From Sphingomonadales bacterium (GTDB lineage: Bacteria; Pseudomonadota; Alphaproteobacteria; Sphingomonadales; Sphingomonadaceae): a stretch of DNA of 64,000 nt. A program made the translations under genes and the position numbers. Under the pieces are notes generated by a model that did no database searches, was not told the origin of the DNA, and saw only the letters and a program-made list of their open reading frames with translations. Shown piece after piece: positions 1 through 64,000 of the stretch. The stretch lies in assembly GCA_025362295.1 (NCBI GenBank), contig JANYGX010000017.1, forward strand, positions 62,001 to 126,000. The letters are read 5' to 3'. Every line of letters begins with the position of its first letter. Position 1 is the stretch's first letter.

Positions 1-827
1 TAATATGCCAAACCTTGAGGCATTGATGACACACCAGCTGTTGTGCGGCATGTGGGCTTATACATCTGTACGTAAAAATTTAGAAAACTTTTATAAGCCG
101 GCATTACTTTTTCGGTAACAGCAGTCTGGGCTGCCTTTTTCAACTGCGACCACTCCGTATCACTTATTGCTATTGTTTTTTTATCGAATGGTTGCATAAA
201 TACTGACTTGGAAATATCAGATACAATATTGGCCGAAATTGTTTTTTCAAAACCCAGCATGGATGGGCAAAATTGTGTAACATTCGCAGCGAGAGCTGCA
301 CGCGTTGTGGCAATACCTTCTGCATTAAAGCGAGGCACGTCGTTAAGACGTGCAACATAACTGTCATAATCTGCTTTATTGTAAAACGGTAGTTGCTGTG
401 GCAGTCCACTTAAAAAGCTATGCCAGCCATATCGGTTGGTAAACAACATCAGCCGCTCAGGAAAAGCATTACCATCAATTAGGTCTTGTAGTTCACGGCG
501 TAATATTTCCCAATTGATACGGTCTGCATTTGTAAGAGCAAGCGGATCGATTGCGTTTGCACGCCTCAGAAACAGTGCTGCTGAATTTGCGTTGCGATCC
601 ATACTAGCAATAGACTGCTCACCCAGGGTCGTATCGTAGCGGTGATCACCCAAGGTGGTTGCCAGAACAGGATTAGTTTTTAGTGTCCATTCCCAATGGT
701 CATTAAGCAGAGTTTTAAATGTCTCAGTTGTTTGAGCGACAACGCAAAACGGGTAGAATATAAAAAATGTGGCAAGTATTTTTTTTAACAAGATACTTAT
801 AAGCCTGAAATTTGAAACTGAATTCAT
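1..827 (-). CDS. DUF885 family exported protein, N-terminal part (runs off window)
   Basis: An uninterrupted reading frame runs from an ATG at 825-827 on the minus strand to the window edge (275 codons), so the C-terminal part lies outside. The first ~31 residues form a signal peptide (Lys-rich start, hydrophobic FFIFYPFCVVA, cleavage near AQT). The mature start, WEWTLKTNPVLATTLGDHRYD, and the later FLSGLPQQLPFYNKADYD region match the DUF885 family, whose members are periplasmic or lipoprotein helical proteins with a peptidase-like HExxH-type centre in the C-terminal half. That centre is not visible here, so catalysis cannot be judged. The gene diverges from the mutase gene that follows. Family assignment is fairly secure; function is unknown. 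Confidence 0.75.
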   Translation of the reverse strand, partial: MNSVSNFRLISILLKKILATFFIFYPFCVVAQTTETFKTLLNDHWEWTLKTNPVLATTLGDHRYDTTLGEQSIASMDRNANSAALFLRRANAIDPLALTNADRINWEILRRELQDLIDGNAFPERLMLFTNRYGWHSFLSGLPQQLPFYNKADYDSYVARLNDVPRFNAEGIATTRAALAANVTQFCPSMLGFEKTISANIVSDISKSVFMQPFDKKTIAISDTEWSQLKKAAQTAVTEKVMPAYKSFLNFYVQMYKPTCRTTAGVSSMPQGLAY

Positions 828-865
828 ACGGTTTCTAGTCCTACACTATTATATTAATGGTTATA

Positions 866-894
866 TTGACTGTCTTGTTATCATGTTTGATACA
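866..894 (+). promoter_or_regulatory. candidate sigma-70 promoter of the mutase gene
   Basis: TTGACT (866-871), a 17-base spacer and GATACA (889-894) lie 26 bases before the mutase ATG in an A/T-rich divergent gap. Spacing is ideal and the -35 is 5 of 6; the -10 is 4 of 6. This is seen by eye only. Confidence 0.4.
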
Positions 895-919
895 CGATGT
901 GAAATAGGAGATAAAGCTT

Positions 920-3049
920 ATGGTTGATAGAATGACCACGGAATGGCAGGCACTCGCTCAAAAAGAGCTTGGAAACTTGAAACTGTCAGATCTGACCTGG
1001 CCGACACCAGAAGGCATTGAAGTTAAACCGCTTTATACGGCTGACGATATCAGGGACATCCGTGCTGAAATGCCAGGCTTTGTGCCTTATACCAGAGGCG
1101 TTCGTGCAACAATGTACGCTAATCGCCCGTGGACAATTCGCCAGTATGCAGGGTTTTCCACAGCGGAGGACTCGAATGCATTTTATAAACGTAATCTTGC
1201 AGCTGGCCAGATGGGGCTTAGTGTTGCCTTTGATCTTGCAACTCACAGAGGATATGACAGCGATCATGAACGCGTCGCGGGTGATGTTGGTAAGGCAGGT
1301 GTCGCGATCGACTCAGTTGAAGATATGAAAATTCTATTTCAGGACATTCCACTTGATAAAATGTCAATCAGTATGACCATGAACGGCGCTGTTATTCCCT
1401 GCTTGGCGTTTTATATTGTAGCCGCTGAAGAACAAGGCGTTTCTTCAGATCAGCTATCAGGCACTATTCAAAATGATATTTTAAAAGAATTCATGGTGCG
1501 CAACACGTATATTTACCCACCCTCACAATCAATGCGGATTGTTGCTGATATAATCGAATACACGTCTAAATATATGCCAAAATTTAACAGCATTTCCATT
1601 TCAGGCTATCACATGCAGGAGGCTGGAGCGACACAATTACAGGAATTAGCCTTCACGCTTGCAGATGGCATGGAATATGTTCGAGCTGCCATGGCGCGCG
1701 GACTTGATGTCGATGCTTTTGCTGGTCGATTGAGTTTTTTCTTTGCTATTGGAATGAATTTTTTCATGGAAGTTGCCAAACTTCGAGCCGCACGTCAATT
1801 ATGGGCACGCATAATGACAAATTTTGGTGCCAAGAAGGCCTCTTCATTAATGTTGCGTACACATTGCCAAACCTCCGGTGTTTCATTGACTGAGAAAGAT
1901 CCTTACAATAACATAGTGCGCACAACACTTGAGGCGCTAGCAGCAACACTGGGAGGCACACAATCGTTGCATACCAATGCATTTGATGAGGCAATTGCAC
2001 TACCAACGGATACATCGGCACGTATTGCACGCAACACACAGCTTATCATTGCAGAGGAAAGTAATATCACTCGGGTAGTCGATCCACTTGGTGGCTCATA
2101 TTATGTTGAAAGCCTGACACAATCGCTCGTTGATAAAGCATGGGAGATGATAACAGAAATTGAGGCGGCTGGAGGCATGACAAAAGCTGTAGACCTTGGC
2201 TTGCCTAAACTCGAAATTGAGGCTGCGGCCACAGCTAAACAGGCGCGCGTAGATCGCTTGGAAGAGGTTGTTATCGGTGTGAATAAATATCGACTGGAGA
2301 CAGAAGCGCCAATAGATATTCTGGAAATTGATAACGTAAAAGTACGGGAAGGACAAATTGCGAGATTACATAGTATTAAACGTCATAGAAATGCGCATGA
2401 CGTATCAGCATGTTTGGAAGCCATCCGGCGCGGTGGCAAGGGGAACGATAATATGCTTGATCTGGCAGTGTTCGCAGCGCGTGCCCGCTGTTCGCTGGGC
2501 GAAATTTCAAGCGCTATGGAAGATGTGTTTGGAAGGCATGTGGCAGATGTAAAAACCGTACAGGGCGTATATGCTAAAAATTACGAAGGCGATGATCGGT
2601 TTGACCAAATTAAGAAAGATGTTTTGGCGTTTGAAAAGCGAGTTGGCAAAAAGCCAACAGTATTGATAGTTAAAATGGGTCAGGATGGACATGATCGTGG
2701 AGCAAAAGTCGTCGGCACGGCATTTGCTGATATGGGGTTTGATGCCGAAGTTGGTCCACTGTTTCAAAGCCCGAAGGAAGCGGTTGATATGGCTATAATA
2801 AAGAAAGTGCACGCTATTGGTATTTCGTCCTTGGCCGCAGGCCATAAAACACTCGTGCCAGCGCTTATCGAAGAACTTAAATCGAGAGGGCAAAATGAAA
2901 TAATGATATTTGTAGGAGGTGTTATACCACTACAGGATTATGATTTTTTGTATCAGTCTGGTGTGAGTTCCATTTTTGGGCCAGGCAGCAATTTGATAGA
3001 TTGTGCCGGCGAAATTCTTGGCCAACTTGGCCAGAAATTACGTCGATAG
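920..3049 (+). CDS. scpA: methylmalonyl-CoA mutase (homodimeric type)
   Basis: Adenosylcobalamin-dependent isomerase interconverting (R)-methylmalonyl-CoA and succinyl-CoA, the last step of propionyl-CoA catabolism. At 709 residues it has the full length of the catalytic chain. The N-terminal TIM-barrel starts with PLYTADDI and [20 protein letters not shown]. The C-terminal B12 domain carries the cobalt-binding D-x-H-x-x-G motif (D589, H591, G594) followed by the G-G-V-I-P nucleotide-loop region. An AGGAG at 906-910 supports the ATG at 920; an in-frame ATG at 932 is the alternative. No small subunit or MeaB chaperone gene lies in the window. It may serve branched-chain amino acid breakdown together with the isovaleryl-CoA dehydrogenase at 16.7 kb, although leucine itself does not yield propionyl-CoA. 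Confidence 0.95.
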
Positions 3050-3066
3050 TATAATGCTAAAATTAT

Positions 3067-4449
3067 TCATGCAGCAAGAGTATGAATATTCCTAAGCTTT
3101 GACAATAGCATATTGACGTTCATTCCGGAATTCCACTCAACCAAAGACTGTTCAATATGAACTGGCACAGTGTCACTACGGCCAGGCATTGTGAACATTG
3201 TATGGTGTAAAATAGATTTCAAGCGCGACATGGCGTAATGTGCCTGGGCATGATCGCTTTCTGGAAATGCAATCATATACTTTGATCCACTCAATCTTGC
3301 CACCATATCTTCACCACGCACGCAGCGGGAAATTATTTGGGCTGTTTGGCGAAGAATCGCATCTCCTGCAACATATCCGAAGCGTTCATTAATTATGTTT
3401 AGATTCATAAATGAACATTGACCCACTGAAAGTGCACGGTTGGCAAAAGACATTTCTTTAATTAACAGGCATACGTGATCAAGTCCAAAACCGTGAGAAT
3501 ACAATCCTGTCAATCCATCTCTCACAAAATTTTCATTTACATTATGGCATTCTTCAGAAAGCTGACGCCTTAAAACTTCATGGCGCAATAATGCCCTCAC
3601 ACGCGATTCAAGTTCATCTATACATGGACTGCCAAAAACAACATCATTCAGCCCCGCATTAAAAGCTCTTTCAAGATCATAACTGTTTTCAGTATCAAGC
3701 TGCATAATTACAGGATGGTTGTAAAGGCGCGATGAATTGCGCAATTCTGCAGCAAATGACAGAGCAGTATCAGTATTTTCTGATGCCAGCATAATCGATA
3801 TATCAATATCTCTTGTGAATAATAGTGCATGCGCTGACTGCACATTATCACAATAATGAACATCGGAGAATTTACGTAATTGATTGTAGATTATTGATTG
3901 ATAACGTTTGCTAGTATCTATGTCTATCAATAAAATGCTTGGCTCAGTGCACTTGCCTTTAATATTATCATGTACAAAATTTAGTTGAGTATCTTCAGGA
4001 TCAGCTACAATCATGAATTTTTGCATAGTACTTAAGCGATTATTCAGCTCGCGTTTCATCAAGGCAAGACGGCTTAATCCTGATAACCTCGAAATTAATT
4101 GTCCAATGTAAATAGGTTCATGTACGACGTCGTCAAAACCCATATGAATAAGATCATCTTGTTCATTTGCAGAAATTTCGTCACAAAGTGCCACTAGCAG
4201 GCAAGCCGCCGATTTTGTAACAGCTAATAATTCTGCTCGAACAGCTTGTCCAGCTTTGCCAACCAACAGTGGCCAATCACCTCGAACAATAATTGCATCT
4301 GTATATTTTTCTACTAGAAGCTCTTCGGCCAAAGATTTTTGATTATTGACTACAGCCACATCGCAGCCGCGCTGTTTTAATTGATCAGCAATTGATATGC
4401 GATACTCATTCAAAGTATCCCACACTATAAATCGTCCCAGTTTGAGCAT
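3067..4449 (-). CDS. PleD/PopA-like protein: two receiver-like domains plus degenerate GGDEF with intact I-site
   Basis: 460 residues in PleD order: receiver-like domain (~5-125), second receiver-like domain (~170-290), GGDEF-fold domain (~300-460). Both receivers seem to lack the phospho-acceptor Asp: the first has Arg in the DAIIVRGDWP stretch, the second has DISIMLAS. The diguanylate cyclase signature is replaced by SGSKY (387-391), so cyclase activity is unlikely. Five residues upstream, RGED (378-381) keeps the RxxD spacing of the inhibitory c-di-GMP site, as in PleD. This combination is known from Caulobacter PopA, which binds c-di-GMP through its I-site and helps deliver CtrA to ClpXP. 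Homology to PopA specifically is inferred. The gene lies next to a phosphodiesterase gene on the same strand, 92 bases downstream of it. Confidence 0.75.
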   Translation of the reverse strand: MLKLGRFIVWDTLNEYRISIADQLKQRGCDVAVVNNQKSLAEELLVEKYTDAIIVRGDWPLLVGKAGQAVRAELLAVTKSAACLLVALCDEISANEQDDLIHMGFDDVVHEPIYIGQLISRLSGLSRLALMKRELNNRLSTMQKFMIVADPEDTQLNFVHDNIKGKCTEPSILLIDIDTSKRYQSIIYNQLRKFSDVHYCDNVQSAHALLFTRDIDISIMLASENTDTALSFAAELRNSSRLYNHPVIMQLDTENSYDLERAFNAGLNDVVFGSPCIDELESRVRALLRHEVLRRQLSEECHNVNENFVRDGLTGLYSHGFGLDHVCLLIKEMSFANRALSVGQCSFMNLNIINERFGYVAGDAILRQTAQIISRCVRGEDMVARLSGSKYMIAFPESDHAQAHYAMSRLKSILHHTMFTMPGRSDTVPVHIEQSLVEWNSGMNVNMLLSKLRNIHTLAA

Positions 4450-4541
4450 ATTTTTATTCTGTTTTATTAAACCAAAATAATTGTATAGCCATGCAAAGTT
4501 AATAATCTTCGTTTAAATTGCTCACATTCAAGAGATTTATT

Positions 4542-6356
4542 CTAGGCATATTGACGGTTGAGCGCTGTTTTTTTGCTGATCATCCATTTATTTATAAACT
4601 CAGCGACCTGATCTCCTGGCATGGGCTCTGCACATAAATAGCCTTGCCAAGCCGTACACCCCTCACGCGAAAGCAAGTGCAGTTGCTGTTCTGTCTCAAC
4701 ACCCTCAGCGATAACAGACATACCAAGCGTGCGCGCCATTTCAATGATTGAGCGCACCATGGCTCTGTCACTGCGATGATTTGCTAAACCTTTAATAAAG
4801 CCTTGATCAATCTTAAGATAATCAAACGGTAACGATTTAAGGTAAGCATAGGATGCATGCCCTGTACCAAAATCATCAATGGCAACCCGCACACCAATTG
4901 CTTTTAACCGCTTTATTGTAACGATGGCATTTTGAACATCGTCGATGATAGCACTTTCTGTTATTTCAAGAGTGAGGTGATGTGGATCAAAGTCACACTC
5001 ACTCAAGGTAGCCTGAACAATATGTTCAAAATCGTTAAACTTAAGTTGAACAGCTGCAACATTGACGGCCAGCCGAAAACTATTACCCTTAATTTGCGGC
5101 CATTGTTTCGCCTCACGCAAAGCACGCTTGAGAATTTCAGTGCCGAGCACTGTCATAATTTCGGCTTTTTCAGCGACCATCAGTAATGTATCAGGACTTA
5201 TTGGCCCTAAACTTTGATGGTTCCAGCGCACCAAAGCTTCCATACCAATGATATTATTATCAGCCATCTGAACTTGTGGTTGATAGGCAAGGGATAATGT
5301 TTCAGTTGTAATTGCAATACGAAGATCTCTCTCTAACTCGGCCTGCGCATCGACTATTGGTACCAGATCAGACTGATAAACCACAAAACTGTTTGGAGCC
5401 TGTGTCTGTGCGGCAGAAAGTGCGTGTGTGGCTTGCCGGATAAGGGTATCAGCATTGCAAATATCGGTATCATTCATGGCTAGGCCGATGCGGCAGGCAA
5501 CGTGAATGACATTACCATCAACAACAAAGGGTCGCTCAAAAAGATTTGCAATCTGTTGGGCATTAAAAACAGCATCCTTAAGCTGCAGCGGTGGTTCAAG
5601 CAGAATGCCAAACTCAGCACCACCAAAACGTGCCAAACGACGTCGATTAAATAGACCTGATCCATTACTCATTGACGTCATCAGCCGTATCAATCGTTTC
5701 GATACGGCTAGTAAAAGTCCGTTTGCCACACGCCTTCCGTAAGCTGTATTAACACGGTCAAAACGACTGAGACTGACCAATATCAATACTTGGGCAGCTA
5801 CAGAAAAATCCTGTTCAGAGCTCGCGCTAATAAAGCCATTATTAAGCCACTCCCTCATTGTCTCTTCGGTGGCAAGCCCAGTTAACGGATCATCGTTCGG
5901 GCGCACGTCCTGAACCGAGATTGGTGTTGCATTTTCTACCAAGCGCACACAATTTCGTAAAATGAATCGAATGGTTTCAGAGAGTTCAATATCTTCAAAC
6001 GGCGCAACCAAAAAATGTGTAGCACCGGCTTGATACAAACTTTCAAGTGCATCAACATTGCTGCGTTGCAATAAAACCAAGAGCGCACCTTGACGTTTAT
6101 TAATCACTTCGGCAGCTTGCAATACTGCTGACAACCCTTGCGGCAAGGCGCCTCTGCAATCAATTATGAGGGTGGATATAGACGAATTTACCAATGTTTC
6201 TTGTAAGTTTTCAAAACTAATGACGTATGGGTCATACCCAAATTGCCTTACCTGCAAGGCTAGCAATTCCCCATGGCGAGGAGAGCACAAGAATATACCT
6301 GGTAATGTTGAGAATGTATTCAATATAATGACACGCCTACTACCGATACCCTTCAT
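4542..6356 (-). CDS. GGDEF-EAL protein, probable c-di-GMP phosphodiesterase
   Basis: 604 residues: an N-terminal receiver-like domain without a clear phospho-site (~10-140), a GGDEF domain (~155-330) and an EAL domain (~340-590). The cyclase signature reads GGAEF (245-249), with Ala for the catalytic Asp/Glu, so synthesis of c-di-GMP is unlikely. The EAL domain looks complete: E373 of EAL, N432, E464, the DDFGTG loop (494-499), K515 and E551 in AEGVE. Hence a phosphodiesterase hydrolysing c-di-GMP, perhaps with the GGDEF part as a GTP sensor, as known for similar two-domain enzymes. It probably forms a transcription unit with the PopA-like gene downstream. It may be controlled from the 6357-6598 gap, which holds a CtrA-type motif. 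Confidence 0.9.
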   Translation of the reverse strand: MKGIGSRRVIILNTFSTLPGIFLCSPRHGELLALQVRQFGYDPYVISFENLQETLVNSSISTLIIDCRGALPQGLSAVLQAAEVINKRQGALLVLLQRSNVDALESLYQAGATHFLVAPFEDIELSETIRFILRNCVRLVENATPISVQDVRPNDDPLTGLATEETMREWLNNGFISASSEQDFSVAAQVLILVSLSRFDRVNTAYGRRVANGLLLAVSKRLIRLMTSMSNGSGLFNRRRLARFGGAEFGILLEPPLQLKDAVFNAQQIANLFERPFVVDGNVIHVACRIGLAMNDTDICNADTLIRQATHALSAAQTQAPNSFVVYQSDLVPIVDAQAELERDLRIAITTETLSLAYQPQVQMADNNIIGMEALVRWNHQSLGPISPDTLLMVAEKAEIMTVLGTEILKRALREAKQWPQIKGNSFRLAVNVAAVQLKFNDFEHIVQATLSECDFDPHHLTLEITESAIIDDVQNAIVTIKRLKAIGVRVAIDDFGTGHASYAYLKSLPFDYLKIDQGFIKGLANHRSDRAMVRSIIEMARTLGMSVIAEGVETEQQLHLLSREGCTAWQGYLCAEPMPGDQVAEFINKWMISKKTALNRQYA

Positions 6357-6460
6357 AATCTGTTATTATATATGTTTATCATAAACGCATAATACCAAAG
6401 CCTCAATAGCTATACATTAACCTACTATTTTCCTCCATTAACGATTTATATCGCATAATT

Positions 6461-6476
6461 TTAATACACTGTTAAA
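6461..6476 (+). promoter_or_regulatory. candidate CtrA-type box
   Basis: TTAA-N7-TTAA (TTAATACACTGTTAAA) lies in the divergent gap between the EAL gene and the FlgC-like gene. The last base is A rather than the consensus C. The gap (6357-6598) is A/T-rich, so a chance match is quite possible. Confidence 0.35.
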
Positions 6477-6598
6477 TTTGATGGGGCATTCTTTAAATGT
6501 TAGTCAGTGCCATAAAATGAGTGCTGTCAACACCACAAGGAAACAATACATACGCATTAAAGCTGAGTATGCCGATAAATGCGGAAGGATGGCGGATA

Positions 6599-6922
6599 AT
6601 GATGTCTACGTATGCGATGGCAGTAAATGGCCTCAATAATGCTGCCGATCGCTTTACCAGAGCGGCCAGTCAACAGGTGGTCAATTCATTAGCGACGAGT
6701 TCTTCATTTGCTGGTTCCCAGGGATACCAACAGCCAATTTCTTCATCACCGGCGAATTTGGCAATAACAAGCTTTCCACCACAAGGCACACCACTTTATA
6801 CACCTTCGTACGCTGAAGATATTTTAACATTGAGGCAGGCCACTGCTGCGTACAAAGCAAATATTGAAGTTTTTAAGGGTATTGACGAAACTGCAAATAC
6901 TGCACTTAAATTACTGCGTTAA
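6599..6922 (+). CDS. small flagellar rod/hook-like protein (FlgC C-terminal-like)
   Basis: About 107 residues from the ATG at 6599 (or 6602), chosen because GGAAGGA at 6583-6589 is well placed. A longer frame from 6521 has no ribosome site. The N-terminus (YAMAVNGLNNAADRFTRAAS) resembles the heptad-rich start of axial flagellar proteins. The C-terminus (LTLRQATAAYKANIEVFKG, then a Leu-rich tail) resembles the C-terminal coiled coil of FlgC/FlgE-type proteins. The middle is Ser/Pro-rich and disordered-looking. No flagellar cluster lies beside it, though the chemotaxis operon is 2 kb away. It could be an orphan rod-like component or a relic. Recognition rests on the terminal helices only. Confidence 0.6.
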   Translation: MMSTYAMAVNGLNNAADRFTRAASQQVVNSLATSSSFAGSQGYQQPISSSPANLAITSFPPQGTPLYTPSYAEDILTLRQATAAYKANIEVFKGIDETANTALKLLR

Positions 6923-6936
6923 AAAAGATTGCTCAA

Positions 6937-7218
6937 TTAATGTATTTGCATGCTAATGCGCAAATGACTAAGATCATCAGGTGTTATGGCATCATATGTT
7001 GCCACTTGAACGGAACATAGATGGCCTGTGTTGCAGCCCTTCCAATGATTGAGATAGCCGCATAAAACTGGAAAATACGGTGCTTGATCAAGATCCTGCC
7101 ATAGCAATGTCCTACAAAGCCCCGGTATTAATAAACTTTCAACTTCAATCTCAGCAGATGTCATTCGGTAGCCTAAATCCCACAAGCTCCTAGATTTTTG
7201 ATATGGCAGCAACGCCAT
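6937..7218 (-). CDS. usg: Usg family protein
   Basis: 93 residues with the Usg pattern: YRMTSAEIEVESLLIPGLC, then LLWQDLDQAPYFPVLCGYL and HWK, ending in a SVQVA strand. Usg is a small conserved alphaproteobacterial protein, often named as associated with trpF, but its function is not established. Start ATG at 7216-7218 is preceded on its strand by AAAGGAG with an eight-base spacer. It is convergent with the FlgC-like gene, with 14 bases between the stops, and divergent from the LysE gene. No tryptophan genes are nearby, so the usual trp association is not seen here. Confidence 0.85.
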   Translation of the reverse strand: MALLPYQKSRSLWDLGYRMTSAEIEVESLLIPGLCRTLLWQDLDQAPYFPVLCGYLNHWKGCNTGHLCSVQVATYDAITPDDLSHLRISMQIH

Positions 7219-7327
7219 AAATCATGCTCCTTTTCCAAACCCTTACTGGTAATTCATTTCAATTGTTGCTTATAAAGTTATATGGTTAAGCTTTAATTGA
7301 AAACACAGAGAAAACGGCACAATATTT

Positions 7328-7966
7328 TTGTTATTATTTGCAAACTGGTATTTGCCCGTAGGCATATTGATTGGTCTGTTTTCCGCAGCCCCTATCGGGC
7401 CTGTGAACGTGCTTGTTATTCAGCGTGTGCTGCAACGCGGCATAGCCTCAGCATTGGTGCTGGGGCTAGGCGCCGCTGCCGGAGATGCCTTTTTTGCTGG
7501 TGTTTCAGCTTTAGGATTAGGGTTTGTTAAAACTTTGCTTAATACCAATCAACATGTGCTGCGATATGCAGGTGGTATTTTCATGATTGGTTTTGGCGCT
7601 CTATTATGGCGAAAAATACCTGATAGCATAGACTCGAAGAAACCATTACCGCAAGCAAAACATATGGCCGTTGCCATATTCATTATGACGCTAACAAACC
7701 CGGCAACCATACTATGGTTTATAACGGCTTTTGCCATGTTCCGCTTTAAGTTGATAGGGAACTCAACGCCAGACGCTATCACTAATAGCAGTCTGCTCGT
7801 GCTGGGTGTTTTCATAGGCTCTATGGTATGGTGGTTTGGCTTATCAAGCATTATTGTTCACTGGCGCGCTAAGTTTTCAGACCGCCATCTGGTGATTATG
7901 AATCATTTTGCAGCTGGTATTTTAATAGTTATGGGTATGATTGCGATAATTACGACCAATGTTTAA
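7328..7966 (+). CDS. LysE/RhtB family exporter
   Basis: 212-residue inner-membrane protein with about six hydrophobic segments and the family start GLFSAAPIGPVNVLVIQRVL, which matches the PGP(N)-type first helix of LysE-family amino acid exporters. A second family region is LTNPATILWFITAFAMF, near residue 120. The only start after the upstream stop (7298-7300) that keeps the first helix whole is TTG at 7328. This is an unusual start with only a weak purine-rich leader. The substrate cannot be told. The gene ends inside the CtrA-type motif upstream of chpT. Confidence 0.85.
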   Translation: MLLFANWYLPVGILIGLFSAAPIGPVNVLVIQRVLQRGIASALVLGLGAAAGDAFFAGVSALGLGFVKTLLNTNQHVLRYAGGIFMIGFGALLWRKIPDSIDSKKPLPQAKHMAVAIFIMTLTNPATILWFITAFAMFRFKLIGNSTPDAITNSSLLVLGVFIGSMVWWFGLSSIIVHWRAKFSDRHLVIMNHFAAGILIVMGMIAIITTNV

Positions 7967-7978
7967 TTAAAAATTAAC
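7963..7978 (+). promoter_or_regulatory. candidate CtrA box upstream of chpT
   Basis: TTAATTAAAAATTAAC matches TTAA-N7-TTAAC exactly. It overlaps the LysE stop codon and sits 24 bases before the chpT ATG. CtrA binding and feedback on its own phosphorelay gene are inferred; base composition makes chance matches possible. Confidence 0.4.
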
Positions 7979-8001
7979 TTTAAAACGACCATTAAGAGTT
8001 T

Positions 8002-8652
8002 ATGATTATGAAAAGGCTTGATATGTTAGATATTGATTTTGCCAGTTTATTATGTTCAAGATTATGCCACGATCTTGTAAGCCCTGTCGGTGCATTAACC
8101 AATGGTGTTGAGCTTTTAAGCGATGAAACCGATGCCTCCATGCGCGAGCAATGCATGCAACTGCTTGCAGATAGTGCAAGGCAAACGGCAAATAAGTTAA
8201 AGTTTTTTCGACTTGCATTTGGAGCTGCTGGACGTTTCAACAGTCTTGTTGATATGCGAGAAATTCAATCAGCTATAGAAGGCATTTTTTCACCAGACAA
8301 AGTCAAGATTGATTGGCAAGTCAACGTGTCATCAATGCCCAAAGCAGAAATCAAAATTTTTATGAATATGGCACTTTTGGCTGGAGAAGCTTTGCTGAGG
8401 GGCGGTATATTGGTGCTAGCAGCTGAACGTGTTGCTGATCAATCTTATGAATTACGCGTGCGAGCAGAAGGCTCGCGCACTTTACTACCAGAAGAATTGA
8501 GAAGGGCATTGACAGGCGCGATTGAGGCCAAGGATGTAGATGCACGTACAGCGCCCGCTTATTTGATTTATAAACTTTTAGGTGTGTCCGGCATAATTAA
8601 TGTTTCGCCTCCTGATCAAGCTGTAGTCGTCATAAGTGCATGTACAGCGTAA
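8002..8652 (+). CDS. chpT: ChpT-type histidine phosphotransferase
   Basis: 216 residues. The N-terminal dimerisation helix carries LCHDLVSPVGALTNGVELL with the phosphorylatable His at about residue 23, followed by a degenerate HATPase-like domain that lacks ATP-binding boxes. This is the ChpT layout. In Caulobacter, ChpT passes phosphate from CckA to CtrA and CpdR, controlling cell cycle and, in many alphaproteobacteria, motility. Start ATG at 8002, with ATG at 8008 as an alternative. It stands just upstream of the chemotaxis operon in the same direction (115-base gap) with a CtrA-type box in front, which fits a link between the CtrA relay and motility. Confidence 0.88.
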   Translation: MIMKRLDMLDIDFASLLCSRLCHDLVSPVGALTNGVELLSDETDASMREQCMQLLADSARQTANKLKFFRLAFGAAGRFNSLVDMREIQSAIEGIFSPDKVKIDWQVNVSSMPKAEIKIFMNMALLAGEALLRGGILVLAAERVADQSYELRVRAEGSRTLLPEELRRALTGAIEAKDVDARTAPAYLIYKLLGVSGIINVSPPDQAVVVISACTA

Positions 8653-8767
8653 TTTATTTATAGCTTTTTGAACATCCTTTACGAGACTTTAACCTTACAG
8701 CGTCCAAACTGAACTCAGAGCATGTAGAACATTTCTGCAAGACTATGTAACAGTTATTGAGGGTGCA

Positions 8768-11320
8768 ATGGACGAATTATTAACAGACTTCCTAGCGGAA
8801 ACACAAGAAGCCATTGATATTGTTGATAATGAGCTACTGCGCTTTGAGCTCAATCCAAACGATAAGGCTGTGCTCGACAATATTTTTAGACTCGTTCATA
8901 CAATCAAAGGGACGTGTGGCTTTATTGGTTTGCCAAGGCTTGAAGCCATTGCGCATGCAGCTGAAAACATTCTGGGAAAAATCAGAGAAGGAAAACTTAC
9001 TGCTAATTCTAATATTGTTACGTCTATTCTGCTATCAATTGACTGTATCAAATTTATATTGGCAAACCTTCACAAAACAGGCCTCGAACCAGACGGTAAC
9101 GATCTTAAACTTATTGCTGAATTGAACGCCGTTGCAGACCAAAGTGACAACAATAATTTAAATATCCACTCTATGGAAGTTTTGACGGAAACCGCTTTTA
9201 CTCAAAGCCGACAGGATTATACGTCATATAATGAACCAGAGGCCTCTTCAAAAGAGGATCAAGCAAAACTGGGGACACAAAATATACGTGTATCCGTTGA
9301 TCTTCTTGAAAACCTGATGACGCTTGTTTCAGAGCTGGTTCTAACACGCAATCAACTAACACAACTTGTGCGAAAGAGTGAGAATAGTGAATTTACAATT
9401 CCTGTTCAAAGACTGTCCCAATGCACAACCGAACTTCAAGAAGGCGTCATGAAGACGCGCATGCAACCTATAGGCAATGCATGGTCAAAAATGCCGCGTA
9501 TTATACGAGATTTATCAAAAGATCTTGGTAAAAAAATAACACTTGATCTTAAAGGCCAGGATACAGAGCTTGATCGTCAGGTACTTGAAATGATCAAGGA
9601 TCCACTGACGCACATGATTCGAAACTCTGTTGATCATGGCATAGAAAAACCTGAAGTGCGCCGGTTATCAGGTAAATCTGAGACTGGTCACATTCGAATG
9701 AATGCATATCACGAGGGTGGATATATCATTATAGAAATTGCGGATGATGGCCGCGGTCTTAATCTTGCTAAACTGAAATCTAAAGCTATTGAGTCCGGAC
9801 TAGTTACGGCGGCCGATGCAGAAGCGCTCTCTGATAATCAAATCCACAAATTTATTTTTCACCCTGGCTTAACCACAGCGGATGCTGTTACGTCTGTTTC
9901 AGGTCGCGGTGTTGGTATGGATGTAGTGCGCGCCAATATAGAAAAAATATCAGGGAAAATAGATGTTTCATCTCAGGAAGGTCATGGAACAAAATTTTCT
10001 ATAAAAATCCCGCTCACTCTTGCAATTGTTTCAGCTTTAATAATTGAATCGGGTGGTGAGCGTTTTGCCATACCACAAATTTCAGTGCTGGAACTTGTAC
10101 GCACAGCCTCGGATAGCGAAAATCGTATAGAACGCATTAATGAAACACCTGTGCTGCGTTTGCGTAATCGATTGCTGCCACTGGTATTTATGAATTCAAT
10201 ATTAAAACTTAAAGATACACCAAGTGAAAACGACGAAATGTTTATTATTGTTTCGCAAGTTGGGTCTTTTATATTTGGGATTGTTGTAGACCAGGTGTTT
10301 GATACAGAAGAAATCGTTGTTAAACCTGTGGCACCGATATTAAAAAATCTAACAATCTATTCCGGCAATACAATTTTGGGAGATGGCAGCGTCATTATGA
10401 TCCTCGATCCAAATGGTATAGCCAACATAATTTCTCAAAATCGTATTGAAGATGAAAACTCTCAAAGAAACGAAGACATCCAGGCTTCCTTGAACAATAA
10501 AGAAAGCATGCTGATATTCAGCGCAGGCAATTCCACTCCAAAAGCGGTTCCATTATCACTTGTTGCCCGACTTGAGGATGTTCAGACTAACACAATTGAA
10601 TTTTCCGAAGGTAAGCCTACTGTGCAATATCGAAACAAGATGGTGCCATTGCTTTTCATCGATCAGGATTGCCAACTTAAAAGTGAAGGCAGGCAGCCGC
10701 TGTTGGTATTTAACGATGGCGATCTCACTATGGCGCTTATTGTGGATGAAATACTTGATATCATAGAAACGGATTTAAAAATTGATCTTTCAAATGAACG
10801 TAATGGTCGCGTAGGCTCCGCCATCATTGCAGGCAAGGTTACTGAAATTATTGATGTCGGCCATTACTTTACCAGAACGTTCAAAGAGTTCCTGAAAAAG
10901 CCTGAAGATAGAGTTCTAGATTTGTTTGCCATGCCAAAGAGCAAAAAACTTCTTTTGGTTGACGACAGTTCTTTTTTTCAAACCATGCTTAAGCCCATAC
11001 TCATGGCTGCAGGCTACACCGTCACAACAGCTCCAAATGCAAGCGAAGCTCTCAAGCTGCGAGAAGATGGTGAAATATTTAATATTATTATTTCTGATAT
11101 TGAAATGCCAGGCTTGTCAGGGTTTGATTTTGCACAAACCGTACGTGAATCCGGCCCATGGTCAGAAACACCAATGATTGCGCTTTCGTCACTCAACCAA
11201 GCTAAGGATATTGAACGTGGCCGGTTATCTGGTTTCAACGACTATGTAGCAAAATTTGATCGTGATTCTCTGCTCACGGTTATTGATCGGCAAATAAAGT
11301 TTCATTCTGAAGCAGCCTGA
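8768..11320 (+). CDS. cheA: chemotaxis histidine kinase CheA with tandem CheW-like domains and C-terminal receiver
   Basis: 850 residues. P1 HPt domain (~1-105) with phospho-His H44 in LVHTIKGTCGFIG; linker; P3 dimerisation helices (~180-240); P4 ATPase (~245-420) with the N-box MIRNSVDHGIEKP, DDGRGLN and GRGVGMDVV; a CheW-like P5 domain (~420-560); a second CheW-like domain (~575-705); and a receiver (~722-850) with acceptor Asp at about 777 in IIISDIEMPG. It autophosphorylates under receptor control and feeds CheY and CheB. The receiver may act as a phosphate sink. GAGGG lies just before the ATG. First gene of cheAWYBR. No P2 domain is evident. Confidence 0.95.
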   Translation: MDELLTDFLAETQEAIDIVDNELLRFELNPNDKAVLDNIFRLVHTIKGTCGFIGLPRLEAIAHAAENILGKIREGKLTANSNIVTSILLSIDCIKFILANLHKTGLEPDGNDLKLIAELNAVADQSDNNNLNIHSMEVLTETAFTQSRQDYTSYNEPEASSKEDQAKLGTQNIRVSVDLLENLMTLVSELVLTRNQLTQLVRKSENSEFTIPVQRLSQCTTELQEGVMKTRMQPIGNAWSKMPRIIRDLSKDLGKKITLDLKGQDTELDRQVLEMIKDPLTHMIRNSVDHGIEKPEVRRLSGKSETGHIRMNAYHEGGYIIIEIADDGRGLNLAKLKSKAIESGLVTAADAEALSDNQIHKFIFHPGLTTADAVTSVSGRGVGMDVVRANIEKISGKIDVSSQEGHGTKFSIKIPLTLAIVSALIIESGGERFAIPQISVLELVRTASDSENRIERINETPVLRLRNRLLPLVFMNSILKLKDTPSENDEMFIIVSQVGSFIFGIVVDQVFDTEEIVVKPVAPILKNLTIYSGNTILGDGSVIMILDPNGIANIISQNRIEDENSQRNEDIQASLNNKESMLIFSAGNSTPKAVPLSLVARLEDVQTNTIEFSEGKPTVQYRNKMVPLLFIDQDCQLKSEGRQPLLVFNDGDLTMALIVDEILDIIETDLKIDLSNERNGRVGSAIIAGKVTEIIDVGHYFTRTFKEFLKKPEDRVLDLFAMPKSKKLLLVDDSSFFQTMLKPILMAAGYTVTTAPNASEALKLREDGEIFNIIISDIEMPGLSGFDFAQTVRESGPWSETPMIALSSLNQAKDIERGRLSGFNDYVAKFDRDSLLTVIDRQIKFHSEAA

Positions 11321-11351
11321 AGAAATAAATAAATAATTTTAAGGATATCAT

Positions 11352-11795
11352 ATGGCGATTCAAGAATTTGTTACTTTAAGACTTGCGCATCAGTTGCTCG
11401 GCATCCCTGTTTTGTCGGTTCACGATGTGCTGAAACCACACAAGATAACACCAACGCCGTTGGCACCGGATTGGGTTGAAGGTGTGTTAAATTTACGCGG
11501 CAAAATAGTAACTGCGATTGATATGCGCCGACGTCTGGGTCTGCCACCACGCAAAATTACAACCGGGTTTGGGATGAGTATTGTTATTGAATATCAAGGC
11601 GAACCCTATTCACTATTGATTGACAGTGTGTGTGAAGTTTTGGCGCTTGATGATGAAAATTTTGAAAGAAATCCGGTTACCCTGGATAGTCGGTGGCGTC
11701 AGGCATCAGCAGGTATTTATCAGCTTCAGAATGAATTACTGATCATTTTGGATGTGGAACGCTTGCTCGATCTTGATTTCTCTATTGCAGCTTAA
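11352..11795 (+). CDS. cheW: chemotaxis coupling protein CheW
   Basis: 147 residues forming one CheW domain: LRLAHQLLGIPVLSVHDVL, then DWVEGVLNLRGKIVTAIDMR, which is the conserved NLRG region, and a C-terminal LLIILDVERLL. It couples chemoreceptors to CheA in the cytoplasm. AAGGA precedes the ATG. It starts 31 bases after cheA. Confidence 0.93.
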   Translation: MAIQEFVTLRLAHQLLGIPVLSVHDVLKPHKITPTPLAPDWVEGVLNLRGKIVTAIDMRRRLGLPPRKITTGFGMSIVIEYQGEPYSLLIDSVCEVLALDDENFERNPVTLDSRWRQASAGIYQLQNELLIILDVERLLDLDFSIAA

Positions 11796-11859
11796 CACCT
11801 TCTCAATGCTCTTTGATTAAAGTGAATGATATAATCTGTAGAGGCTGACGGAGACTAAT

Positions 11860-12225
11860 ATGAAGACATGTCTAGTTGTTGACGATTCGAAAGTTATTCG
11901 GCGCGTTGCGCGCAGAATTCTGGAAGAATTACAATTTGAAATTGATGAAGCAGTAGATGGTCATGATGCATGGGAGCAATGCCAATCAAAAATGCCGGAT
12001 ATGGTTTTGTTGGACTGGAATATGCCAGTGATGAATGGTTTTGATTTTCTGCGCCAATTGCGCGGATCGGATGTTCCAAAACAGCCAATAGTTGTTTTTT
12101 GTACCACTGAAAATGATTTGGCACATATACGCGCAGCGATTGATGCCGGGGCTAATGAATACATCATGAAGCCGTTTGATCGTGAAATTATTGAAGCCAA
12201 GTTATCTCAAGTTGGACTTATCTAA
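11860..12225 (+). CDS. cheY: CheY-like single-domain response regulator
   Basis: 121 residues, one receiver domain: acidic pair D8/D9 in LVVDDSKVIRR, acceptor D52 in VLLDWNMPVMNG, Thr in VVFCTTEND and Lys in IMKPFD. There is no output domain. Placed between cheW and cheB, it is the likely target of CheA that acts on the flagellar motor. The ATG is preceded by a GGAG-type site. Confidence 0.92.
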   Translation: MKTCLVVDDSKVIRRVARRILEELQFEIDEAVDGHDAWEQCQSKMPDMVLLDWNMPVMNGFDFLRQLRGSDVPKQPIVVFCTTENDLAHIRAAIDAGANEYIMKPFDREIIEAKLSQVGLI

Positions 12226-12242
12226 AAAACTAGGATCTTATT

Positions 12243-13424
12243 ATGTCCGACGCTCATGTGGCCAAAAGTAGAGTGCCAGACGAATATGCCGTGAAGGATG
12301 AAATAAAGCCAATTAAAGTTCTGGTCGTTGACGACTCAGCCGTTATACGTGGTCTTATATCGCGCTGGCTAGAACTCTCAGGCGAAATCCAAGTTATTGG
12401 AACCGCTGCAAATGGTATTGTGGCAATACAAATGCTTGAAGCCTATGATGTAGAGGTCATTCTGCTGGATGTTGAAATGCCGCAGATGGATGGTTTGTCT
12501 GCACTGCCCAAACTTATCGCGCTTCGACCCAATATACAAATATTGATGGTCTCTACCATTACGTTGAACAATGCCGAAGCATCAATTCAAGCCCTTGAGT
12601 TAGGCGCGGCAGATTATATAGCAAAACCCTCTGGCATTAGGTTTTCTACAGCAGATAATAATTTTAAAGCCTCTCTTGTAGACAGGGTATTAGCTTTAGG
12701 AAAAAGATATCGCACGCTTGAAAATTTAGGATCAGTTTTAAAAAGCGATACTAAAATAGAGCCTATCAATAAGATTCAAAATCAAGCAAACAAAGTTATG
12801 AATGCAGGGAATATAAATTTCCGACCTTTATCACAATCAATTCCTAAAATCCTGGCAATAGGATCATCAACTGGTGGACCACAGGCTTTGTTTTCATTTT
12901 TGCAAGAATTACCGAAGCCTTTTCCCGTACCGATTGTTATTACGCAGCATATGCCACCTACATTCACATCTATGCTGGCGCAACATATCACACGACTGAC
13001 ATCGCTTTTGGCATCAGAAGGCAAACATGATGAAGTTTTGAAAAATAATACCGTCTATATAGCTCCCGGCGATCGACACATGTATATCAGGGTTGATCAC
13101 GGCGGTTGCCATCGTATCGTCATTTCAGATGATCCACCCGAAAATTTTTGTAAACCAGCAGTCGATCCGCTATTTCGATCTGTCGCACGTGTTTACGGCG
13201 ATGCTGCTTTATGTCTAGTATTAACTGGAATGGGATCAGATGGCTCGCGTGCTGCGCGCGATGTTATCAATGTCGGCGGTACCGTTATTGCGCAGGACGA
13301 AGCAAGCTCTGTAGTCTGGGGCATGCCAGGTGCAGTTGTGCAAGCTGGCTTTGCCTGCCGCATTGAACCCTTGTCAAGCATGGCGTCCCTCGTGGGACGA
13401 TTAATGCAGGGGGCCATTATATGA
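12243..13424 (+). CDS. cheB: chemotaxis response regulator protein-glutamate methylesterase CheB
   Basis: 393 residues: receiver (~24-140) with acceptor D76 in VILLDVEMPQMDG, linker (~145-200), methylesterase (~202-390) with catalytic S209 in GSSTGGP, H236 in ITQHMPP and D333 in TGMGSDG. It demethylates or deamidates receptor glutamates when phosphorylated, giving adaptation. It overlaps cheR by four bases (ATGA at 13421-13424), so translation is probably coupled. Confidence 0.95.
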   Translation: MSDAHVAKSRVPDEYAVKDEIKPIKVLVVDDSAVIRGLISRWLELSGEIQVIGTAANGIVAIQMLEAYDVEVILLDVEMPQMDGLSALPKLIALRPNIQILMVSTITLNNAEASIQALELGAADYIAKPSGIRFSTADNNFKASLVDRVLALGKRYRTLENLGSVLKSDTKIEPINKIQNQANKVMNAGNINFRPLSQSIPKILAIGSSTGGPQALFSFLQELPKPFPVPIVITQHMPPTFTSMLAQHITRLTSLLASEGKHDEVLKNNTVYIAPGDRHMYIRVDHGGCHRIVISDDPPENFCKPAVDPLFRSVARVYGDAALCLVLTGMGSDGSRAARDVINVGGTVIAQDEASSVVWGMPGAVVQAGFACRIEPLSSMASLVGRLMQGAII

Positions 13425-14269
13425 GTAATTTAACAGCTACCGAGTTCACAACAATTGCAGATATTATTCAAAAACGTTCTGGCTTGATGCTGACTATGGA
13501 TAAAATTTATCTCCTAGAAACGCGACTAACGCCTTTTGCACGGCGCAGAGGTATGGCAGACTATAAATTACTTTTGAGAGATGTGCTAGCCAACCCGAAT
13601 GATGTAATTCTTACAGAAATCATCGAAGCTATGATGACCAACGAAACTTATTTCTTCCGAGATAAAGCGCCTTTCTCTAATATTGACGAAGATTTTCTAT
13701 CGAAATTCAGAAAACAGAATGCCACAGAAAAAAAATTGCGCATTTGGTGTGCTGCATGCTCCACGGGCCAGGAGCCGTATTCTCTGGCTATGATGTTCAA
13801 TGAGAAAGTTGTGGAGTGGCAAGGCTGGTCAATTGAAATTCTTGCAACAGATATATCAGAGTTGCCTTTGGCGCGTGCGCGTGCAGGTGTTTATACACAA
13901 TTTGAAGTTCAGCGTGGTCTACCGATTAATTTGTTAATGAAATATTTCACGCAAGTTGATGAGAATTGGAAAATTATACCTAAAATTGCCTCGGCAGTTA
14001 AATTTCAGAAATTTAATTTACTCGATTCAATGTCTGGTCTTGGCTGTTTTGATCTTATTTTGTGTCGCAATGTGTTGATTTATTTTAATCAGGCTGGAAA
14101 AATAAAGGTTCTTGAGTCATTAGAGCGACAACTCAATCGCAATGGAGCGCTTGTTCTCGGGGCATCAGAAGCAGTTTTTGGTCTCTTGCCAACATTGCAG
14201 CCCTCACCGGATTTACGGGGATTTTATATACGGTCTGAACCTTCTATTGCATCGACTATAGCTGCGTAA
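13421..14269 (+). CDS. cheR: chemotaxis protein methyltransferase CheR
   Basis: 282 residues: N-terminal helical domain, then an S-adenosylmethionine-binding domain with RIWCAACSTGQEPYSLAM and DLILCRNVLIYF, both standard CheR motifs, and the ETYFFRD segment. It methylates chemoreceptor glutamates, opposing CheB. Last gene of the che operon; no cheD follows. Confidence 0.95.
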   Translation: MSNLTATEFTTIADIIQKRSGLMLTMDKIYLLETRLTPFARRRGMADYKLLLRDVLANPNDVILTEIIEAMMTNETYFFRDKAPFSNIDEDFLSKFRKQNATEKKLRIWCAACSTGQEPYSLAMMFNEKVVEWQGWSIEILATDISELPLARARAGVYTQFEVQRGLPINLLMKYFTQVDENWKIIPKIASAVKFQKFNLLDSMSGLGCFDLILCRNVLIYFNQAGKIKVLESLERQLNRNGALVLGASEAVFGLLPTLQPSPDLRGFYIRSEPSIASTIAA

Positions 14270-14314
14270 TTCTTCGAATTTGCGGTTATTGTTTTATGAC
14301 TCTAGTAAAGCTTT

Positions 14315-14929
14315 ATGCCAACGCAAAGCACCGATTTTTATAACGATTTACAGCTCAGCCTCGCGCTGGCCTGGAAAATGCTCGTTGTCGGCAGCAGCGA
14401 CAGGCGCACAGCATTTCACACTCCGTGTGTGACGACTATTGATAAAGCTGAGCCAAGCTCGCGGATAATGGTGCTTCGCAGCGTCGATGCTGTAATGCGA
14501 AAGTTGCGTTTTCACACAGATATAAGGTCGGCCAAAGTTGCTCATCTTGAATTATCTCATGCCGTTTCTGTGCTCTGTTATGATTCAACTGCAAAAATTC
14601 AACTTCGCTTGAATGGTTTTGCCGAAATTTTAACCGAGGGACCGTCCGTAGATTTGGCGTGGAAACAGATAAGCTTATATGGCAGGCGTTGTTATCTCGC
14701 TGGTATTGCACCCGGCAGTTCGTCCGATAAGCCAACTTCAGGCTTGACGCTGCAGTTTCAGGGCATAAAGCCAAGCGAGGAGGAATCTTCTGCTGGCAGG
14801 CTTAATTTTGCAATTTTACAGGTTAACATACACACTATCGAGTGGCTTTATCTTGCGAATGAAGGCCACCGAAGAGCATTATTTACATGGGATAACAATA
14901 TTTTAAGCTATGGTTGGCTGGTACCATAG
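14315..14929 (+). CDS. pyridoxamine 5'-phosphate oxidase-like FMN-binding split-barrel protein
   Basis: 204 residues. The pattern of an N-terminal helix, TPCVTTID, RIMVLRSVDAVMRKLRFHTDIRSAKVAHL and VSVLCYDSTAKIQLRLNGFAEI follows the split-barrel fold of PNPOx-like flavoproteins. The C-terminal LNFAILQVNIHTIEWLYL is the strand that is usually annotated in this subfamily. It lacks the C-terminal substrate-binding part of true PdxH, so B6 synthesis is not claimed; it may bind FMN or another flavin. It lies 45 bases after cheR but is probably unrelated to chemotaxis. Confidence 0.7.
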   Translation: MPTQSTDFYNDLQLSLALAWKMLVVGSSDRRTAFHTPCVTTIDKAEPSSRIMVLRSVDAVMRKLRFHTDIRSAKVAHLELSHAVSVLCYDSTAKIQLRLNGFAEILTEGPSVDLAWKQISLYGRRCYLAGIAPGSSSDKPTSGLTLQFQGIKPSEEESSAGRLNFAILQVNIHTIEWLYLANEGHRRALFTWDNNILSYGWLVP

Positions 14930-15033
14930 AATTACGTTTCCTATACTGTCATAAAAACGTAACAAAAATTATATATTTCTTAATGATCGCATATTTTGGC
15001 ATCAGATAGTATTAACTTGCTTTGGAACATATA

Positions 15034-16704
15034 ATGAAAACGCTTAATATTGTAGCATTGCTTTTAAGTACGACTACTTTGTCTGCACCTGTTTTATCAA
15101 CACATGCTATTGCTCAACAAGCTGAAGCTGTGTCGGATAACCCAACACCGGAGCAAGCACAGAACGCTCTTTTGCAGGCTCAGGTTGAGGCGCTTCAGGC
15201 TCAGCTTGATTCACTGAAGGAGCGGATGAAAAAACAGGAAGGCACAGTCAAATGGAAGGGCGCTCCCCAGCTTTCAGGTGATTCCGGTTGGGCTTTTAAA
15301 GTACATGGCAGATTTCAATATGATGTAGGTTACACCAGTCAGCCAGGAATATTGGTTGATAATTTTAATGCACCAGTATCAACCAGTGTGCCAATCACAA
15401 CTGGGGGCAGTGTGCCTGTCATAGGTAATCCGAGCGGTAACTTCATTGGTGCCAATGGGCAACCGGGGCAATTCGGTTTCGGATCTCGCTTGCGGCGTGT
15501 TAGAATTGGTGCACAAGGTAGTATGCCGGGCGGTTTCAGTTACTTATTTGACTTTGATTTTGCCAACACAGTTATCAGTTTCGGTGAGGTAGCGTTGCAT
15601 TATCAGGCTAACAATAGCCCATTAAAATTTTCAATCGGCAATTTTGAGCCTTACGAATCTCTTGAACAAATTACCTCCGAGAGGTTCACTTCGTTTCTTG
15701 AGCGCTCTCAAATGAATGAAGCTTTCAATGCAACCAGACGGTTGGGTGTTGGCGTAGATTATTACAAAGGTGATCTGGGAATCGGTGTCGGCATTTTCAA
15801 TTCCGCACTTAACAATCTCGATGCAAATACAAAAAATAACGACGAGTGGGAAGCTGCAGGTCGCTTGTTATACAATCCGCTTTACGGCGAATATCAATTG
15901 CATTTTGGTGCGAACTTTCAGCGTCATCAGGCGCGACAGGCGGATCAGACTTTTCGCTACCGTGCCAGGCCTTTTATTCAGACAACCGATATTCGCTATG
16001 TTGATACCGGAATGTTGTCAGGTAAAAGCGATATTACAGCAGGCGTGGAAGCCGCAGGCATAATGGGCCCCTTGCATGTGGTCGCAGAAGCGCAGATTAC
16101 CAAACTGAATGCTATAAAGCCAGGTGAAGTGGTGTCAATCAATGCTAACAATCAAGGTTCTGCACTTACCTCCCCTGATCTAACAAGTGGTTCAAGGCTC
16201 ACTGGTAATCCTACTTTTTACAGTGCCTATGCTGAAGCTGGGTATTTTTTGACAGGTGAAACACGAGGTTACAATAAAACAGAAGGCAAGTTTGATCGTA
16301 CCAAAGTCTTGAACGGCTTTGACAAAGGCGGTTGGGGAGCCTGGCAGCTGATCGGGCGCCTTGATTATCTTGATCTTAACAGCAAGGCAGGTTCAACCGT
16401 TGCGCAAACAGCGGTTGCTCCAGGCATTACCAGCGGCTCAGTTGGTGGCTGCGTTGTCGCTGCATCGGCAACGCCTGGTACATGTTTTGTCAACGGCGGC
16501 AAGCAATATGGCTATCAGTTGGGGCTTAACTGGTATCCTACCGATTATATTCGCTTCATGCTTGATTACAGCTATGTGAGCGTCAAGGGGTTAAACCTCA
16601 ATGCAGCTGGCGGTATACCCGGTTCAGGCCGGGTTGGAACAACACAAGGCACAAGCAGCCTCAACAGTAGTGTTATCGGATTCAGGTCAGCGTTTGATTT
16701 TTAG
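15034..16704 (+). CDS. OprP/OprO-type outer-membrane porin
   Basis: 556 residues from ATG at 15034. An in-frame TTG at 15022 would put four residues ahead of the signal peptide, and GGA at 15024-15026 suits the ATG. Signal peptide (~1-28, ending AIAQQ), then a short coiled coil (QAQVEALQAQLDSLKERMKK) as in trimeric porins. The beta-barrel starts at FKVHGRFQYDVGYTS and ends with an aromatic C-terminus (FRSAFDF). The repeated LRRVRIGAQGSMPGGFSYLF pattern fits the phosphate-selective porin O/P family, although members carry varied solutes. The solute is not known. It is convergent with the acyl-CoA dehydrogenase, with 18 bases between the stops. Confidence 0.85.
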   Translation: MKTLNIVALLLSTTTLSAPVLSTHAIAQQAEAVSDNPTPEQAQNALLQAQVEALQAQLDSLKERMKKQEGTVKWKGAPQLSGDSGWAFKVHGRFQYDVGYTSQPGILVDNFNAPVSTSVPITTGGSVPVIGNPSGNFIGANGQPGQFGFGSRLRRVRIGAQGSMPGGFSYLFDFDFANTVISFGEVALHYQANNSPLKFSIGNFEPYESLEQITSERFTSFLERSQMNEAFNATRRLGVGVDYYKGDLGIGVGIFNSALNNLDANTKNNDEWEAAGRLLYNPLYGEYQLHFGANFQRHQARQADQTFRYRARPFIQTTDIRYVDTGMLSGKSDITAGVEAAGIMGPLHVVAEAQITKLNAIKPGEVVSINANNQGSALTSPDLTSGSRLTGNPTFYSAYAEAGYFLTGETRGYNKTEGKFDRTKVLNGFDKGGWGAWQLIGRLDYLDLNSKAGSTVAQTAVAPGITSGSVGGCVVAASATPGTCFVNGGKQYGYQLGLNWYPTDYIRFMLDYSYVSVKGLNLNAAGGIPGSGRVGTTQGTSSLNSSVIGFRSAFDF

Positions 16705-16722
16705 GGTGTTCGGAAAGTTGTA

Positions 16723-17886
16723 TCAGCTTTCATTAAACAACTCTCGACCAATCAGCATCCGCCTGATTTCTGATGTACCGGCGCCAATTTCATACAGTTT
16801 GGCGTCGCGCCATAAGCGTCCTGTGGCATAATCGTTGATATAGCCATTGCCACCAAGGCACTGAATAGCTTCACCAGCCATCCATGTGGCTTTTTCTGCT
16901 GCATAAAGAATGCAACCGGCAGCATCCTTGCGGGTCGTTTCACAACGGTCGCAAGCTTGTGCGACAGCATAGACATAAGCGCGGCATGCGCCCCATGTCG
17001 TGTACATATCAGCAAGCTTGCCCTGCATCAGTTGAAAAGTACCAATTGGTTGGCCAAACTGTTCCCGCTCATGAACATAGGGCAGTACAATATCAAGCGC
17101 TGCATGCATAATGCCAAGTGGACCAGCGGCCAGTACAACCCGCTCATAGTCAAGACCGGACATCAGAATATTGACGCCACGACCTTCCTCACCAAGTATG
17201 TTTTCATAAGGCACATAGCAATTATCAAATACCAGTTCACCGGTGTGCGAGCCACGCATGCCCAGTTTGTTCAGTTTCTGCGCCACCGAGAAGCCCGCAA
17301 ACTGCTTTTCAATCAGAAACGCTGTTATACCACGGTGGCCCAGCTCAGGGCTGGTCTTGGCATAGACAACGAGCACATCAGCATCCGGCCCATTGGTGAT
17401 CCACATTTTGGTGCCATTGAGCAAAAAACCATCGTTACGCCTTTCCGCTTTTAGTTTCATCGACACCACATCCGAGCCCGCACCCGGCTCGCTCATCGCC
17501 AAAGCACCAATATGCTCACCAGAAATAAGTTTTGGGAGATACTGTGCTTTCTGGACAGTATTGCCGTTCCGCACGATTTGATTAACACAAAGGTTAGAAT
17601 GTGCGCCGTAAGACAGCCCAACGCTAGCTGAGGCACGACTGATTTCCTCAACAACCACACAATGGGCCAAATACCCCATTTGTGCACCGCCAAATTCCTC
17701 TGGTGCTGTAATACCCAGAACGCCAAGATCTCCCATTTTACGCCATAAATTCATTGGGAACTGATCTGATGCATCAATATCAGCTGCATGCGGCGCGATT
17801 TCGCTGGCCGCAAATCGGGCTACGGACTCTCGCAGTATGTCAATATCTGCCCCTAATGCAAAGTTTAGGATTGGAAAATCACTCAT
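16723..17886 (-). CDS. ivd: isovaleryl-CoA dehydrogenase
   Basis: 387-residue FAD acyl-CoA dehydrogenase for leucine catabolism (isovaleryl-CoA to 3-methylcrotonyl-CoA). Family marks: [19 protein letters not shown], the [17 protein letters not shown] strand, and [20 protein letters not shown] near the C-terminus. E248 in [14 protein letters not shown] is in the helix-G position that supplies the base in isovaleryl-CoA dehydrogenases, rather than the usual acyl-CoA dehydrogenase site near the C-terminus. No carboxylase or HMG-CoA lyase genes are adjacent. Substrate call is strong but not certain. Confidence 0.9.
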
Positions 17887-17938
17887 TGCAAATTCCTAGC
17901 ATGACCAGTTTTTAAAAAATGCTATTCTCGAACTGTAT

Positions 17939-17954
17939 TTAACCCGAGATTAAC
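17939..17954 (+). promoter_or_regulatory. candidate CtrA box upstream of the DUF2336 gene
   Basis: TTAACCCGAGATTAAC fits TTAA-N7-TTAAC, 62 bases before the DUF2336 ATG and in the divergent gap with the acyl-CoA dehydrogenase gene. Of the motifs in the window this one has the least A/T-rich spacer. Confidence 0.45.
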
Positions 17955-18016
17955 CTGCAACGTTGATAGTTGTATATAACTAAATAGCTTGTGAATAATG
18001 AGCAGGAGCATTTTAT

Positions 18017-19135
18017 ATGGCTGATGAACATAAACTGAGCAGTGCTGATGTGCGCTCACTGCTTAGCGATCCTTCAACAGAAAATCGTTCAAAAACGGCG
18101 GCTAAAATAGGCACTCATTTCACAGATGGTACTCTTAGCGATTCAGAGCGCCGTACAGCTGAGGATATTTTCCGGCTGATGATCAGAGATCTGGAAGTTT
18201 CTGTGAGAAAATCTTTGTCGCACAGCATACGCTTATCCAAAGATTTACCACGCGATATTGCAATAACGCTGGCAAATGATGTGGCTGATGTTGCCTTGCC
18301 AATCATTACCTACAGCGAATTACTCACCGATGAAGATTTAATAAATATTGTAGCGACAAAACCGGAAGATTATCAGTGTGCCGTTGCCTCACGTGCCGTT
18401 GTTTCTGAGCACGTTTCCAAGGCACTGGTTCAAACCGGCAACGAAACTGTCGTTGCACAACTCGTCGCCAATGAGGGTGCAATTGTAAACGAGGCAACAA
18501 TGGCGCAAGTGCTGGACACACATGGTCATATTGCTAAAATATCGAATCCGATGGCAAACCGAAAAGTGTTGCCACTTGGCATAGCAGAACGCCTGGTCAA
18601 TCTTGTCTCGACAAAAATTCGCGATCATCTTGTCACGCATCACGATCTGTCACCGGATATGGCTATGGATTTGCTGCTAGATAGCCGAGAGCGTGCAACA
18701 CTGCATTTGCTTGATGGTGATGACGAGGCGCCGGATGTGGTGGCGCTCGTTGACCAACTCTATAAAAACAAACGACTGTCTGATTCCATTGTGCTGCGTG
18801 CCATATGTATGGGAGACATATCTTTTTTTGAAGCGGCCCTTGCGCGTAAAGCCAATATTTCAGTCGCCAATGCGTATCAACTGATCCACGATCGCGGTCA
18901 GACAGGTCTTGAAAGACTATTCGAAAAAGCCCAAATGCCTGCCAATATGCTGAAGGTTGTGCGGATGGCTTTGCAAACCATGAATGAGATTGGCGGGAAT
19001 ATTGATGACCGCCAAACTCTGCGCTCGGTGATGATGGAACGTGTGGTCACGCAGTTTGAGGATGGGCTCGACGATATGGATTATTTCATTGCCAAACTAT
19101 CAGGCCGAGGGACTGTCACAGCCCACGCAGCTTAA
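18017..19135 (+). CDS. DUF2336 domain-containing protein
   Basis: 372 residues, almost all helical. Early helices (VRSLLSDPSTENRSKTAAKI, ERRTAEDIFRLMIRDLEVSV, VRKSLSHSIRLSKDLPRDIA) and later HEAT-like repeats match DUF2336, a family common in alphaproteobacteria without an established molecular function. No signal peptide or membrane segment is seen. AGGAG sits ahead of the ATG. The gene stands alone between two minus-strand metabolic genes, and a CtrA-type motif precedes it. Confidence 0.8.
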   Translation: MADEHKLSSADVRSLLSDPSTENRSKTAAKIGTHFTDGTLSDSERRTAEDIFRLMIRDLEVSVRKSLSHSIRLSKDLPRDIAITLANDVADVALPIITYSELLTDEDLINIVATKPEDYQCAVASRAVVSEHVSKALVQTGNETVVAQLVANEGAIVNEATMAQVLDTHGHIAKISNPMANRKVLPLGIAERLVNLVSTKIRDHLVTHHDLSPDMAMDLLLDSRERATLHLLDGDDEAPDVVALVDQLYKNKRLSDSIVLRAICMGDISFFEAALARKANISVANAYQLIHDRGQTGLERLFEKAQMPANMLKVVRMALQTMNEIGGNIDDRQTLRSVMMERVVTQFEDGLDDMDYFIAKLSGRGTVTAHAA

Positions 19136-19138
19136 TAT

Positions 19139-20761
19139 TTAATGCCCTCCGACAGCCAGCTTGAGGGCCGTCCAACCACTATTATCACGCATAACTTCAC
19201 GCGCTGCATTATAGCCCGGCATGCCTGAAACCCCACCACCTGGGTGCGTGCCAGCACCGCACATATAAAGATTTTTGATTGGCGCACGGTAACTTGAATT
19301 GCCCAGCACAGGCCGTGCTGCCCACAACTGATCGAGTGACATATGCCCGTGCATGATGTCACCATCAATCAAGCCAAATTTGCGCTCCAAATCAAGTGGT
19401 GACAATATCATGCGCCCAACTATAGATTTGCTAAAATTCGGTGCCCACGTATCAACTGTTTTGATAATCATATCCGCTATGTTTTCACGTTCATCATCCC
19501 ACGAACCATGGGGAAGTTTTGGTGTAAACTGCTGGCAAAACAAGCTGGCAACGTGCGCACCTTTCGGTGCAAGGCTATCATCGACGGTGCTTGGAATCAG
19601 AATTTCAACGATTGGCTGTTTGGACCAGCCTTGTGCACGTGCGTCCTGATATGCCCTATCCATATAATCCAGTGTTGGGGCTAATATTATGCCGCACTGA
19701 AGATGCTCAGCATTGCTTTTGCCAGGCAGGCAAGTGAAATCAGGCAACTCTGACAAGGCTACATTCATACGGAATGTACCAGAACCACACCGGTAGCCAT
19801 CAATGCGTTTTCGGAAGCTGGCATCAAGATCTTTAGTATCAATCAACTGCTGAAATAACAATCGCGGGTTCAGGTTGGAAATAACAATATCAGCGCGCAG
19901 CTCCTTGCCATCCTCAAGAGCAACACCAACGGCTTTGTCGCCATCCACGAGCAGCTGCTTGACAGGTGAATCGGTTCTTAAAACGACGCCCTTAGCCTGG
20001 CAGGCACGGGCCATCGCTTGGGTGATAGCTCCCATACCACCAATGGCGTGGCCCCAGTTACCCTTTTTGCCGTTCACGCCGCCAAATGTATGATGCAGCA
20101 AAACATAAGCTGAGCCCGGTGTATCAGGGCTTGCATAATTGCCGACGATCGCATCAAAACCAAAGGCGGCTTTAATGGGATCGCTATCAAACCATTTGTC
20201 AAGAAAATCCCTGCCACTTTCGGTGAACAAATCAAGCAAATCCCGTTGTTGTTCCTGCGATAATTTACGCATGCTGTTGGCTTGGCGCAGCGCGCGTGGC
20301 CAGCCCTTGATGCCATCAGCGGCATTGGGAGGCGTTTCCATTGCTAGATCGCGCAACACATCGCCAATCGCATCCAACATGTTGTAATAAGCGGGCAGGG
20401 CGGCAGCGTCTTTTTCAGAAAATTTTGCCACTTCTTTTTGAGTGCGTTCCAACCCGCCGCCAACTTTTAAATAGCGGCCACATTCGGTTGGCAAAAAATT
20501 AGAAATTGGCCGATCAATTATTTTCAAGCCAAGCCCGTGTAAATTCATATCAGCAATAATTTTTGGACTGAGCAGACTGACGGTATAACTTGCAACGGAA
20601 TTGCGGAAACCTGGAGCGAATTCTTCAGTGATGGCGGCTCCGCCAACCACACCACGCTTCTCACACACTGTCACATCAAAGCCAGCCGACGCCAGATAAA
20701 ACGCACAGACCAAGCCATTGTGCCCGCCACCAATAATAAGTATTTTTTGCCCTGATGCCAT
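19139..20761 (-). CDS. FAD-dependent oxidoreductase of the phytoene desaturase / PYROXD2-like group
   Basis: 540 residues. An N-terminal Rossmann FAD-binding motif (IIGGGHNGLVCAFYLASAG) is followed by CEKRGVVGGAA. The C-terminal segment with YMCGAGTHPGGGVSGMPGYN is typical of carotenoid-desaturase-like and PYROXD2-like flavoproteins. Without crt genes nearby, carotenoid synthesis is not supported, so only an amine- or alkene-oxidising flavoprotein of unknown substrate can be claimed. It is convergent with the DUF2336 gene (3-base gap) and divergent from the sulfotransferase gene. Confidence 0.8.
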   Translation of the reverse strand: MASGQKILIIGGGHNGLVCAFYLASAGFDVTVCEKRGVVGGAAITEEFAPGFRNSVASYTVSLLSPKIIADMNLHGLGLKIIDRPISNFLPTECGRYLKVGGGLERTQKEVAKFSEKDAAALPAYYNMLDAIGDVLRDLAMETPPNAADGIKGWPRALRQANSMRKLSQEQQRDLLDLFTESGRDFLDKWFDSDPIKAAFGFDAIVGNYASPDTPGSAYVLLHHTFGGVNGKKGNWGHAIGGMGAITQAMARACQAKGVVLRTDSPVKQLLVDGDKAVGVALEDGKELRADIVISNLNPRLLFQQLIDTKDLDASFRKRIDGYRCGSGTFRMNVALSELPDFTCLPGKSNAEHLQCGIILAPTLDYMDRAYQDARAQGWSKQPIVEILIPSTVDDSLAPKGAHVASLFCQQFTPKLPHGSWDDERENIADMIIKTVDTWAPNFSKSIVGRMILSPLDLERKFGLIDGDIMHGHMSLDQLWAARPVLGNSSYRAPIKNLYMCGAGTHPGGGVSGMPGYNAAREVMRDNSGWTALKLAVGGH

Positions 20762-20847
20762 GATTCTTGCCTTGTGAGTACAAGTGATAGATATAGGCCT
20801 CAGCGCTGAAAATCAACCAACCCGCACAAAGGTGTACCGAGGCATTC

Positions 20848-22863
20848 ATGGCTGAGCAATCAACTCCACCAGACCCGCAGGGTAGTTTGGAAACGGCTCT
20901 GGCCCATACACAGCGTCTGCTGGCATTATCACCGGTTATGGCCGAGGAGCAGGCTGCGGAAATCTTGCGGGTGGTGCCGGATCATCCGCAGACGCAATTG
21001 TATCTGGGCGTTGCGCAGCGTCTGCAAGGCAAGGCTGGGGTTGCGAGATATACTTTTCAGTCTCTGCTCACCCGCCAGCCGCACTTTGCCCAGGCACATT
21101 ACGAAATGGGGTTGGTTCACGCGGAACTGGGTGATCCACAATCAGCTATTGCTGCCTTAAAAAAGGCGACTGAAGTAAACACACAGCACGCCGCCGCATG
21201 GCGTGCTCTGGGCGATCAACTTACATTAACCGGTGATGTTGCGGCGGCGGACGACGCCTATTGTCAACACATCAAATCGGCTGTGAACGATCCGCAACTG
21301 ATGGAAGCGGCTGTTGCACTTTGCGATAACGAGCTGGCCGTAGCCGAGCGACTGCTAAAAGATTTTCTTAAAATACACCCGACTGATGTTGGCGCTATTC
21401 GCATGCTTGCGGAACTTGCCACACGACTGGGCCGTTATGAGGATGCTGAAAACTTGCTATCCCGCTGCCTTGAGCTGATGCCAAGTTTTTCCGCAGCGCG
21501 ACACAACTACGCCATTGTGCTTTACCGGCAGAATAAATCTGAAAAAACTATTGCACAACTCGATAAATTGCTGGAAGCGGACCCGCGCAATGTGACATAC
21601 CGAAATTTGCAGGCAGCTTCACTGGTGAGCGTTGGCAATTATGATGCAGCCATTGTCATTTACGATGCAATGTTGAAAGACCATCCGCAGCACGCACTGG
21701 GCTGGATGAGCTACGGCCATGCGTTAAAAACTGTTGGTAGACAAGCTGATAGTATTACTGCCTATAGGGAAAGTATAAAACTCAAACCAAATTTGGGTGA
21801 GGCTTACTGGAGTTTGGCGAACCTGAAAACATTCCGTTTTACTGACGATGATGTACGTCAAATACACGATCAGCTTGCCAGCAAAAATCTCAGCACCGAG
21901 GATGATTTTCACCTTCACTTCACGCTTGGCAAGGCGCTTGAAGATTTGAAGCACTATGAACAATCGTTTGAACACTATGCGGTGGGTAATAAAAAGCGAC
22001 GGCTGGAGATTGATTATAATGCTGAAGATACATCCGCTCATGTGCAGCGGTCCAAAAAACTGTTCACCAAATCTTTTCTGTCCAATCGTGCAGGCCAGGG
22101 ATGCACGCTTGCTGATCCAATTTTTATCGTAGGTCTGCCGCGATCAGGTTCAACGCTTGTTGAGCAAATTCTGTCCAGTCATTCGCAGGTTGAGGGCACG
22201 ATGGAATTGCCGGACATTATGGCCATGTCGCGGCGTATAGGCGGACGCAAAAAACGTGAAGAGGAGAGCAATTATCCCGAAGCTTTAGCCGATCTTAAAC
22301 CAGAGGAGTTGCATGCGCTGGGTGAAGAATTTATAAACCGTACCCGCATTCAGCGCCGCGAGGGCAAAGCCTTTTTCATCGACAAGATGCCCAATAACTT
22401 CTTGCACACAGGTTTCATCCACCTGATTCTCCCCAATGCCAAAATTATCGATGCGCGCCGTCACCCGCTCGGCTGTTGTTTTTCAATTTTCAAGCAGCAC
22501 TTCGCGAGAGGCCAGAATTTCAGTTACAGTCTTGAAGATATTGGTCGGTATTACAGCGACTACGTAGATTTGATGGCGCATGTCGATGCGGTGCTGCCGG
22601 GCCGTGTGCATCGAATCATATATGAACATATGGTAAGCGATACGGAAACAGAAATCCGCAGGCTACTGGCCTATTGCGGGCTGGATTTTGAAGAACAATG
22701 CCTACGTTATTATGAAAACAATCGCGCTGTTCGCACCGCCAGTTCCGAACAAGTGCGTAAACCTATCTATAAGGAAGGTGTTGACCAATGGCAGCACTAC
22801 GAACCTTGGCTTAATCCGCTTAAAACCGTATTAGAACCTGTGTTGAGCGGCTATCCAGACTAA
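20848..22863 (+). CDS. TPR-repeat sulfotransferase
   Basis: 671 residues in two parts. Residues ~1-400 are tetratricopeptide repeats (for example AHYEMGLVHAELGDPQSAIA and GWMSYGHALKTVGRQADSIT). Residues ~420-660 are a sulfotransferase domain with the PAPS 5'-phosphosulfate loop IVGLPRSGSTLVEQIL and a later IIDARRHPLGCCFSIF, which fits the 3'-phosphate-binding arginine/serine region. The fusion is common in alphaproteobacteria and resembles protein-tyrosine sulfotransferase-like enzymes; its acceptor is unknown. No signal peptide is seen, so it probably acts in the cytoplasm. Confidence 0.85.
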   Translation: MAEQSTPPDPQGSLETALAHTQRLLALSPVMAEEQAAEILRVVPDHPQTQLYLGVAQRLQGKAGVARYTFQSLLTRQPHFAQAHYEMGLVHAELGDPQSAIAALKKATEVNTQHAAAWRALGDQLTLTGDVAAADDAYCQHIKSAVNDPQLMEAAVALCDNELAVAERLLKDFLKIHPTDVGAIRMLAELATRLGRYEDAENLLSRCLELMPSFSAARHNYAIVLYRQNKSEKTIAQLDKLLEADPRNVTYRNLQAASLVSVGNYDAAIVIYDAMLKDHPQHALGWMSYGHALKTVGRQADSITAYRESIKLKPNLGEAYWSLANLKTFRFTDDDVRQIHDQLASKNLSTEDDFHLHFTLGKALEDLKHYEQSFEHYAVGNKKRRLEIDYNAEDTSAHVQRSKKLFTKSFLSNRAGQGCTLADPIFIVGLPRSGSTLVEQILSSHSQVEGTMELPDIMAMSRRIGGRKKREEESNYPEALADLKPEELHALGEEFINRTRIQRREGKAFFIDKMPNNFLHTGFIHLILPNAKIIDARRHPLGCCFSIFKQHFARGQNFSYSLEDIGRYYSDYVDLMAHVDAVLPGRVHRIIYEHMVSDTETEIRRLLAYCGLDFEEQCLRYYENNRAVRTASSEQVRKPIYKEGVDQWQHYEPWLNPLKTVLEPVLSGYPD

Positions 22864-22913
22864 AACTGTGATAATGCAAGATTGATGACAAATATACCAC
22901 AGTTCAGTGTTAA

Positions 22914-22940
22914 TTATGCAATTATGCATTATTTTATGCA
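22914..22940 (+). repeat. three direct copies of TTATGCA
   Basis: TTATGCA occurs at 22914-22920, 22922-22928 and 22934-22940 in the 159-base gap before the TonB-dependent receptor gene. Starts are 8 and 12 bases apart. It might be a regulator-binding array for the receptor gene; no regulator can be named. Confidence 0.35.
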
Positions 22941-23022
22941 TCAGTCTCTTTGAGCGCTTGACCGTCCTTGTCGCTTTGGTTAACCCAAAATTTGAATTTA
23001 TCACAACACGTCGGGAGTCGCC

Positions 23023-25482
23023 ATGAGCAGAGCACTATATTTTACAAAAATTCGTAATTCCAAAATATCTGCGTTACTGGCCACGACAATACTGGCAACT
23101 GCAGGCCCTGCGCTGGCGCAACAGGCAGCCCCGGCAACAACGCCTGTTACAAAAGATGCAGGGCTTGAGGAAATTGTTGTAACAGCAACCAAACGCTCAG
23201 AAAAATTACAATCTGTACCGATTAGTATTCAAGCTTTTGGCACAGAAAAGCTCAGACAAAATCAGGTGGCGAGCTTTGATGATTATGCCAAGCTGTTGCC
23301 AAGCGTAAGCTTCCAATCATTTGGTCCGGGCCAGACCCAGCTGTCATTTCGCGGCATCACCAGCGGCGGCGATGGATTGCACATCGGGTCGCTGCCAACG
23401 GCTGGTCTCTATCTTGACGAAATTCCTGTGACAACCATAGGTGGCGCCGTTGATCTTCATGTTTATGATATCGCGCGAGTGGAGGCACTATCAGGGCCTC
23501 AGGGCACTTTATATGGTGCAAGTTCCCTAGCTGGTACTTTGCGTTTGATAACCAATAAACCGAAGCAAAACGTATTTGAAGCAGGGTATGATCTTACCTT
23601 AGACAAGTTTGGCAATGGCGACGCAGGCGGCACAGTGGAAGGCTTTGCAAACATTCCAATTGTAAAAGATAAAGTAGCGATCCGGCTTGTGGGTTTTTAT
23701 GAACATGATGGGGGGTACATTTCCAACGTAGCCAAGACGCGAACTTTCACTTTAGATGACAATGATCCCACAACTAATTTGACCGTTAATAATGCGGCGC
23801 TGGTTAAAAAGAATTTTAACTATGTGGATACGTACGGCGGGCGCGCAGCACTGGGTATTAACCTCGACGAACACTGGACAGTGACGCCAACGGTAGCATA
23901 CCAAAAGCAGGTTGCGCATGGCCCTTTCCTCTATGATCCCAAGGTTGGTGATTTAAAAGTCACTGACTTTTTGCCAACACGTAATGCCGATGAATTTTAT
24001 CAAGCAGGGTTGACGATTGAAGGTAAGGTTGGCAACTTTAACCTAACGTATGTTGGTGGCTATTTTGCTCGCACTGCTGCCAATGTTAGTGATTACTCTT
24101 ATTATACTGTGGTGTACGATACAATTACGAGCGGCGGTTCTTTTCCAGGCTACACAAACTTTATTGATTCAGCTGGAAATTATATCAATCCGACGCAGCA
24201 AATAATTAGTCGAGATGACTATACAAAACTAAATCAAGAGTTTCGCATAACATCGCCAGCTGATCTCCCTGTCCGTGGCACAGTGGGTTTGTTTTATCAA
24301 AGGCAAACCGACTATGTACAAGCTGATTATGTGATTGATGGATTGTCTAATGCTGTCAATGCAAACGCACCTTTTGGTGTGGTGCCAGGAACAACAAACA
24401 CTGCATTTTTAACGCGACTTAACCGCCTCGATAAAGATTACGCAGCATATGGTGAATTAAGTTATGATATATTGCCACATTTAACACTTACAGGTGGTAT
24501 TCGTGGCTTTCTATCGAAAAATTCCCTCATAGGATTTTCAGGGTTTAGTTACAATTTAGGTTCGCCAGATATAACTGATCCTGCATACGATCCTAATGAT
24601 AGCACAAAAGGTCGTCGTCTGTGTTTGCCAACCAGTTTGCCTGGCATACCCTGCATTAATGTTCACGCACCTAATGGCGCCAGCGGACCAGTTCGAACAA
24701 ATCAAAGTGGCGAAACACACAAGCTTAATTTGTCTTACAAAATAGATTCTGACAAGCTCATATACGCTACATACTCAACTGGATTTCGCCCAGGTGGTGT
24801 AAACCGTAGACCACAATATGCTCCTTATATTGCCGATACAGTTAATAATTTTGAGCTTGGTGCAAAAACGAGTTTTCTGGATCGTAAGGTACGTTTAAAT
24901 ATTGCAATCTATTATGAGCAGTGGAAAAATTTACAATTTGCTCTCAGTCCTCCCGGATCTAACGGCGTGTTCAGTACGTTTAATGCGGGTGATGCCAGAG
25001 TTTATGGCTTAGAGTCTGATCTTAGCTGGCGTGTAACCCCTGAATTTACAATTTCAGGCTCCGGCAGTTACATCGATACAGCGGCCACCAAAGACATTGC
25101 CTTTGCTAGTAATATTACCATACTCAAAGGAACACGATTGCCTGTACAGCCAAAATATAAAATTAATATGACGGCTCGTTACGATCATCAACTCGGTACC
25201 ATAGACGCTTTTCTTCAAGGCGTATTGGCAACACAAGATGGCACTCGACCATTTTTTCCCGATTACGGTGTTCCCAATACCAAAGGCTTCACCACAGCTG
25301 ATTTTTCTTTTGGCGGTAAGTCTGGAAACACCACATTTGAGGTTTTCATGCAGAACGCATTTGATAGTCGCGGTACACTGTCTCAGAACACCGTCGCTTC
25401 AGTTAATCTAAGCTTTCAATATGCCCGCAACTATCCTATCAAGCCGCGCTATATGGGCATTAAATTCGGCCAAAAATTCTAA
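23023..25482 (+). CDS. TonB-dependent receptor
   Basis: 819 residues. Signal peptide (~1-33, ending ALAQQ), a TonB-box-like EEIVVTATKR at 49-58, and a plug domain with VPISIQAFG and LSFRGITSGGDG. The 22-stranded barrel region ends in an aromatic strand (YMGIKFGQKF). Proteins of this subgroup are often named after iron complexes but frequently import sugars, peptides or plant compounds; nothing here decides. No TonB, periplasmic binding protein or sigma/anti-sigma genes are adjacent. The POT transporter and amidohydrolases follow after ~0.8 kb and could act on the same imported material, but this is only an inference. Confidence 0.9.
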   Translation: MSRALYFTKIRNSKISALLATTILATAGPALAQQAAPATTPVTKDAGLEEIVVTATKRSEKLQSVPISIQAFGTEKLRQNQVASFDDYAKLLPSVSFQSFGPGQTQLSFRGITSGGDGLHIGSLPTAGLYLDEIPVTTIGGAVDLHVYDIARVEALSGPQGTLYGASSLAGTLRLITNKPKQNVFEAGYDLTLDKFGNGDAGGTVEGFANIPIVKDKVAIRLVGFYEHDGGYISNVAKTRTFTLDDNDPTTNLTVNNAALVKKNFNYVDTYGGRAALGINLDEHWTVTPTVAYQKQVAHGPFLYDPKVGDLKVTDFLPTRNADEFYQAGLTIEGKVGNFNLTYVGGYFARTAANVSDYSYYTVVYDTITSGGSFPGYTNFIDSAGNYINPTQQIISRDDYTKLNQEFRITSPADLPVRGTVGLFYQRQTDYVQADYVIDGLSNAVNANAPFGVVPGTTNTAFLTRLNRLDKDYAAYGELSYDILPHLTLTGGIRGFLSKNSLIGFSGFSYNLGSPDITDPAYDPNDSTKGRRLCLPTSLPGIPCINVHAPNGASGPVRTNQSGETHKLNLSYKIDSDKLIYATYSTGFRPGGVNRRPQYAPYIADTVNNFELGAKTSFLDRKVRLNIAIYYEQWKNLQFALSPPGSNGVFSTFNAGDARVYGLESDLSWRVTPEFTISGSGSYIDTAATKDIAFASNITILKGTRLPVQPKYKINMTARYDHQLGTIDAFLQGVLATQDGTRPFFPDYGVPNTKGFTTADFSFGGKSGNTTFEVFMQNAFDSRGTLSQNTVASVNLSFQYARNYPIKPRYMGIKFGQKF

Positions 25483-25509
25483 ATTAGATCTTCAAAGTTT
25501 ACCGCACCA

Positions 25510-25554
25510 CCCGCGTCTCGACACCTGAGAGAGAGGGTGGTGTCGGGACGCGGG
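25510..25554 (+). terminator. strong hairpin after the TonB-dependent receptor gene
   Basis: Arms 25510-25525 and 25539-25554 pair over 16 positions (one G-U pair), with a 13-base loop. It begins 28 bases after the receptor stop. There is no real U-tract after it, only CTTTCA, so it may be an atypical terminator or an mRNA 3' stabiliser. Confidence 0.5.
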
Positions 25555-25654
25555 CTTTCACGGTACAGAGGTCGTTTCGGCTATGATCGTCAAGGTCAGG
25601 AGACTTGATGAGTGCTTGCTTGCCTTAAAAAAACTTGAAGCTTTAATTGGAACC

Positions 25655-25816
25655 TTATCGCAGACTTTCGATGTGCTCTTTAACGCGCAATTTTTGTTTT
25701 TTTAAGCGCATCACAAGAGTGTCATCCGGGTGGGGCCGCTGGGTTTCCTGAAAAATCATGGCTTCGAGTTGAACATGCTTGGCTGAAAGGGCGGTTGCGT
25801 GTGCAGATGATGCCAT
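25655..25816 (-). CDS. DUF465 (YdcH-like) small protein
   Basis: A 53-residue frame from ATG at 25814-25816, with GGAG eight bases upstream on its strand. After a short N-terminal tail come HVQLEAMIFQETQRPHPDD and MRLKKQKLRVKEHIESLR, the two charged helices of the DUF465/YdcH family, which forms a small helical hairpin of unknown role. It is easily missed because of its length. Coding density and the good ribosome site support it. Confidence 0.75.
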   Translation of the reverse strand: MASSAHATALSAKHVQLEAMIFQETQRPHPDDTLVMRLKKQKLRVKEHIESLR

Positions 25817-26287
25817 AACGTTTTCTCCATAATGTTACATCGGTTGATGGGTGCACGGTGGATAATCAAAGCTGTCGGTCTTTTTGTCAATATCAACTCA
25901 ACACATACTGACGCACACATAGAACCATAAAACCGATAGCGTGTCACCCTCAAATTAAATAAATGAAACTTAACAGTTTTTTCACCACAAGATGTGGGTA
26001 TTTTAAGCCGCGCAATACCACGACTGGAATTCGTTGCAGCACTAAAGATATGTGATTTAGCCAGAGAATCAGGCTGATCTGGGATTATGGAGAAGTGTAT
26101 TTATTGGGAAGCAATCAATATAACCAAGCTCGTCACCCCAGCCTTCGCTGGCATGATGCTGTAAACTTCAAACTGTATTTTTGCCATAAATGGTTATTCA
26201 CCTGATTGCTTTGATTTATGGGGCTTCCCTCGCGCTTCGGGAAAGGTTAATCAATCTGTAAATAAATCATATACGGGGAATAAAGCC
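25817..26287. other. 471-base stretch without a gene
   Basis: No frame with a ribosome site or family resemblance was found here. It holds the leader of the DUF465 gene, a REP-like palindrome (26131-26158) and the leader of the POT transporter gene, including a small TTCCC/GGGAA inverted repeat near 26225-26243. Promoters for both flanking genes must lie here, but none was clear by eye. Confidence 0.5.
26131..26158. repeat. REP-like imperfect palindrome
   Basis: An inner stem CCAGC (26138-26142) and GCTGG (26147-26151) has a four-base loop. An outer five-pair stem (26131-26135 with 26154-26158, one G-U) is separated from it by a two-base mismatch on each side. The CCAGCcttcGCTGG core resembles short palindromes repeated in intergenic DNA of many alphaproteobacteria; only one copy is seen in this window. 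Confidence 0.4.
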
Positions 26288-28066
26288 ATGTCTGCATCGC
26301 CTGCCTCAACCACTGCAACCGACAGCAAAACCTGGTTTGGCCACCCACCGCAGCTGGCGCGCATGTTCAGTACCGAGATGTGGGAGCGCTTTGGCTTTTA
26401 TGGCATGCGCGCCCTGCTAACGCTCTATTTTGCACAGCATTTCGTATTCCGGGATGAGGTCGTAAACCCACTTTACGGAGCCTATACCTCGCTGGTCTAT
26501 TTAACGCCATTCTTTGGCGGGTTAATCGCTGATAAATATCTTGGGCACAAGAAAACCGTGAAAACCGGTGCTATCATTATGTGTATTGGCTACCTGTTGT
26601 TGTGCTTTGGCGGACCGGATGCCAAGCCTTCACTTGAATATGCTGGAAAACACTATGCTGTTGAGGTTGTGAAGTCGGGGGAGGCAAAAACCAAATATAT
26701 CGTTGCAAGCGATGGCAAGTACCAGATCAAAGCAAATGATGATGGCTCAATTGTGCTGACTGCACCACACAATGGCACCAGCTTGCCTACCACTCTGGCC
26801 AAAGGCAGTTATAAATTCGATGGGGATCGCAGCCCATTTTATGTTAGTCTGGCATTTTTGGCTTTGTCGCTGGTGATTGTTGGTAACGGTTGTTTCAAAC
26901 CCAATATCGCCACCATGGTCGGCCAGCTCTACAGCCAGAACGATCCGCGCCGTGATGGCGGCTTTACTATTTTTTACATGGGGATCAATCTGGGTTCAAC
27001 ACTTTCGATTCTGTTGTGCCCATTGATCGCCAAATATTATGGCTGGTCGGCTGGTTTTGTGCTTGCAGCAATCGGCATGGCCGTCGCGTGGTGTCTGATT
27101 CAATTCGATGGTGGTCGGTTAAAGGGTTATGGCGAATTGCCTGCAGGTACTCCAGACCGCTCACTTTGGGTCTATCTCAGCTTGCTCGCAGCCGTTCCTG
27201 TTGCCTGGTTTTTAATGACCAACGCGATGACAACCGCTGAGGCGGCGGCAGGTGCTGTCAGATCCGGAACCGGTTTGTGGGCATGGTTTCAGTCACAATC
27301 TTTGATGGGTCGCTTCCTGCTCACGCTCTTTACAGCCGTGGTGATTGGTGTGCCATTTTACGCCTATAAATTTGGTTCAAAAGAAGAATTTCACATGATG
27401 ACAGTGGCAATTGTGCTGTGCATTTTTTGTTTTGTATTCTTCTCATTGTTTGAGCAGGCCGGCTCATCACTGACCCTTTATGCGGAGCGCAACACACAGC
27501 TTGATATCTTTGGCTGGCAGATGCCAGCCGGACAAACGCAAAGTTTCAACGCGATTTTTATTGTGCTCTGTGCGCCTTTGTTTTCTATTTTGTGGGTATG
27601 GATGAACAAAAGCGGCATTGAACCTTCAACGCCCGTGAAATTTGCACTAGGGCTGATATTGCTTGGAGCAGGGTTTTTGCTGCTGGCCTTTGGGGCGCGC
27701 TTTGCCAATGGGGATTACCGCGTACCAATGTTCTGGCTGGCGGCTGCCTATTTGCTGCATTCCCTCGGGGAGCTGTGCTTGTCACCTGTCGGTTTGTCGA
27801 TGATCACCAAGCTGTCGATGGCGCGACTCGTGGGTATGATGATGGGTGTGTGGTATCTGTCCGTAGCCATGGGGCAGTTCGGTGCTGGTCTCATTGCTGG
27901 ACTGGCCTCAACAGAAACCGTTGGTGGTGACGTGCTGAATCCGAAATTGTCGCTGACCACCTACACCGGTGTCTATCATGATTTTGGCTTGTACACTGTC
28001 GGGGTTGGTATTTTTGTTTTGCTTATTTCGCCGTTACTCAGACGCTGGATGCATAAGGTTTTGTAA
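26288..28066 (+). CDS. POT/PTR family proton-coupled peptide transporter with extra loop domain
   Basis: 592-residue inner-membrane MFS protein. The first helix carries the POT proton-coupling motif ExxER(F) (E30, E33, R34 in EMWERFGFYGMRALL). The second signature is FTIFYMGINLGSTLSILLCP. About 70 polar residues (~110-181; several short beta-like stretches, Lys/Asp/Gly-rich) are inserted between the third and fourth helices, on the periplasmic side by usual topology. It takes up di- and tripeptides. The stop is followed closely by an exported amidohydrolase-type protein and a second one, which suggests a peptide-use operon. Confidence 0.9.
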   Translation: MSASPASTTATDSKTWFGHPPQLARMFSTEMWERFGFYGMRALLTLYFAQHFVFRDEVVNPLYGAYTSLVYLTPFFGGLIADKYLGHKKTVKTGAIIMCIGYLLLCFGGPDAKPSLEYAGKHYAVEVVKSGEAKTKYIVASDGKYQIKANDDGSIVLTAPHNGTSLPTTLAKGSYKFDGDRSPFYVSLAFLALSLVIVGNGCFKPNIATMVGQLYSQNDPRRDGGFTIFYMGINLGSTLSILLCPLIAKYYGWSAGFVLAAIGMAVAWCLIQFDGGRLKGYGELPAGTPDRSLWVYLSLLAAVPVAWFLMTNAMTTAEAAAGAVRSGTGLWAWFQSQSLMGRFLLTLFTAVVIGVPFYAYKFGSKEEFHMMTVAIVLCIFCFVFFSLFEQAGSSLTLYAERNTQLDIFGWQMPAGQTQSFNAIFIVLCAPLFSILWVWMNKSGIEPSTPVKFALGLILLGAGFLLLAFGARFANGDYRVPMFWLAAAYLLHSLGELCLSPVGLSMITKLSMARLVGMMMGVWYLSVAMGQFGAGLIAGLASTETVGGDVLNPKLSLTTYTGVYHDFGLYTVGVGIFVLLISPLLRRWMHKVL

Positions 28067-28148
28067 AATGGAAGATTTGTCGTTCATTCCCTCTTGTCAT
28101 TTCGGCGAAAGCCAGAACCTCAGGACGCAACATGCAACATCAAAAAGC

Positions 28149-29600
28149 ATGGACTGCCGCTTGAGGCCCCAGCTCAAGGCCGCGATAACGGGCGTGTTTG
28201 TGTCCGTTATGTTGGCAAGCTGTGCAACCCACACCACGGCCAAAGCACCGACAACTATAACTAAAGCCGCAAGTGCAGTGCAATCCCCTGCAAACCCGTT
28301 CCCCTCCACCTACAAGCCTCTGCCAGCGCCACCAACGCTCATTCGTGGTGCGCATGTTATTGATGGGCGCGGTGGTGAGCGGCTGCTTGGCGATGTGCTG
28401 ATGCAGGACGGCAAGCTGACAGCAATTGCGTCTGAGATAAAGAATCTGCCGCAAGGCATACGCGTCGTCGAGGCCAACGGTCGCTATGTTACACCTGGCA
28501 TCATTGATATTCACAGCCACATGGGGGTGTATGCCTCACCTGCTGTTCAGGCGTCGTCTGACGGCAATGAAGCGACCTCACCAAACACGGCGGAAGTCTG
28601 GGCCGAACATAGCGTGTGGCCGCAAGACCCGCAATTCGGTCGTGCTCTGGCAGCTGGTGTGACGACAGTACAAATTCTCCCCGGCTCAGCCAATCTGTTT
28701 GGCGGGCGATCAGTAACCCTGAAAGTTGTGCCATCACGCACTGTGCAGGGGATGAAATTCCCCGGCGCACCATACGGCCTCAAGATGGCTTGCGGCGAAA
28801 ACCCCAAGCGCGTTTATGGCGGTAAGGATCGTGCACCTTCTACCCGCATGGGCAACGTGGCAGGCTACCGCACCGCGTGGATCAATGCGACAGACTATCG
28901 TCGCAAGTGGGATGCATACAATGCGAAGGTTGCCGCGGGCACAGCCAAAGAGTCAGACATGCCGGCGCGGGATTTGAAAAACGAAACACTTGCAGAAGTG
29001 TTGCGTGGTAACATCTTGGTGCAAAATCACTGCTACCGTGCCGATGAAATGGCGATCATGATCGATATTTCAAAAGAGTTTGGCTACAAAATCTCAGCCT
29101 TTCATCATGCGGTTGAAAGCTATAAAATCGCTGATCTTTTGGCGAAAGAGGGCATTTGTTCTGCCATGTGGGCGGACTGGTGGGGCTTCAAGCTTGAGGC
29201 CTACGATGCCATCCGCGAAAATATTCCTTTTGTCCATGCTGCCGGTGCGTGCGCGATGATCCATTCTGATAGCCCCTACGGTGTGCAGCGACTGAATCAG
29301 GAGGTGGCCAAGGCACTGGCCTATGGCAACCGCGCCGGGCTCAACATTACGAAAGCTGCCGCATGGCAGTGGCTGTCGTATAATCCGGCCAAGGCCATGG
29401 GCATAGCTGACAAAACTGGCTCACTTGAAGTTGGCAAAATGGCGGATGTTGTTTTGTGGTCAGATGATCCATTTACGGTGCAGGCACGACCGGAAATGGT
29501 GTGGATTGACGGTGCACAGCTCTACGATCGTCATGATAAAGCTTTGCAACCGGTGTATGATTTTGAAGTCGGACAGCCCGGCAGCGGAGATGCCAAATGA
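28149..29600 (+). CDS. exported amidohydrolase lipoprotein (COG1228-type, possible dipeptidase)
   Basis: 483 residues from ATG at 28149, chosen because it gives a lipoprotein signal peptide (MDCRLRPQLK start, hydrophobic core, lipobox LASC). An in-frame ATG at 28068, one base after the transporter stop, is better placed for a ribosome site but would make the signal peptide too long. The amidohydrolase fold has IDIHSH metal ligands (about H122 and H124), later HH in ISAFHHAVESYK and Asp in MIHSDSPYG. The C-terminal strand (GSLEVGKMADVVLWSDDPF) is standard for the imidazolonepropionase-like group, which includes dipeptidases. It overlaps the next gene by four bases. Confidence 0.8.
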   Translation: MDCRLRPQLKAAITGVFVSVMLASCATHTTAKAPTTITKAASAVQSPANPFPSTYKPLPAPPTLIRGAHVIDGRGGERLLGDVLMQDGKLTAIASEIKNLPQGIRVVEANGRYVTPGIIDIHSHMGVYASPAVQASSDGNEATSPNTAEVWAEHSVWPQDPQFGRALAAGVTTVQILPGSANLFGGRSVTLKVVPSRTVQGMKFPGAPYGLKMACGENPKRVYGGKDRAPSTRMGNVAGYRTAWINATDYRRKWDAYNAKVAAGTAKESDMPARDLKNETLAEVLRGNILVQNHCYRADEMAIMIDISKEFGYKISAFHHAVESYKIADLLAKEGICSAMWADWWGFKLEAYDAIRENIPFVHAAGACAMIHSDSPYGVQRLNQEVAKALAYGNRAGLNITKAAAWQWLSYNPAKAMGIADKTGSLEVGKMADVVLWSDDPFTVQARPEMVWIDGAQLYDRHDKALQPVYDFEVGQPGSGDAK

Positions 29601-30913
29601 GAAATCTTGTATCGCTTTTGGCTGGCATCGTAGTGGCCACCACAACTCTGGCCACCACAGCTCATGCACAAACAATCGCCATCACCGGAGCCACAGTTTG
29701 CACAGCGGTGCCCGGCAAACCGTGCCAAACAGGCCTGACAGTTGTGATGGAGAATGGCCGCATTGCCGCTGTTAGTGCGCGCCCGTCTATCCCAGCCGGG
29801 GCCACAATTATAGATGCTTTTGGCAAATATGTAACGCCTGGGCTTGTAGACGGTTTTTCGCGCCTCGGCCTGATTGAAATAGAAGCTGTCGAGAGCGTCA
29901 ACGATGCCAGCCCAGGCAAAGCGCATTTTGCTGCAGCTTTTGATGTTGAACCATCAATTAATCCTGGTGACTCATCCATTGCCATTTCACGCATTGCTGG
30001 CGTTACCAGTGCTGTGGTTGCTCCTGAAACCGGTTCCACTTTTTTTGGCGGCTACGGTGCTATCATCAATACCAGTGGTACGAATAACAGCGTCATGCGT
30101 CATAAAGCGTTTGAATATATTGAACTTGGTGAAACCGGTGCTGAACGTGCTGGCGGTTCTCGCGGGGCGTCGTATGTATCGCTCAGCAATGCCCTTGATG
30201 AAACACAGCGTTACATGCTCAATAGTTCTGTCTACAAACGTGGCGGCTTTCGTGAGGCACTGACAAACCGGCTGGATACAGAAGCTCTGATACCGGTTGT
30301 TTCTGGTCAAATCCCGCTGCTGGTACATGCGGAAAGCGTGCAGGATATTCGTAATGTTATACGCCTGAAATCAAACTTCCAGCGCCTGCGCATTATTGTT
30401 GTCGGTGCTGCTGAAGGCTGGCAGATCGCAGCCGAAATAAAAGCGGCAAACATTCCGGTTATTATTCATACTTACGTCAATATTCCTGAAGCGTTTGAGA
30501 AACTTTCAGCCACCTCAACCAATGCGGCACGTCTTAAACATGCAGGTGTCATGGTTGCCATCGGATCTGGGCCGTTTGATTTTGATGCCTTGCAATCGCG
30601 ATTGCTACCGCAGGTAGCCGGCAATTTGCTCAGTGTGCTAGCACCAAATCAGCTCAGCGAAAGCGAAGCTCTGGAGATGATAACTTCAAGCCCCGCAGCC
30701 ATATTCGGATTTGCTTCAGAAGCAGGGTCATTGGAAAAAGGCAAACGCGCTGACGTTGTGGTGTGGGATGGTCCACCGCTGGCGCTCAGTTCAGCACCGG
30801 TAGATGTTTTTATTGGCGGGAAAGCGGTGGCAATGGTATCCAGGCAAACATTGCTGCGCGATCGTTATAAAAATATTTCAACACAGACGGTGCCACCGCA
30901 GTATCATAAGTGA
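29597..30913 (+). CDS. exported amidohydrolase-fold protein lacking the metal-binding HxH motif
   Basis: 438 residues with a signal peptide (~1-24, ending AHAQT). N-terminal composite beta domain (ITGATVCTAVPGKPCQTGL), TPGLVDGFSRLGLIEIEAV where an active enzyme would have DxHxH, and the typical C-terminal SLEKGKRADVVVWDGPPL. The loss of the first two His ligands suggests it is not a classical metal hydrolase; it may be a regulatory or scaffold partner of the upstream enzyme. Coupled by an ATGA overlap to that gene. Such pairs recur in other proteobacteria; the role is unknown. Confidence 0.8.
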   Translation: MRNLVSLLAGIVVATTTLATTAHAQTIAITGATVCTAVPGKPCQTGLTVVMENGRIAAVSARPSIPAGATIIDAFGKYVTPGLVDGFSRLGLIEIEAVESVNDASPGKAHFAAAFDVEPSINPGDSSIAISRIAGVTSAVVAPETGSTFFGGYGAIINTSGTNNSVMRHKAFEYIELGETGAERAGGSRGASYVSLSNALDETQRYMLNSSVYKRGGFREALTNRLDTEALIPVVSGQIPLLVHAESVQDIRNVIRLKSNFQRLRIIVVGAAEGWQIAAEIKAANIPVIIHTYVNIPEAFEKLSATSTNAARLKHAGVMVAIGSGPFDFDALQSRLLPQVAGNLLSVLAPNQLSESEALEMITSSPAAIFGFASEAGSLEKGKRADVVVWDGPPLALSSAPVDVFIGGKAVAMVSRQTLLRDRYKNISTQTVPPQYHK

Positions 30914-30918
30914 AAAGC

Positions 30919-33135
30919 CTAAGCGGCGATATTTTTCAGGAAGTCCTCTATCTCGAACTTCAGGAAAACGGCATCCTCAGCAACCAGACCAGCTGCGCTA
31001 TCAACCTGCGTTGCAGCATCACGGGCATCGTTGGCGACATTCACCATCAACAGCATTTGTTCGTTAAGCTCAGACGACCCTTGAGCCGTGCTTTGGACAG
31101 ATTTTGAAATTTCATTAGTCGAAGCGCTTTGCTGATTAACAGCACTGGCAACAACAGAGGCTATTTCAGAAATCTTTATAATCGTTTCGCTAATTTTATT
31201 GATGGCATCGACGGCTTGTGTGCTGGCTCGCTGCATGGAGCCGACCTGATCAGCGATATCACCAGTGGCAGTGGCAGTCTGGTTAGCAAGGGATTTTACC
31301 TCTGACGCGACAACTGCAAAGCCTTTGCCAGCGGTACCCGCACGCGCCGCTTCAATTGTTGCGTTAAGTGCCAAAAGATTTGTTTGTTCAGCAATATCCG
31401 AGATCAATTGAACGACGGCACTCACCTTAAGGGAATGTTTGGCCAGCACGTTAATTTCATTGTTGGCAGACACACTTTCAAGCCGCGCATCTTCAGAAAT
31501 GGTGTGTGCCATTTCCATTTGTTTGCGCAGTTCATCAATCGATACGGCAAGCTCTTCAGACGCTGCAGCAACGGTTTGTATATTCTGTGATGTTTGTGTG
31601 GTTATAGTCGCCGAAGTTGCCGCGCGAAGATGTGTGTCGTCAGATAGTTCTATCATTTTTGTAGCTGTTATTTTCAAGTCATTCGCTGTTGTTGTCGATC
31701 GGTCAAGTGCCGTACGCACTTTTATCTCAAAATTCCTCACTTGTTCGTGCATGATCTTGGCACGCTCAGCTCTGTTTTCAGCTTCTTTCGTTTGCGCAGT
31801 TGCCAACTTTTCACGTTCGGATGCATTCTCACTGAAAATATGCAAAACGCGCGACATATCACCAATCTCATCACGGCGATCAAATGTCGGCAGCATAATA
31901 TCGTGACCACCCTTGGCAATTGCTTTCATAGTGTTGGATAAAATGTTGATTGGTCCTGCAACGTTGCGCGCCTGAAATACACCGCCAATTATCGCAAATA
32001 TCAACAGTATAGCGGAAGCCTTGGCTATTTTGTGTTCCATATCGACAATTGGCGCGTTGAGCTCATCAAGCGATTGCTCAGTGATAATGGCCCAGGTTTC
32101 ACCAAATACATCAAGCTTTCCAAATGCAGCGAGAGAAGGCGCGTTGCTTAATGAGATTGAATCGACGGTGTTGGCAACATTATATTTCACATCGTTGTGG
32201 TTTGGCTTGAAGATTTTTTGGGTAGCGACAGTGTCAACTTTTTTTGTTAGCAGTGTTAGAGTTTTGCTCAGTCGAATATCCGAGCGCATCAGATTATCGT
32301 CTCCGACCAGATATGTTTCACCCGTTTTCCCAAGACCACTGGCTTCTTTCGTAATTTCATTGATACGATCAACGGGCATCTGAACAGCGAATACCCCGAT
32401 AAAACCTCCGTTGGAATCCAGAATTGCCGTTGCAATAAAGGCAGCAGGGGTATCACCAGCTGGAGCATACGGTGAAAAATCAGCGAACGTGACTTTAGAG
32501 GCTGTGGGTTTGACACTGACTTTGCGAAAAACCTCCCCCAAGCCCGTCGATTTAAGTTCACCATTCAAAACGTTTTTGGAATAATCACTGTTTTTATTGA
32601 CTGAATAAACGACATCACCATTTTTATCGATTAGGTAAATATCAAGGTAGTTGTTGGTTGCCGAGAGATTGCTCAGCCACTCATGAATGTTGCCATGCAC
32701 TTTGGAATATTCTGAACCATCATGCGCATCATTGATTTTGTAAGCACCTTTGGTGCCCGCTTTGTAAGTCGCTGAATATGTTGCAGGCGCTCCAGTTGTC
32801 TGCGCCCACGCCGAAAATAATTCGGTTGATTTTGTTTTCAGCCACGGATTTTGGCTTTGTGTGATCACATCCTGGCTGACTGTATCGATGTAACGACTGA
32901 GATCAGACTTGCGGGCTTGCATAATGGCATTCAATCGCTCGGCTGCAGCCGTTTGCAGAGCCTGTTTTTCATTTTGTATTGAGATATACCCAAGGCTTAT
33001 AATACCAATTGATACCAGCACAGTGGATATGGCGATCATCCGCACACCAAGAGACGTCCAGCGAAAATTTTTACCAATCAGTTTGGTCTTGGCGAAGACT
33101 GCATACATGCCAGACTTTAAGTTTTGGGTGTTCAT
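30919..33135 (-). CDS. methyl-accepting chemotaxis protein with extracytoplasmic Cache-type sensor
   Basis: 738 residues: first membrane helix ~31-53, a large periplasmic domain (~55-370) with [20 protein letters not shown] and [17 protein letters not shown], which are Cache-like strands, a second membrane helix ~378-396, HAMP (~400-455), then a signalling domain (~490-730). The hairpin tip reads [19 protein letters not shown]. No C-terminal NWETF-like pentapeptide for CheR/CheB tethering is present. It is the only chemoreceptor in the window and lies 17 kb from the che operon. It is convergent with the amidohydrolase operon (5 bases between stops). The ligand is unknown. Confidence 0.92.
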
Positions 33136-33224
33136 GCGTTATCCTCAGCAGAATTCTGATGTTCCTTGAGGGTGTTTATGCACTGAGAGGCGCTAAAGTT
33201 TAGTTAATAGTGTCTTTGCCGTAT

Positions 33225-33857
33225 TCAGGCTTTGATAGACGGACGTAAACTGATGGCATCATACCAGCGTTTAATATTGGTAAACGCTTCTAAAGGCGAA
33301 AGTTTTACCCAGCGCGAGAAATCAGTACACACAAACGCCGTGATGTCAGCCACAGTAAATCGTTCGCACGCGATAAATGCCGATTTGGACAGATGCGCAT
33401 CAAGATACTCAAAGAAGTGCTGTGTCTGTAGCTTGCCGCGTTCAGCCAAAGCAGGAATTTGTACCGTATCCGGCAGATTTCCCGGCACCGCACGATTCGC
33501 AAAAAATGTTGATGAGTTGCGGTAGACGCTGGCTATTGAGCTTAGACCATCAAATTCAATCCGGCGCTGCCACTGCTCAATCTGTGCGATTTCAACGGGT
33601 GTTTTGCCCATCAGATTGGGCTCAGTCTGTAGGGCTTCAAAATACCTGCAAATAGCCATTGATTCGTCTAGCACGGTGCCGTCGTCAAGAACCAGAGTGG
33701 GCAACAAACCGCGCGGATTGATGGCCAGAAATTCAGGCGTGCGGTGATCACCAGCCTGGATGTTCATTTCTATTTTTTCTATCTCAATGGCTTTTTCAGC
33801 CAGGAATATGCGCACACGACGCGGATTGGGTGCCTGTCGCATTTCATAAAGTTTCAT
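33225..33857 (-). CDS. glutathione S-transferase family protein
   Basis: 210 residues from ATG at 33855-33857; a GTG one codon earlier is possible. N-terminal thioredoxin-like domain (MKLYEMRQAPNPRRVRIFLAEK, then NPRGLLPTLVLDDGTVLDES) with the cis-Pro and glutathione-binding ES pair, followed by an all-helical C-terminal domain (FTVADITAFVCTDFSRWV). Similar to theta- and Ure2p-like bacterial GSTs. It is followed on the same strand by no further gene and preceded by grxD (10-base gap), which fits a glutathione-linked group. Confidence 0.88.
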   Translation of the reverse strand: MKLYEMRQAPNPRRVRIFLAEKAIEIEKIEMNIQAGDHRTPEFLAINPRGLLPTLVLDDGTVLDESMAICRYFEALQTEPNLMGKTPVEIAQIEQWQRRIEFDGLSSIASVYRNSSTFFANRAVPGNLPDTVQIPALAERGKLQTQHFFEYLDAHLSKSAFIACERFTVADITAFVCTDFSRWVKLSPLEAFTNIKRWYDAISLRPSIKA

Positions 33858-33870
33858 CACCGATGTCTTT

Positions 33871-34200
33871 CTATGCAGTTTTGACGATCACACCTTTTTC
33901 ATGAAACAGTTCAAGCAACTCTCCTGATTGTGCCATCTCCGTCATGATGTCTGATCCGCCGACAAATTCACCTTTGACATAAAGTTGGGGAATGGTTGGC
34001 CAATCCGAATAGGATTTAATACCGGTTCGAATTTCAGCATCCTGGAGCACATCATGGCTGGCAAAATCAATGCCGTAATGTTCCAAGATTGATATGGCTT
34101 TTGATGAAAAGCCGCACTGCGGAAACAGTGGTGTACCTTTCATGAACAGCACCACATCATTGGTGGTGATAGACGTTTGAATACGATCGTGAGCGGTCAT
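33871..34200 (-). CDS. grxD: monothiol glutaredoxin Grx4 family
   Basis: 109 residues with the CGFS active site (C29), the preceding LFMKGTP and the WPTIPQLYVKGEFVGGSDI glutathione-binding region. Such proteins hold a bridged [2Fe-2S] cluster with glutathione and pair with BolA proteins in iron-sulfur trafficking. The bolA-type gene lies just upstream on the same strand (18 bases between genes), the usual pairing. Confidence 0.95.
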   Translation of the reverse strand: MTAHDRIQTSITTNDVVLFMKGTPLFPQCGFSSKAISILEHYGIDFASHDVLQDAEIRTGIKSYSDWPTIPQLYVKGEFVGGSDIMTEMAQSGELLELFHEKGVIVKTA

Positions 34201-34218
34201 CAGTATAATTCCTTGAAA

Positions 34219-34449
34219 TTAAAGTGCGTGCGTGTTGAGTTGCAGGGCATGGAGCTCGCCGCCCATTTTGCCTTTAAGAGCAGCATAAACCATCTGATGC
34301 TGTTTTACACGGCTAACGCCCTGAAACGATGCACTTGAAACTGTGGCGGCGTAGTGGTCCCCATCACCTGCAAGATCAATAATTTCCACCACCGCGTCAG
34401 GAAAAGCAGTTTTGATCATAGCTTCAATAGCAGGCGCTGGCATTGGCAT
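34219..34449 (-). CDS. BolA family protein (IbaG-like)
   Basis: 76 residues with the BolA pattern: AMIKTAFPDAVVEIIDLAGDGDHYAATVSS and the invariant-type helix VKQHQMVYAAL, ending in HALQL. The short size and the -DGDHY- loop fit the IbaG/BolA2-like subgroup. It probably forms a [2Fe-2S]-bridged complex with the adjacent Grx4 protein. Confidence 0.92.
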   Translation of the reverse strand: MPMPAPAIEAMIKTAFPDAVVEIIDLAGDGDHYAATVSSASFQGVSRVKQHQMVYAALKGKMGGELHALQLNTHAL

Positions 34450-34508
34450 TTTGGCATCCTCTTAAACAAGATATGGGGTCTTGCTGTGAAACCGTCAAGA
34501 CACAGAGT

Positions 34509-35243
34509 TTATACAGCTTTCAATACCATCAATATCGACACACCAAAGCTTAAATTCATGAATTTAATCAGCTTGGCCTCAGAAGCAAATATTGTTTCAA
34601 ACACGGTGTTAACAATAGCATGCGGCATCCCGGTGCCTGTCACGTGCCCACTTGGCATAAGTCTGTCCTTCAAGCGCGCCATCACTGCCAACGGAAACAG
34701 GAACATATTAAAATACGATTGTTTTTCAACCTGCCAGCCATAGTGTTCGGCAAGGTTTTTCAGTCGCCCTATGGTGTAACGCCTTTTATGATGAAGCCGC
34801 ACGTCGTGCATGCTCCACAGCCATTGGTAGGCTGGCACCGAGATTATCAAGCGGCCACCGGGTTTCAGAAATGTACGCAAGGCTTTCAGCGATTGTGCGT
34901 CTTCTTCGACATGCTCCAGCACGTCAAACAGGCATATCAGATCAAAACTATTCGGGGGAAAGGGTATATCATCGGGCAGTCTGCCAGCCTTTATATTTAC
35001 AGCAACGGTGCCAAGATTTTGCGCATAAGTGCGCGCGTATTCATCAAGCTCGACAGCACTGACATGGCCAAACCGGCTGAGCATTGCCAGGTTGCCACCA
35101 GGCCCGCAGCCAATTTCCAGAATATCTGGCTGCGGTTTCAGCTTCAGCTGTTCAATCTGACTGGCGAGGATTTTTTGACGGCCAGCAAACCACCAGTGGC
35201 GTGATTGCAGAGCCGCCATTTCTGCATACACATCGGCTTCCAT
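34509..35243 (-). CDS. class I SAM-dependent methyltransferase
   Basis: 244 residues. Starts with YAEMAALQSRHWWFAGRQKI, a lead seen in methyltransferases next to glycan or quinone genes. Then motif I ILEIGCGPGGNLAML, the acidic AVELDEYA and FDLICLFDVLEHVEED as motif IV. The C-terminal part holds a hydrophobic stretch (NMFLFPLAVMARL) that may sit at the membrane. The substrate is unknown. It lies 18 bases downstream of the FKBP gene on the same strand. Confidence 0.85.
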   Translation of the reverse strand: MEADVYAEMAALQSRHWWFAGRQKILASQIEQLKLKPQPDILEIGCGPGGNLAMLSRFGHVSAVELDEYARTYAQNLGTVAVNIKAGRLPDDIPFPPNSFDLICLFDVLEHVEEDAQSLKALRTFLKPGGRLIISVPAYQWLWSMHDVRLHHKRRYTIGRLKNLAEHYGWQVEKQSYFNMFLFPLAVMARLKDRLMPSGHVTGTGMPHAIVNTVFETIFASEAKLIKFMNLSFGVSILMVLKAV

Positions 35244-35261
35244 GGCGGCTTCCTTAAATTG

Positions 35262-35723
35262 TTATTTGCCCGGGATACCAAGCAACTCCACATCGAAAAT
35301 CAGCATGGAATTTGGCGGTATCATGGGCGAGGGGCTGCTTTCGCCGTAAGCAAGGGCAGGGTGGACCCAAAGCCGATATTTTGAACCGACAGGCATAAGC
35401 TGAACGGCTTCTGTCCAACCCGGAATCACTTGCGTGACGCCAAACTCGATAGGCTCTTTGGATTGATCAAACACCGTACCATTAGCCAGAAAGCCTTTGT
35501 AATTTACCCGCACACTGTCTGCCGTGGTTGGCTTGATGCCCTTGCCGAGCTTGATCACTTTATATTCGAGGCCAGATTTGGTTGTGATAATGTGGGCTTT
35601 TTTCTTGTTGGCCGCCAAAAACACTTCGGCTGCTTTGAGGTTGGTCGCTCCGTCGGCCAATGCAGGCGCTGCCAATCCGGCGAATACCATGCTGCTGATC
35701 AGGGCTGTGGTGATTGTTTTCAT
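35262..35723 (-). CDS. FKBP-type peptidyl-prolyl isomerase, exported
   Basis: 153 residues with a signal peptide (~1-24, ending ALADG) and one FKBP domain: VRVNYKGFLANGTVFDQS, PIEFGVTQVIPGWTEAVQLM and FDVELLGI, all standard FKBP strands. It likely catalyses proline isomerisation in the periplasm. The family is usually dimerised by an N-terminal helical region, here short. Confidence 0.92.
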   Translation of the reverse strand: MKTITTALISSMVFAGLAAPALADGATNLKAAEVFLAANKKKAHIITTKSGLEYKVIKLGKGIKPTTADSVRVNYKGFLANGTVFDQSKEPIEFGVTQVIPGWTEAVQLMPVGSKYRLWVHPALAYGESSPSPMIPPNSMLIFDVELLGIPGK

Positions 35724-35748
35724 TCAAATAATCCTTTTTTGATGCAGA

Positions 35749-35772
35749 AAAGCCGCCCATAAGAGCGGCTTT
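35749..35772 (-). terminator. rho-independent terminator after rpsU
   Basis: Arms AAAGCCGC (35749-35756) and GCGGCTTT (35765-35772) with an eight-base loop. On the minus strand the stem is followed by TTTTC. It lies 30 bases past the rpsU stop and before the FKBP gene. Confidence 0.75.
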
Positions 35773-35801
35773 ACAATTAATTTATGACACTTAATAGAGG
35801 C

Positions 35802-36008
35802 TTAACGGGTACCGTCGCGTTCTGCACGCTTTCTGTCCATTTTGCGTGACCGCCTGATCGCGGCGGCCTTTTCACGGGCTCGCTTTTCTGAAGGTTTTTC
35901 ATAGTGCTTGCGCAATTTCATCTCGCGGTAGACACCTTCCCGTTGCAATTTCTTCTTAAGCGCACGAAGAGCTTGATCTACATTGTTTTCACGGACGATA
36001 ATTTGCAT
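35802..36008 (-). CDS. rpsU: 30S ribosomal protein S21
   Basis: 68 residues, very basic, with the bS21 pattern [20 protein letters not shown] and [20 protein letters not shown]. Small-subunit protein near the anti-Shine-Dalgarno end of 16S rRNA. It diverges from coq9 and is separated from the FKBP gene by its own terminator. Confidence 0.97.
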
Positions 36009-36181
36009 AAGGGTGGCAGTCGCTTTCTAAAATGGCTATAATTTATTAAAACAAAAGGGCTCGCGGCGAGTCGCACCCGTCACGTTGCGTTCCACCTAGC
36101 AGAGTTGACGCTATTTGCAAGCCTGAATATGCCTGAAATCAGCCATTCGACATTGCTTTTTAGGGATTGTTGCCTAATTAT

Positions 36182-36841
36182 ATGATTATGTATCAAGATA
36201 TGACCTCTTTGGAACTCCCGCCGGTGCTAATTTCAGCGATGTTGCCGCATGTGATTTTTGACGGCTGGAGCGACAAATCGCTGATAGCAGCCGCCGCTGA
36301 TCTTGGTTTGGACGGTGCCCGTGCACGGCTATCATTTCCCAAGGGAGCGCATGATATGCTGGATGCCTATATCGCTAAGGCGGACGTCGACATGCTGGAC
36401 GCCTTGCCAGCGGCAACCCTGAACAGCCTCAAAATACGCCAGCGCATTACCACATGCGTGCGCACACGGTTTGAACAGGCAGCGCCTCACCGGGAAGCCG
36501 CACGCCGCGCGGCCACGCTGCTTGCCATGCCGCAAAACGCAAGATTGGCGGCACGCACGTTGTGGCGCACAGCTGATTCCATCTGGCGAGCCTGCGGAGA
36601 TACCGCAACAGACTATAACCACTACACCAAGCGTGCTCTACTCAGCGCCGTTTATGCAAGCACTCTGGCGGTCTGGCTCGGCGATGAGTCCGATAACAGT
36701 GCCGACACCTTTGAATTTCTTGATCGCCGCATCAGTGGCATCATGAACTTCGAGAAGGTGAAGGCGAGAGTGATCAAGACAACGGAAACCTTCCCCCGCC
36801 CATCATTATTTTTGGGCCGTCTCCGGTACCCCGCGCGGTAA
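36182..36841 (+). CDS. coq9: COQ9 family ubiquinone biosynthesis protein
   Basis: 219 residues from ATG at 36182; ATGs at 36188 and 36200 and a TTG at 36167 are alternatives, and none has a convincing ribosome site. The pattern VIFDGWSDKSLIAAAADLGL, then LARTLWRTADSIWRACGDTATDYNHYTKRALL is that of COQ9, a TetR-like-fold lipid-binding protein needed for ubiquinone hydroxylation. The last ~16 codons lie inside a 50-bp element that recurs 422 bp further on, so the native C-terminus may have been affected by the rearrangement there. Confidence 0.9.
   Translation: MIMYQDMTSLELPPVLISAMLPHVIFDGWSDKSLIAAAADLGLDGARARLSFPKGAHDMLDAYIAKADVDMLDALPAATLNSLKIRQRITTCVRTRFEQAAPHREAARRAATLLAMPQNARLAARTLWRTADSIWRACGDTATDYNHYTKRALLSAVYASTLAVWLGDESDNSADTFEFLDRRISGIMNFEKVKARVIKTTETFPRPSLFLGRLRYPAR
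36791..36840 (+). repeat. 50-bp direct repeat, copy 1 (end of coq9)
   Basis: Matches 37213-37262 at 47 of 50 positions. Read forward it encodes the tail FPRPSLFLGRLRYPAR of COQ9. Read in reverse it would encode PRGVPETAQK and a stop, nearly the tail of the M48 protease. Confidence 0.9.
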
Positions 36842-36854
36842 ACACAGTCAGATA

Positions 36855-37118
36855 TTAAAGTTCGTTATGGTTGGTCCACTCTGTTAACACTGCGTCGATC
36901 CTGGATTGCCAACCAGGGCCTGAGTTTCTGAATTTTTCTATAATATCACGCGATAAACGAATTGTGATCCGCTCTTTTGTAATTTGGGCAGGTGGCCTGC
37001 CACGCCGTATTGTCGGCTCTACGGTCTTCCATTCAGCATCTGTCAGTGGCACTGCATCAGGGTCAGACAACGCCGCTTTGGTTATTGCAGCATCCTCTTC
37101 TATGCTAAGTTTTTTCAA
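36855..37118 (-). CDS. brnA: BrnA-type antitoxin
   Basis: 87 residues from TTG at 37116-37118; a stop immediately upstream rules out a longer frame. It has the BrnA pattern: DPDAVPLTDAEWKTVEP, RRGRPPAQITKERITIRLSR and FRNSGPGWQSRIDAVLTEW, a ribbon-helix-helix DNA-binding C-terminal half. BrnA neutralises the BrnT ribonuclease and represses its own operon. Its partner here is only a 3' remnant, and the original promoter upstream of brnT is missing, so expression is doubtful. The start overlaps the brnT remnant by 14 bases, the normal brnTA arrangement. Confidence 0.88.
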   Translation of the reverse strand: MKKLSIEEDAAITKAALSDPDAVPLTDAEWKTVEPTIRRGRPPAQITKERITIRLSRDIIEKFRNSGPGWQSRIDAVLTEWTNHNEL

Positions 37119-37212
37119 TAAACGTTACATAACGGTCTGTTTCCCTTTGGTTTGCTTTTCGCAAACTGATTATCCGACGGCCATCTTTGCGATAATAAAA
37201 AGTCAAATTAAT
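37105..37212 (-). pseudogene. brnT: brnT toxin remnant (last ~35 codons)
   Basis: On the minus strand the frame ending at TAG 37105-37107 reads NLTFYYRKDGRRIISLRKANQRE and a short Tyr-containing tail, which is the C-terminal strand and helix of BrnT (compare the family pattern R-I-I-S-A-R-K-A). Upstream the frame runs straight into the 50-bp repeat at 37213, and the first two thirds of the toxin are absent. No start codon is left. The toxin is therefore inactive. Confidence 0.8.
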
Positions 37213-37262
37213 TTCCCCCGCCCATCACTATTTTTGGGCCGCTTCCGGTACCCCGCGCGGTA
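37213..37262 (+). repeat. 50-bp direct repeat, copy 2 (end of the M48 protease gene)
   Basis: Three differences from 36791-36840. On the minus strand it holds the last codons of the M48 protease (PRGVPEAAQK, stop at 37228-37230). On the plus strand it still reads FPRPSLFLGRFRYPAR and a stop, i.e. a second COQ9-like tail. Confidence 0.9.
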
Positions 37263-38454
37263 GGTTTGGCAAGGCAACCTGCGCGTCGTTGAGGTGCTCG
37301 GCTTTCCAGCGCATGGCCATACGAATACGATTGGCGCCACTGGGGTGGTCAAAGAAGATCACCTCTTCCCAATAGCCAGGGTCCATTTTGCGATATTCTG
37401 CGAGTTTTAAATCTGCAAGAGCCTCGCCATCAGGTTCGCGCGCAGCATTGAGGCCAAACAGATCCGCTTGTGTTTCATAAAGTCGTGTCAGACTGTTGCT
37501 AAGTGGGGTGATGAGAAAGAAGAAACACGAAACAAGGACGACAAACAAGGGCAAGCCAGCGATATCAGCGATGCTGGTGATACCCCAACTGTGGCCGAAA
37601 CGCTGCATCACCCAGCCAAAACTGAAATGCACAAACATAAAGCCAGCAAGTAGAAAAATAACACTGCCAGTGATGAGTGGCAAGCTGTGCGATAGCGCGT
37701 AATGACCCATCTCATGGCCCATAACAGCGCGCACTTCTGCCGGTGTGGTGCGGTTAAGCAGATTGTCATTCAAGGAAACTCGAATAGTGCCAAACATACC
37801 ACTGACATTGGCTGACACGCGCTTGCTTTGCTTCGAGGCATCGACCAGATACACGTTATCAGCGGGTATACCGTTGGCGCGCGCCATTGTTAGTATTTCT
37901 GAGCGCAACTGGCTCTGTGGCAGCGGCGTATATTTGTTGAATAATGGCATGATAAACACAGGCGCCGCTGTTGCAAACACCATGATAAACAGCGCCGAGG
38001 CAGCAGCACTCCAAGCCCACCAGGTGCGCGGGAAACGCCTTATAAAAACATAAATGCCAGCAATGCTAAGGCTGCCAAGAAGGGTTGAAATGCCAAACTG
38101 CATCAGCTGCTCACCAAACCACGGCATAAATGTTTGATTGGCAAGACCATAGGCGTGCTCACGCACAAAACCTTCATAAATGGTTAGCGGTAACCCGATG
38201 ATAAAAGTGAGCAGGATGTAGGCCGCTGTAAAAACTGCCGCCTGCCAATAGTGGTTTTTGATTTTACCTTGCAGCCAATCGCGGGTTTTTACCCCCCAGC
38301 GGGTTTTTAAAAGTACCCAAGCAACCACAACCCCGAACAGGAAATCAATCAGCTGCAGCCAATAGCCGCCTTCAAAATAGGCGTTTGATTTTGCACGCGC
38401 AGCCGCGCTCATTGTGGCCATATAAGCTTGAGTGGCAACTTCTGGATCGAACAT
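37228..38454 (-). CDS. M48 family zinc metallopeptidase, Ste24/CAAX-protease type
   Basis: 408 residues from ATG at 38452-38454, which has AGGAAG eight bases upstream; a GTG three codons earlier is the alternative. About six to seven membrane helices, with the zinc motif HEMGH and ALSH after it, and the downstream Glu ligand in ETQADLFGLNA. YLVDASKQSKRVSANVSGMF before the HExxH is characteristic of Ste24-type members. An inner-membrane protease, probably for quality control. The last ten codons fall in the 50-bp repeat. Confidence 0.92.
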   Translation of the reverse strand: MFDPEVATQAYMATMSAAARAKSNAYFEGGYWLQLIDFLFGVVVAWVLLKTRWGVKTRDWLQGKIKNHYWQAAVFTAAYILLTFIIGLPLTIYEGFVREHAYGLANQTFMPWFGEQLMQFGISTLLGSLSIAGIYVFIRRFPRTWWAWSAAASALFIMVFATAAPVFIMPLFNKYTPLPQSQLRSEILTMARANGIPADNVYLVDASKQSKRVSANVSGMFGTIRVSLNDNLLNRTTPAEVRAVMGHEMGHYALSHSLPLITGSVIFLLAGFMFVHFSFGWVMQRFGHSWGITSIADIAGLPLFVVLVSCFFFLITPLSNSLTRLYETQADLFGLNAAREPDGEALADLKLAEYRKMDPGYWEEVIFFDHPSGANRIRMAMRWKAEHLNDAQVALPNLPRGVPEAAQK

Positions 38455-38513
38455 TATGAACACTTCCTAATTTATTAATAATCACTTTTTGAATTTTTAT
38501 TCATGGTGCTCTA

Positions 38514-39815
38514 TTACAGTGCTTTTCTTCTGCGTACTTCAATCGTTGCATAAATAAGTCCGGCTGCAACCACGACACCAATCCACAAGTCAGGTCGCAA
38601 ATAGCCCTCAAGAATTTTCCCCAGCGCGTCAGAGAATAGTTTTGAAGACAGGCCGCTGTAGGATGAGATGCTGAGAGATTTCAGTTGATCACTCAGATTA
38701 TATCCAAGTCGCCAGCCAAATTGATCGCCAATATAATGTGTGTGCAGAAGAATAAATTCCAGCAAGCCAGCCGCCATTGGCCCAACAATCCCAAGCAGTA
38801 TGGGCTTTGAGCTTGACCATGCGGAGGCAAACAGAAACCATGCATAAATGGGCAGGGCCATCAGCACATATTCTATAAGCAACAGCAGCCAGTCAAACCA
38901 CATGGTAAAGATCGTGGGCAAATGCCACGCCTCGCCAATATCCGGAATGCCAAAATGGCCAGCCAGTATCGAGAGAGCCACAAGATATATAACATGAACA
39001 ATAATACCAAGGCTAAAGGCAATGCCAATGCTTACAAATGTTGCGGATACCAGTTTGGACATGACCGTGGCGGTGTCGGATACCGGCAAAGATTTCCAGA
39101 ACAAAATCGAGCGATCCTGCCGTTCATCATATAATGATGAGAGTAACACAAAAGGTATGGTGAACAGCGTGATGAAAACCCCAATCACACCAATAGTAAA
39201 CAGGCCAGCACCGATGAAGCGTGTGCCGTCTATGCGTTGTCCGGCGGGCAAAGTCCTTAGCGCACTGGCAACGTCTGCCAGATTTTTCCCCCCTACATGA
39301 ATGCCTTGGTCATTGGATTGTATGTTAACGTTGTAATCACCGCTGTCTTTTGTGTCTCCATCAGGGCTTGTTGCAGTCGATGTGCTTGATGACTTGCTAT
39401 CTGGCGTGGTTTTGTTCAGCGTAACGGATGTGTCTCCGTCGCTGCTTCTGGCAACAGTTTTGATTTCTTTGCTGCCGTCTGGCGAAACGGTAACCGTCGT
39501 GCTTTCCTCATCCCCGTCACTGGAACGGCTTAGTGTTTTTGTGACCACAGAGTTATCGGGCAGCGTGTTAGTTGTTGTCGTGGTGATGTCCGCTGAACCG
39601 AAAGCTGGTTGAAGTGCTGGCGGAGGCGATGGCACGGCAGTCGTCCGGCCCAGCTCGGATGTATCCAACTTCACATAATCGGGGTTCCCCCATAGGCTGA
39701 TTGTTCCGCTCACTGCAAAAATAGCAAGCAGTGCAGCCACAATTAGCGGTGTGTAGAGCATCGCGCCCTTGTGATCGAGAACTTCCCGGCGGATGAGTGT
39801 GATGAAGGCGCTCAT
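38514..39815 (-). CDS. ABC-2 type transporter permease with long low-complexity loop
   Basis: 433 residues, about six membrane helices. After the first helix (~20-42) comes a ~155-residue extracytoplasmic stretch (~45-200) rich in Ser, Thr and Asp. It has recurring SSDGD and SPDG units around 97-155, before the remaining helices begin (FIGAGLFTIGVIGVFITLF). DERQDRSILFWKSLPVSD is typical of ABC-2 permeases. It overlaps the ATPase gene by four bases and works with it. The transported substrate is unknown; GntR-YtrA-linked exporters are often tied to cell-envelope or antibiotic stress. Confidence 0.85.
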   Translation of the reverse strand: MSAFITLIRREVLDHKGAMLYTPLIVAALLAIFAVSGTISLWGNPDYVKLDTSELGRTTAVPSPPPALQPAFGSADITTTTTNTLPDNSVVTKTLSRSSDGDEESTTVTVSPDGSKEIKTVARSSDGDTSVTLNKTTPDSKSSSTSTATSPDGDTKDSGDYNVNIQSNDQGIHVGGKNLADVASALRTLPAGQRIDGTRFIGAGLFTIGVIGVFITLFTIPFVLLSSLYDERQDRSILFWKSLPVSDTATVMSKLVSATFVSIGIAFSLGIIVHVIYLVALSILAGHFGIPDIGEAWHLPTIFTMWFDWLLLLIEYVLMALPIYAWFLFASAWSSSKPILLGIVGPMAAGLLEFILLHTHYIGDQFGWRLGYNLSDQLKSLSISSYSGLSSKLFSDALGKILEGYLRPDLWIGVVVAAGLIYATIEVRRRKAL

Positions 39816-40684
39816 TTCGCATCTCCCTGTGTGGTATCGGTTTGATTGAGGGCCACAAACAAATCTGCCAGCCCAACCCTTCGCGGCGTGCCAAACGTTG
39901 CCAGCGTATCATGGCCAACAGTGTCAAATAAATAGCTGGTGCGGCCCATAACGGCGCGTTTCATCAGGGGTTTGAGCGCATCGGCTTCAGCGCGGCGGTT
40001 TTCTTCCACATCCACGGCCATGTAGCGCTCGGCCAGTTCATCCAGACTGTGATAGAGAATAACCTCGCCATCCCGAATAATCATGGCGTGGCTGAGAATC
40101 TGCTCGATCTCCTCCACCTGATGGGTGGTAATGATGATAGTGCGCTCCTCATCAAAATATTCCGAGATAATTGCATCGTAAAATCCACGCCGGTTTAGAA
40201 TATCAAGACCGAGCGTCGGCTCATCAAGCACCAGCAATCGGGCTTTTATCGCCAGCACAATAGCCAGATGCACCTGCGCCACCATGCCTTTCGAGAGCGT
40301 TTTTATTTTGCTGCCCAGCTTGATATTGGTTTTCGCCAGTCTTGCACGTGCCGCTGCGGGATCAAACGCTGGGTGCAGGCCAGCGGTAAAATTGATCAGC
40401 TGATCCACCGTTAGCCAGCGCGGCAAGGTGGCGACGTCGGCAATAAAGCACACCTCGTTCATCAGACTGGCGCGCTCGGCATAGGGGTTTTTACCCAGCA
40501 CGTTTAAGGTACCGTCGTAGGATGTCAGACCCAGTAAGGCGTTGAGCATGGTGCTTTTACCAGCGCCGTTGGCACCAATAACACCGAGAATTTGCCCCGC
40601 AGGAATGCTGAACGTTGCCGGCTTCAAGGCTTGTTTGGTGCCGTACTTTTTTGCTAAATTGTTAGCTTCAACGATGTTCATCAT
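39812..40684 (-). CDS. ABC transporter ATP-binding protein
   Basis: 290 residues: Walker A GANGAGKST, signature-like LSKGMVAQVHLA, Walker B LLVLDEPTLGLD and the switch His in IIITTHQVEEIEQIL. Drives the adjacent permease. The ATG overlaps the last base of the GntR stop codon, so the three genes are one operon. Confidence 0.93.
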   Translation of the reverse strand: MMNIVEANNLAKKYGTKQALKPATFSIPAGQILGVIGANGAGKSTMLNALLGLTSYDGTLNVLGKNPYAERASLMNEVCFIADVATLPRWLTVDQLINFTAGLHPAFDPAAARARLAKTNIKLGSKIKTLSKGMVAQVHLAIVLAIKARLLVLDEPTLGLDILNRRGFYDAIISEYFDEERTIIITTHQVEEIEQILSHAMIIRDGEVILYHSLDELAERYMAVDVEENRRAEADALKPLMKRAVMGRTSYLFDTVGHDTLATFGTPRRVGLADLFVALNQTDTTQGDAK

Positions 40685-41064
40685 TATCTTGGCCCTTTTA
40701 AAACTTCTTCAGGTGTCAGGAAAGCAAGAAGGTCTGAGGCCTTGAGTTCAAGGCGCTGAATCCGCTGGACAACCAGTGGCCATTCTTGCTTCAGAAATTG
40801 CTCGCGTTCGGTGACGCTGAGGCGCTGTTTGGCGCCTTCAGTCACATACATGCCTAGGCCGCGCCGACGCTCAACAAGGCCAGTGTCGGCCAGCTCTTGA
40901 TAGGCCTTGGAGACGGTAAGCGGGTTTACTTGCACATCGACAGCAACGGCCCGCACTGAAGGCAGGGGCTCACCCTCCTTCAGACTGCCATCTAGGATAG
41001 AGGCAATCATACGGTCACGTATTTGCCGGTATATGGGCTGGTCATCGCGCCATGCTTCGGTCAT
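40684..41064 (-). CDS. GntR family regulator, YtrA subgroup
   Basis: 126 residues: a winged helix-turn-helix (YRQIRDRMIASILDGSLKEG, then LPSVRAVAVDVQVNPLTVSKAYQELADTGL) and a short helical tail without an effector domain, as in YtrA-type regulators of ABC exporters. First gene of the operon. A perfect palindrome overlapping a promoter lies 59 bases upstream, which suggests autorepression. Confidence 0.92.
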   Translation of the reverse strand: MTEAWRDDQPIYRQIRDRMIASILDGSLKEGEPLPSVRAVAVDVQVNPLTVSKAYQELADTGLVERRRGLGMYVTEGAKQRLSVTEREQFLKQEWPLVVQRIQRLELKASDLLAFLTPEEVLKGPR

Positions 41065-41122
41065 GATGTGGCTGCTGTCATAATCTTATCCATCTACAAA
41101 CATCCGTGTTTTCACAGAATGG

Positions 41123-41142
41123 TGTATTACTATCGTAATACA
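41123..41142. promoter_or_regulatory. palindromic operator for the GntR regulator
   Basis: TGTATTAC-tatc-GTAATACA is a perfect inverted repeat with eight-base arms. It covers the spacer and -10 region of the promoter at 41126-41155, the place expected for a repressor of this subgroup. Confidence 0.7.
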
Positions 41143-41155
41143 GTGACTATGTCAA
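41126..41155 (-). promoter_or_regulatory. promoter of the gntR-ABC operon
   Basis: On the minus strand TTGACA (41150-41155) is followed after 18 bases by AGTAAT (41126-41131). The -35 is a perfect match; the -10 is 4 of 6. The operator overlaps it. Confidence 0.5.
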
Positions 41156-41171
41156 GCGATTAAATTCGCTT

Positions 41172-41987
41172 TTAAAGCTTTGCCAGCCATGATAGGCAAA
41201 GCCATGATAAATCATCTTTATTATCATTACCCGAGAAGCTGTGGTCGCCACCGATTACAGTTTTTATAGTCATATGTGCTTTGGCAGGCCGTGCTTTTAG
41301 AAATTGCGCAAACTCGGCTCCGGTAAAATCCTTATCACCGATTACAGACAAAACCGGTTTGGTGTTGTTTTCCCATGCGGTGGTTACATTAACAACCAGA
41401 TCATCCAATGAAGCTGGTTTATGCCGCATCGAAACAAGTGAGCCAAAAACAGATTTGACGCTTTCGGCAACATTGATACGACCCAGCAACAAACGCTGCC
41501 ATGCCCTTTTGTCCAGAAAACGAGCCTTGTAGTGATGGCTGATCACAGTTGCGGCTTGGCTTGCTGGACTGCGCACCCACATGTTGCACAAGATAAAGCC
41601 ATCAATCTCCAAAACTTTTTGAGATGCGAGCAAGGCCGCCGTTGCACCGTCACACAAACCGAACAAAACAATCCGCAGAGTCTGAGGGGCCGCCGATTTC
41701 AGGGCAACAACAGCCGATGCAATATCTTCGTGAAGGTTGGTAAAGCCCGGGTGGTGTCCGCCGCTATCGCCCATGCCGCGGCAATCGAAGCGCAGTGTCG
41801 GGTAGCCTTGACTGGCAAGGCATTGAGCAAGCTCAACAAAACCACGATGTGCCCCAACCCGGTACTGCGTACCGCCCGGTACAACAATAACAGCTGTGGT
41901 GCTGGGGGCCATTGCCCGATGCAGCAAGCCCAGCAAGGTTTTGCCCTCACACGTCCAGGCCAGCGGCTGTGGTAATTCACTGTTCAT
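41172..41987 (-). CDS. exosortase A system-associated hydrolase 1 (alpha/beta hydrolase fold, Cys nucleophile)
   Basis: 271 residues, alpha/beta hydrolase fold: VVPGGTQYRVGAHRGFVELA, the FDCRGMGDSGGH turn, and a nucleophile elbow GLCDG with Cys112 in place of Ser. The acid is likely in VIGDKDFTG and the His in IGGDHSF. Cys-elbow members of this type accompany exosortase A loci, where they may act as thioesterases or acyltransferases. ATGA overlap with hydrolase 2 and the ACP gene beyond point to joint action on an ACP- or CoA-bound group. Confidence 0.88.
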   Translation of the reverse strand: MNSELPQPLAWTCEGKTLLGLLHRAMAPSTTAVIVVPGGTQYRVGAHRGFVELAQCLASQGYPTLRFDCRGMGDSGGHHPGFTNLHEDIASAVVALKSAAPQTLRIVLFGLCDGATAALLASQKVLEIDGFILCNMWVRSPASQAATVISHHYKARFLDKRAWQRLLLGRINVAESVKSVFGSLVSMRHKPASLDDLVVNVTTAWENNTKPVLSVIGDKDFTGAEFAQFLKARPAKAHMTIKTVIGGDHSFSGNDNKDDLSWLCLSWLAKL

Positions 41988-42700
41988 TTCAATATCTCAC
42001 CAAGCAGCACAGTCGCAAGTTCAACGGCCAGTTCATCCGCTGGCTCGGGTTCGTTTTGCAGCCACAAGGGTGAACCCGTTCCTGTGATATCAACCACCCT
42101 GACATTATTGGACGCTGTATCCGAAAGCTTTGCTGCATTGACAGATTTAACAAGTTTCAATGATAGCGTATAACCAGCCGCTTCAACACTTTCGCCGCGT
42201 TCCAGGGCATCCATCAAATCAGCCATGCTCACCGGTTGCTTGCTCGCTTGTGTGCCAATGCTTTTTGCCCGCAACAATGTTCTGATTTGGCTGGCCCCAT
42301 CGACTGGGTTAATTGCTATAACAGGGGCTTTGTCAAGCAGCCCATCGACAGCCAAAACAGCCCCCAGGCGCAAGCCGACACCATATATTTTGGGCGCACC
42401 ATTTGTATTCAAATGCAGAAATCCATCGGCAACGGCTTTTTTCCACACATCCCAGCTGGCATCGTGAAACTGCAGGGGGGTATCACCTGTGCCGGGCACA
42501 TCAAGAATGTAACTGCCGATTCCGCGGTCTGCCAGCATACTGCAGCTTAAGGCCATCAAGCGTCTGCAACGGTTCATTTCTTCGGCAAAAGGCGGGATGA
42601 AGAGAACGGTTGCCTTGTGGCGCCGGATGGCAGGCCAGCATGCCAGTAACGCCGTCTCCCGGCTGGTGCTGCCTATCCATTTGAGGTGTGGTACGCTCAA
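41984..42700 (-). CDS. exosortase A system-associated hydrolase 2 (alpha/beta fold, no obvious nucleophile)
   Basis: 238 residues. VLFIPPFAEEMNRCRRLM and SYILDVPGTGDTP match the hydrolase 2 family of exosortase A loci. At the elbow the sequence is GLRLG (109-113), with Arg where a Ser or Cys nucleophile would sit, so ordinary hydrolase chemistry is doubtful. It overlaps both neighbours by four bases. Confidence 0.85.
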   Translation of the reverse strand: MSVPHLKWIGSTSRETALLACWPAIRRHKATVLFIPPFAEEMNRCRRLMALSCSMLADRGIGSYILDVPGTGDTPLQFHDASWDVWKKAVADGFLHLNTNGAPKIYGVGLRLGAVLAVDGLLDKAPVIAINPVDGASQIRTLLRAKSIGTQASKQPVSMADLMDALERGESVEAAGYTLSLKLVKSVNAAKLSDTASNNVRVVDITGTGSPLWLQNEPEPADELAVELATVLLGEILK

Positions 42701-42987
42701 GGCTTTTGTGTCTTAATTGCAGCCAATTTGCAATCGATATAGTGTGTGAGAGAACCAAAGGTTTCAAATATATCGGCACTGATTTCATCATCATCGATCA
42801 ATATACTGAAGCGTTCCTCAATTGCCGTGAGGATTGTCGCAACCGCCATGGAATCCAGTTCGGGAAGCGATCCTAAAAGGGCAGTATCTGCTTGCAGGGC
42901 ACCGGCCTTGCTGCCCAACCCCAGAATATCAGCCAGAATTTGACGCAAGGTATCAGCCGTAGGCTGTGTATGTGCGGATAAGTTCAT
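42697..42987 (-). CDS. acyl carrier protein of the exosortase A locus
   Basis: 96 residues: a four-helix ACP with the phosphopantetheine site LDSM (S46) in LPELDSMAVATILTAIEE and the acidic FSILIDDDEISADIF helix. First gene of the minus-strand arm; divergent from the acyltransferase and ligase genes. It presumably carries the acyl or aminoacyl group made by the ligase and decarboxylase. Confidence 0.9.
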   Translation of the reverse strand: MNLSAHTQPTADTLRQILADILGLGSKAGALQADTALLGSLPELDSMAVATILTAIEERFSILIDDDEISADIFETFGSLTHYIDCKLAAIKTQKP

Positions 42988-43086
42988 AATATGCTCTTCG
43001 GCTTCAAATCTTAATATTCAGGTGTTAATCTTTGGCAAATAACTTAGACATTACAAGACAATGCTTATAAACATGAGTTTCATGGC

Positions 43087-43770
43087 TTGCAAAGCGACAA
43101 ATACGTGATTGACTTGACACCACAGAAAACGACCGGAGCTGTATCCTTGCAGCCTGTCGCAACACTTGCATATGTGTGCGACCGGCTGCTGCAATATAGT
43201 AATATTGGTCGATTGCGTCGTTATATATTTGTACAACAGCCTGTTGAAAGTCTGCCAGATATGCCGCGTGGCTTTTCGTCCCGCCCGGTATCGGAATATG
43301 AGCCTGTTATATCTATAATCGAACCCTCAGCTGAGGTTCGGCAATACCGCTACAATCAGGCAGCCGTGTGCTTGGCAGCTTTTCGGGGCGTTGAGCTTGT
43401 TGGCAGTCTGTGGCTAACATCAGAACAATTTATTGAGGATGAAGTGCGCGCGCGTTACAAACTGACAGAACCATTGTCGTGGGATACGGGCCTCAATATA
43501 CCACGTGCCTATCGCAGCGGCAGAGCATTTCAAGCACTTTGGGCGGGTGCCAAAGCCTATCTTCAGGCACAGGGTAAAACATCAACAGTCAGCCGGGTTG
43601 CCGATAACAATATGGCCTCGCTGAAATCCCACGCGCGTATGGGCGCAAATATTTTAGGATCAGCTGTTTTTATTTCCTTTGGCAAACTGCAAATCACGCT
43701 TTCCACCCGTCTCAAGGGTTTTCCGGTATCCGTTTCATGGTCTCAATACGCTGATTTCAGGTTTGGCTGA
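43087..43770 (+). CDS. GNAT-like acyltransferase of the exosortase A locus
   Basis: Up to 227 residues. The start is uncertain: TTG at 43087 opens the frame and GTG at 43105 is possible; no upstream ATG is in frame. Segments IGRLRRYIFVQQPV, AAFRGVELVGSLWL and GRAFQALWAGAKAYL, then VADNNMASLKSHARMGA, follow a GNAT-type fold, the last part resembling the acyl-CoA/ACP pantetheine-binding helix region. It sits between the ACP gene and the ligase gene, so it may transfer an acyl group from ACP. Its stop overlaps the ligase ATG by one base. Confidence 0.65.
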   Translation: MQSDKYVIDLTPQKTTGAVSLQPVATLAYVCDRLLQYSNIGRLRRYIFVQQPVESLPDMPRGFSSRPVSEYEPVISIIEPSAEVRQYRYNQAAVCLAAFRGVELVGSLWLTSEQFIEDEVRARYKLTEPLSWDTGLNIPRAYRSGRAFQALWAGAKAYLQAQGKTSTVSRVADNNMASLKSHARMGANILGSAVFISFGKLQITLSTRLKGFPVSVSWSQYADFRFG

Positions 43771-45287
43771 TGAATATTCCAGCGTCACTTGACGATATGC
43801 TTAAAGCCTCGGTGATGCGTTATGGGCCGCGCGAGGCACTGGTCGTCAAAAACCAGATTTTGTCCTACAGTGAGTTAGGTCTGGCAGTAGACAAGATGGC
43901 AAAGCAGTTGCAGCAAAAAGGTGTTGCCAAAGGAGACCGTGTGGCTGTTTGGCTACCCAAACAGATCGAGGTCGTGGTTGCCTTGTTTGCCGCAACGTCT
44001 ATCGGTGCGGTATTTGTGCCAATAAACCCAGCGTTAAAGCCGCGTCAGGTGGATTATATTCTGTCGGACTGCAGTGCGACTACGCTGGTCACAACTAAAG
44101 CGCGGTCAGTTCTGCTCTCAGCTGGCTGGCAGGCTGACGCTGCGGCACCATTGCTGTTTAACACAACGTCGCCACCAAAAACTCAGGTCGATGTACCCGA
44201 CACTCTAGCGGCCATATTGTACACTTCCGGCAGTACAGGCAACCCAAAAGGCGTCATGCTGAGCCAAGCTAATCTGTGCACGGGCACCGTTAGTGTTGCA
44301 GGCTATCTGGGCATCACTCAAAACGATCGTATTTTGTGCGTGCCGCCGCTCAGCTTTGATTACGGCTTGAATCAAGTGCTCACAGCCCTGATCAGCGGTG
44401 CGACAGCAATTCTGCATGATTATTTATTGCCAAATGATGTTTTGAAAGTGGCTGAGCAGTATCGCATTACAGGCCTTCCTGGTGTGCCGCCGATGTGGAG
44501 CCAACTGGTGGATGCTGTCTGGCCAGCAGCGCTTGCTGGGCAAATACGTTATATCACCAACACTGGAGGGCGCATGCCGCGCGCGGTTTTTGACAAGTTG
44601 CGTTTGCACTTGCCGCACAGTGACATTTATTTGATGTTTGGCCTTACGGAAGCCTTTCGCTCGACCTATCTCGACCCGAGGTTAGCTGACGTGTTACCCC
44701 ATTCTATCGGTAAGGCAATTCCTTACGCCGAAGTTCGTGTTGTGCGACCGGACGGCATGGAAACAGCTGATGGTGAGGCTGGAGAACTGGTGCACATGGG
44801 GCCGCTAGTGGCATTGGGTTACTGGCAGGATGATGCAAGAACACAGGCACGGTTTCGTCCCGCGCCTACGTGCGCAACATCTGTAACTTTAGGAACCATT
44901 TCGGTGTGGTCGGGGGACACTGTTGTCAGGGATAAAAATGGTTTTTTGAGTTTTGTAGCGCGTCATGATGATATGATTAAAACTTCTGGTTACCGTGTCA
45001 GCCCGACTGAAGTGGAGGAAGTGTTGTATGCCTCCGGCCAGATTGCAGATGCAATTGTAACTGGCGTGCCGGATGACACGCTCGGTCAATTGATCGTGGC
45101 TGCCGTAAGTTCAAAAAACGGCGAGGCTGTAAATACAGAAATGTTGCTCAAATTTTGTCGTCAACAACTCCCCGGTTTTATGGTGCCATATGCGCTTCAA
45201 GTCGTACCGGATTTACCGCGTAATCCCAATGGAAAGCTCGATAGAGCGGTTATCGCTCAAAATATCAAAGCACGCCATAATGTTTAA
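43770..45287 (+). CDS. AMP-forming acyl-CoA ligase, exosortase A system-associated
   Basis: 505 residues. Adenylate-forming enzyme with the P-loop ILYTSGSTGNPKGVMLS near residue 150, the YLMFGLTEAF region, RHDDMIKTSGYRVSP and a C-terminal catalytic Lys in NPNGKLDRAV. It activates a carboxylic acid as adenylate and loads CoA or the ACP. The acid is unknown. Its last eight bases overlap the decarboxylase start. Confidence 0.92.
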   Translation: MNIPASLDDMLKASVMRYGPREALVVKNQILSYSELGLAVDKMAKQLQQKGVAKGDRVAVWLPKQIEVVVALFAATSIGAVFVPINPALKPRQVDYILSDCSATTLVTTKARSVLLSAGWQADAAAPLLFNTTSPPKTQVDVPDTLAAILYTSGSTGNPKGVMLSQANLCTGTVSVAGYLGITQNDRILCVPPLSFDYGLNQVLTALISGATAILHDYLLPNDVLKVAEQYRITGLPGVPPMWSQLVDAVWPAALAGQIRYITNTGGRMPRAVFDKLRLHLPHSDIYLMFGLTEAFRSTYLDPRLADVLPHSIGKAIPYAEVRVVRPDGMETADGEAGELVHMGPLVALGYWQDDARTQARFRPAPTCATSVTLGTISVWSGDTVVRDKNGFLSFVARHDDMIKTSGYRVSPTEVEEVLYASGQIADAIVTGVPDDTLGQLIVAAVSSKNGEAVNTEMLLKFCRQQLPGFMVPYALQVVPDLPRNPNGKLDRAVIAQNIKARHNV

Positions 45288-46506
45288 CAAGTGGCATCAT
45301 ATTCCGGAAGGTTATGGCAATCAGGCCGGCGTGATGACAGTTGCTGGTCTGCCAGTCACAGAGCTGGTTGCCAAGCATGGCTCACCACTGTTTGTCTACG
45401 ATACAGCTTTGGTGCATGCGCGTGTGGCTAAAACCCGCGCTGCTCTGCCAGTTAATGTAAAGCTGCATTACGCCATGAAAGCCAATCCGCACCCGGCTAT
45501 TGTATCACTCATGGCAAGTTTAACGGACGGGCTTGATATTGCTTCAGGCGGCGAACTCAAATCCGCGTTGATGGCAGGTGTTGTTCCCGAAACAATTTCT
45601 TTTGCTGGGCCAGGCAAAACTGATACCGAACTACACGATGCAATACGTGCTGGCGTCAGAGTGAATCTGGAATCTGAGCTTGAGGCGAAAAGAGCGGGTG
45701 CCATTGCAATGGCGCTTGGCAAAACCGTGCGCGTTGCTGTGCGCGTCAACCCGTCTTTTGATATTAAGGGGACTAGCATGCGCATGGGTGGCACTGCCCA
45801 GCCGTTTGGCATTGATGAGGCCCGCGTGCCTGATGTGCTGGCAACACTTGGTCAAGAACCGTTTATTTTTGAAGGGTTTCATGTTTATGGAGGTTCGCAA
45901 TCTTTAAACGCGGAAAACATTATCGAAATGCAGGCTAAAACCTTTGATATGCTTGAAAAATTGAGTGTGGCTGCACCATGTTCGCCCAAAGTGTTGAATA
46001 TAGGTGGCAGCTTTGGTGTGCCTTATTTTCCGGGTGAAACCCCTCTCGACATTGTGAAAATAGGCAATGCTTTGGCAACGCAAATCGCCAACCGATCCGA
46101 GCAAATCAAAGCTGCCGAAATTGTTATTGAACTTGGTCGCTATCTTGTTGCCGAAGCAGGCATTTATATATGCACAATACTCGATAAGAAAATCTCATAC
46201 GGAGAAACGTTTTTAATTACGGACGGTGGGTTGCATCACCAGCTGGCGGCGGCCGGTCAATTCGGTCAAGTTTTGCGACGTAATTATCCTGTTGTTATTG
46301 CAACTAATCTTGATGGAAAAACAGAACATAAAGTAACCATTACTGGCTGTTTATGCACCCCACTTGATCGTCTGGCAGACAGAGTTCTTTTGCCTGATGC
46401 AGAGCCAGATGATCTTGTCGTCATATATCTCGCTGGAGCTTACGGCGCTTCGGCGTCACCAAAAGATTTTTTGGGGCACGCTCACCCCAAAGAAATCATT
46501 ATATAG
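45280..46506 (+). CDS. PLP-dependent decarboxylase, exosortase A system-associated
   Basis: 408 residues from ATG at 45280, which overlaps the ligase stop; a longer frame inside the ligase gene is rejected. Fold type III: Lys67 in LHYAMKANPHPAIV binds PLP, followed by GLDIASGGELKSAL and VNIGGSFG-like turns, and TGCLCTPLDRLADRV supplies the Cys of the other subunit's active site. Related to diaminopimelate and ornithine/arginine decarboxylases. In exosortase loci its substrate is not established. It probably supplies an amine for transfer. Confidence 0.92.
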   Translation: MFNKWHHIPEGYGNQAGVMTVAGLPVTELVAKHGSPLFVYDTALVHARVAKTRAALPVNVKLHYAMKANPHPAIVSLMASLTDGLDIASGGELKSALMAGVVPETISFAGPGKTDTELHDAIRAGVRVNLESELEAKRAGAIAMALGKTVRVAVRVNPSFDIKGTSMRMGGTAQPFGIDEARVPDVLATLGQEPFIFEGFHVYGGSQSLNAENIIEMQAKTFDMLEKLSVAAPCSPKVLNIGGSFGVPYFPGETPLDIVKIGNALATQIANRSEQIKAAEIVIELGRYLVAEAGIYICTILDKKISYGETFLITDGGLHHQLAAAGQFGQVLRRNYPVVIATNLDGKTEHKVTITGCLCTPLDRLADRVLLPDAEPDDLVVIYLAGAYGASASPKDFLGHAHPKEIII

Positions 46507-46607
46507 CTGATATTGATTGATAATTTTTTGTTTTAAGGTAGCACTCAACATCTTGTTCATATACGGTTAATATTTATTAACTATGTTTGGATACGGAGTC
46601 GTAAGGA

Positions 46608-46623
46608 GTTAACCATTTATTAA
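46608..46623 (-). promoter_or_regulatory. candidate CtrA box upstream of the polysaccharide export genes
   Basis: On the minus strand TTAATAAATGGTTAAC fits TTAA-N7-TTAAC. It lies 121 bases before the export lipoprotein ATG in an A/T-rich 237-base gap that also holds a near-miss (TTAA-N6-TTAAC near 46567). Confidence 0.35.
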
Positions 46624-46743
46624 TGAAATTAACTTTATATGATACTTGCAAATGACCCTTTGAAAACATTAGAGTAATAATGTATATAACTTAAAGATTT
46701 GGCAATTAGTGCTTTTGATTGCTTTTTAATGAAGGAAAAAATT

Positions 46744-47418
46744 ATGATATTATTAACAGCGGCAACTTCTGCTTCCGTGTATAAACTTGCGCAAAAAATC
46801 TCCACAGGCCTCTGCATAGTGTCGGTGATTGCGCTTGGTGGTTGCGCAAATAACAGGTCGGGCCAACTGCCGCCGGCAGCGTTTGTGGCGCCCGCAGAAG
46901 GCCCAGGTCCTGATTATGTGATTGGGCCACTTGATAATATCAACATTTTCGTGTGGCGTAACCCTGAGCTTTCAACAACGGTGCGTGTACGACCTGATGG
47001 GCGTATAACCGTGCCATTAATAGAAGATTTGTCGGCAACGGGTCAGACACCAACTCAGCTGGCAAAAGCCATTGAAGAAAAGCTCAAAACGTATATTCAA
47101 AACCCAATTGTTTCTGTTATTGTATCAGATTTTAATGGTCCTTACTCGCAGCAAGTGCGTATAGTCGGGCAAGCAGCAAAACCGGCAGCTATACCCTATC
47201 GTGCGAACATGACGCTCCTTGACGCCATGATCGCTGTTGGTGGATTAACGGACTACGCAGCGGGTAATCGCTCGCACCTGGTGCGGTTTGATCCTAAAAC
47301 TGGTTCACAAAAAGAATATGATCTGAAAATTAGTCGCTTGCTGAAAGATGGCGATGTGAAGTCAAATATTCGTATTGAGCCTGGCGATGTGATCATTATC
47401 CCTGAAAGTTTTTTCTAG
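46744..47418 (+). CDS. polysaccharide export lipoprotein (Wza/ExoF type, XrtA locus)
   Basis: 224 residues from ATG at 46744, with GAAGGA seven bases upstream; longer frames from 46699 or 46729 are rejected. Lipoprotein signal peptide with lipobox LGGC. Poly-export domain (YVIGPLDNINIFVWRNPELS, VRPDGRITVPLIEDL) followed by SLBB-type strands (QVRIVGQAAKPAAIPYRANM). It forms or lines the outer-membrane channel for the exopolysaccharide. First gene of the long plus-strand arm. Confidence 0.92.
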   Translation: MILLTAATSASVYKLAQKISTGLCIVSVIALGGCANNRSGQLPPAAFVAPAEGPGPDYVIGPLDNINIFVWRNPELSTTVRVRPDGRITVPLIEDLSATGQTPTQLAKAIEEKLKTYIQNPIVSVIVSDFNGPYSQQVRIVGQAAKPAAIPYRANMTLLDAMIAVGGLTDYAAGNRSHLVRFDPKTGSQKEYDLKISRLLKDGDVKSNIRIEPGDVIIIPESFF

Positions 47419-47596
47419 AATAATGGCTTCATGAGCGCACCTGACGTGTTGCTTTTTTTGAAGGCAGGAAAACAAGTGTCGTTAAAGACACATTAAGACC
47501 ATGAATATAGAAGTGGTCATTATGTTTGGTTAGTTGAATAAAATTCAAATTTTGATTAACCGCGCCAAAATAATGAAGGCCACAACAGGATAAGGC

Positions 47597-49195
47597 ATGA
47601 CTTCAGTTTACGACCAAATTTTGGGTACACTCTACGGGATATGGCGTCGCCGTTGGTATGGCATTGCAACCATGTGGGCTGTGTGCTTGCTTGGCTGGGG
47701 CATAGTCGCGGCTATCCCTGACACTTACGAAGCCACAGCTCGCATATATGTCGATACAAATGAAGCCTTGAAAGATTATGTTGAGGGTGGCCAATCAAAC
47801 AATGTGCTGAAACAAGTTGACGTTGTGAAGCGAACGCTCATCAACCACGCTAATCTTGAACGTGTTATAAGGCGCACAGATCTGGATCTTACGGCATCAA
47901 ACGAGTCCGATACTGAAAAGTTAATAGATCAACTCGCCGAAAATATATCTCTCAAAAACCAGGGCGAAGATTTGTTCACGATTTCATACAAGTCTGGCGC
48001 GCGCCGGTTGACCACGCAGGAAAACGCCAACCTTGCCAAGCGGGTGGTGCAAAACCTGATTAACATTTTCGTTGAAGACAACATGGGTGGCAAGCGAGAT
48101 ACGCTGAATGGCGTCATTCGGTTTCTTGATGAGCGCCTGAATGATCTTAAAGGCCAGCTTGAGCAGTATGAAAAAGCAAAAGCTGATTTCGAGCGTGCTA
48201 ACAAAGGTTTTCTAGAGGGGCCGGATAACTACCAGACACGGCTTTCTACAGCGCGGACAGAAGTTGCCCAGCTTGAACAAAGGCTGACTGAACTGCGCTC
48301 TTCGCGCTCGGCATTATCAGCACAGCTTGGCTCTATACCAGCAACGATACCTGGCAGCACATTTGTGTTTCAGCAAGCCGGTGGCACAACGGGTGGATAC
48401 CGCGAAGATCCAAATTCAACAGCTGGCCGCATTGAAGTTATGCAGCGTCAACTGACCGAAGATTTTGCGAAGGGTTTGACAGAAAACCACCCTGACGTTG
48501 TAACAATCAAATCGCAGATTTCTCAATTGCAGAAACAACTCGAGCTTGAAAAGCGATCAGCGCCCAAAAAAGCGGCCGCTGAAAATGCTGCGAGTCAATC
48601 TAACCCAGTATATGTTCAAACGAAAATGCAGTTGATTCAAAAAGATACGGATTTGCATGCAACAGAGGCGCGTTATGCGCAGTTGAAAGGTGAAATATCC
48701 AGCCTTGATGGCAAGACTGAAACGATGCCTTCTACAGCCGCTGAGAAATCAAAAGTAGACCGCGATTATGAAGTTACGCGCCACAGCTATGATGAAATGC
48801 TGCAAAAGCGGGAAAAAGCAAAACAGGCACTTGCAGCTGAAACCGGCGCTGAGCCTTTCCATATTCGCATTATTGATGCACCAGAAGTTCCATTAAAGCC
48901 TGTCGCCCCTAATCGCCCCTTGTTGTTATCAGGAGTGATCATTGCCGGATTGATATTGGGTATTGCGGCATCATTCATTCTCAGCCAAATTCACACAACA
49001 TATTTAAACGTTAATAAGTTGCGTGATGGCCTCAATATACCAGTTCTCGGCAGCGTTTCGGCTATTTTGACCGAGCAACAGCGCAATCAGGCGCGTATGT
49101 GGCTCAGCATGTTTCTGCTCGCATTTGGTAGCCTGGTTGTTATTTACGGGGTGTTGATGGCTATCGAGATCACCCAAAGATCAACGGCTATTTAA
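47597..49195 (+). CDS. XrtA-associated polysaccharide chain-length determinant (Wzz/PCP type)
   Basis: 532 residues: membrane helix ~20-40, a Wzz-like domain (TYEATARIYVDTNEALKDYV), long periplasmic coiled coils (~180-400, Gln/Glu/Lys-rich heptads), a GNVR-like proline segment (VPLKPVAPNRPLLL) leading into the second membrane helix (~440-460), and a further hydrophobic C-terminal segment (~505-525). It controls chain length with the autokinase encoded next. Follows the export gene after 178 bases. Confidence 0.92.
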   Translation: MTSVYDQILGTLYGIWRRRWYGIATMWAVCLLGWGIVAAIPDTYEATARIYVDTNEALKDYVEGGQSNNVLKQVDVVKRTLINHANLERVIRRTDLDLTASNESDTEKLIDQLAENISLKNQGEDLFTISYKSGARRLTTQENANLAKRVVQNLINIFVEDNMGGKRDTLNGVIRFLDERLNDLKGQLEQYEKAKADFERANKGFLEGPDNYQTRLSTARTEVAQLEQRLTELRSSRSALSAQLGSIPATIPGSTFVFQQAGGTTGGYREDPNSTAGRIEVMQRQLTEDFAKGLTENHPDVVTIKSQISQLQKQLELEKRSAPKKAAAENAASQSNPVYVQTKMQLIQKDTDLHATEARYAQLKGEISSLDGKTETMPSTAAEKSKVDRDYEVTRHSYDEMLQKREKAKQALAAETGAEPFHIRIIDAPEVPLKPVAPNRPLLLSGVIIAGLILGIAASFILSQIHTTYLNVNKLRDGLNIPVLGSVSAILTEQQRNQARMWLSMFLLAFGSLVVIYGVLMAIEITQRSTAI

Positions 49196-49218
49196 TGTGC
49201 AGTGCAAGGAACGCATAA

Positions 49219-50160
49219 ATGTCTGATAACGATAGCACACTGAAAGATGAAGGCGTTTCCATATTGGAGCGAGCTGCGCGTCGGCTTGATCATGCACTTG
49301 GCCACCAGTCTTCTTCCAGCCCATCGGCATCCCAAGAGGCCATTCGCCATCAGGTTTACGATAACACACTCGATCTTGAACAGCCGGTTTCTTTAGCCGA
49401 AGACGCTGACGATTCACCGCAACGGCTCAGTCGTCGCGGGGAAATCGATCTCGTTTCATTACGCGAAAATGGTTACATCGTGCCGGACTCGCCAGCAACT
49501 GTTACAGCGGAAGAGTTTCGCCTGTTAAAGCGGCAGCTGTTGCTTAACGCTTTTGCGCGCGGCGAGGGCGCCATCCGCAACGGTAACCTCATTCTGGTTT
49601 GTTCAACCCAGCCTAACGAAGGCAAAACCTTTTGTGCGATCAATCTGGCACTCTCTATTGCTTCAGAGCGTGATTTGACTGTGCTGCTGGTTGATGCCGA
49701 CTTTGCCAAGCCTGAAATTCTCTCAACACTTGGCCTTGAAGGCGGCAAAGGATTGATTGACGTGATTGCCGATCCGTCCCTCAATTTGTCGGATTGCTTA
49801 ATTCGCACAAATATAGAAAATTTTTCCGTATTGCCTGCAGGTCGTCAGCATCACTTGACAACAGAGCTTCTGGCATCGGAGCGCATGGGTATGATGATAG
49901 AGGAAATTGCCCAGCGCTACCGCGACCGTGTCATTATATTTGATTCTCCCCCAGTTCTGGCGAGTTCGGCAGCGTCGGTTCTGGCATTGCACGTGGGCCA
50001 AACATTGTTTGTCGTGGAAGCGGAGTCCACACGCGAGCAGCAGCTTCGCGAAGGCCTTGCCATGATCTCTGCCTGCAAAAACACACATTTGTTGCTCAAC
50101 AAAACAAAATACAGTTCTGGAGGCCGTAAGTTTGGCTCCTATTATGGTTATGGCGCTTAA
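49219..50160 (+). CDS. XrtA-associated tyrosine autokinase (BY-kinase)
   Basis: 313 residues: Walker A STQPNEGKTFCAINLA, Walker A' VLLVDADFAKPE, Walker B VIIFDSPPVL, and a C-terminal tyrosine cluster (SYYGYG) for autophosphorylation. A cytoplasmic BY-kinase that cycles with the chain-length determinant to drive polymer export. The ~90-residue N-terminal lead (RRGEIDLVSLRENGYIVPD) is typical for the exosortase-linked type. Confidence 0.93.
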   Translation: MSDNDSTLKDEGVSILERAARRLDHALGHQSSSSPSASQEAIRHQVYDNTLDLEQPVSLAEDADDSPQRLSRRGEIDLVSLRENGYIVPDSPATVTAEEFRLLKRQLLLNAFARGEGAIRNGNLILVCSTQPNEGKTFCAINLALSIASERDLTVLLVDADFAKPEILSTLGLEGGKGLIDVIADPSLNLSDCLIRTNIENFSVLPAGRQHHLTTELLASERMGMMIEEIAQRYRDRVIIFDSPPVLASSAASVLALHVGQTLFVVEAESTREQQLREGLAMISACKNTHLLLNKTKYSSGGRKFGSYYGYGA

Positions 50161-50176
50161 TAAAGGATTGGACTTC

Positions 50177-51976
50177 ATGAAAACTGGAAGTCAGTTGTCA
50201 AGGCGGCGTTCCGCTACACTTACCATGCTTTCATCGGGCGTGGCGCTATCCTGTATATTCACGCCACTGGCGCAGGCGCGCATAACAATAGAACCGCGTG
50301 TAGATGTCCGTGCTGTTTTTTCCGACAACGTGAACGCTTCACCTGATGGTTTTAAAGATGCAGGCATTATAACGGTATTCGAGCCCGGTATCGGCGTGAC
50401 AATCAACAGCGCCAAACTTGAGGCGACAATTGATTATAATGCAGGCATCAGGAAAGCGTTGTTTGCCAGTACCAGAGGCAATACAGTCAAACATAATTTG
50501 CTGGCGCGAGGTTCAGCAAAAATTATTGATGATTTTCTCTACTTGAATGCGGGCGCTGTTGTTACCCAGCTGGTGCGTAACCCGCAGGGTTCAGTGACTT
50601 TAAACCCGGATACCTTCAGCAACAATCTCGATCATGTGGCAACGTTTTATGTTGAGCCATCCATCAGGCGGCGATTGAATGAATATCTGAATTTGACAAT
50701 CAACACGCAAGTGGGGCTGACAATTCTGAAGGATCAACCGGACAATCGGCCACTGCGAGCAAATGTCAATGATCCGCTTTTTACAAATATCAATCGGGTT
50801 AATTCACAAAATTTTTCTTCACAACCAGGATCCAGCAGCGATAACGAAAGTGCATCAGCTGGTCTTCAAAGCGGTGACGCTTTTCAGCATTTCAAATGGG
50901 AGCTGAAGGCATCATGGAGCCGTGACAAGCGCCGGTATCTGAATGAACTTGACAATGATTATTCAGGTGTTGCCAATCTTGAGGTGCCGCTTACGCGTGG
51001 ATTTTCCCTGGTTGGCAGTGCTGGTTATGAATCCAGCAAAGATGTCGAAGATGTCATAGTGACCAATCAATCCACACGGTTTCCGGAAGTGCTGCCAGAC
51101 GGTACATTTCTGGTTTTGCGTGATGCAGACTCTCGCAATGGCACCAATCTTACAGGCACAAACCCGCAACTGTCCGATGGTATTGGTGGCTTGCTGCCGC
51201 GACGCGATGGGCGAATTATTGATCGCAAGGGCTTCATATGGGACGCTGGTTTTCACTGGAATCCAAGCCGCCGTACTGACATCACCGTGCGCGGCGGGGC
51301 GCGTTTTGGTACAGCTAATATCAGTGTTAACGGCTTTCATAAATTTTCCGAACATTCGTCGGTTAACCTGAGCTACGGCACTAATCTTGATAGTCTGTCT
51401 CGCTTGCTCACTCGCAGCATCAATTATTCAAACGGCATCAGTGGGCCGACACAAGTGCAGGTGCTTGGTCAGCGCTCCACACCCGTTCTGTTGCCGCTTA
51501 ACGGGTTCGACCCGATCAATGGTGGCTACACAGGCAACCTTGCTATCAACAACGGCACTTTCCTGCAACGCACGGCGCGCCTGACGTACATTTATGATCG
51601 TCCATCATTGAATGCCAACATCAGTCTTTTTGCTGAAGATCGCCAGCTGCTTAGCCTGCAATACTTACCGGGACAAAGGCCAATTTTGCCAAGTGCCATT
51701 CCCAATGACAGGTCCATCGGCACGGCTTCAACCTTTGAGCACCACCTTGATAAAACCCACAGCATTCTGGTGGACCTTGATTTTCGCTACAGTGAATACT
51801 CACTTGATACCGCAAGGCGTGATTATCTTTACGGTGGAACTGTTGGTTACCGCGTCGAGTTTACACCCAAGATCAGGCTGGAGACAAAATATCTTTTTAG
51901 TAAACGTCAGACCAATGCAACCGGGTTTAATATTAAAGAAAATAATATAACTGTCAGCTTGCAGGCCAGATTTTAG
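50177..51976 (+). CDS. XrtA/PEP-CTERM-associated outer-membrane beta-barrel protein
   Basis: 599 residues from ATG at 50177 (AAAGGA eight bases upstream). Signal peptide (~1-34, ending AQARI) and then many alternating amphipathic strands, ending in an aromatic residue (LQARF). The opening RITIEPRVDVRAVFSDNVN is the mark of the beta-barrel family found in exosortase A clusters (TIGR03016-like). It may be the outer-membrane secretin-like conduit or an attachment site for the polymer. Function is not proven. Confidence 0.88.
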   Translation: MKTGSQLSRRRSATLTMLSSGVALSCIFTPLAQARITIEPRVDVRAVFSDNVNASPDGFKDAGIITVFEPGIGVTINSAKLEATIDYNAGIRKALFASTRGNTVKHNLLARGSAKIIDDFLYLNAGAVVTQLVRNPQGSVTLNPDTFSNNLDHVATFYVEPSIRRRLNEYLNLTINTQVGLTILKDQPDNRPLRANVNDPLFTNINRVNSQNFSSQPGSSSDNESASAGLQSGDAFQHFKWELKASWSRDKRRYLNELDNDYSGVANLEVPLTRGFSLVGSAGYESSKDVEDVIVTNQSTRFPEVLPDGTFLVLRDADSRNGTNLTGTNPQLSDGIGGLLPRRDGRIIDRKGFIWDAGFHWNPSRRTDITVRGGARFGTANISVNGFHKFSEHSSVNLSYGTNLDSLSRLLTRSINYSNGISGPTQVQVLGQRSTPVLLPLNGFDPINGGYTGNLAINNGTFLQRTARLTYIYDRPSLNANISLFAEDRQLLSLQYLPGQRPILPSAIPNDRSIGTASTFEHHLDKTHSILVDLDFRYSEYSLDTARRDYLYGGTVGYRVEFTPKIRLETKYLFSKRQTNATGFNIKENNITVSLQARF

Positions 51977-51998
51977 ACATAAAGGTTTACCCACGCGC

Positions 51999-53093
51999 AT
52001 GTATGAGGATTTTTACAAACTCAAAGGCAAACCGTTTCAGCTAACACCTGACCCACGGTTTTATTTTGATACCCGCACCCACAAGAAGGCAATGGCTTAT
52101 CTCACCTATGGCTTGTCGCAAGGTGAAGGGTTTATCATAATTACAGGTGATGTTGGTGCCGGAAAAACCACTTTGGTCGGGCACTTGTTCGACTCTCTCG
52201 ATAAAACCCGCTACGTGTTTGCCAAGGTTGTCACCACACAACTCGATGCTGATTCAACCTTAAAAATGGTTGCAGCCGCGTTTGGTATTCACATCGATGG
52301 TTTGGACAAGGCTGGCATACTTGGCCGCGTTGAATTGTTTTTGCGGCAGCAGTTTCGCGATCGCCGTCGCGCCCTGCTGATTGTTGATGAAGCGCAGAAT
52401 TTGCCTGTCAGTGCGCTGGAAGAATTGCGCATGCTTTCCAACTATCAAGAGGGCAATAAAGCTTTGCTGCAAGTATTTTTGCTGGGTCAGCCGGAGTTTC
52501 GTGACAAGCTTGCATATTCCAACGAGCTGGAACAGCTGCGCCAGAGGGTTATTGCAACACACCATCTGGAGCCAATGCAGAAAGAGGAATTGCCGGGTTA
52601 TATTTATCACCGGCTCAAGCTTTGCGGATGGAACAACAACCCGAGATTCACAGACGCGGCTTTTGACACCATGTTCGATTATTCAGGGGGTGTGCCGCGC
52701 AGGCTCAACAATTTAGCATCTCGTATTTTGCTATTTGGTTCTCTCGAAGGCAAGACCGAAATAGACCATGACATTGTTGAAGAGGTGATCAACGACCTTA
52801 AAAAGGACAGTACACCAACAACCGGCCCCAAGCATCCAGGTGTGGCCGATATGGCGTTTGCAGGTGGCGGACTGGTGAGATCGAATGTGCCGCCCAAAAT
52901 CCGTGCTGATTTGGCGGCAGCGAACAGCGATTTAATGGGTGCAGACCCTGAACTTGTGCGTCGTATCGAAGTGCTTGAGCGCTATGCCAAGGCGCATGAC
53001 CAAACAATCAGACAAACCTTGCAAATATTGAGTGACTGGGCAGATGCGGCGGCTGTGCCTGTGCCTTTGAAGACCGGAACCAATGAACAGTGA
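51999..53093 (+). CDS. XrtA-associated AAA ATPase (ExeA-like)
   Basis: 364 residues: N-terminal YEDFYKLKGKPFQLTPDPRF, Walker A GDVGAGKTTL, Walker B ALLIVDEAQNL, sensor and arginine-finger regions (RQRVIATHHLEP, GGVPRRLNNLASRILL). C-terminal coiled tail. Like ExeA/GspA it could aid assembly of an envelope machine. The ATG at 51999 follows the barrel gene by 22 bases, and its end overlaps the deacetylase gene by 11 bases. Confidence 0.92.
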   Translation: MYEDFYKLKGKPFQLTPDPRFYFDTRTHKKAMAYLTYGLSQGEGFIIITGDVGAGKTTLVGHLFDSLDKTRYVFAKVVTTQLDADSTLKMVAAAFGIHIDGLDKAGILGRVELFLRQQFRDRRRALLIVDEAQNLPVSALEELRMLSNYQEGNKALLQVFLLGQPEFRDKLAYSNELEQLRQRVIATHHLEPMQKEELPGYIYHRLKLCGWNNNPRFTDAAFDTMFDYSGGVPRRLNNLASRILLFGSLEGKTEIDHDIVEEVINDLKKDSTPTTGPKHPGVADMAFAGGGLVRSNVPPKIRADLAAANSDLMGADPELVRRIEVLERYAKAHDQTIRQTLQILSDWADAAAVPVPLKTGTNEQ

Positions 53094-54003
53094 GTCGCAA
53101 ACTTCCAGCAGATATGTAAAGCGTGCGGCTGATGGGCGGATCATCAATGCCATGTCAGTGGATATTGAGGAGTTTTTTCAGGTTGGGGCGTTTGAGACCA
53201 CGATTCCGAAATCGAATTGGGACACAATCGCCAGCCGCGTTGAATACAACACTGATTTGGTGCTTGATCTGTTTGCCAGAAAAAATATGCACGCGACCTT
53301 TTTCACGCTTGGCTGGGTGGCAGAACGTCATCCGAGTCTAATTAAGCGTATTATAACAGCGGGCCACGAACTGGCCAGCCATGGTTACGATCATACGCGC
53401 GTGCACTTGCTTGATCCTGAGCGGTTTGCAAAAGACCTGGTGCGCACCAAAACCATTCTGGAAGATATTTCTGGCGCCATAGTGAGCGGTTACCGTGCGC
53501 CAAGTTTTTCCATTGGTGAGCGAAACCTTTGGGCACTCGATATTCTTGCCGAGAGCGGTTATCAATATTCATCCAGTGTCTACCCGATAGCGCACGATCA
53601 CTACGGTTGGCCATCGGCATCGCGCTGGTCGTTTCAGCCGGTCGCAAAAAGCCTTATGATTGAAATTCCGGTGACCACCGTCAAGACGATGGGAAAGATT
53701 TTTCCATGTGGTGGTGGTGGATTTTTCAGATTGCTGCCATACGCACTTTCGCGTTGGACAATTGATCAGGTTAATACAGTTGAACAGCAACCCGCGATGT
53801 TTTATTTTCACCCTTGGGAAGTTGATGCCGATCAGCCGGTGCAACATCTGGCACCGTTAAAATCGCGTCTGCGCCACTATGTGAATTTGAAGCATATGCT
53901 TGGCAAAGTCGGTCGCGCGCTGGATGATTTTCATTGGGATCGCGTTGATAACGTTTTTCTGAACAAAAATGAAACAGCGCTGCAACAGCCGCAGGCGGCT
54001 TGA
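53083..54003 (+). CDS. XrtA-associated polysaccharide deacetylase
   Basis: 306 residues, NodB-like: catalytic/metal Asp in MSVDIEEFFQVG, ATFFTLGWVAERHPSL, the metal motif HxxxH in ELASHGYDHTRV, YRAPSFS, and a C-terminal extension with GGGGFFRLLPYALSRW and FYFHPWE, the DUF3473 tail of the exosortase-linked subgroup. It likely removes N-acetyl groups from the exopolysaccharide. No signal peptide is seen, so it may act on lipid-linked intermediates inside the cell. Confidence 0.93.
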   Translation: MNSESQTSSRYVKRAADGRIINAMSVDIEEFFQVGAFETTIPKSNWDTIASRVEYNTDLVLDLFARKNMHATFFTLGWVAERHPSLIKRIITAGHELASHGYDHTRVHLLDPERFAKDLVRTKTILEDISGAIVSGYRAPSFSIGERNLWALDILAESGYQYSSSVYPIAHDHYGWPSASRWSFQPVAKSLMIEIPVTTVKTMGKIFPCGGGGFFRLLPYALSRWTIDQVNTVEQQPAMFYFHPWEVDADQPVQHLAPLKSRLRHYVNLKHMLGKVGRALDDFHWDRVDNVFLNKNETALQQPQAA

Positions 54004-55051
54004 GGCAGTGGTGGCTTTAACGGTTCGGTCTCTGGCACTTGACAGCAACGTGAATTCTGCTGCCTGGGATGCGTTTGTGCAAGCGCACGATGCAGGCACG
54101 GCTTTTCACCTCACAGCTTGGGGCAGGGCTATTCACCGCACATTTGGCCATGGCATTCACTATCTGGCAGCCTATCGCGGTGCTGAGCTTGCGGGTGTTT
54201 TGCCACTCATTCATGTGAAATCTCGCCTTTTCGGTAATGCGCTCATTTCCAATGCATTTGCAGTTTATGGTGGCCCGCTTGCAGATGGCCAAGATGCGCA
54301 TGATGTGCTTGATGCTGCTGCTTGGGGCCTTGCGGAAAAGTTTGGCGTGCCTGTACTTGAATATCGATCACAACTAGCAACGCGAACGGAATGGCAAAGC
54401 AAGAGTGAAACCTATGCCACTTTCAAGCGCTCGCTATCATTAAATTCAGATGAGAACATGAAGGCCATCCCGCGCAAGCAGAGGGCTGAAGTGCGCAAAT
54501 CTTTGGGCAACCAACTGACTGTTGATATTGACCGTAACACGGAAAAGCATTTCGCCGTTTACAGTGCTTCCGTGCATAAACTAGGCACGCCGGTGTTTCC
54601 CAAAAAATTATTCCGGAATTTATTGGAATGTTACGGCGAGAATGCCAATATCCTCACGGTTAGTCACAATGGCATGCCGCTGTCTTCTGTGTTGTCGCTG
54701 TACTTCAGGAACGAGGTTATTCCTTACTATGGCGGAGGGGTTGAAGCCGCGCGCGAATTTCGCGCCAACGACCATATGTATTGGATGCTCATGGAACACG
54801 CCATCAATCGCGGGTGCACATCGTTTGACTTTGGCCGCAGTAAAATTGGCACGGGTGCCTATGCCTTCAAAAAAAACTGGGGTTTTGAGCCGACACCTCT
54901 TGCCTACGAATTCAAACTGGCGGCTGGTCAATCAATGCCGGATATCAATCCGCTCAATCCAAAATACCGGGCGATGGTTTCAGCCTGGAAGAAACTGCCG
55001 CTATCGGTTGCCAATATGGCTGGCCCGATCATTGCCGGTGCGTTAGGATAA
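53969..55051 (+). CDS. FemAB-like protein, XrtA/PEP-CTERM system-associated
   Basis: 360 residues from ATG at 53969, which overlaps the deacetylase by 35 bases. GTGs at 54008 or 54011, just after that stop and with GAGG upstream, are good alternatives. Tandem GNAT-type domains: WDAFVQAHDAGTAFHLTAWG, AGVLPLIHVKSRLFGNALIS, and a second half with FDFGRSKIGTGAYAFKKNWG. FemAB proteins transfer amino acids from aminoacyl-tRNA to glycan precursors. In this locus it may add an amino acid or amine to the polymer, perhaps the product of the decarboxylase. Confidence 0.9.
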   Translation: MKQRCNSRRRLEAVVALTVRSLALDSNVNSAAWDAFVQAHDAGTAFHLTAWGRAIHRTFGHGIHYLAAYRGAELAGVLPLIHVKSRLFGNALISNAFAVYGGPLADGQDAHDVLDAAAWGLAEKFGVPVLEYRSQLATRTEWQSKSETYATFKRSLSLNSDENMKAIPRKQRAEVRKSLGNQLTVDIDRNTEKHFAVYSASVHKLGTPVFPKKLFRNLLECYGENANILTVSHNGMPLSSVLSLYFRNEVIPYYGGGVEAAREFRANDHMYWMLMEHAINRGCTSFDFGRSKIGTGAYAFKKNWGFEPTPLAYEFKLAAGQSMPDINPLNPKYRAMVSAWKKLPLSVANMAGPIIAGALG

Positions 55052-55054
55052 GAT

Positions 55055-56647
55055 ATGGTTACAAGCATTGTGCATATACTGCCAAATAAAAACAACATAA
55101 TGCAGACATGGCAACATAGCTTGCTGATGTGGGCAGCGCTGGTGGCGGCGCTTATTGGCCTGTTTTGGCCAACAATTGAATCGCTCTTCGATATATGGAA
55201 CAACAATGTTGCCTTTGGCCATTGCCTGTTGATTGCGCCAATCATTGCCTGGCTGGTATGGCAACGCCGCACACTGGTGGCCAAGGTTGCACCACAGGCG
55301 TGGTGGCCAGGGCTGCTGGTACTGTTTCTTGCCGCGAGCTTGTGGCTGGTGGGATGGGCAGGGCGCATCAACGTTGTTCAGCATGCGGCTCTTATTTTCA
55401 TGCTGCAATCGAGTGTGCTGCTGGTCTTTGGACCTCAGGTGACCAGAGCCGTTTTGTTTCCATGGGCATTTGCCTTGTTCATGATTCCGGTGGGTGATCA
55501 GGTGGTGCCGCAACTTCAGCATGTCACAGTGTGGTTTGTTATCAAGTTGCTTGCTTTGGCGCATGTGCCGTTCACGCTTGACGGGGTTTTCTTTCATGTA
55601 CCGAACGGAAATTTTCAGGTCGCAGAAGCGTGCTCGGGTATTCGCTACTTAACGTCGATGGTCGCCGTGGGGGCGGTCTTTGCCAATATTGCTTTTCAGA
55701 ACCCGTGGCGGCGTGTGTCCGTTATGGTGCTGGCCGTCGCCCTTCCGATTGTTGCGAATGGCATTCGCGCTTGGGGCATCATATATTTAGCCTTTATCTC
55801 CGGCAACAAGTTGGCCATGGGTGTCGATCACATACTGTACGGCTGGGTATTTTTTGCTCTGGTCATGGTGATGTTCATTTTTATCTGCCGGGCATTTTCT
55901 GATAAACCACTGGATGCCCCTGCTATCGATATAGAACCTCTTCTGGCAGCAAGATCAGGGTCAGCACCGCACAAATTATATGGTTGGTGGATAGCGGGTG
56001 CAGGGTTTGCCATACTTGCCGCCTTCACCAGCTACAGTCATATGATCGAAACGCGCGCACCAACTTTGGCTGACGTGGTCATCAAGCCAATTATCGTTGC
56101 TGGCTGGCGTGAGGCAAGTGCCGCAGATGCCGAAGATTGGAAACCGGTATACAAAAATATCGATGCTGCAAAACAAACGGTGTTTGTTGATGATTCCGGG
56201 CATCGTGTAACGCTCTACCTTGGCGTTTTTAAAATGCAGTCAACCGATAAAAATCTTGTGACATATGGCAATGGTGCATTCCTTCCAACCGAGGAGCACC
56301 GCAGCGAATGGGCGTGGACGGCCAACACCAAGCCACTACAATTAAAAAATACACCGCAACCGTGGTCCTATACCATGTATAAGAACCAGGTTGTGCGTGA
56401 TGTGTGGCAGTGGTTTATGGTTGGTGGCAAATTATATGCAAGCCCTACGCGTGCAAAAATTGCATCAGCGCTGGTGCGACTTTCGGGTGGACGCACAGAA
56501 GCAGCAACGCTCATACTAACGGCAGAACGTGTGGACAGTCAGCAATCGCGCGATGGTGATTTGTTACAGTTCATCCAAAGCTTAGATGCTGTTCAACCCC
56601 AGATATATGCATGGCTTGGTCTCAAAGCTGGTTTGACGGAGAAATAA
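55055..56647 (+). CDS. xrtA: exosortase A fused to an EpsI domain
   Basis: 530 residues: seven to eight membrane helices (~20-280), then an EpsI domain (~330-520). Transpeptidase-like residues are C193 in VAEACSGIRYL, R238 in VANGIRAWG and H259 in GVDHILYGW. Exosortases cleave proteins with a PEP-CTERM tail and join them to the cell-surface polymer. The EpsI part is a periplasmic domain common in proteobacterial XrtA. AGGA precedes the ATG at 55055. No PEP-CTERM protein was seen in the window. Confidence 0.95.
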   Translation: MVTSIVHILPNKNNIMQTWQHSLLMWAALVAALIGLFWPTIESLFDIWNNNVAFGHCLLIAPIIAWLVWQRRTLVAKVAPQAWWPGLLVLFLAASLWLVGWAGRINVVQHAALIFMLQSSVLLVFGPQVTRAVLFPWAFALFMIPVGDQVVPQLQHVTVWFVIKLLALAHVPFTLDGVFFHVPNGNFQVAEACSGIRYLTSMVAVGAVFANIAFQNPWRRVSVMVLAVALPIVANGIRAWGIIYLAFISGNKLAMGVDHILYGWVFFALVMVMFIFICRAFSDKPLDAPAIDIEPLLAARSGSAPHKLYGWWIAGAGFAILAAFTSYSHMIETRAPTLADVVIKPIIVAGWREASAADAEDWKPVYKNIDAAKQTVFVDDSGHRVTLYLGVFKMQSTDKNLVTYGNGAFLPTEEHRSEWAWTANTKPLQLKNTPQPWSYTMYKNQVVRDVWQWFMVGGKLYASPTRAKIASALVRLSGGRTEAATLILTAERVDSQQSRDGDLLQFIQSLDAVQPQIYAWLGLKAGLTEK

Positions 56648-56648
56648 T

Positions 56649-58562
56649 ATGTGCGGCATCACCGGCATGTTCGACACCAGGGATCGGCGAACCGTTGACC
56701 GTGATGTGCTTGTTCGCATGAATGATAGCCAGCACCACCGTGGCCCTGATGAAACGGGTGTATTTATCAGCCCCGGTGTTGGTCTTGGCCACAAACGGCT
56801 GTCGATTATCGATTTATCCAGCGGCCAGCAGCCAATGTCATCGGCAGATTCCAACATCACTGTGTGCTACAATGGTGAAATTTATAATTTCATGGACATT
56901 CGCCGACAGCTTGAGGACTATGGTTACAAGTTTCGCACGCATTCCGACACGGAAGTCATTTTATATGCTTGGATGGAATGGGGCGAGGCGTGCGTGCAGC
57001 AATTTCGCGGCATGTTTGCCTTTTCACTGTATGACAAACGCACAGGCACAATGTTTCTGGCTCGCGACCGTTTGGGTGTGAAGCCGTTGCATGTGGCGGC
57101 TCTCGCCAGTGGCTGGGTGCTGTTTGGCTCCGAGTTAAAAAGCCTGCTGGCCCATCCAGAGATCAAGCGTGATCTCGATGTGCATGCCATCGAGGATTAT
57201 TTTACTTACGGTTATATTCCGGATCCGCGCACGATCTTGAAAGCGGCGTTCAAGTTGCCCGCTGGCCATACCATGCTGTTGCGCCACGGTCAGCAAATTG
57301 GTTTGCCAAAGCCATACTGGAATATCAGCTTTTCCCATACCCACAAAGGCAGTGAGGCTGATCTTGCACACGAGATGACCGAACGTTTGCGTGAAGCGGT
57401 AAAGATTCGCCTGATGTCGGAAGTGCCACTCGGTGCCTTTCTATCCGGCGGTGTCGATTCCAGCGCCATTGTCGCGATGATGTCTGGCTTAATGCATGCA
57501 CCGGTGAACACCTGCTCGATTGGCTTTGATGTGGCAGCCTATGACGAGACAGGCTATGCACAGCAAATCGCGGATCGCTATAAAACCAATCATCGCAGCC
57601 GCATGGTCGCCGCCAACGATTTCTCATTGATAGATACACTCGTGAACGCCTATGATGAACCGTTTTCAGACTCGTCTGCACTGCCGACCTACCGTGTCTG
57701 CCAGCTGGCACGGGAAAACGTCACGGTTGCATTGTCCGGTGATGGTGGTGACGAATTGTTTGCTGGCTATCGCCGTCATAAAATGCACATGCATGAAGAA
57801 CGTGTGCGCTCACGGTTGCCTCTTGGTTTTCGGCGGCCTTTCTTTGGCTTTCTCGGCAAGGCTTATCCGCAGATGGATTGGGCACCGCAATTTTTGCGTG
57901 CCCGTTCAACCTTTCAGGCGCTTGGCATGTCAACTGCAGAAGCCTATGTGAATTCCATTTCCATCATGCGGCCACACATGCGCCAGCAAATGATGACCAA
58001 CACGTACCGGCGTGAAATTCAGGGCTATCGGTCGCTCGATCATATGCGCAAGGTAATTGATAGCGCACCAGCTGACGATGTGATTGGTCAAATTCAATAT
58101 GCCGATATCAAAATCTGGCTGCCTGGCGATATCCTCACCAAAGTTGATCGCGCCAGCATGGCGGTGGGTCTTGAAGCGCGCGAGCCACTGCTCGATCACA
58201 AGCTGCTTGAGTGGGCCGCTGGCTTGCCACTCAACATGCGCATTCGCAACGGCCAGGGAAAATATATTTTGAAAAAAGCCATGGAGCCGTATGTGCCGCA
58301 TGATTTGCTGTATCGGCCAAAACAGGGTTTTTCGATCCCGATCAGTGCATGGTTTCGAGGGCCCCTGAAAAACACTATATCAGAAATGCTCAAAGCGTCA
58401 CCGATGCTAGACACCGGCTGGTTTGATCGTGGTTTTCTGGATAAGGTGCTGGACGATCACGCCCGCGGTGTTGCTGATCATGGCCGTTTGCTCTGGCAGG
58501 TGCTGATGTTTGACCGCTCTCTCAGTCGTCTTGTCGGCACGCCCAGCAAGCAGCTGGTTTAA
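56649..58562 (+). CDS. XrtA-associated asparagine-synthase-type amidotransferase
   Basis: 637 residues: class II glutaminase domain with Cys2 (MCGITGMFDTRDRR), the HRGPDETG loop, then an ATP pyrophosphatase domain with the PP-loop FLSGGVDSSAIVAM and ALSGDGGDELFAGYRRH. It transfers an amide nitrogen from glutamine, probably to a carboxyl group in the polymer. The ATG lies one base after the exosortase stop. Confidence 0.93.
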   Translation: MCGITGMFDTRDRRTVDRDVLVRMNDSQHHRGPDETGVFISPGVGLGHKRLSIIDLSSGQQPMSSADSNITVCYNGEIYNFMDIRRQLEDYGYKFRTHSDTEVILYAWMEWGEACVQQFRGMFAFSLYDKRTGTMFLARDRLGVKPLHVAALASGWVLFGSELKSLLAHPEIKRDLDVHAIEDYFTYGYIPDPRTILKAAFKLPAGHTMLLRHGQQIGLPKPYWNISFSHTHKGSEADLAHEMTERLREAVKIRLMSEVPLGAFLSGGVDSSAIVAMMSGLMHAPVNTCSIGFDVAAYDETGYAQQIADRYKTNHRSRMVAANDFSLIDTLVNAYDEPFSDSSALPTYRVCQLARENVTVALSGDGGDELFAGYRRHKMHMHEERVRSRLPLGFRRPFFGFLGKAYPQMDWAPQFLRARSTFQALGMSTAEAYVNSISIMRPHMRQQMMTNTYRREIQGYRSLDHMRKVIDSAPADDVIGQIQYADIKIWLPGDILTKVDRASMAVGLEAREPLLDHKLLEWAAGLPLNMRIRNGQGKYILKKAMEPYVPHDLLYRPKQGFSIPISAWFRGPLKNTISEMLKASPMLDTGWFDRGFLDKVLDDHARGVADHGRLLWQVLMFDRSLSRLVGTPSKQLV

Positions 58563-58564
58563 AG

Positions 58565-59320
58565 ATGAGAAAACTGTTTGCAGTGATGCTTGGGTTGTTG
58601 ATGGCACAGGCACTGCATGCTGCCACTCTTGTTGAAACCGTTGCACAAATGAAGCAATCGGTCGTGGGCATTTCAATCCTCTACCCGACAAAGTACCAGC
58701 AAGCGCAACTCATCGGCAGTGGTTTTGCCGTGGCGGACGGGCACTATGTTGTTACCAACTATCATGTTGTGCGCGAGCACGATGTGGCAGCCAAGCAGAT
58801 GCTTTATGCCAATGTGTGGAATGGGCCAGTGTATGATCGGCGTGCGGTGAAAGTTATTGCTGTAGCACCGGCCTATGATCTCGCGCTGCTTAAAATCGAT
58901 GGGCCAGCCCTGCCGGCAGTAAAGTTTTACACGAAAACAGATATGGCCCCGGAAGGCAGCGATGTTGCCATCACTGGTTTTCCCATTGGTGCGGCCCTTG
59001 GCCTCACGCCGGCAACAGCGCGCGGTATAGTTTCGGCACTCACGCCAAACCGTGGAGCTGAGCCAAATTCATTTACACTTGGAGCGAACGACATTCGTGC
59101 GCCGCGCTATCTCACCTATCAACTCGATATTATTGCCTACCCTGGCAACAGCGGTGGGCCGGTTTACATGGTGGATAGCGGCGAGGTGCTGGCAATCGTG
59201 TCTGCTAGCTTTATTCGTTCAACAAAGGAGAAAGTGCTGAGCGATCCCAGTGCCATCACCTACGCCATCCCTTCAACATTTATCCGGCAAATGCTGATTG
59301 AAAATAAACTTGCGCCGTAA
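58565..59320 (+). CDS. exported trypsin-like serine protease at the end of the XrtA operon
   Basis: 251 residues with a signal peptide (~1-19, ending LHAAT) and a chymotrypsin-fold domain. Catalytic H67 in VVTNYHVV, D105 in AYDLALLKI and S196 in PGNSGGPV. No PDZ domain follows, so it is not a full DegP/HtrA type. It begins three bases after the amidotransferase stop and so probably belongs to the operon. It could trim secreted PEP-CTERM proteins or act in their turnover; this role is an inference. Confidence 0.85.
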   Translation: MRKLFAVMLGLLMAQALHAATLVETVAQMKQSVVGISILYPTKYQQAQLIGSGFAVADGHYVVTNYHVVREHDVAAKQMLYANVWNGPVYDRRAVKVIAVAPAYDLALLKIDGPALPAVKFYTKTDMAPEGSDVAITGFPIGAALGLTPATARGIVSALTPNRGAEPNSFTLGANDIRAPRYLTYQLDIIAYPGNSGGPVYMVDSGEVLAIVSASFIRSTKEKVLSDPSAITYAIPSTFIRQMLIENKLAP

Positions 59321-59339
59321 CAAAAAAACTGGAACAGTC

Positions 59340-59789
59340 ATGATCAAATCGATTGCTACACTTTTATTTTCACTGGCCCTGCCGTCTCTTGCCCACACGC
59401 AAACGGTCGTAGATGGGGCAAACATTTACAAGCGGTGTGCAGCTTGTCATCAGGCCAGCGGGGCAGGCGTGCCGGGGGTATATCCTAAACTTGGTGCGCA
59501 GGTTGCTCGGTTTGCAGCAAATCCGCAAGGCCGCGCCTATCTCATCACGGTTGTGTCAGCCGGGATTATGGGTGAACTTAAAATCGACGGGCGTGCCTAC
59601 AATGGGTACATGCCAGCCCAGGCTGGCCTTGGCGATGAGCAAGTGGCAGCCTTGCTGAACCACGTGGTTGGCGGGGTTGCAAAGGCATCATCGGCAAAAC
59701 TCTTTACCACTGATGAGGTGAAGGCTGTACGGGCTGAACACGCAAGCGCCAAACCAACAGAGACGATGAAACTGCGGCCCAAACAGTAA
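59340..59789 (+). CDS. class I c-type cytochrome
   Basis: 149 residues from ATG at 59340 (the longer frame from 59298 overlaps the protease gene and lacks a signal peptide start). Signal peptide (~1-20), one heme-binding CAACH and a C-terminal Met ligand in NGYMPAQAGL. A periplasmic electron carrier; partner unknown. It follows the protease gene by 20 bases; whether it belongs to the same transcript is unclear. Confidence 0.85.
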   Translation: MIKSIATLLFSLALPSLAHTQTVVDGANIYKRCAACHQASGAGVPGVYPKLGAQVARFAANPQGRAYLITVVSAGIMGELKIDGRAYNGYMPAQAGLGDEQVAALLNHVVGGVAKASSAKLFTTDEVKAVRAEHASAKPTETMKLRPKQ

Positions 59790-59917
59790 TATCAAAAGAT
59801 TTTAACAGTCATACCATAAGCCCTAAAGGCCATAATATAGTGCAATAATAATGTGTATCTTGCGGCCATGCCGCTCACGCCTTACATAGAACTTAAATTC
59901 TCAAAGGTCTTTTGTCT

Positions 59918-60895
59918 ATGTCCAAAACTCATAAAACTCGCCTGCTTATTATCGGTTCTGGTCCGGCAGGCTATACAGCGGCCATATATGCCGCGCGCGC
60001 CAGCCTGAACCCGATTTTGGTGGCCGGTATGCAACCTGGCGGTCAGCTTACCATCACCACCGACGTGGAGAATTATCCTGGTTTTGCTGGCGCTGTGCAG
60101 GGGCCGTGGCTGATGGAACAGATGGAGGCGCAGGCGAAGCATGTGGGGACAGAACTGATCAACGATCATATCGCCAGCGTTGATCTCAATCAGCGGCCCT
60201 TTGTGGCCATCGGCGAATCGGGTGATCGCTATGATGCGGACAGCATTATCATCTGCACGGGCGCTTCGGCCCGCTGGCTTGGCATACCAAGCGAAGATGC
60301 CTTTCGCGGTTTTGGTGTATCGGCATGCGCCACATGCGACGGCTTTTTTTATCGCGGCAAAAAAGTCGCCGTTGTTGGCGGCGGCAACACGGCCGTTGAA
60401 GAGGCGCTGTATCTCACCAACCACGCGAGCGAGGTCACACTCATTCATCGCCGCCATGAATTGCGCGCGGATAAAACAAATCAGAAGCGGTTGTTCGATC
60501 ACCCGAAAGTCAAAGTGATCTGGAACACTGTGGTTGATGTCATCACGGGCACAGAGTCGCCACAAAGTCTCACGGGTTTGAAGCTGCGTGATATCAACAC
60601 TGGTGCCATCAGCGAGTTGGCCGTTGACGGTTTGTTTGTCGCCATTGGCCACGATCCGGCCACCAGTTTGTTCAAGGGCAAGCTTGCTATGGACGATGAA
60701 GGCTACATCATCACGGCGCCGGACTCGACGTCTACATCCGTGCCTGGTGTCTATGCAGCTGGTGATGTAAAAGATAAAATCTTTCGTCAAGCCGTGACTG
60801 CGGCGGGCATGGGCTGCATGGCAGCGCTGGAAGCCGAAAAATTTCTGGCGCACGGCATGGCAGAACGTGATGCTGAAAGAATTGCAGCCGAATGA
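59918..60895 (+). CDS. trxB: thioredoxin-disulfide reductase
   Basis: 325 residues from ATG at 59918 (AAAGG ten bases before; the TTG at 59912 is less likely). FAD motif GSGPAGYTAAIYAARA, redox pair C137-A-T-C140, NADPH motif VGGGNTAVEEALYLTNHA and C-terminal AAGDVKDKIFRQAVTAAG. Reduces thioredoxin with NADPH. LysR-type gene follows directly. Confidence 0.96.
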   Translation: MSKTHKTRLLIIGSGPAGYTAAIYAARASLNPILVAGMQPGGQLTITTDVENYPGFAGAVQGPWLMEQMEAQAKHVGTELINDHIASVDLNQRPFVAIGESGDRYDADSIIICTGASARWLGIPSEDAFRGFGVSACATCDGFFYRGKKVAVVGGGNTAVEEALYLTNHASEVTLIHRRHELRADKTNQKRLFDHPKVKVIWNTVVDVITGTESPQSLTGLKLRDINTGAISELAVDGLFVAIGHDPATSLFKGKLAMDDEGYIITAPDSTSTSVPGVYAAGDVKDKIFRQAVTAAGMGCMAALEAEKFLAHGMAERDAERIAAE

Positions 60896-60908
60896 TGATC
60901 AATACATA

Positions 60909-61802
60909 ATGGATTGGGACAAGCTCAGACTGTTTCATTTGGTGGCTGAAGCAGGCAGTTTTACGAGTGCGGCACAGCGCATGAACGGTAGCCAGTCCGC
61001 ACTTAGCCGACAAATTCAGGCGTTGGAAGAATCCGTTGGCGCAGCGCTTTTTCATCGCCATGCGCGCGGCCTTGCGCTGACGCACGAAGGCGAGCAACTG
61101 CTCACCGCCACGCGCGATATCAACGACAAGGTTGAGCGCACTGTGCGGGCGATACAGGAAACCCGCTCAAAGCCCTCCGGCGAAATCCGATTGACCACAA
61201 CTGTCAGTTTTGGTTCAACATGGTTGCCGCGTCAATTAAGTGATTTTTTCAATCTCTATCCTGATATTCGCCTCGATATCATTCTTACCGATGACGAGCT
61301 TGATCTCACTAGGCGCCAGGCAGACGTGGCGATACGGTTCTATTCACCCCGGCAGACCGAGCTGATTGCACGGCCTCTGGCGCATTTGAAGTTTGCACTT
61401 TGTGCATCTCCGGCATATTTGCTGAAACACGGGACGCCAACACAAGTTGATGATCTCGACAACCACCGCTTGCTGGCGTTTGGCAGCAATGCGCCAGATT
61501 ACTTGCACGCTGCAAGCTGGATTTTGAATCTTGGCGATCCGCCTCAGTCGCGCAAGCCAGTGCTTAATCTCAACAACCTATTTGGTCTCATGCAAGCTGT
61601 GAAAGTTGGCATTGGCATAGCCGCGCTGCCAGATTACATCATTCGCGGGTCCTCGGGTTTAACACCTATACTGGAAGATATTGTTGGCCCGTCACTGCAA
61701 ACATATTTTGTCTATCCAGCTGAACTCCGGCGCTCAAAGCGCGTGTCCGTATTGCGGGATTTTTTGCTCAGCCGCATCAGCGAAGATTCATTTACCGGTT
61801 GA
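60909..61802 (+). CDS. LysR family transcriptional regulator
   Basis: 297 residues from ATG at 60909, 13 bases after the trxB stop; a longer frame inside trxB is rejected. N-terminal helix-turn-helix (DKLRLFHLVAEAGSFTSAAQ, SQSALSRQIQALEESVG) and a periplasmic-binding-like effector domain (LPRQLSDFFNLYPDIRLDII). The gene order trxB-lysR is common in alphaproteobacteria. Regulon and effector unknown. Confidence 0.92.
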   Translation: MDWDKLRLFHLVAEAGSFTSAAQRMNGSQSALSRQIQALEESVGAALFHRHARGLALTHEGEQLLTATRDINDKVERTVRAIQETRSKPSGEIRLTTTVSFGSTWLPRQLSDFFNLYPDIRLDIILTDDELDLTRRQADVAIRFYSPRQTELIARPLAHLKFALCASPAYLLKHGTPTQVDDLDNHRLLAFGSNAPDYLHAASWILNLGDPPQSRKPVLNLNNLFGLMQAVKVGIGIAALPDYIIRGSSGLTPILEDIVGPSLQTYFVYPAELRRSKRVSVLRDFLLSRISEDSFTG

Positions 61803-61832
61803 GAAGATGCAGCTTTGTCTATGGATACTTCA

Positions 61833-61860
61833 CCTTCCCCCACAGATTGGTGGGGAAGGG
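61833..61860. terminator. bidirectional hairpin between lysR and the orphan membrane protein gene
   Basis: CCTTCCCC (61833-61840) pairs with GGGGAAGG (61852-61859), with AC/GT pairs extending the stem across one bulged C. It sits between two convergent genes. No U-tract follows on either strand, so it may be an atypical terminator or an intergenic palindrome. Confidence 0.45.
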
Positions 61861-61878
61861 TGGCTATAGACCGTGGGG

Positions 61879-62292
61879 TTAGCTCGTCGAGAGGAAAGGG
61901 AAAAAATCAATATCAGAAGCCTTTGGCATGGCGATCTGCGCTGTCGCTATGAGTGAATGAATAGGGCTTCTGGTATTGTTATCGTTTTCGTTGTTTGCAA
62001 ATATCTTCAGAATAATTTTATCAACTGTTGCCCACTCTGCAACTGGTTTACCGTCAGCGCTTAAGTGAGGTTTGGCTTTGCCAAATTTTGCAATCATGTG
62101 GGCTATCGATGAGCCGAATTTTGGTACTTCGCCAAGCTTACAAGTTGTACCTTCAATAACAGCCCCTGTTGTCAGCAGCACTTTACAATTTGCAATAACT
62201 ATATCAGTGCCCTGCCCAAAGCACATGCCCACAAGCGAGCTCATCGCCAGCACGCCAAGAATCAAAACCCCTAAAACAAAAATCATCGTCAT
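61879..62292 (-). CDS. membrane-anchored protein of unknown family
   Basis: 137 residues from ATG at 62290-62292 (GGAG six bases upstream; ATG at 62304 is an alternative). One N-terminal membrane helix (MIFVLGVLILGVLAMSSLVGM) and a ~110-residue soluble part with two Cys (IANCKVLL, EGTTCKLG) that could pair if it is periplasmic, plus an Asn/Asp-rich stretch (NNENDNN). I do not recognise the family. It is convergent with lysR and downstream of a perfect palindrome. Confidence 0.6.
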   Translation of the reverse strand: MTMIFVLGVLILGVLAMSSLVGMCFGQGTDIVIANCKVLLTTGAVIEGTTCKLGEVPKFGSSIAHMIAKFGKAKPHLSADGKPVAEWATVDKIILKIFANNENDNNTRSPIHSLIATAQIAMPKASDIDFFPFLSTS

Positions 62293-62310
62293 ATCTATCT
62301 CCATTGCAAA

Positions 62311-62331
62311 ACCGAATCAATTCAATTCGGT
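62311..62331. promoter_or_regulatory. perfect inverted repeat upstream of the orphan membrane protein gene
   Basis: ACCGAAT-N7-ATTCGGT with seven-base arms lies 19 bases before the gene's start on its strand. It could be an operator or a 5'-leader hairpin. Confidence 0.4.
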
Positions 62332-62538
62332 TAAAAAACTAATATCACACAAACCGTATACTGTAGGAAAGCAGTTTTTTAAAAAAATTGCAACTCTATG
62401 ATTTCATTTTGTAATTTTGGCTTATTGCCTACAGGAATCAAAAACGGGCATAATTATGCCACTTTTCGAACCGGATATGTGCTGTTACGATAAAGATGTA
62501 GCAATATCGTCTTAAGTCACTCATTACAATAAATAGTC

Positions 62539-62615
62539 TGGTAGCGGGAGAGGGATTTGAACCCCCGACCCCAGGATTATGATTCCCGTGCTCTAACCAA
62601 CTGAGCTACCCCGCC
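62539..62615 (-). tRNA. tRNA-Met(CAT), probably elongator
   Basis: Reverse strand gives a 77-base cloverleaf with encoded CCA: acceptor GGCGGGG paired with CCCGCT, D-stem GCTC/GAGC, anticodon stem CGGGA/TCCTG around the loop ATCATAA (anticodon CAT), and T-arm with GGTTCAAATC. The 1-72 position is a G-U pair, so it is not the initiator type, which lacks pairing there. A CAT anticodon could also be tRNA-Ile2 (lysidine-modified); the sequence looks more like elongator Met. It lies just downstream of mnmA. Confidence 0.92.
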
Positions 62616-62655
62616 ATACCATTCAAAAGCACATACCCGCTTCTACCGTGAGAGG

Positions 62656-63825
62656 TCAAGCAACCGCCCGTTCATCACACTTCGTCGTATGCAACGAGGC
62701 TTCAGTGCTTGCAATCCAGCCACCGCCCAAAACTTTGGTGCCTTTGTAAAAAACGCAAGCCTGTCCGGCCGCAACACCTTCAACAGGTGTATCGAATGTA
62801 ACTGTTGCTGTATCATCAGACAAAAATTCGACTTTTACAGATAGTTGAGGGCTGCCAGAGCGAATTTTGACGGTCAGGCCTGAAGCGACACATGCCTGAT
62901 CGCGTGACGGCCCAAGCCAGTTTAAATCCTTCAATTGCAACGAAGCGGTTTCCAGAGCTGCACGCGGACCAACAATAACCTGTCGGCTTACCGCGTCTAA
63001 TTTCACAACGTAAACCGGTTCGGCAAGGCCGCCCACATCAATGCCGCGTCGCTGTCCGATGGTGTAATGAATAATGCCGCGATGCTTGCCCAACACCCTG
63101 CCATCAACATGCACGATATCGCCAGCCTCCGCCGCTCCTGGCCTTAACCGTTCTATGACATCGACATAACGCCCCTGCGGCACAAAACAAATATCCTGAC
63201 TGTCCGGTTTATCGGCGATTTGCAGATCATACAGAACGGCGAGTTGCCTAACCTCGGTTTTGGTCATGCTGCCCAGCGGGAATCGAAGATAATCCAACTG
63301 AGCTTGCGTGGTTGCGAACAAAAAATAACTCTGATCTTTATGAGGGTCAGCCGCGCAATGCATTTCTGTACCCTGATGCTCAAGCCGCCGCTCGACATAA
63401 TGCCCAGTGGCCAGACAGTCCGCACCCAGATCTTGAGCTGTGGTGAGCAGGTCCCGAAATTTAACGCGCTGGTTGCATCTTATACAAGGTATGGGCGTCG
63501 CCCCGGCAAGATAGGTATCGGCAAAATCCTCCATCACTTCGGCTTTGAAGCGGTTTTCAAAATCCAGCACATAGTGCGGAATGCCAAGTTTGGCGGCCAC
63601 CGAGCGCGCATCCTGAATATCAGATCCAGCACAACATGCTCCGGCTTTTTTCAAGGCCTCCCCCATATCATAGAGCTGCAATGTAATGCCGATAACGTCA
63701 TAGCCTTGTGCGCAGAGCAAAGCGGCAACAACAGATGAATCGACACCGCCGGACATCGCCACCACTACACGTGTTTGACTGGCTGGCTTGGCAAAGCCCA
63801 AGCTGTTGAGAGGAATATTTTGCAT
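62656..63825 (-). CDS. mnmA: tRNA-uridine 2-sulfurtransferase MnmA
   Basis: 389 residues from ATG at 63823-63825; a TTG 20 codons earlier is rejected because it adds a tail not typical of the family. PP-loop [16 protein letters not shown], the catalytic Cys in [15 protein letters not shown] and the second Cys in [11 protein letters not shown], and YTIGQRRG. It thiolates U34 of Lys, Glu and Gln tRNAs with sulfur from a persulfide carrier. Confidence 0.96.
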
Positions 63826-64000
63826 TCCCAGACAATAGCTATTTTTGCCGGGTCCTACAAGCAATAGCCAGTCTCCACCCGGCAAACCTTACCCCTTTAG
63901 GCGCGCGCAAAACCTTAACAGCGCGACCATTTAAAGCGGTTAAACCACCGTATTGACTGATATATTTGGTTAACATTGCATTTGGCCCACAGCTTGCAGT
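63826..64000. other. region upstream of mnmA, no gene seen
   Basis: Contains the mnmA leader. No ribosome site, hairpin or coding frame beyond chance was seen up to the window edge. Confidence 0.4.

Follow-up and report, generated by a model that had tools for sequence, protein, structure and literature searches.

A putative carrier-bound decarboxylation module beside the exosortase A exopolysaccharide locus of a Sphingomonadales bacterium

In vicenistatin biosynthesis, VinN, VinL and VinO load 3-methylaspartate on an acyl carrier protein (ACP) and decarboxylate it there. The loading enzyme of butirosin biosynthesis is BtrJ, an ATP-grasp ligase and not an AMP ligase. For bolagladin, passages of the published work state that a bolN deletion was not rescued by feeding beta-alanine and that a bolQ mutant made beta-alanine congeners. 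The XrtA/PEP-CTERM exopolysaccharide loci described by Haft et al. (2006) and in NCBIfam are like the locus analysed here in gene families and gene order. Families TIGR03098 to TIGR03101 are of the kind hypoth_equivalog in NCBIfam, with no function assigned there, and none is assigned among the matches listed or in the passages seen of PMC7756342, PMC11284099, PMC1569441, PMC7142369, PMC9386255 and PMC7857480. In the text of Haft et al. (2006), ligase, decarboxylase and hydrolase do not appear as word starts.

We have analysed 64,000 nucleotides of DNA from a Sphingomonadales bacterium (the window), in which six ORFs, all found within 41172-46506, lie directly upstream of an XrtA exopolysaccharide locus (46699-58562, plus strand, NCBIfam matches). 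The sequence-only reading had described these genes as a divergent pair of tightly coupled units, and the ORF coordinates bear this out. Successive genes in each arm overlap by 1-8 bases, and the arms are separated by a 99-bp intergenic region (42988-43086, no strand), where a promoter scan yielded a single weak match at an expectation of 0.6, nothing above chance. The minus strand carries hydrolase 1 (41172-41987), hydrolase 2 (41984-42700, TTG start) and the ACP (42697-42987). The plus strand carries a GNAT-fold protein of no named family (43087-43770, with an uncertain TTG start), an AMP-forming ligase (43770-45287) and a PLP decarboxylase (45280-46506; the ATG at 45280 is the likely start, and the longest ORF begins at 45190). 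The arrangement of both hydrolases and the ACP on one strand and the ligase and decarboxylase on the other recurs in L017-L021 and is found in 31 of the 80 named loci; this recurrence of five genes is beyond chance. By NCBIfam, the neighbouring XrtA locus encodes functions in export and chain length, an outer-membrane protein, an ATPase, a deacetylase, a FemAB-type protein, exosortase A and an amidotransferase; a kinase-like ORF (49219-50160) was assigned via homologues in other loci. Exosortase A (55055-56647) scored 303.8 bits with TIGR03109 (NCBIfam, cut-off 208), which places the locus among the XrtA/PEP-CTERM loci. A scan of window proteins from 39812 to 61802 showed no PKS and no second aminoacylating enzyme, the two marks of a macrolactam starter-unit pathway.

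In our view, three of the genes (ACP, ligase and decarboxylase) make up a carrier-bound decarboxylation module comparable with VinN/VinL/VinO, BolO/BolC/BolN and BtrI/BtrK, which would convert aspartate to beta-alanyl-ACP for subsequent transfer or release; from sequence comparison we give this reading a probability of about 0.73. A free-standing ACP encoded with a ligase and a decarboxylase, as in a VinN/VinL/VinO-type module, is found here. Judging from its residues, the ligase would take an amino-dicarboxylic acid, most likely L-aspartate and less likely glutamate, adenylate its side-chain carboxyl and load it on the ACP. By homology, the BtrK-like enzyme would then strip the alpha-carboxyl from the ACP-bound amino acid, giving beta-alanyl-ACP, or GABA-ACP if the substrate were glutamate; this second outcome is possible because BtrK acts on glutamate. 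For the last step the indications are weaker: in XrtA genomes, the Cys-triad hydrolase 1 might take the group off the ACP and transfer or release it, perhaps with the assistance of hydrolase 2, which lacks the nucleophile, and of a protein of GNAT or FemAB type; a polymer amino sugar or a related acceptor might receive it. Use of the ACP assembly line on the polymer is plausible.

The decarboxylase scored 538.5 bits with TIGR03099 (NCBIfam, cut-off 478.45). Its best solved relative is BtrK, the L-glutamyl-[BtrI ACP] decarboxylase (245.2 bits), followed by 6knh, a 'probable diaminopimelate decarboxylase protein' (150.3 bits), and the diaminopimelate decarboxylase 2p3e (141.5 bits), so that, judged by bit score alone, it is closer to BtrK than to diaminopimelate decarboxylase. 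It has a CTP motif where 2p3e has CET; this motif is common to BtrK, is also present in 6knh, and is kept in 76 of the 79 decarboxylases in a motif survey of decarboxylases of at least 270 bits and ACPs of at least 60 bits. The ACP matched the Pfam PP-binding family (PF00550) at 28.3 bits (cut-off 20.8) with the phosphopantetheine site LPELDSMA, and the DS motif of this site is present in the ACP relatives among the matches listed.

The ligase scored 641.7 bits with TIGR03098 (NCBIfam, cut-off 592.35). The best solved match to its substrate-binding segment is 3wv4/3wvn (60.1 bits versus 44.1 for the next other protein), which is named 'non-ribosomal peptide synthetase' in the PDB table and which we take to be VinN. 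With an offset of 16, residues of 3wv4/3wvn fall on VinN D230, S299 and R331, and these align to D197, T265 and R297 of the ligase. Among 92 aligned ligases, D, S/T and R are retained in 88; the window ligase has Thr for Ser299, and in an alignment of ligase matches of at least 390 bits, most family members have Phe at the position of Lys330. The residues with which VinN binds an amino-dicarboxylic acid are present in the ligase (Asp, Thr/Ser, Arg). Over the whole length, VinN (169.4 bits) is not singled out, as the scores of two CoA synthetases (180.3 and 178.6 bits) are slightly above its own. The score of LgrA (270.7) is the sum over two domains (155.1 + 112.8), and the match to 8xjz, another peptide synthetase (235.4 bits), covers two stretches.

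Hydrolase 1 scored 243.1 bits with TIGR03100 (NCBIfam, cut-off 168.45), and its AlphaFold2 model (pLDDT 87.8) has the alpha/beta-hydrolase fold. It has a Cys-Asp-His triad of C112, D220 and H249, conserved in 40/40, 39/40 and 39/40 aligned sequences, respectively, window included, which makes it a candidate acyl transferase or thioesterase. Hydrolase 2 reached 127 bits with TIGR03101 (hydr2_PEP), below the cut-off of 202.75, and we filed it as a relative of this family by score and gene position. An Arg (R111) occupies its nucleophile position in 40 of 40 aligned sequences, window included; the two alignments took hydrolase matches of at least 150 and 120 bits, respectively. The Ser nucleophile of Ser-type alpha/beta-hydrolases is thus absent from both proteins. 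The earlier label of hydrolase is doubtful for hydrolase 2, which is probably not a hydrolase because the nucleophile is missing and for which a catalytic role as such was rejected on this ground. For hydrolase 1, given the Cys nucleophile, the name is possibly a misnomer.

The GNAT-like protein gave no Pfam or NCBIfam match at E 0.001, and in this NCBIfam scan it did not match TIGR03694, presumably the model of the PEP-CTERM-linked N-acyl amino acid synthase. Foldseek placed its AlphaFold2 model (pLDDT 80.3) in the general GNAT fold only (best E 1.8e-6, TM-score 0.53). Similar proteins occur in 7 named loci; in three further loci (L018, L019 and L021), a gene of another GNAT family (Acetyltransf_6) separates the ligase from the ACP and shares the strand of the latter.

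Two other readings of the enzymes have to be weighed against the carrier-bound module. An ordinary fatty acyl-CoA/ACP ligase together with a second LysA would agree with the general Pfam families and with the slightly higher whole-length scores of the two CoA synthetases. However, the decarboxylase has the CTP motif and reached 240.7 bits with the LysA model TIGR01048, below the cut-off of 297.9, and a second LysA was rejected on this score. In addition, the Asp and Arg residues of the ligase are conserved and the ACP neighbour recurs, and we consider this reading very improbable. In the small assembly line of the sequence-only reading, decarboxylation of a free amino acid would yield an amine, the ACP would be charged with a separate acid after its activation, and the two would then be joined. 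An ACP-based line is retained, with ligase, decarboxylase and transfer-type genes all present, but the order of reactions is probably wrong, as in the systems of VinN/VinO, of BtrK and, by proposal, of BolO/BolN the amino acid is loaded first and decarboxylated on the ACP. Enzymes that decarboxylate free amino acids have the same fold as the window decarboxylase, which would suit the earlier scheme; against it, the nearest solved relative uses an ACP-bound substrate, and the ligase has amino-acid-binding residues, so that no separate acid is needed. Decarboxylation of a free amino acid with activation of a separate acid was rejected because the closest relatives work on ACP-bound substrates, and we hold this scheme to be improbable.

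The distribution of the genes bears on the link to the exosortase. In 71 of the 80 named loci, the ligase has a decarboxylase within 1 kb (in one of the 71, L089 of Burkholderia puraquae, this is a decarboxylase of another kind, with an identity of only 24%), and an ACP is in view in 55 of the 80. L100 is frameshifted in its record. The families were found in Alpha-, Beta- and Gammaproteobacteria. On S. meliloti pSymB, ligase, decarboxylase, ACP, GT2 and polysaccharide deacetylase stand in a row, and on Aureimonas pAU20a the trio lies among glycosyltransferases. The window's family includes 16 genomes without an over-cut-off XrtA; 12 of these have the ligase, with decarboxylase and ACP adjoining it in all 12, and one of the 16 has hydrolase 1. 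The ligases of these 12 genomes fall in seven places of a ligase tree of matches of at least 540 bits, drawn apart from L022 and one of the two L064 ligases. The ligase-decarboxylase-ACP trio is not exosortase-specific and is used more widely than in the exosortase setting. Ligase and decarboxylase families known only from exosortase loci, as the sequence-only reading had it, are contradicted by the bolagladin-like set, the rhizobial glycan clusters and the XrtA-less genomes, and an exosortase-only pathway was rejected. That reading had named occurrence without XrtA as evidence against itself; checking co-occurrence, we found this for ligase, decarboxylase and ACP, and not likewise for hydrolase 1. 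Hydrolase 1 tracks XrtA: 72 of the 79 genomes of the order that have hydrolase 1 also have XrtA. If the module made the nucleophile of exosortase A, a beta-alanyl group with its primary amine on polymer or lipid would be joined to cleaved PEP-CTERM proteins. Such a role would be in line with hydrolase 1 being over cut-off, among 299 genomes of the phylum, in exactly the 15 with ligase and XrtA over cut-off, and with its absence from 15 of the 16 XrtA-less genomes above. However, the ligase is missing from 26 of 98 order genomes with XrtA and from 3 of 19 phylum XrtA genomes at E 1e-120, and is therefore not a general XrtA requirement, and the remaining 7 of the 79 hydrolase 1 genomes are without over-cut-off XrtA. 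A general anchor-maker for XrtA was rejected on the 26 of 98, and the nucleophile role is unlikely.

A role in primary metabolism, to which we give somewhat less than an even chance, is that many genomes of the order rely mainly on the trio, in place of PanD, for the free beta-alanine that goes into pantothenate and CoA, and that the XrtA locus only borrows its product. Among 147 order genomes, the ligase (E 1e-120) was found in 89, panD in 20 and both in none; the 130 with panC divide into 86 with ligase only, 20 with panD only and none with both, and the 24 with neither speak against replacement. The window's genome has panC, and panD was not found in it; the table rows seen for sphingomonad genera in PMC7142369 have panC and panB and no panD. 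The trio kept in 12 of the 16 XrtA-less genomes, at seven tree places and with hydrolase 1 in one of the 16, also fits. In other classes of the phylum, 80 genomes were covered, namely all 11 with ligase and 69 without. There, panD is present in none of the 5 genomes that combine ligase, hydrolase 1 and XrtA (one of them, G302, falls just short of the cut-offs for ligase and hydrolase 1) versus 53 of the 69, of which 8 were hand-added for XrtA-like matches, lowering panD among them; counting all 11 ligase genomes, however, panD is in 5 (P 0.06). Other counts also weigh against replacement. All 20 panD genomes belong to one family (f206), so that there were few evolutionary events. panD is present in 16 of 50 ligase genomes hand-chosen from the 80 named ones, the ligase is kept in 3 of 17 panC-lacking genomes, and panD is often missing in Alphaproteobacteria anyway, being present in 37 of 204 in the part of PMC7142369 seen. 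Moreover, panD stands for beta-alanine supply in these counts, with PanP and pyrimidine-degradation routes set aside, and genomes without hydrolase 1 have no known enzyme dedicated to release. The trio may thus also replace PanD as a beta-alanine source, on a phyletic complementarity that is correlational and confounded by phylogeny. Tentatively, and at odds clearly below even, we propose a carrier route, run by genes so far named only as 'exosortase A system-associated', in which aspartate is loaded on a dedicated ACP and decarboxylated there. Sphingomonads that lack panD, and some other Proteobacteria, would draw on this route for the beta-alanine of CoA, and the exosortase locus would divert the same beta-alanyl-ACP via a Cys-triad transferase into polymer or anchor. 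If true, this would be a non-orthologous replacement of PanD, and an odd one, since the arm that the carrier needs is itself derived from CoA.

The carrier-bound module offers testable chemistry for four protein families so far labelled by neighbourhood only, and would explain why the trio persists without an exosortase. It is a candidate for an open gap, the origin of beta-alanine in panD-lacking sphingomonads, and predicts a beta-alanyl substituent in exosortase-linked polysaccharides.

In comparison with known systems, the window shares with vicenistatin the ligase residues at VinN D230 and R331 (with S299 as T/S), a free-standing ACP and a PLP decarboxylase, which in vicenistatin acts after loading. 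Unlike vicenistatin, there is no macrolactam PKS among the annotated window genes, and Phe replaces Lys330. BolO/BolC/BolN of Burkholderia gladioli feed an NRPS lipopeptide, whereas the window genes adjoin an exosortase/EPS locus. The bolagladin link rests on the gene content of Paraburkholderia L053, whose gene kinds (ACP, KAS III-type genes, ligase, decarboxylase, acyl-CoA dehydrogenase and GNAT) are those of the bolagladin set and whose ligase (679 bits) and decarboxylase (564.7 bits) pass the TIGR03098 and TIGR03099 cut-offs; in L067, the ACP, ligase and decarboxylase, these three genes, are spaced as in L053. PanD, the aspartate 1-decarboxylase, has the same predicted product, beta-alanine from aspartate, but is an unrelated pyruvoyl enzyme working on free aspartate. 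Butirosin BtrI/BtrK differ in that the window has an AMP ligase and that the substrate of BtrK is glutamate; in turn, BtrK is the closest solved homologue of the decarboxylase, has the same CTP motif and acts on an ACP-bound amino acid.

We found six open reading frames at 41172-46506 of the window, as the sequence-only reading had described, arranged in two divergent arms that are separated by 99 bp, with overlaps of 1-8 bases between adjacent genes within each arm. The minus-strand arm comprises hydrolase 1 (41172-41987; TIGR03100, above cut-off), hydrolase 2 (41984-42700; TIGR03101 at 127 bits, under the cut-off of 202.75) and an ACP (42697-42987), and the plus-strand arm comprises a GNAT-like protein (43087-43770), an AMP-forming ligase (43770-45287; TIGR03098, above cut-off) and a PLP decarboxylase (likely start ATG 45280, end 46506; TIGR03099, above cut-off). 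The exosortase A (XrtA) locus lies downstream, with XrtA itself at 55055-56647 (TIGR03109, 303.8 bits) and genes for a FemAB-type protein, a polysaccharide deacetylase and an amidotransferase; the locus is flanked by the thioredoxin reductase gene trxB (59912-60895). In relatives, trxB adjoins hydrolase 1 (loci L020, L115) or directly the ACP (L106, L111, L112). The same genome carries a second exosortase (G000:C23, L118:9468-11967; 309.8 bits), which is near XrtV/XrtB, narrowly misses the XrtV cut-off of 313 and is adjoined by an EpsI-type protein and an EpsG-like kinase.

The module likely produces beta-alanyl-ACP through decarboxylation on the carrier. Over its whole length, the ligase scored about equally with two CoA synthetases (180.3 and 178.6 bits) and 3wvn (169.4 bits); the higher score of gramicidin synthase is two domains added together, and that of 8xjz (235.4 bits) is spread over two stretches. 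For the substrate-binding segment, 3wv4/3wvn, which we take to be VinN, were clearly the top matches (60.1 bits vs 44.1 for the next other protein). VinN residues D230, S299 and R331 align with D197, T265 and R297 of the window ligase, and the D, S/T and R set is complete in 88 of 92 aligned ligases, the exceptions being L022, L024, the L094 ligase at 3671 and the L099 ligase at 7734. The L022 ligase (L022:7751-10600; 949 aa, from another genome of the class) has Gly for the VinN-type Asp and Ala for the Ser, and by eye extends into what resembles a carrier domain and a membrane acyltransferase. The closest ligase from the 80 named loci came from Hankyongella ginsenosidimutans (56%), on which basis the order is taken to be Sphingomonadales, in the class Alphaproteobacteria.

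Of the proteins with solved structures, BtrK (7ru7; 245.2 bits) came closest to the decarboxylase, followed by 6knh ('probable diaminopimelate decarboxylase protein'; 150.3 bits) and the DAP decarboxylase 2p3e (141.5 bits). A C-T-P motif is common to the window enzyme, 6knh and BtrK and is kept in 76/79 aligned decarboxylases (window counted in), while 2p3e has C-E-T at the same place, its Glu presumably contacting the far end of DAP. BtrK is described as converting glutamyl-S-BtrI to GABA-S-BtrI, where BtrI is a carrier protein of 87 residues (PMC7857480). In the account of the VinN/VinL/VinO system, VinL receives 3-methylaspartate from VinN, and the loaded amino acid is then decarboxylated by VinO; the thioester has to form before this step (PMC11284099). 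The assembly line proposed from the sequence stands in part, and its order of decarboxylation, activation and loading should probably be reversed, with loading preceding decarboxylation.

The nucleophile position of hydrolase 1 is Cys in 40/40 aligned sequences, with the triad Asp and His each in 39/40. It was modelled with confidence as an alpha/beta-hydrolase (pLDDT 87.8), and the Foldseek matches, at TM-scores of about 0.6-0.7, were all Ser/Asp enzymes by title (for example, esterases, lipases and dehalogenases). In this fold, a Cys nucleophile is a feature of PHA synthases and certain thioesterases, which form bonds and do not hydrolyse. In the exosortase locus, the Cys enzyme would pass the beta-alanyl group to the polymer or anchor. 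Hydrolase 2, with Arg at the nucleophile position in 40/40 aligned sequences, is judged from the alignment unlikely to be a hydrolase. The GNAT-like protein had no family match; its AlphaFold2 model (pLDDT 80.3) matched GNAT folds at low E-values, the TM-scores being modest. An Acetyltransf_6 GNAT gene sits between ligase and ACP in L018, L019 and L021, and the gene immediately upstream of the ligase in Sinorhizobium meliloti pSymB and Aureimonas pAU20a is GNAT-like by eye, with no Pfam match.

When 299 phylum genomes were scored by family cut-offs, ligase exceeded them in 17, XrtA in 19 and hydrolase 1 in 15, and the 15 genomes with both ligase and XrtA were exactly the hydrolase 1 genomes. 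One further XrtA genome (G302) fell narrowly under the cut-offs for ligase (548.7) and hydrolase 1 (166.0), two genomes (G283, G330) had ligase without over-cut-off XrtA, and three XrtA genomes (G195, G201, G439) had no ligase at E 1e-120. Among 147 order genomes, ligase (E 1e-120) was found in 89, XrtA over cut-off in 98 and hydrolase 1 (E 1e-20) in 79, with ligase and XrtA together in 72, hydrolase 1 and ligase in 76, and hydrolase 1 and XrtA in 72. XrtA is common in family f206, to which 25 of the 26 order genomes with XrtA but no ligase belong; since neither ligase nor hydrolase 1 was found in f206, XrtA apparently does without the module in this family.

In the window's family (64 genomes), ligase was present in 60 and XrtA over cut-off in 48. 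The 16 genomes without over-cut-off XrtA, three of which (G330, G560, G577) have a weaker match to another exosortase, kept ligase in 12 and hydrolase 1 in one (G573); thus, the trio of ligase, decarboxylase and ACP persists after XrtA is gone, unlike hydrolase 1 in most cases. A CTP decarboxylase and a DS-site ACP adjoin the ligase in all 12, and the Asp motif of the g309 ligase (L113) was unmatched by the search pattern. These ligases occupy seven places in the sphingomonad part of a ligase tree that was computed once with FastTree and has several weak nodes. Five places (genera g307, g320, g170, g172, g311) fall among ligases from XrtA-linked loci, and two (g308 with L087, g309 with L061) near the sphingomonad base, beside ligases likewise without XrtA genes in view. 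In eight loci (L105, L106, L107, L111, L112, L116, L125, L126), truA lies at the decarboxylase end and trxB on the opposite side, and no EPS/XrtA gene was matched within the fetched stretch. An XrtA-type ATPase is kept in L108 and L109, with a deacetylase too in L108, and in L115 the hydrolases and the trio lie next to what is left of the XrtA locus.

The trio might have a second role as a beta-alanine source replacing aspartate 1-decarboxylase (PanD), to which we give somewhat less than an even chance, considering that the tests below ignore phylogeny, that few events may be involved and that the search for beta-alanine routes covered panD. On the one hand, panD occurred in 20 of 147 order genomes, all f206 and none with ligase, and the 130 panC genomes included 86 with ligase only, 20 with panD only and none with both; on the other hand, 24 of these 130 had neither, ligase was kept in 3 of 17 order genomes without panC, and very few events may lie behind the order-level pattern. 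The window's genome has panC, and a panD search gave no match. Four near-complete genomes of its family (G537, G577, G587, G589) had panC and, at the thresholds applied, gave no match to panD or to the ligase. A published survey lists panD in 37/204 alphaproteobacteria; the table rows compared for sphingomonad genera show panB and panC without panD, except Zymomonas mobilis subsp. pomaceae, without panB and panC as well, and S. meliloti 1021 is reported as lacking panD yet prototrophic (PMC7142369). Among named ligase genomes, panD was found in 16/50 (Beta/Gamma 11/28, Alpha 0/16, actinobacteria 4/4, others 1/2; classes from record titles). In 80 genomes of other classes, panD was found in 0/5 with ligase, XrtA and hydrolase 1 (G302 counted in) and in 5/11 with ligase at E 1e-120, vs 53/69 without ligase; against the latter, Fisher tests ignoring phylogeny gave P 0.0013 and 0.06, respectively, and P 0.0008 for the named Beta/Gamma genomes.

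Formation of beta-alanyl-ACP, our preferred reading, concerns a core that is not exosortase-specific. Of the 80 named loci, 71 have a decarboxylase no more than 1 kb from the ligase and, in the stretch in view, 55 show an ACP, 34 show hydrolase 1 and 34 hydrolase 2 (33 both), and 20 show XrtA-type EPS genes; contigs that end nearby, short flanking stretches and over-called ORFs lower these counts. Fourteen, including Micromonospora, Nocardioides, Mycobacterium, Paraburkholderia, Methylobacterium and Termititenax, have an ACP in view but no hydrolase and no XrtA-type EPS genes, a farther XrtA locus being possible in some. S. meliloti pSymB (one strain; L127:6462-12148) carries ligase, decarboxylase, ACP, glycosyltransferase and polysaccharide deacetylase in that order, Aureimonas pAU20a has a similar glycan cluster, and both keep D, T, R in the ligase and CTP in the decarboxylase. 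Matching decarboxylases were found in 59 records, 27 of them Sinorhizobium plasmids.

The view that these families are known only with exosortases fails for ligase and decarboxylase, as the pair in Paraburkholderia L053 (679 and 564.7 bits) exceeds the same 'exosortase' cut-offs. This locus holds ACP, KAS III-type, ligase, decarboxylase, acyl-CoA dehydrogenase and GNAT genes, the kinds of gene reported for the Dba unit of bolagladin. In that report, bolN deletion is described as abolishing production without rescue by beta-alanine, and bolQ deletion as yielding congeners with beta-alanine replacing Dba. What is new here is that a known kind of module is assigned to exosortase families, with evidence that it exists independently of exosortase.
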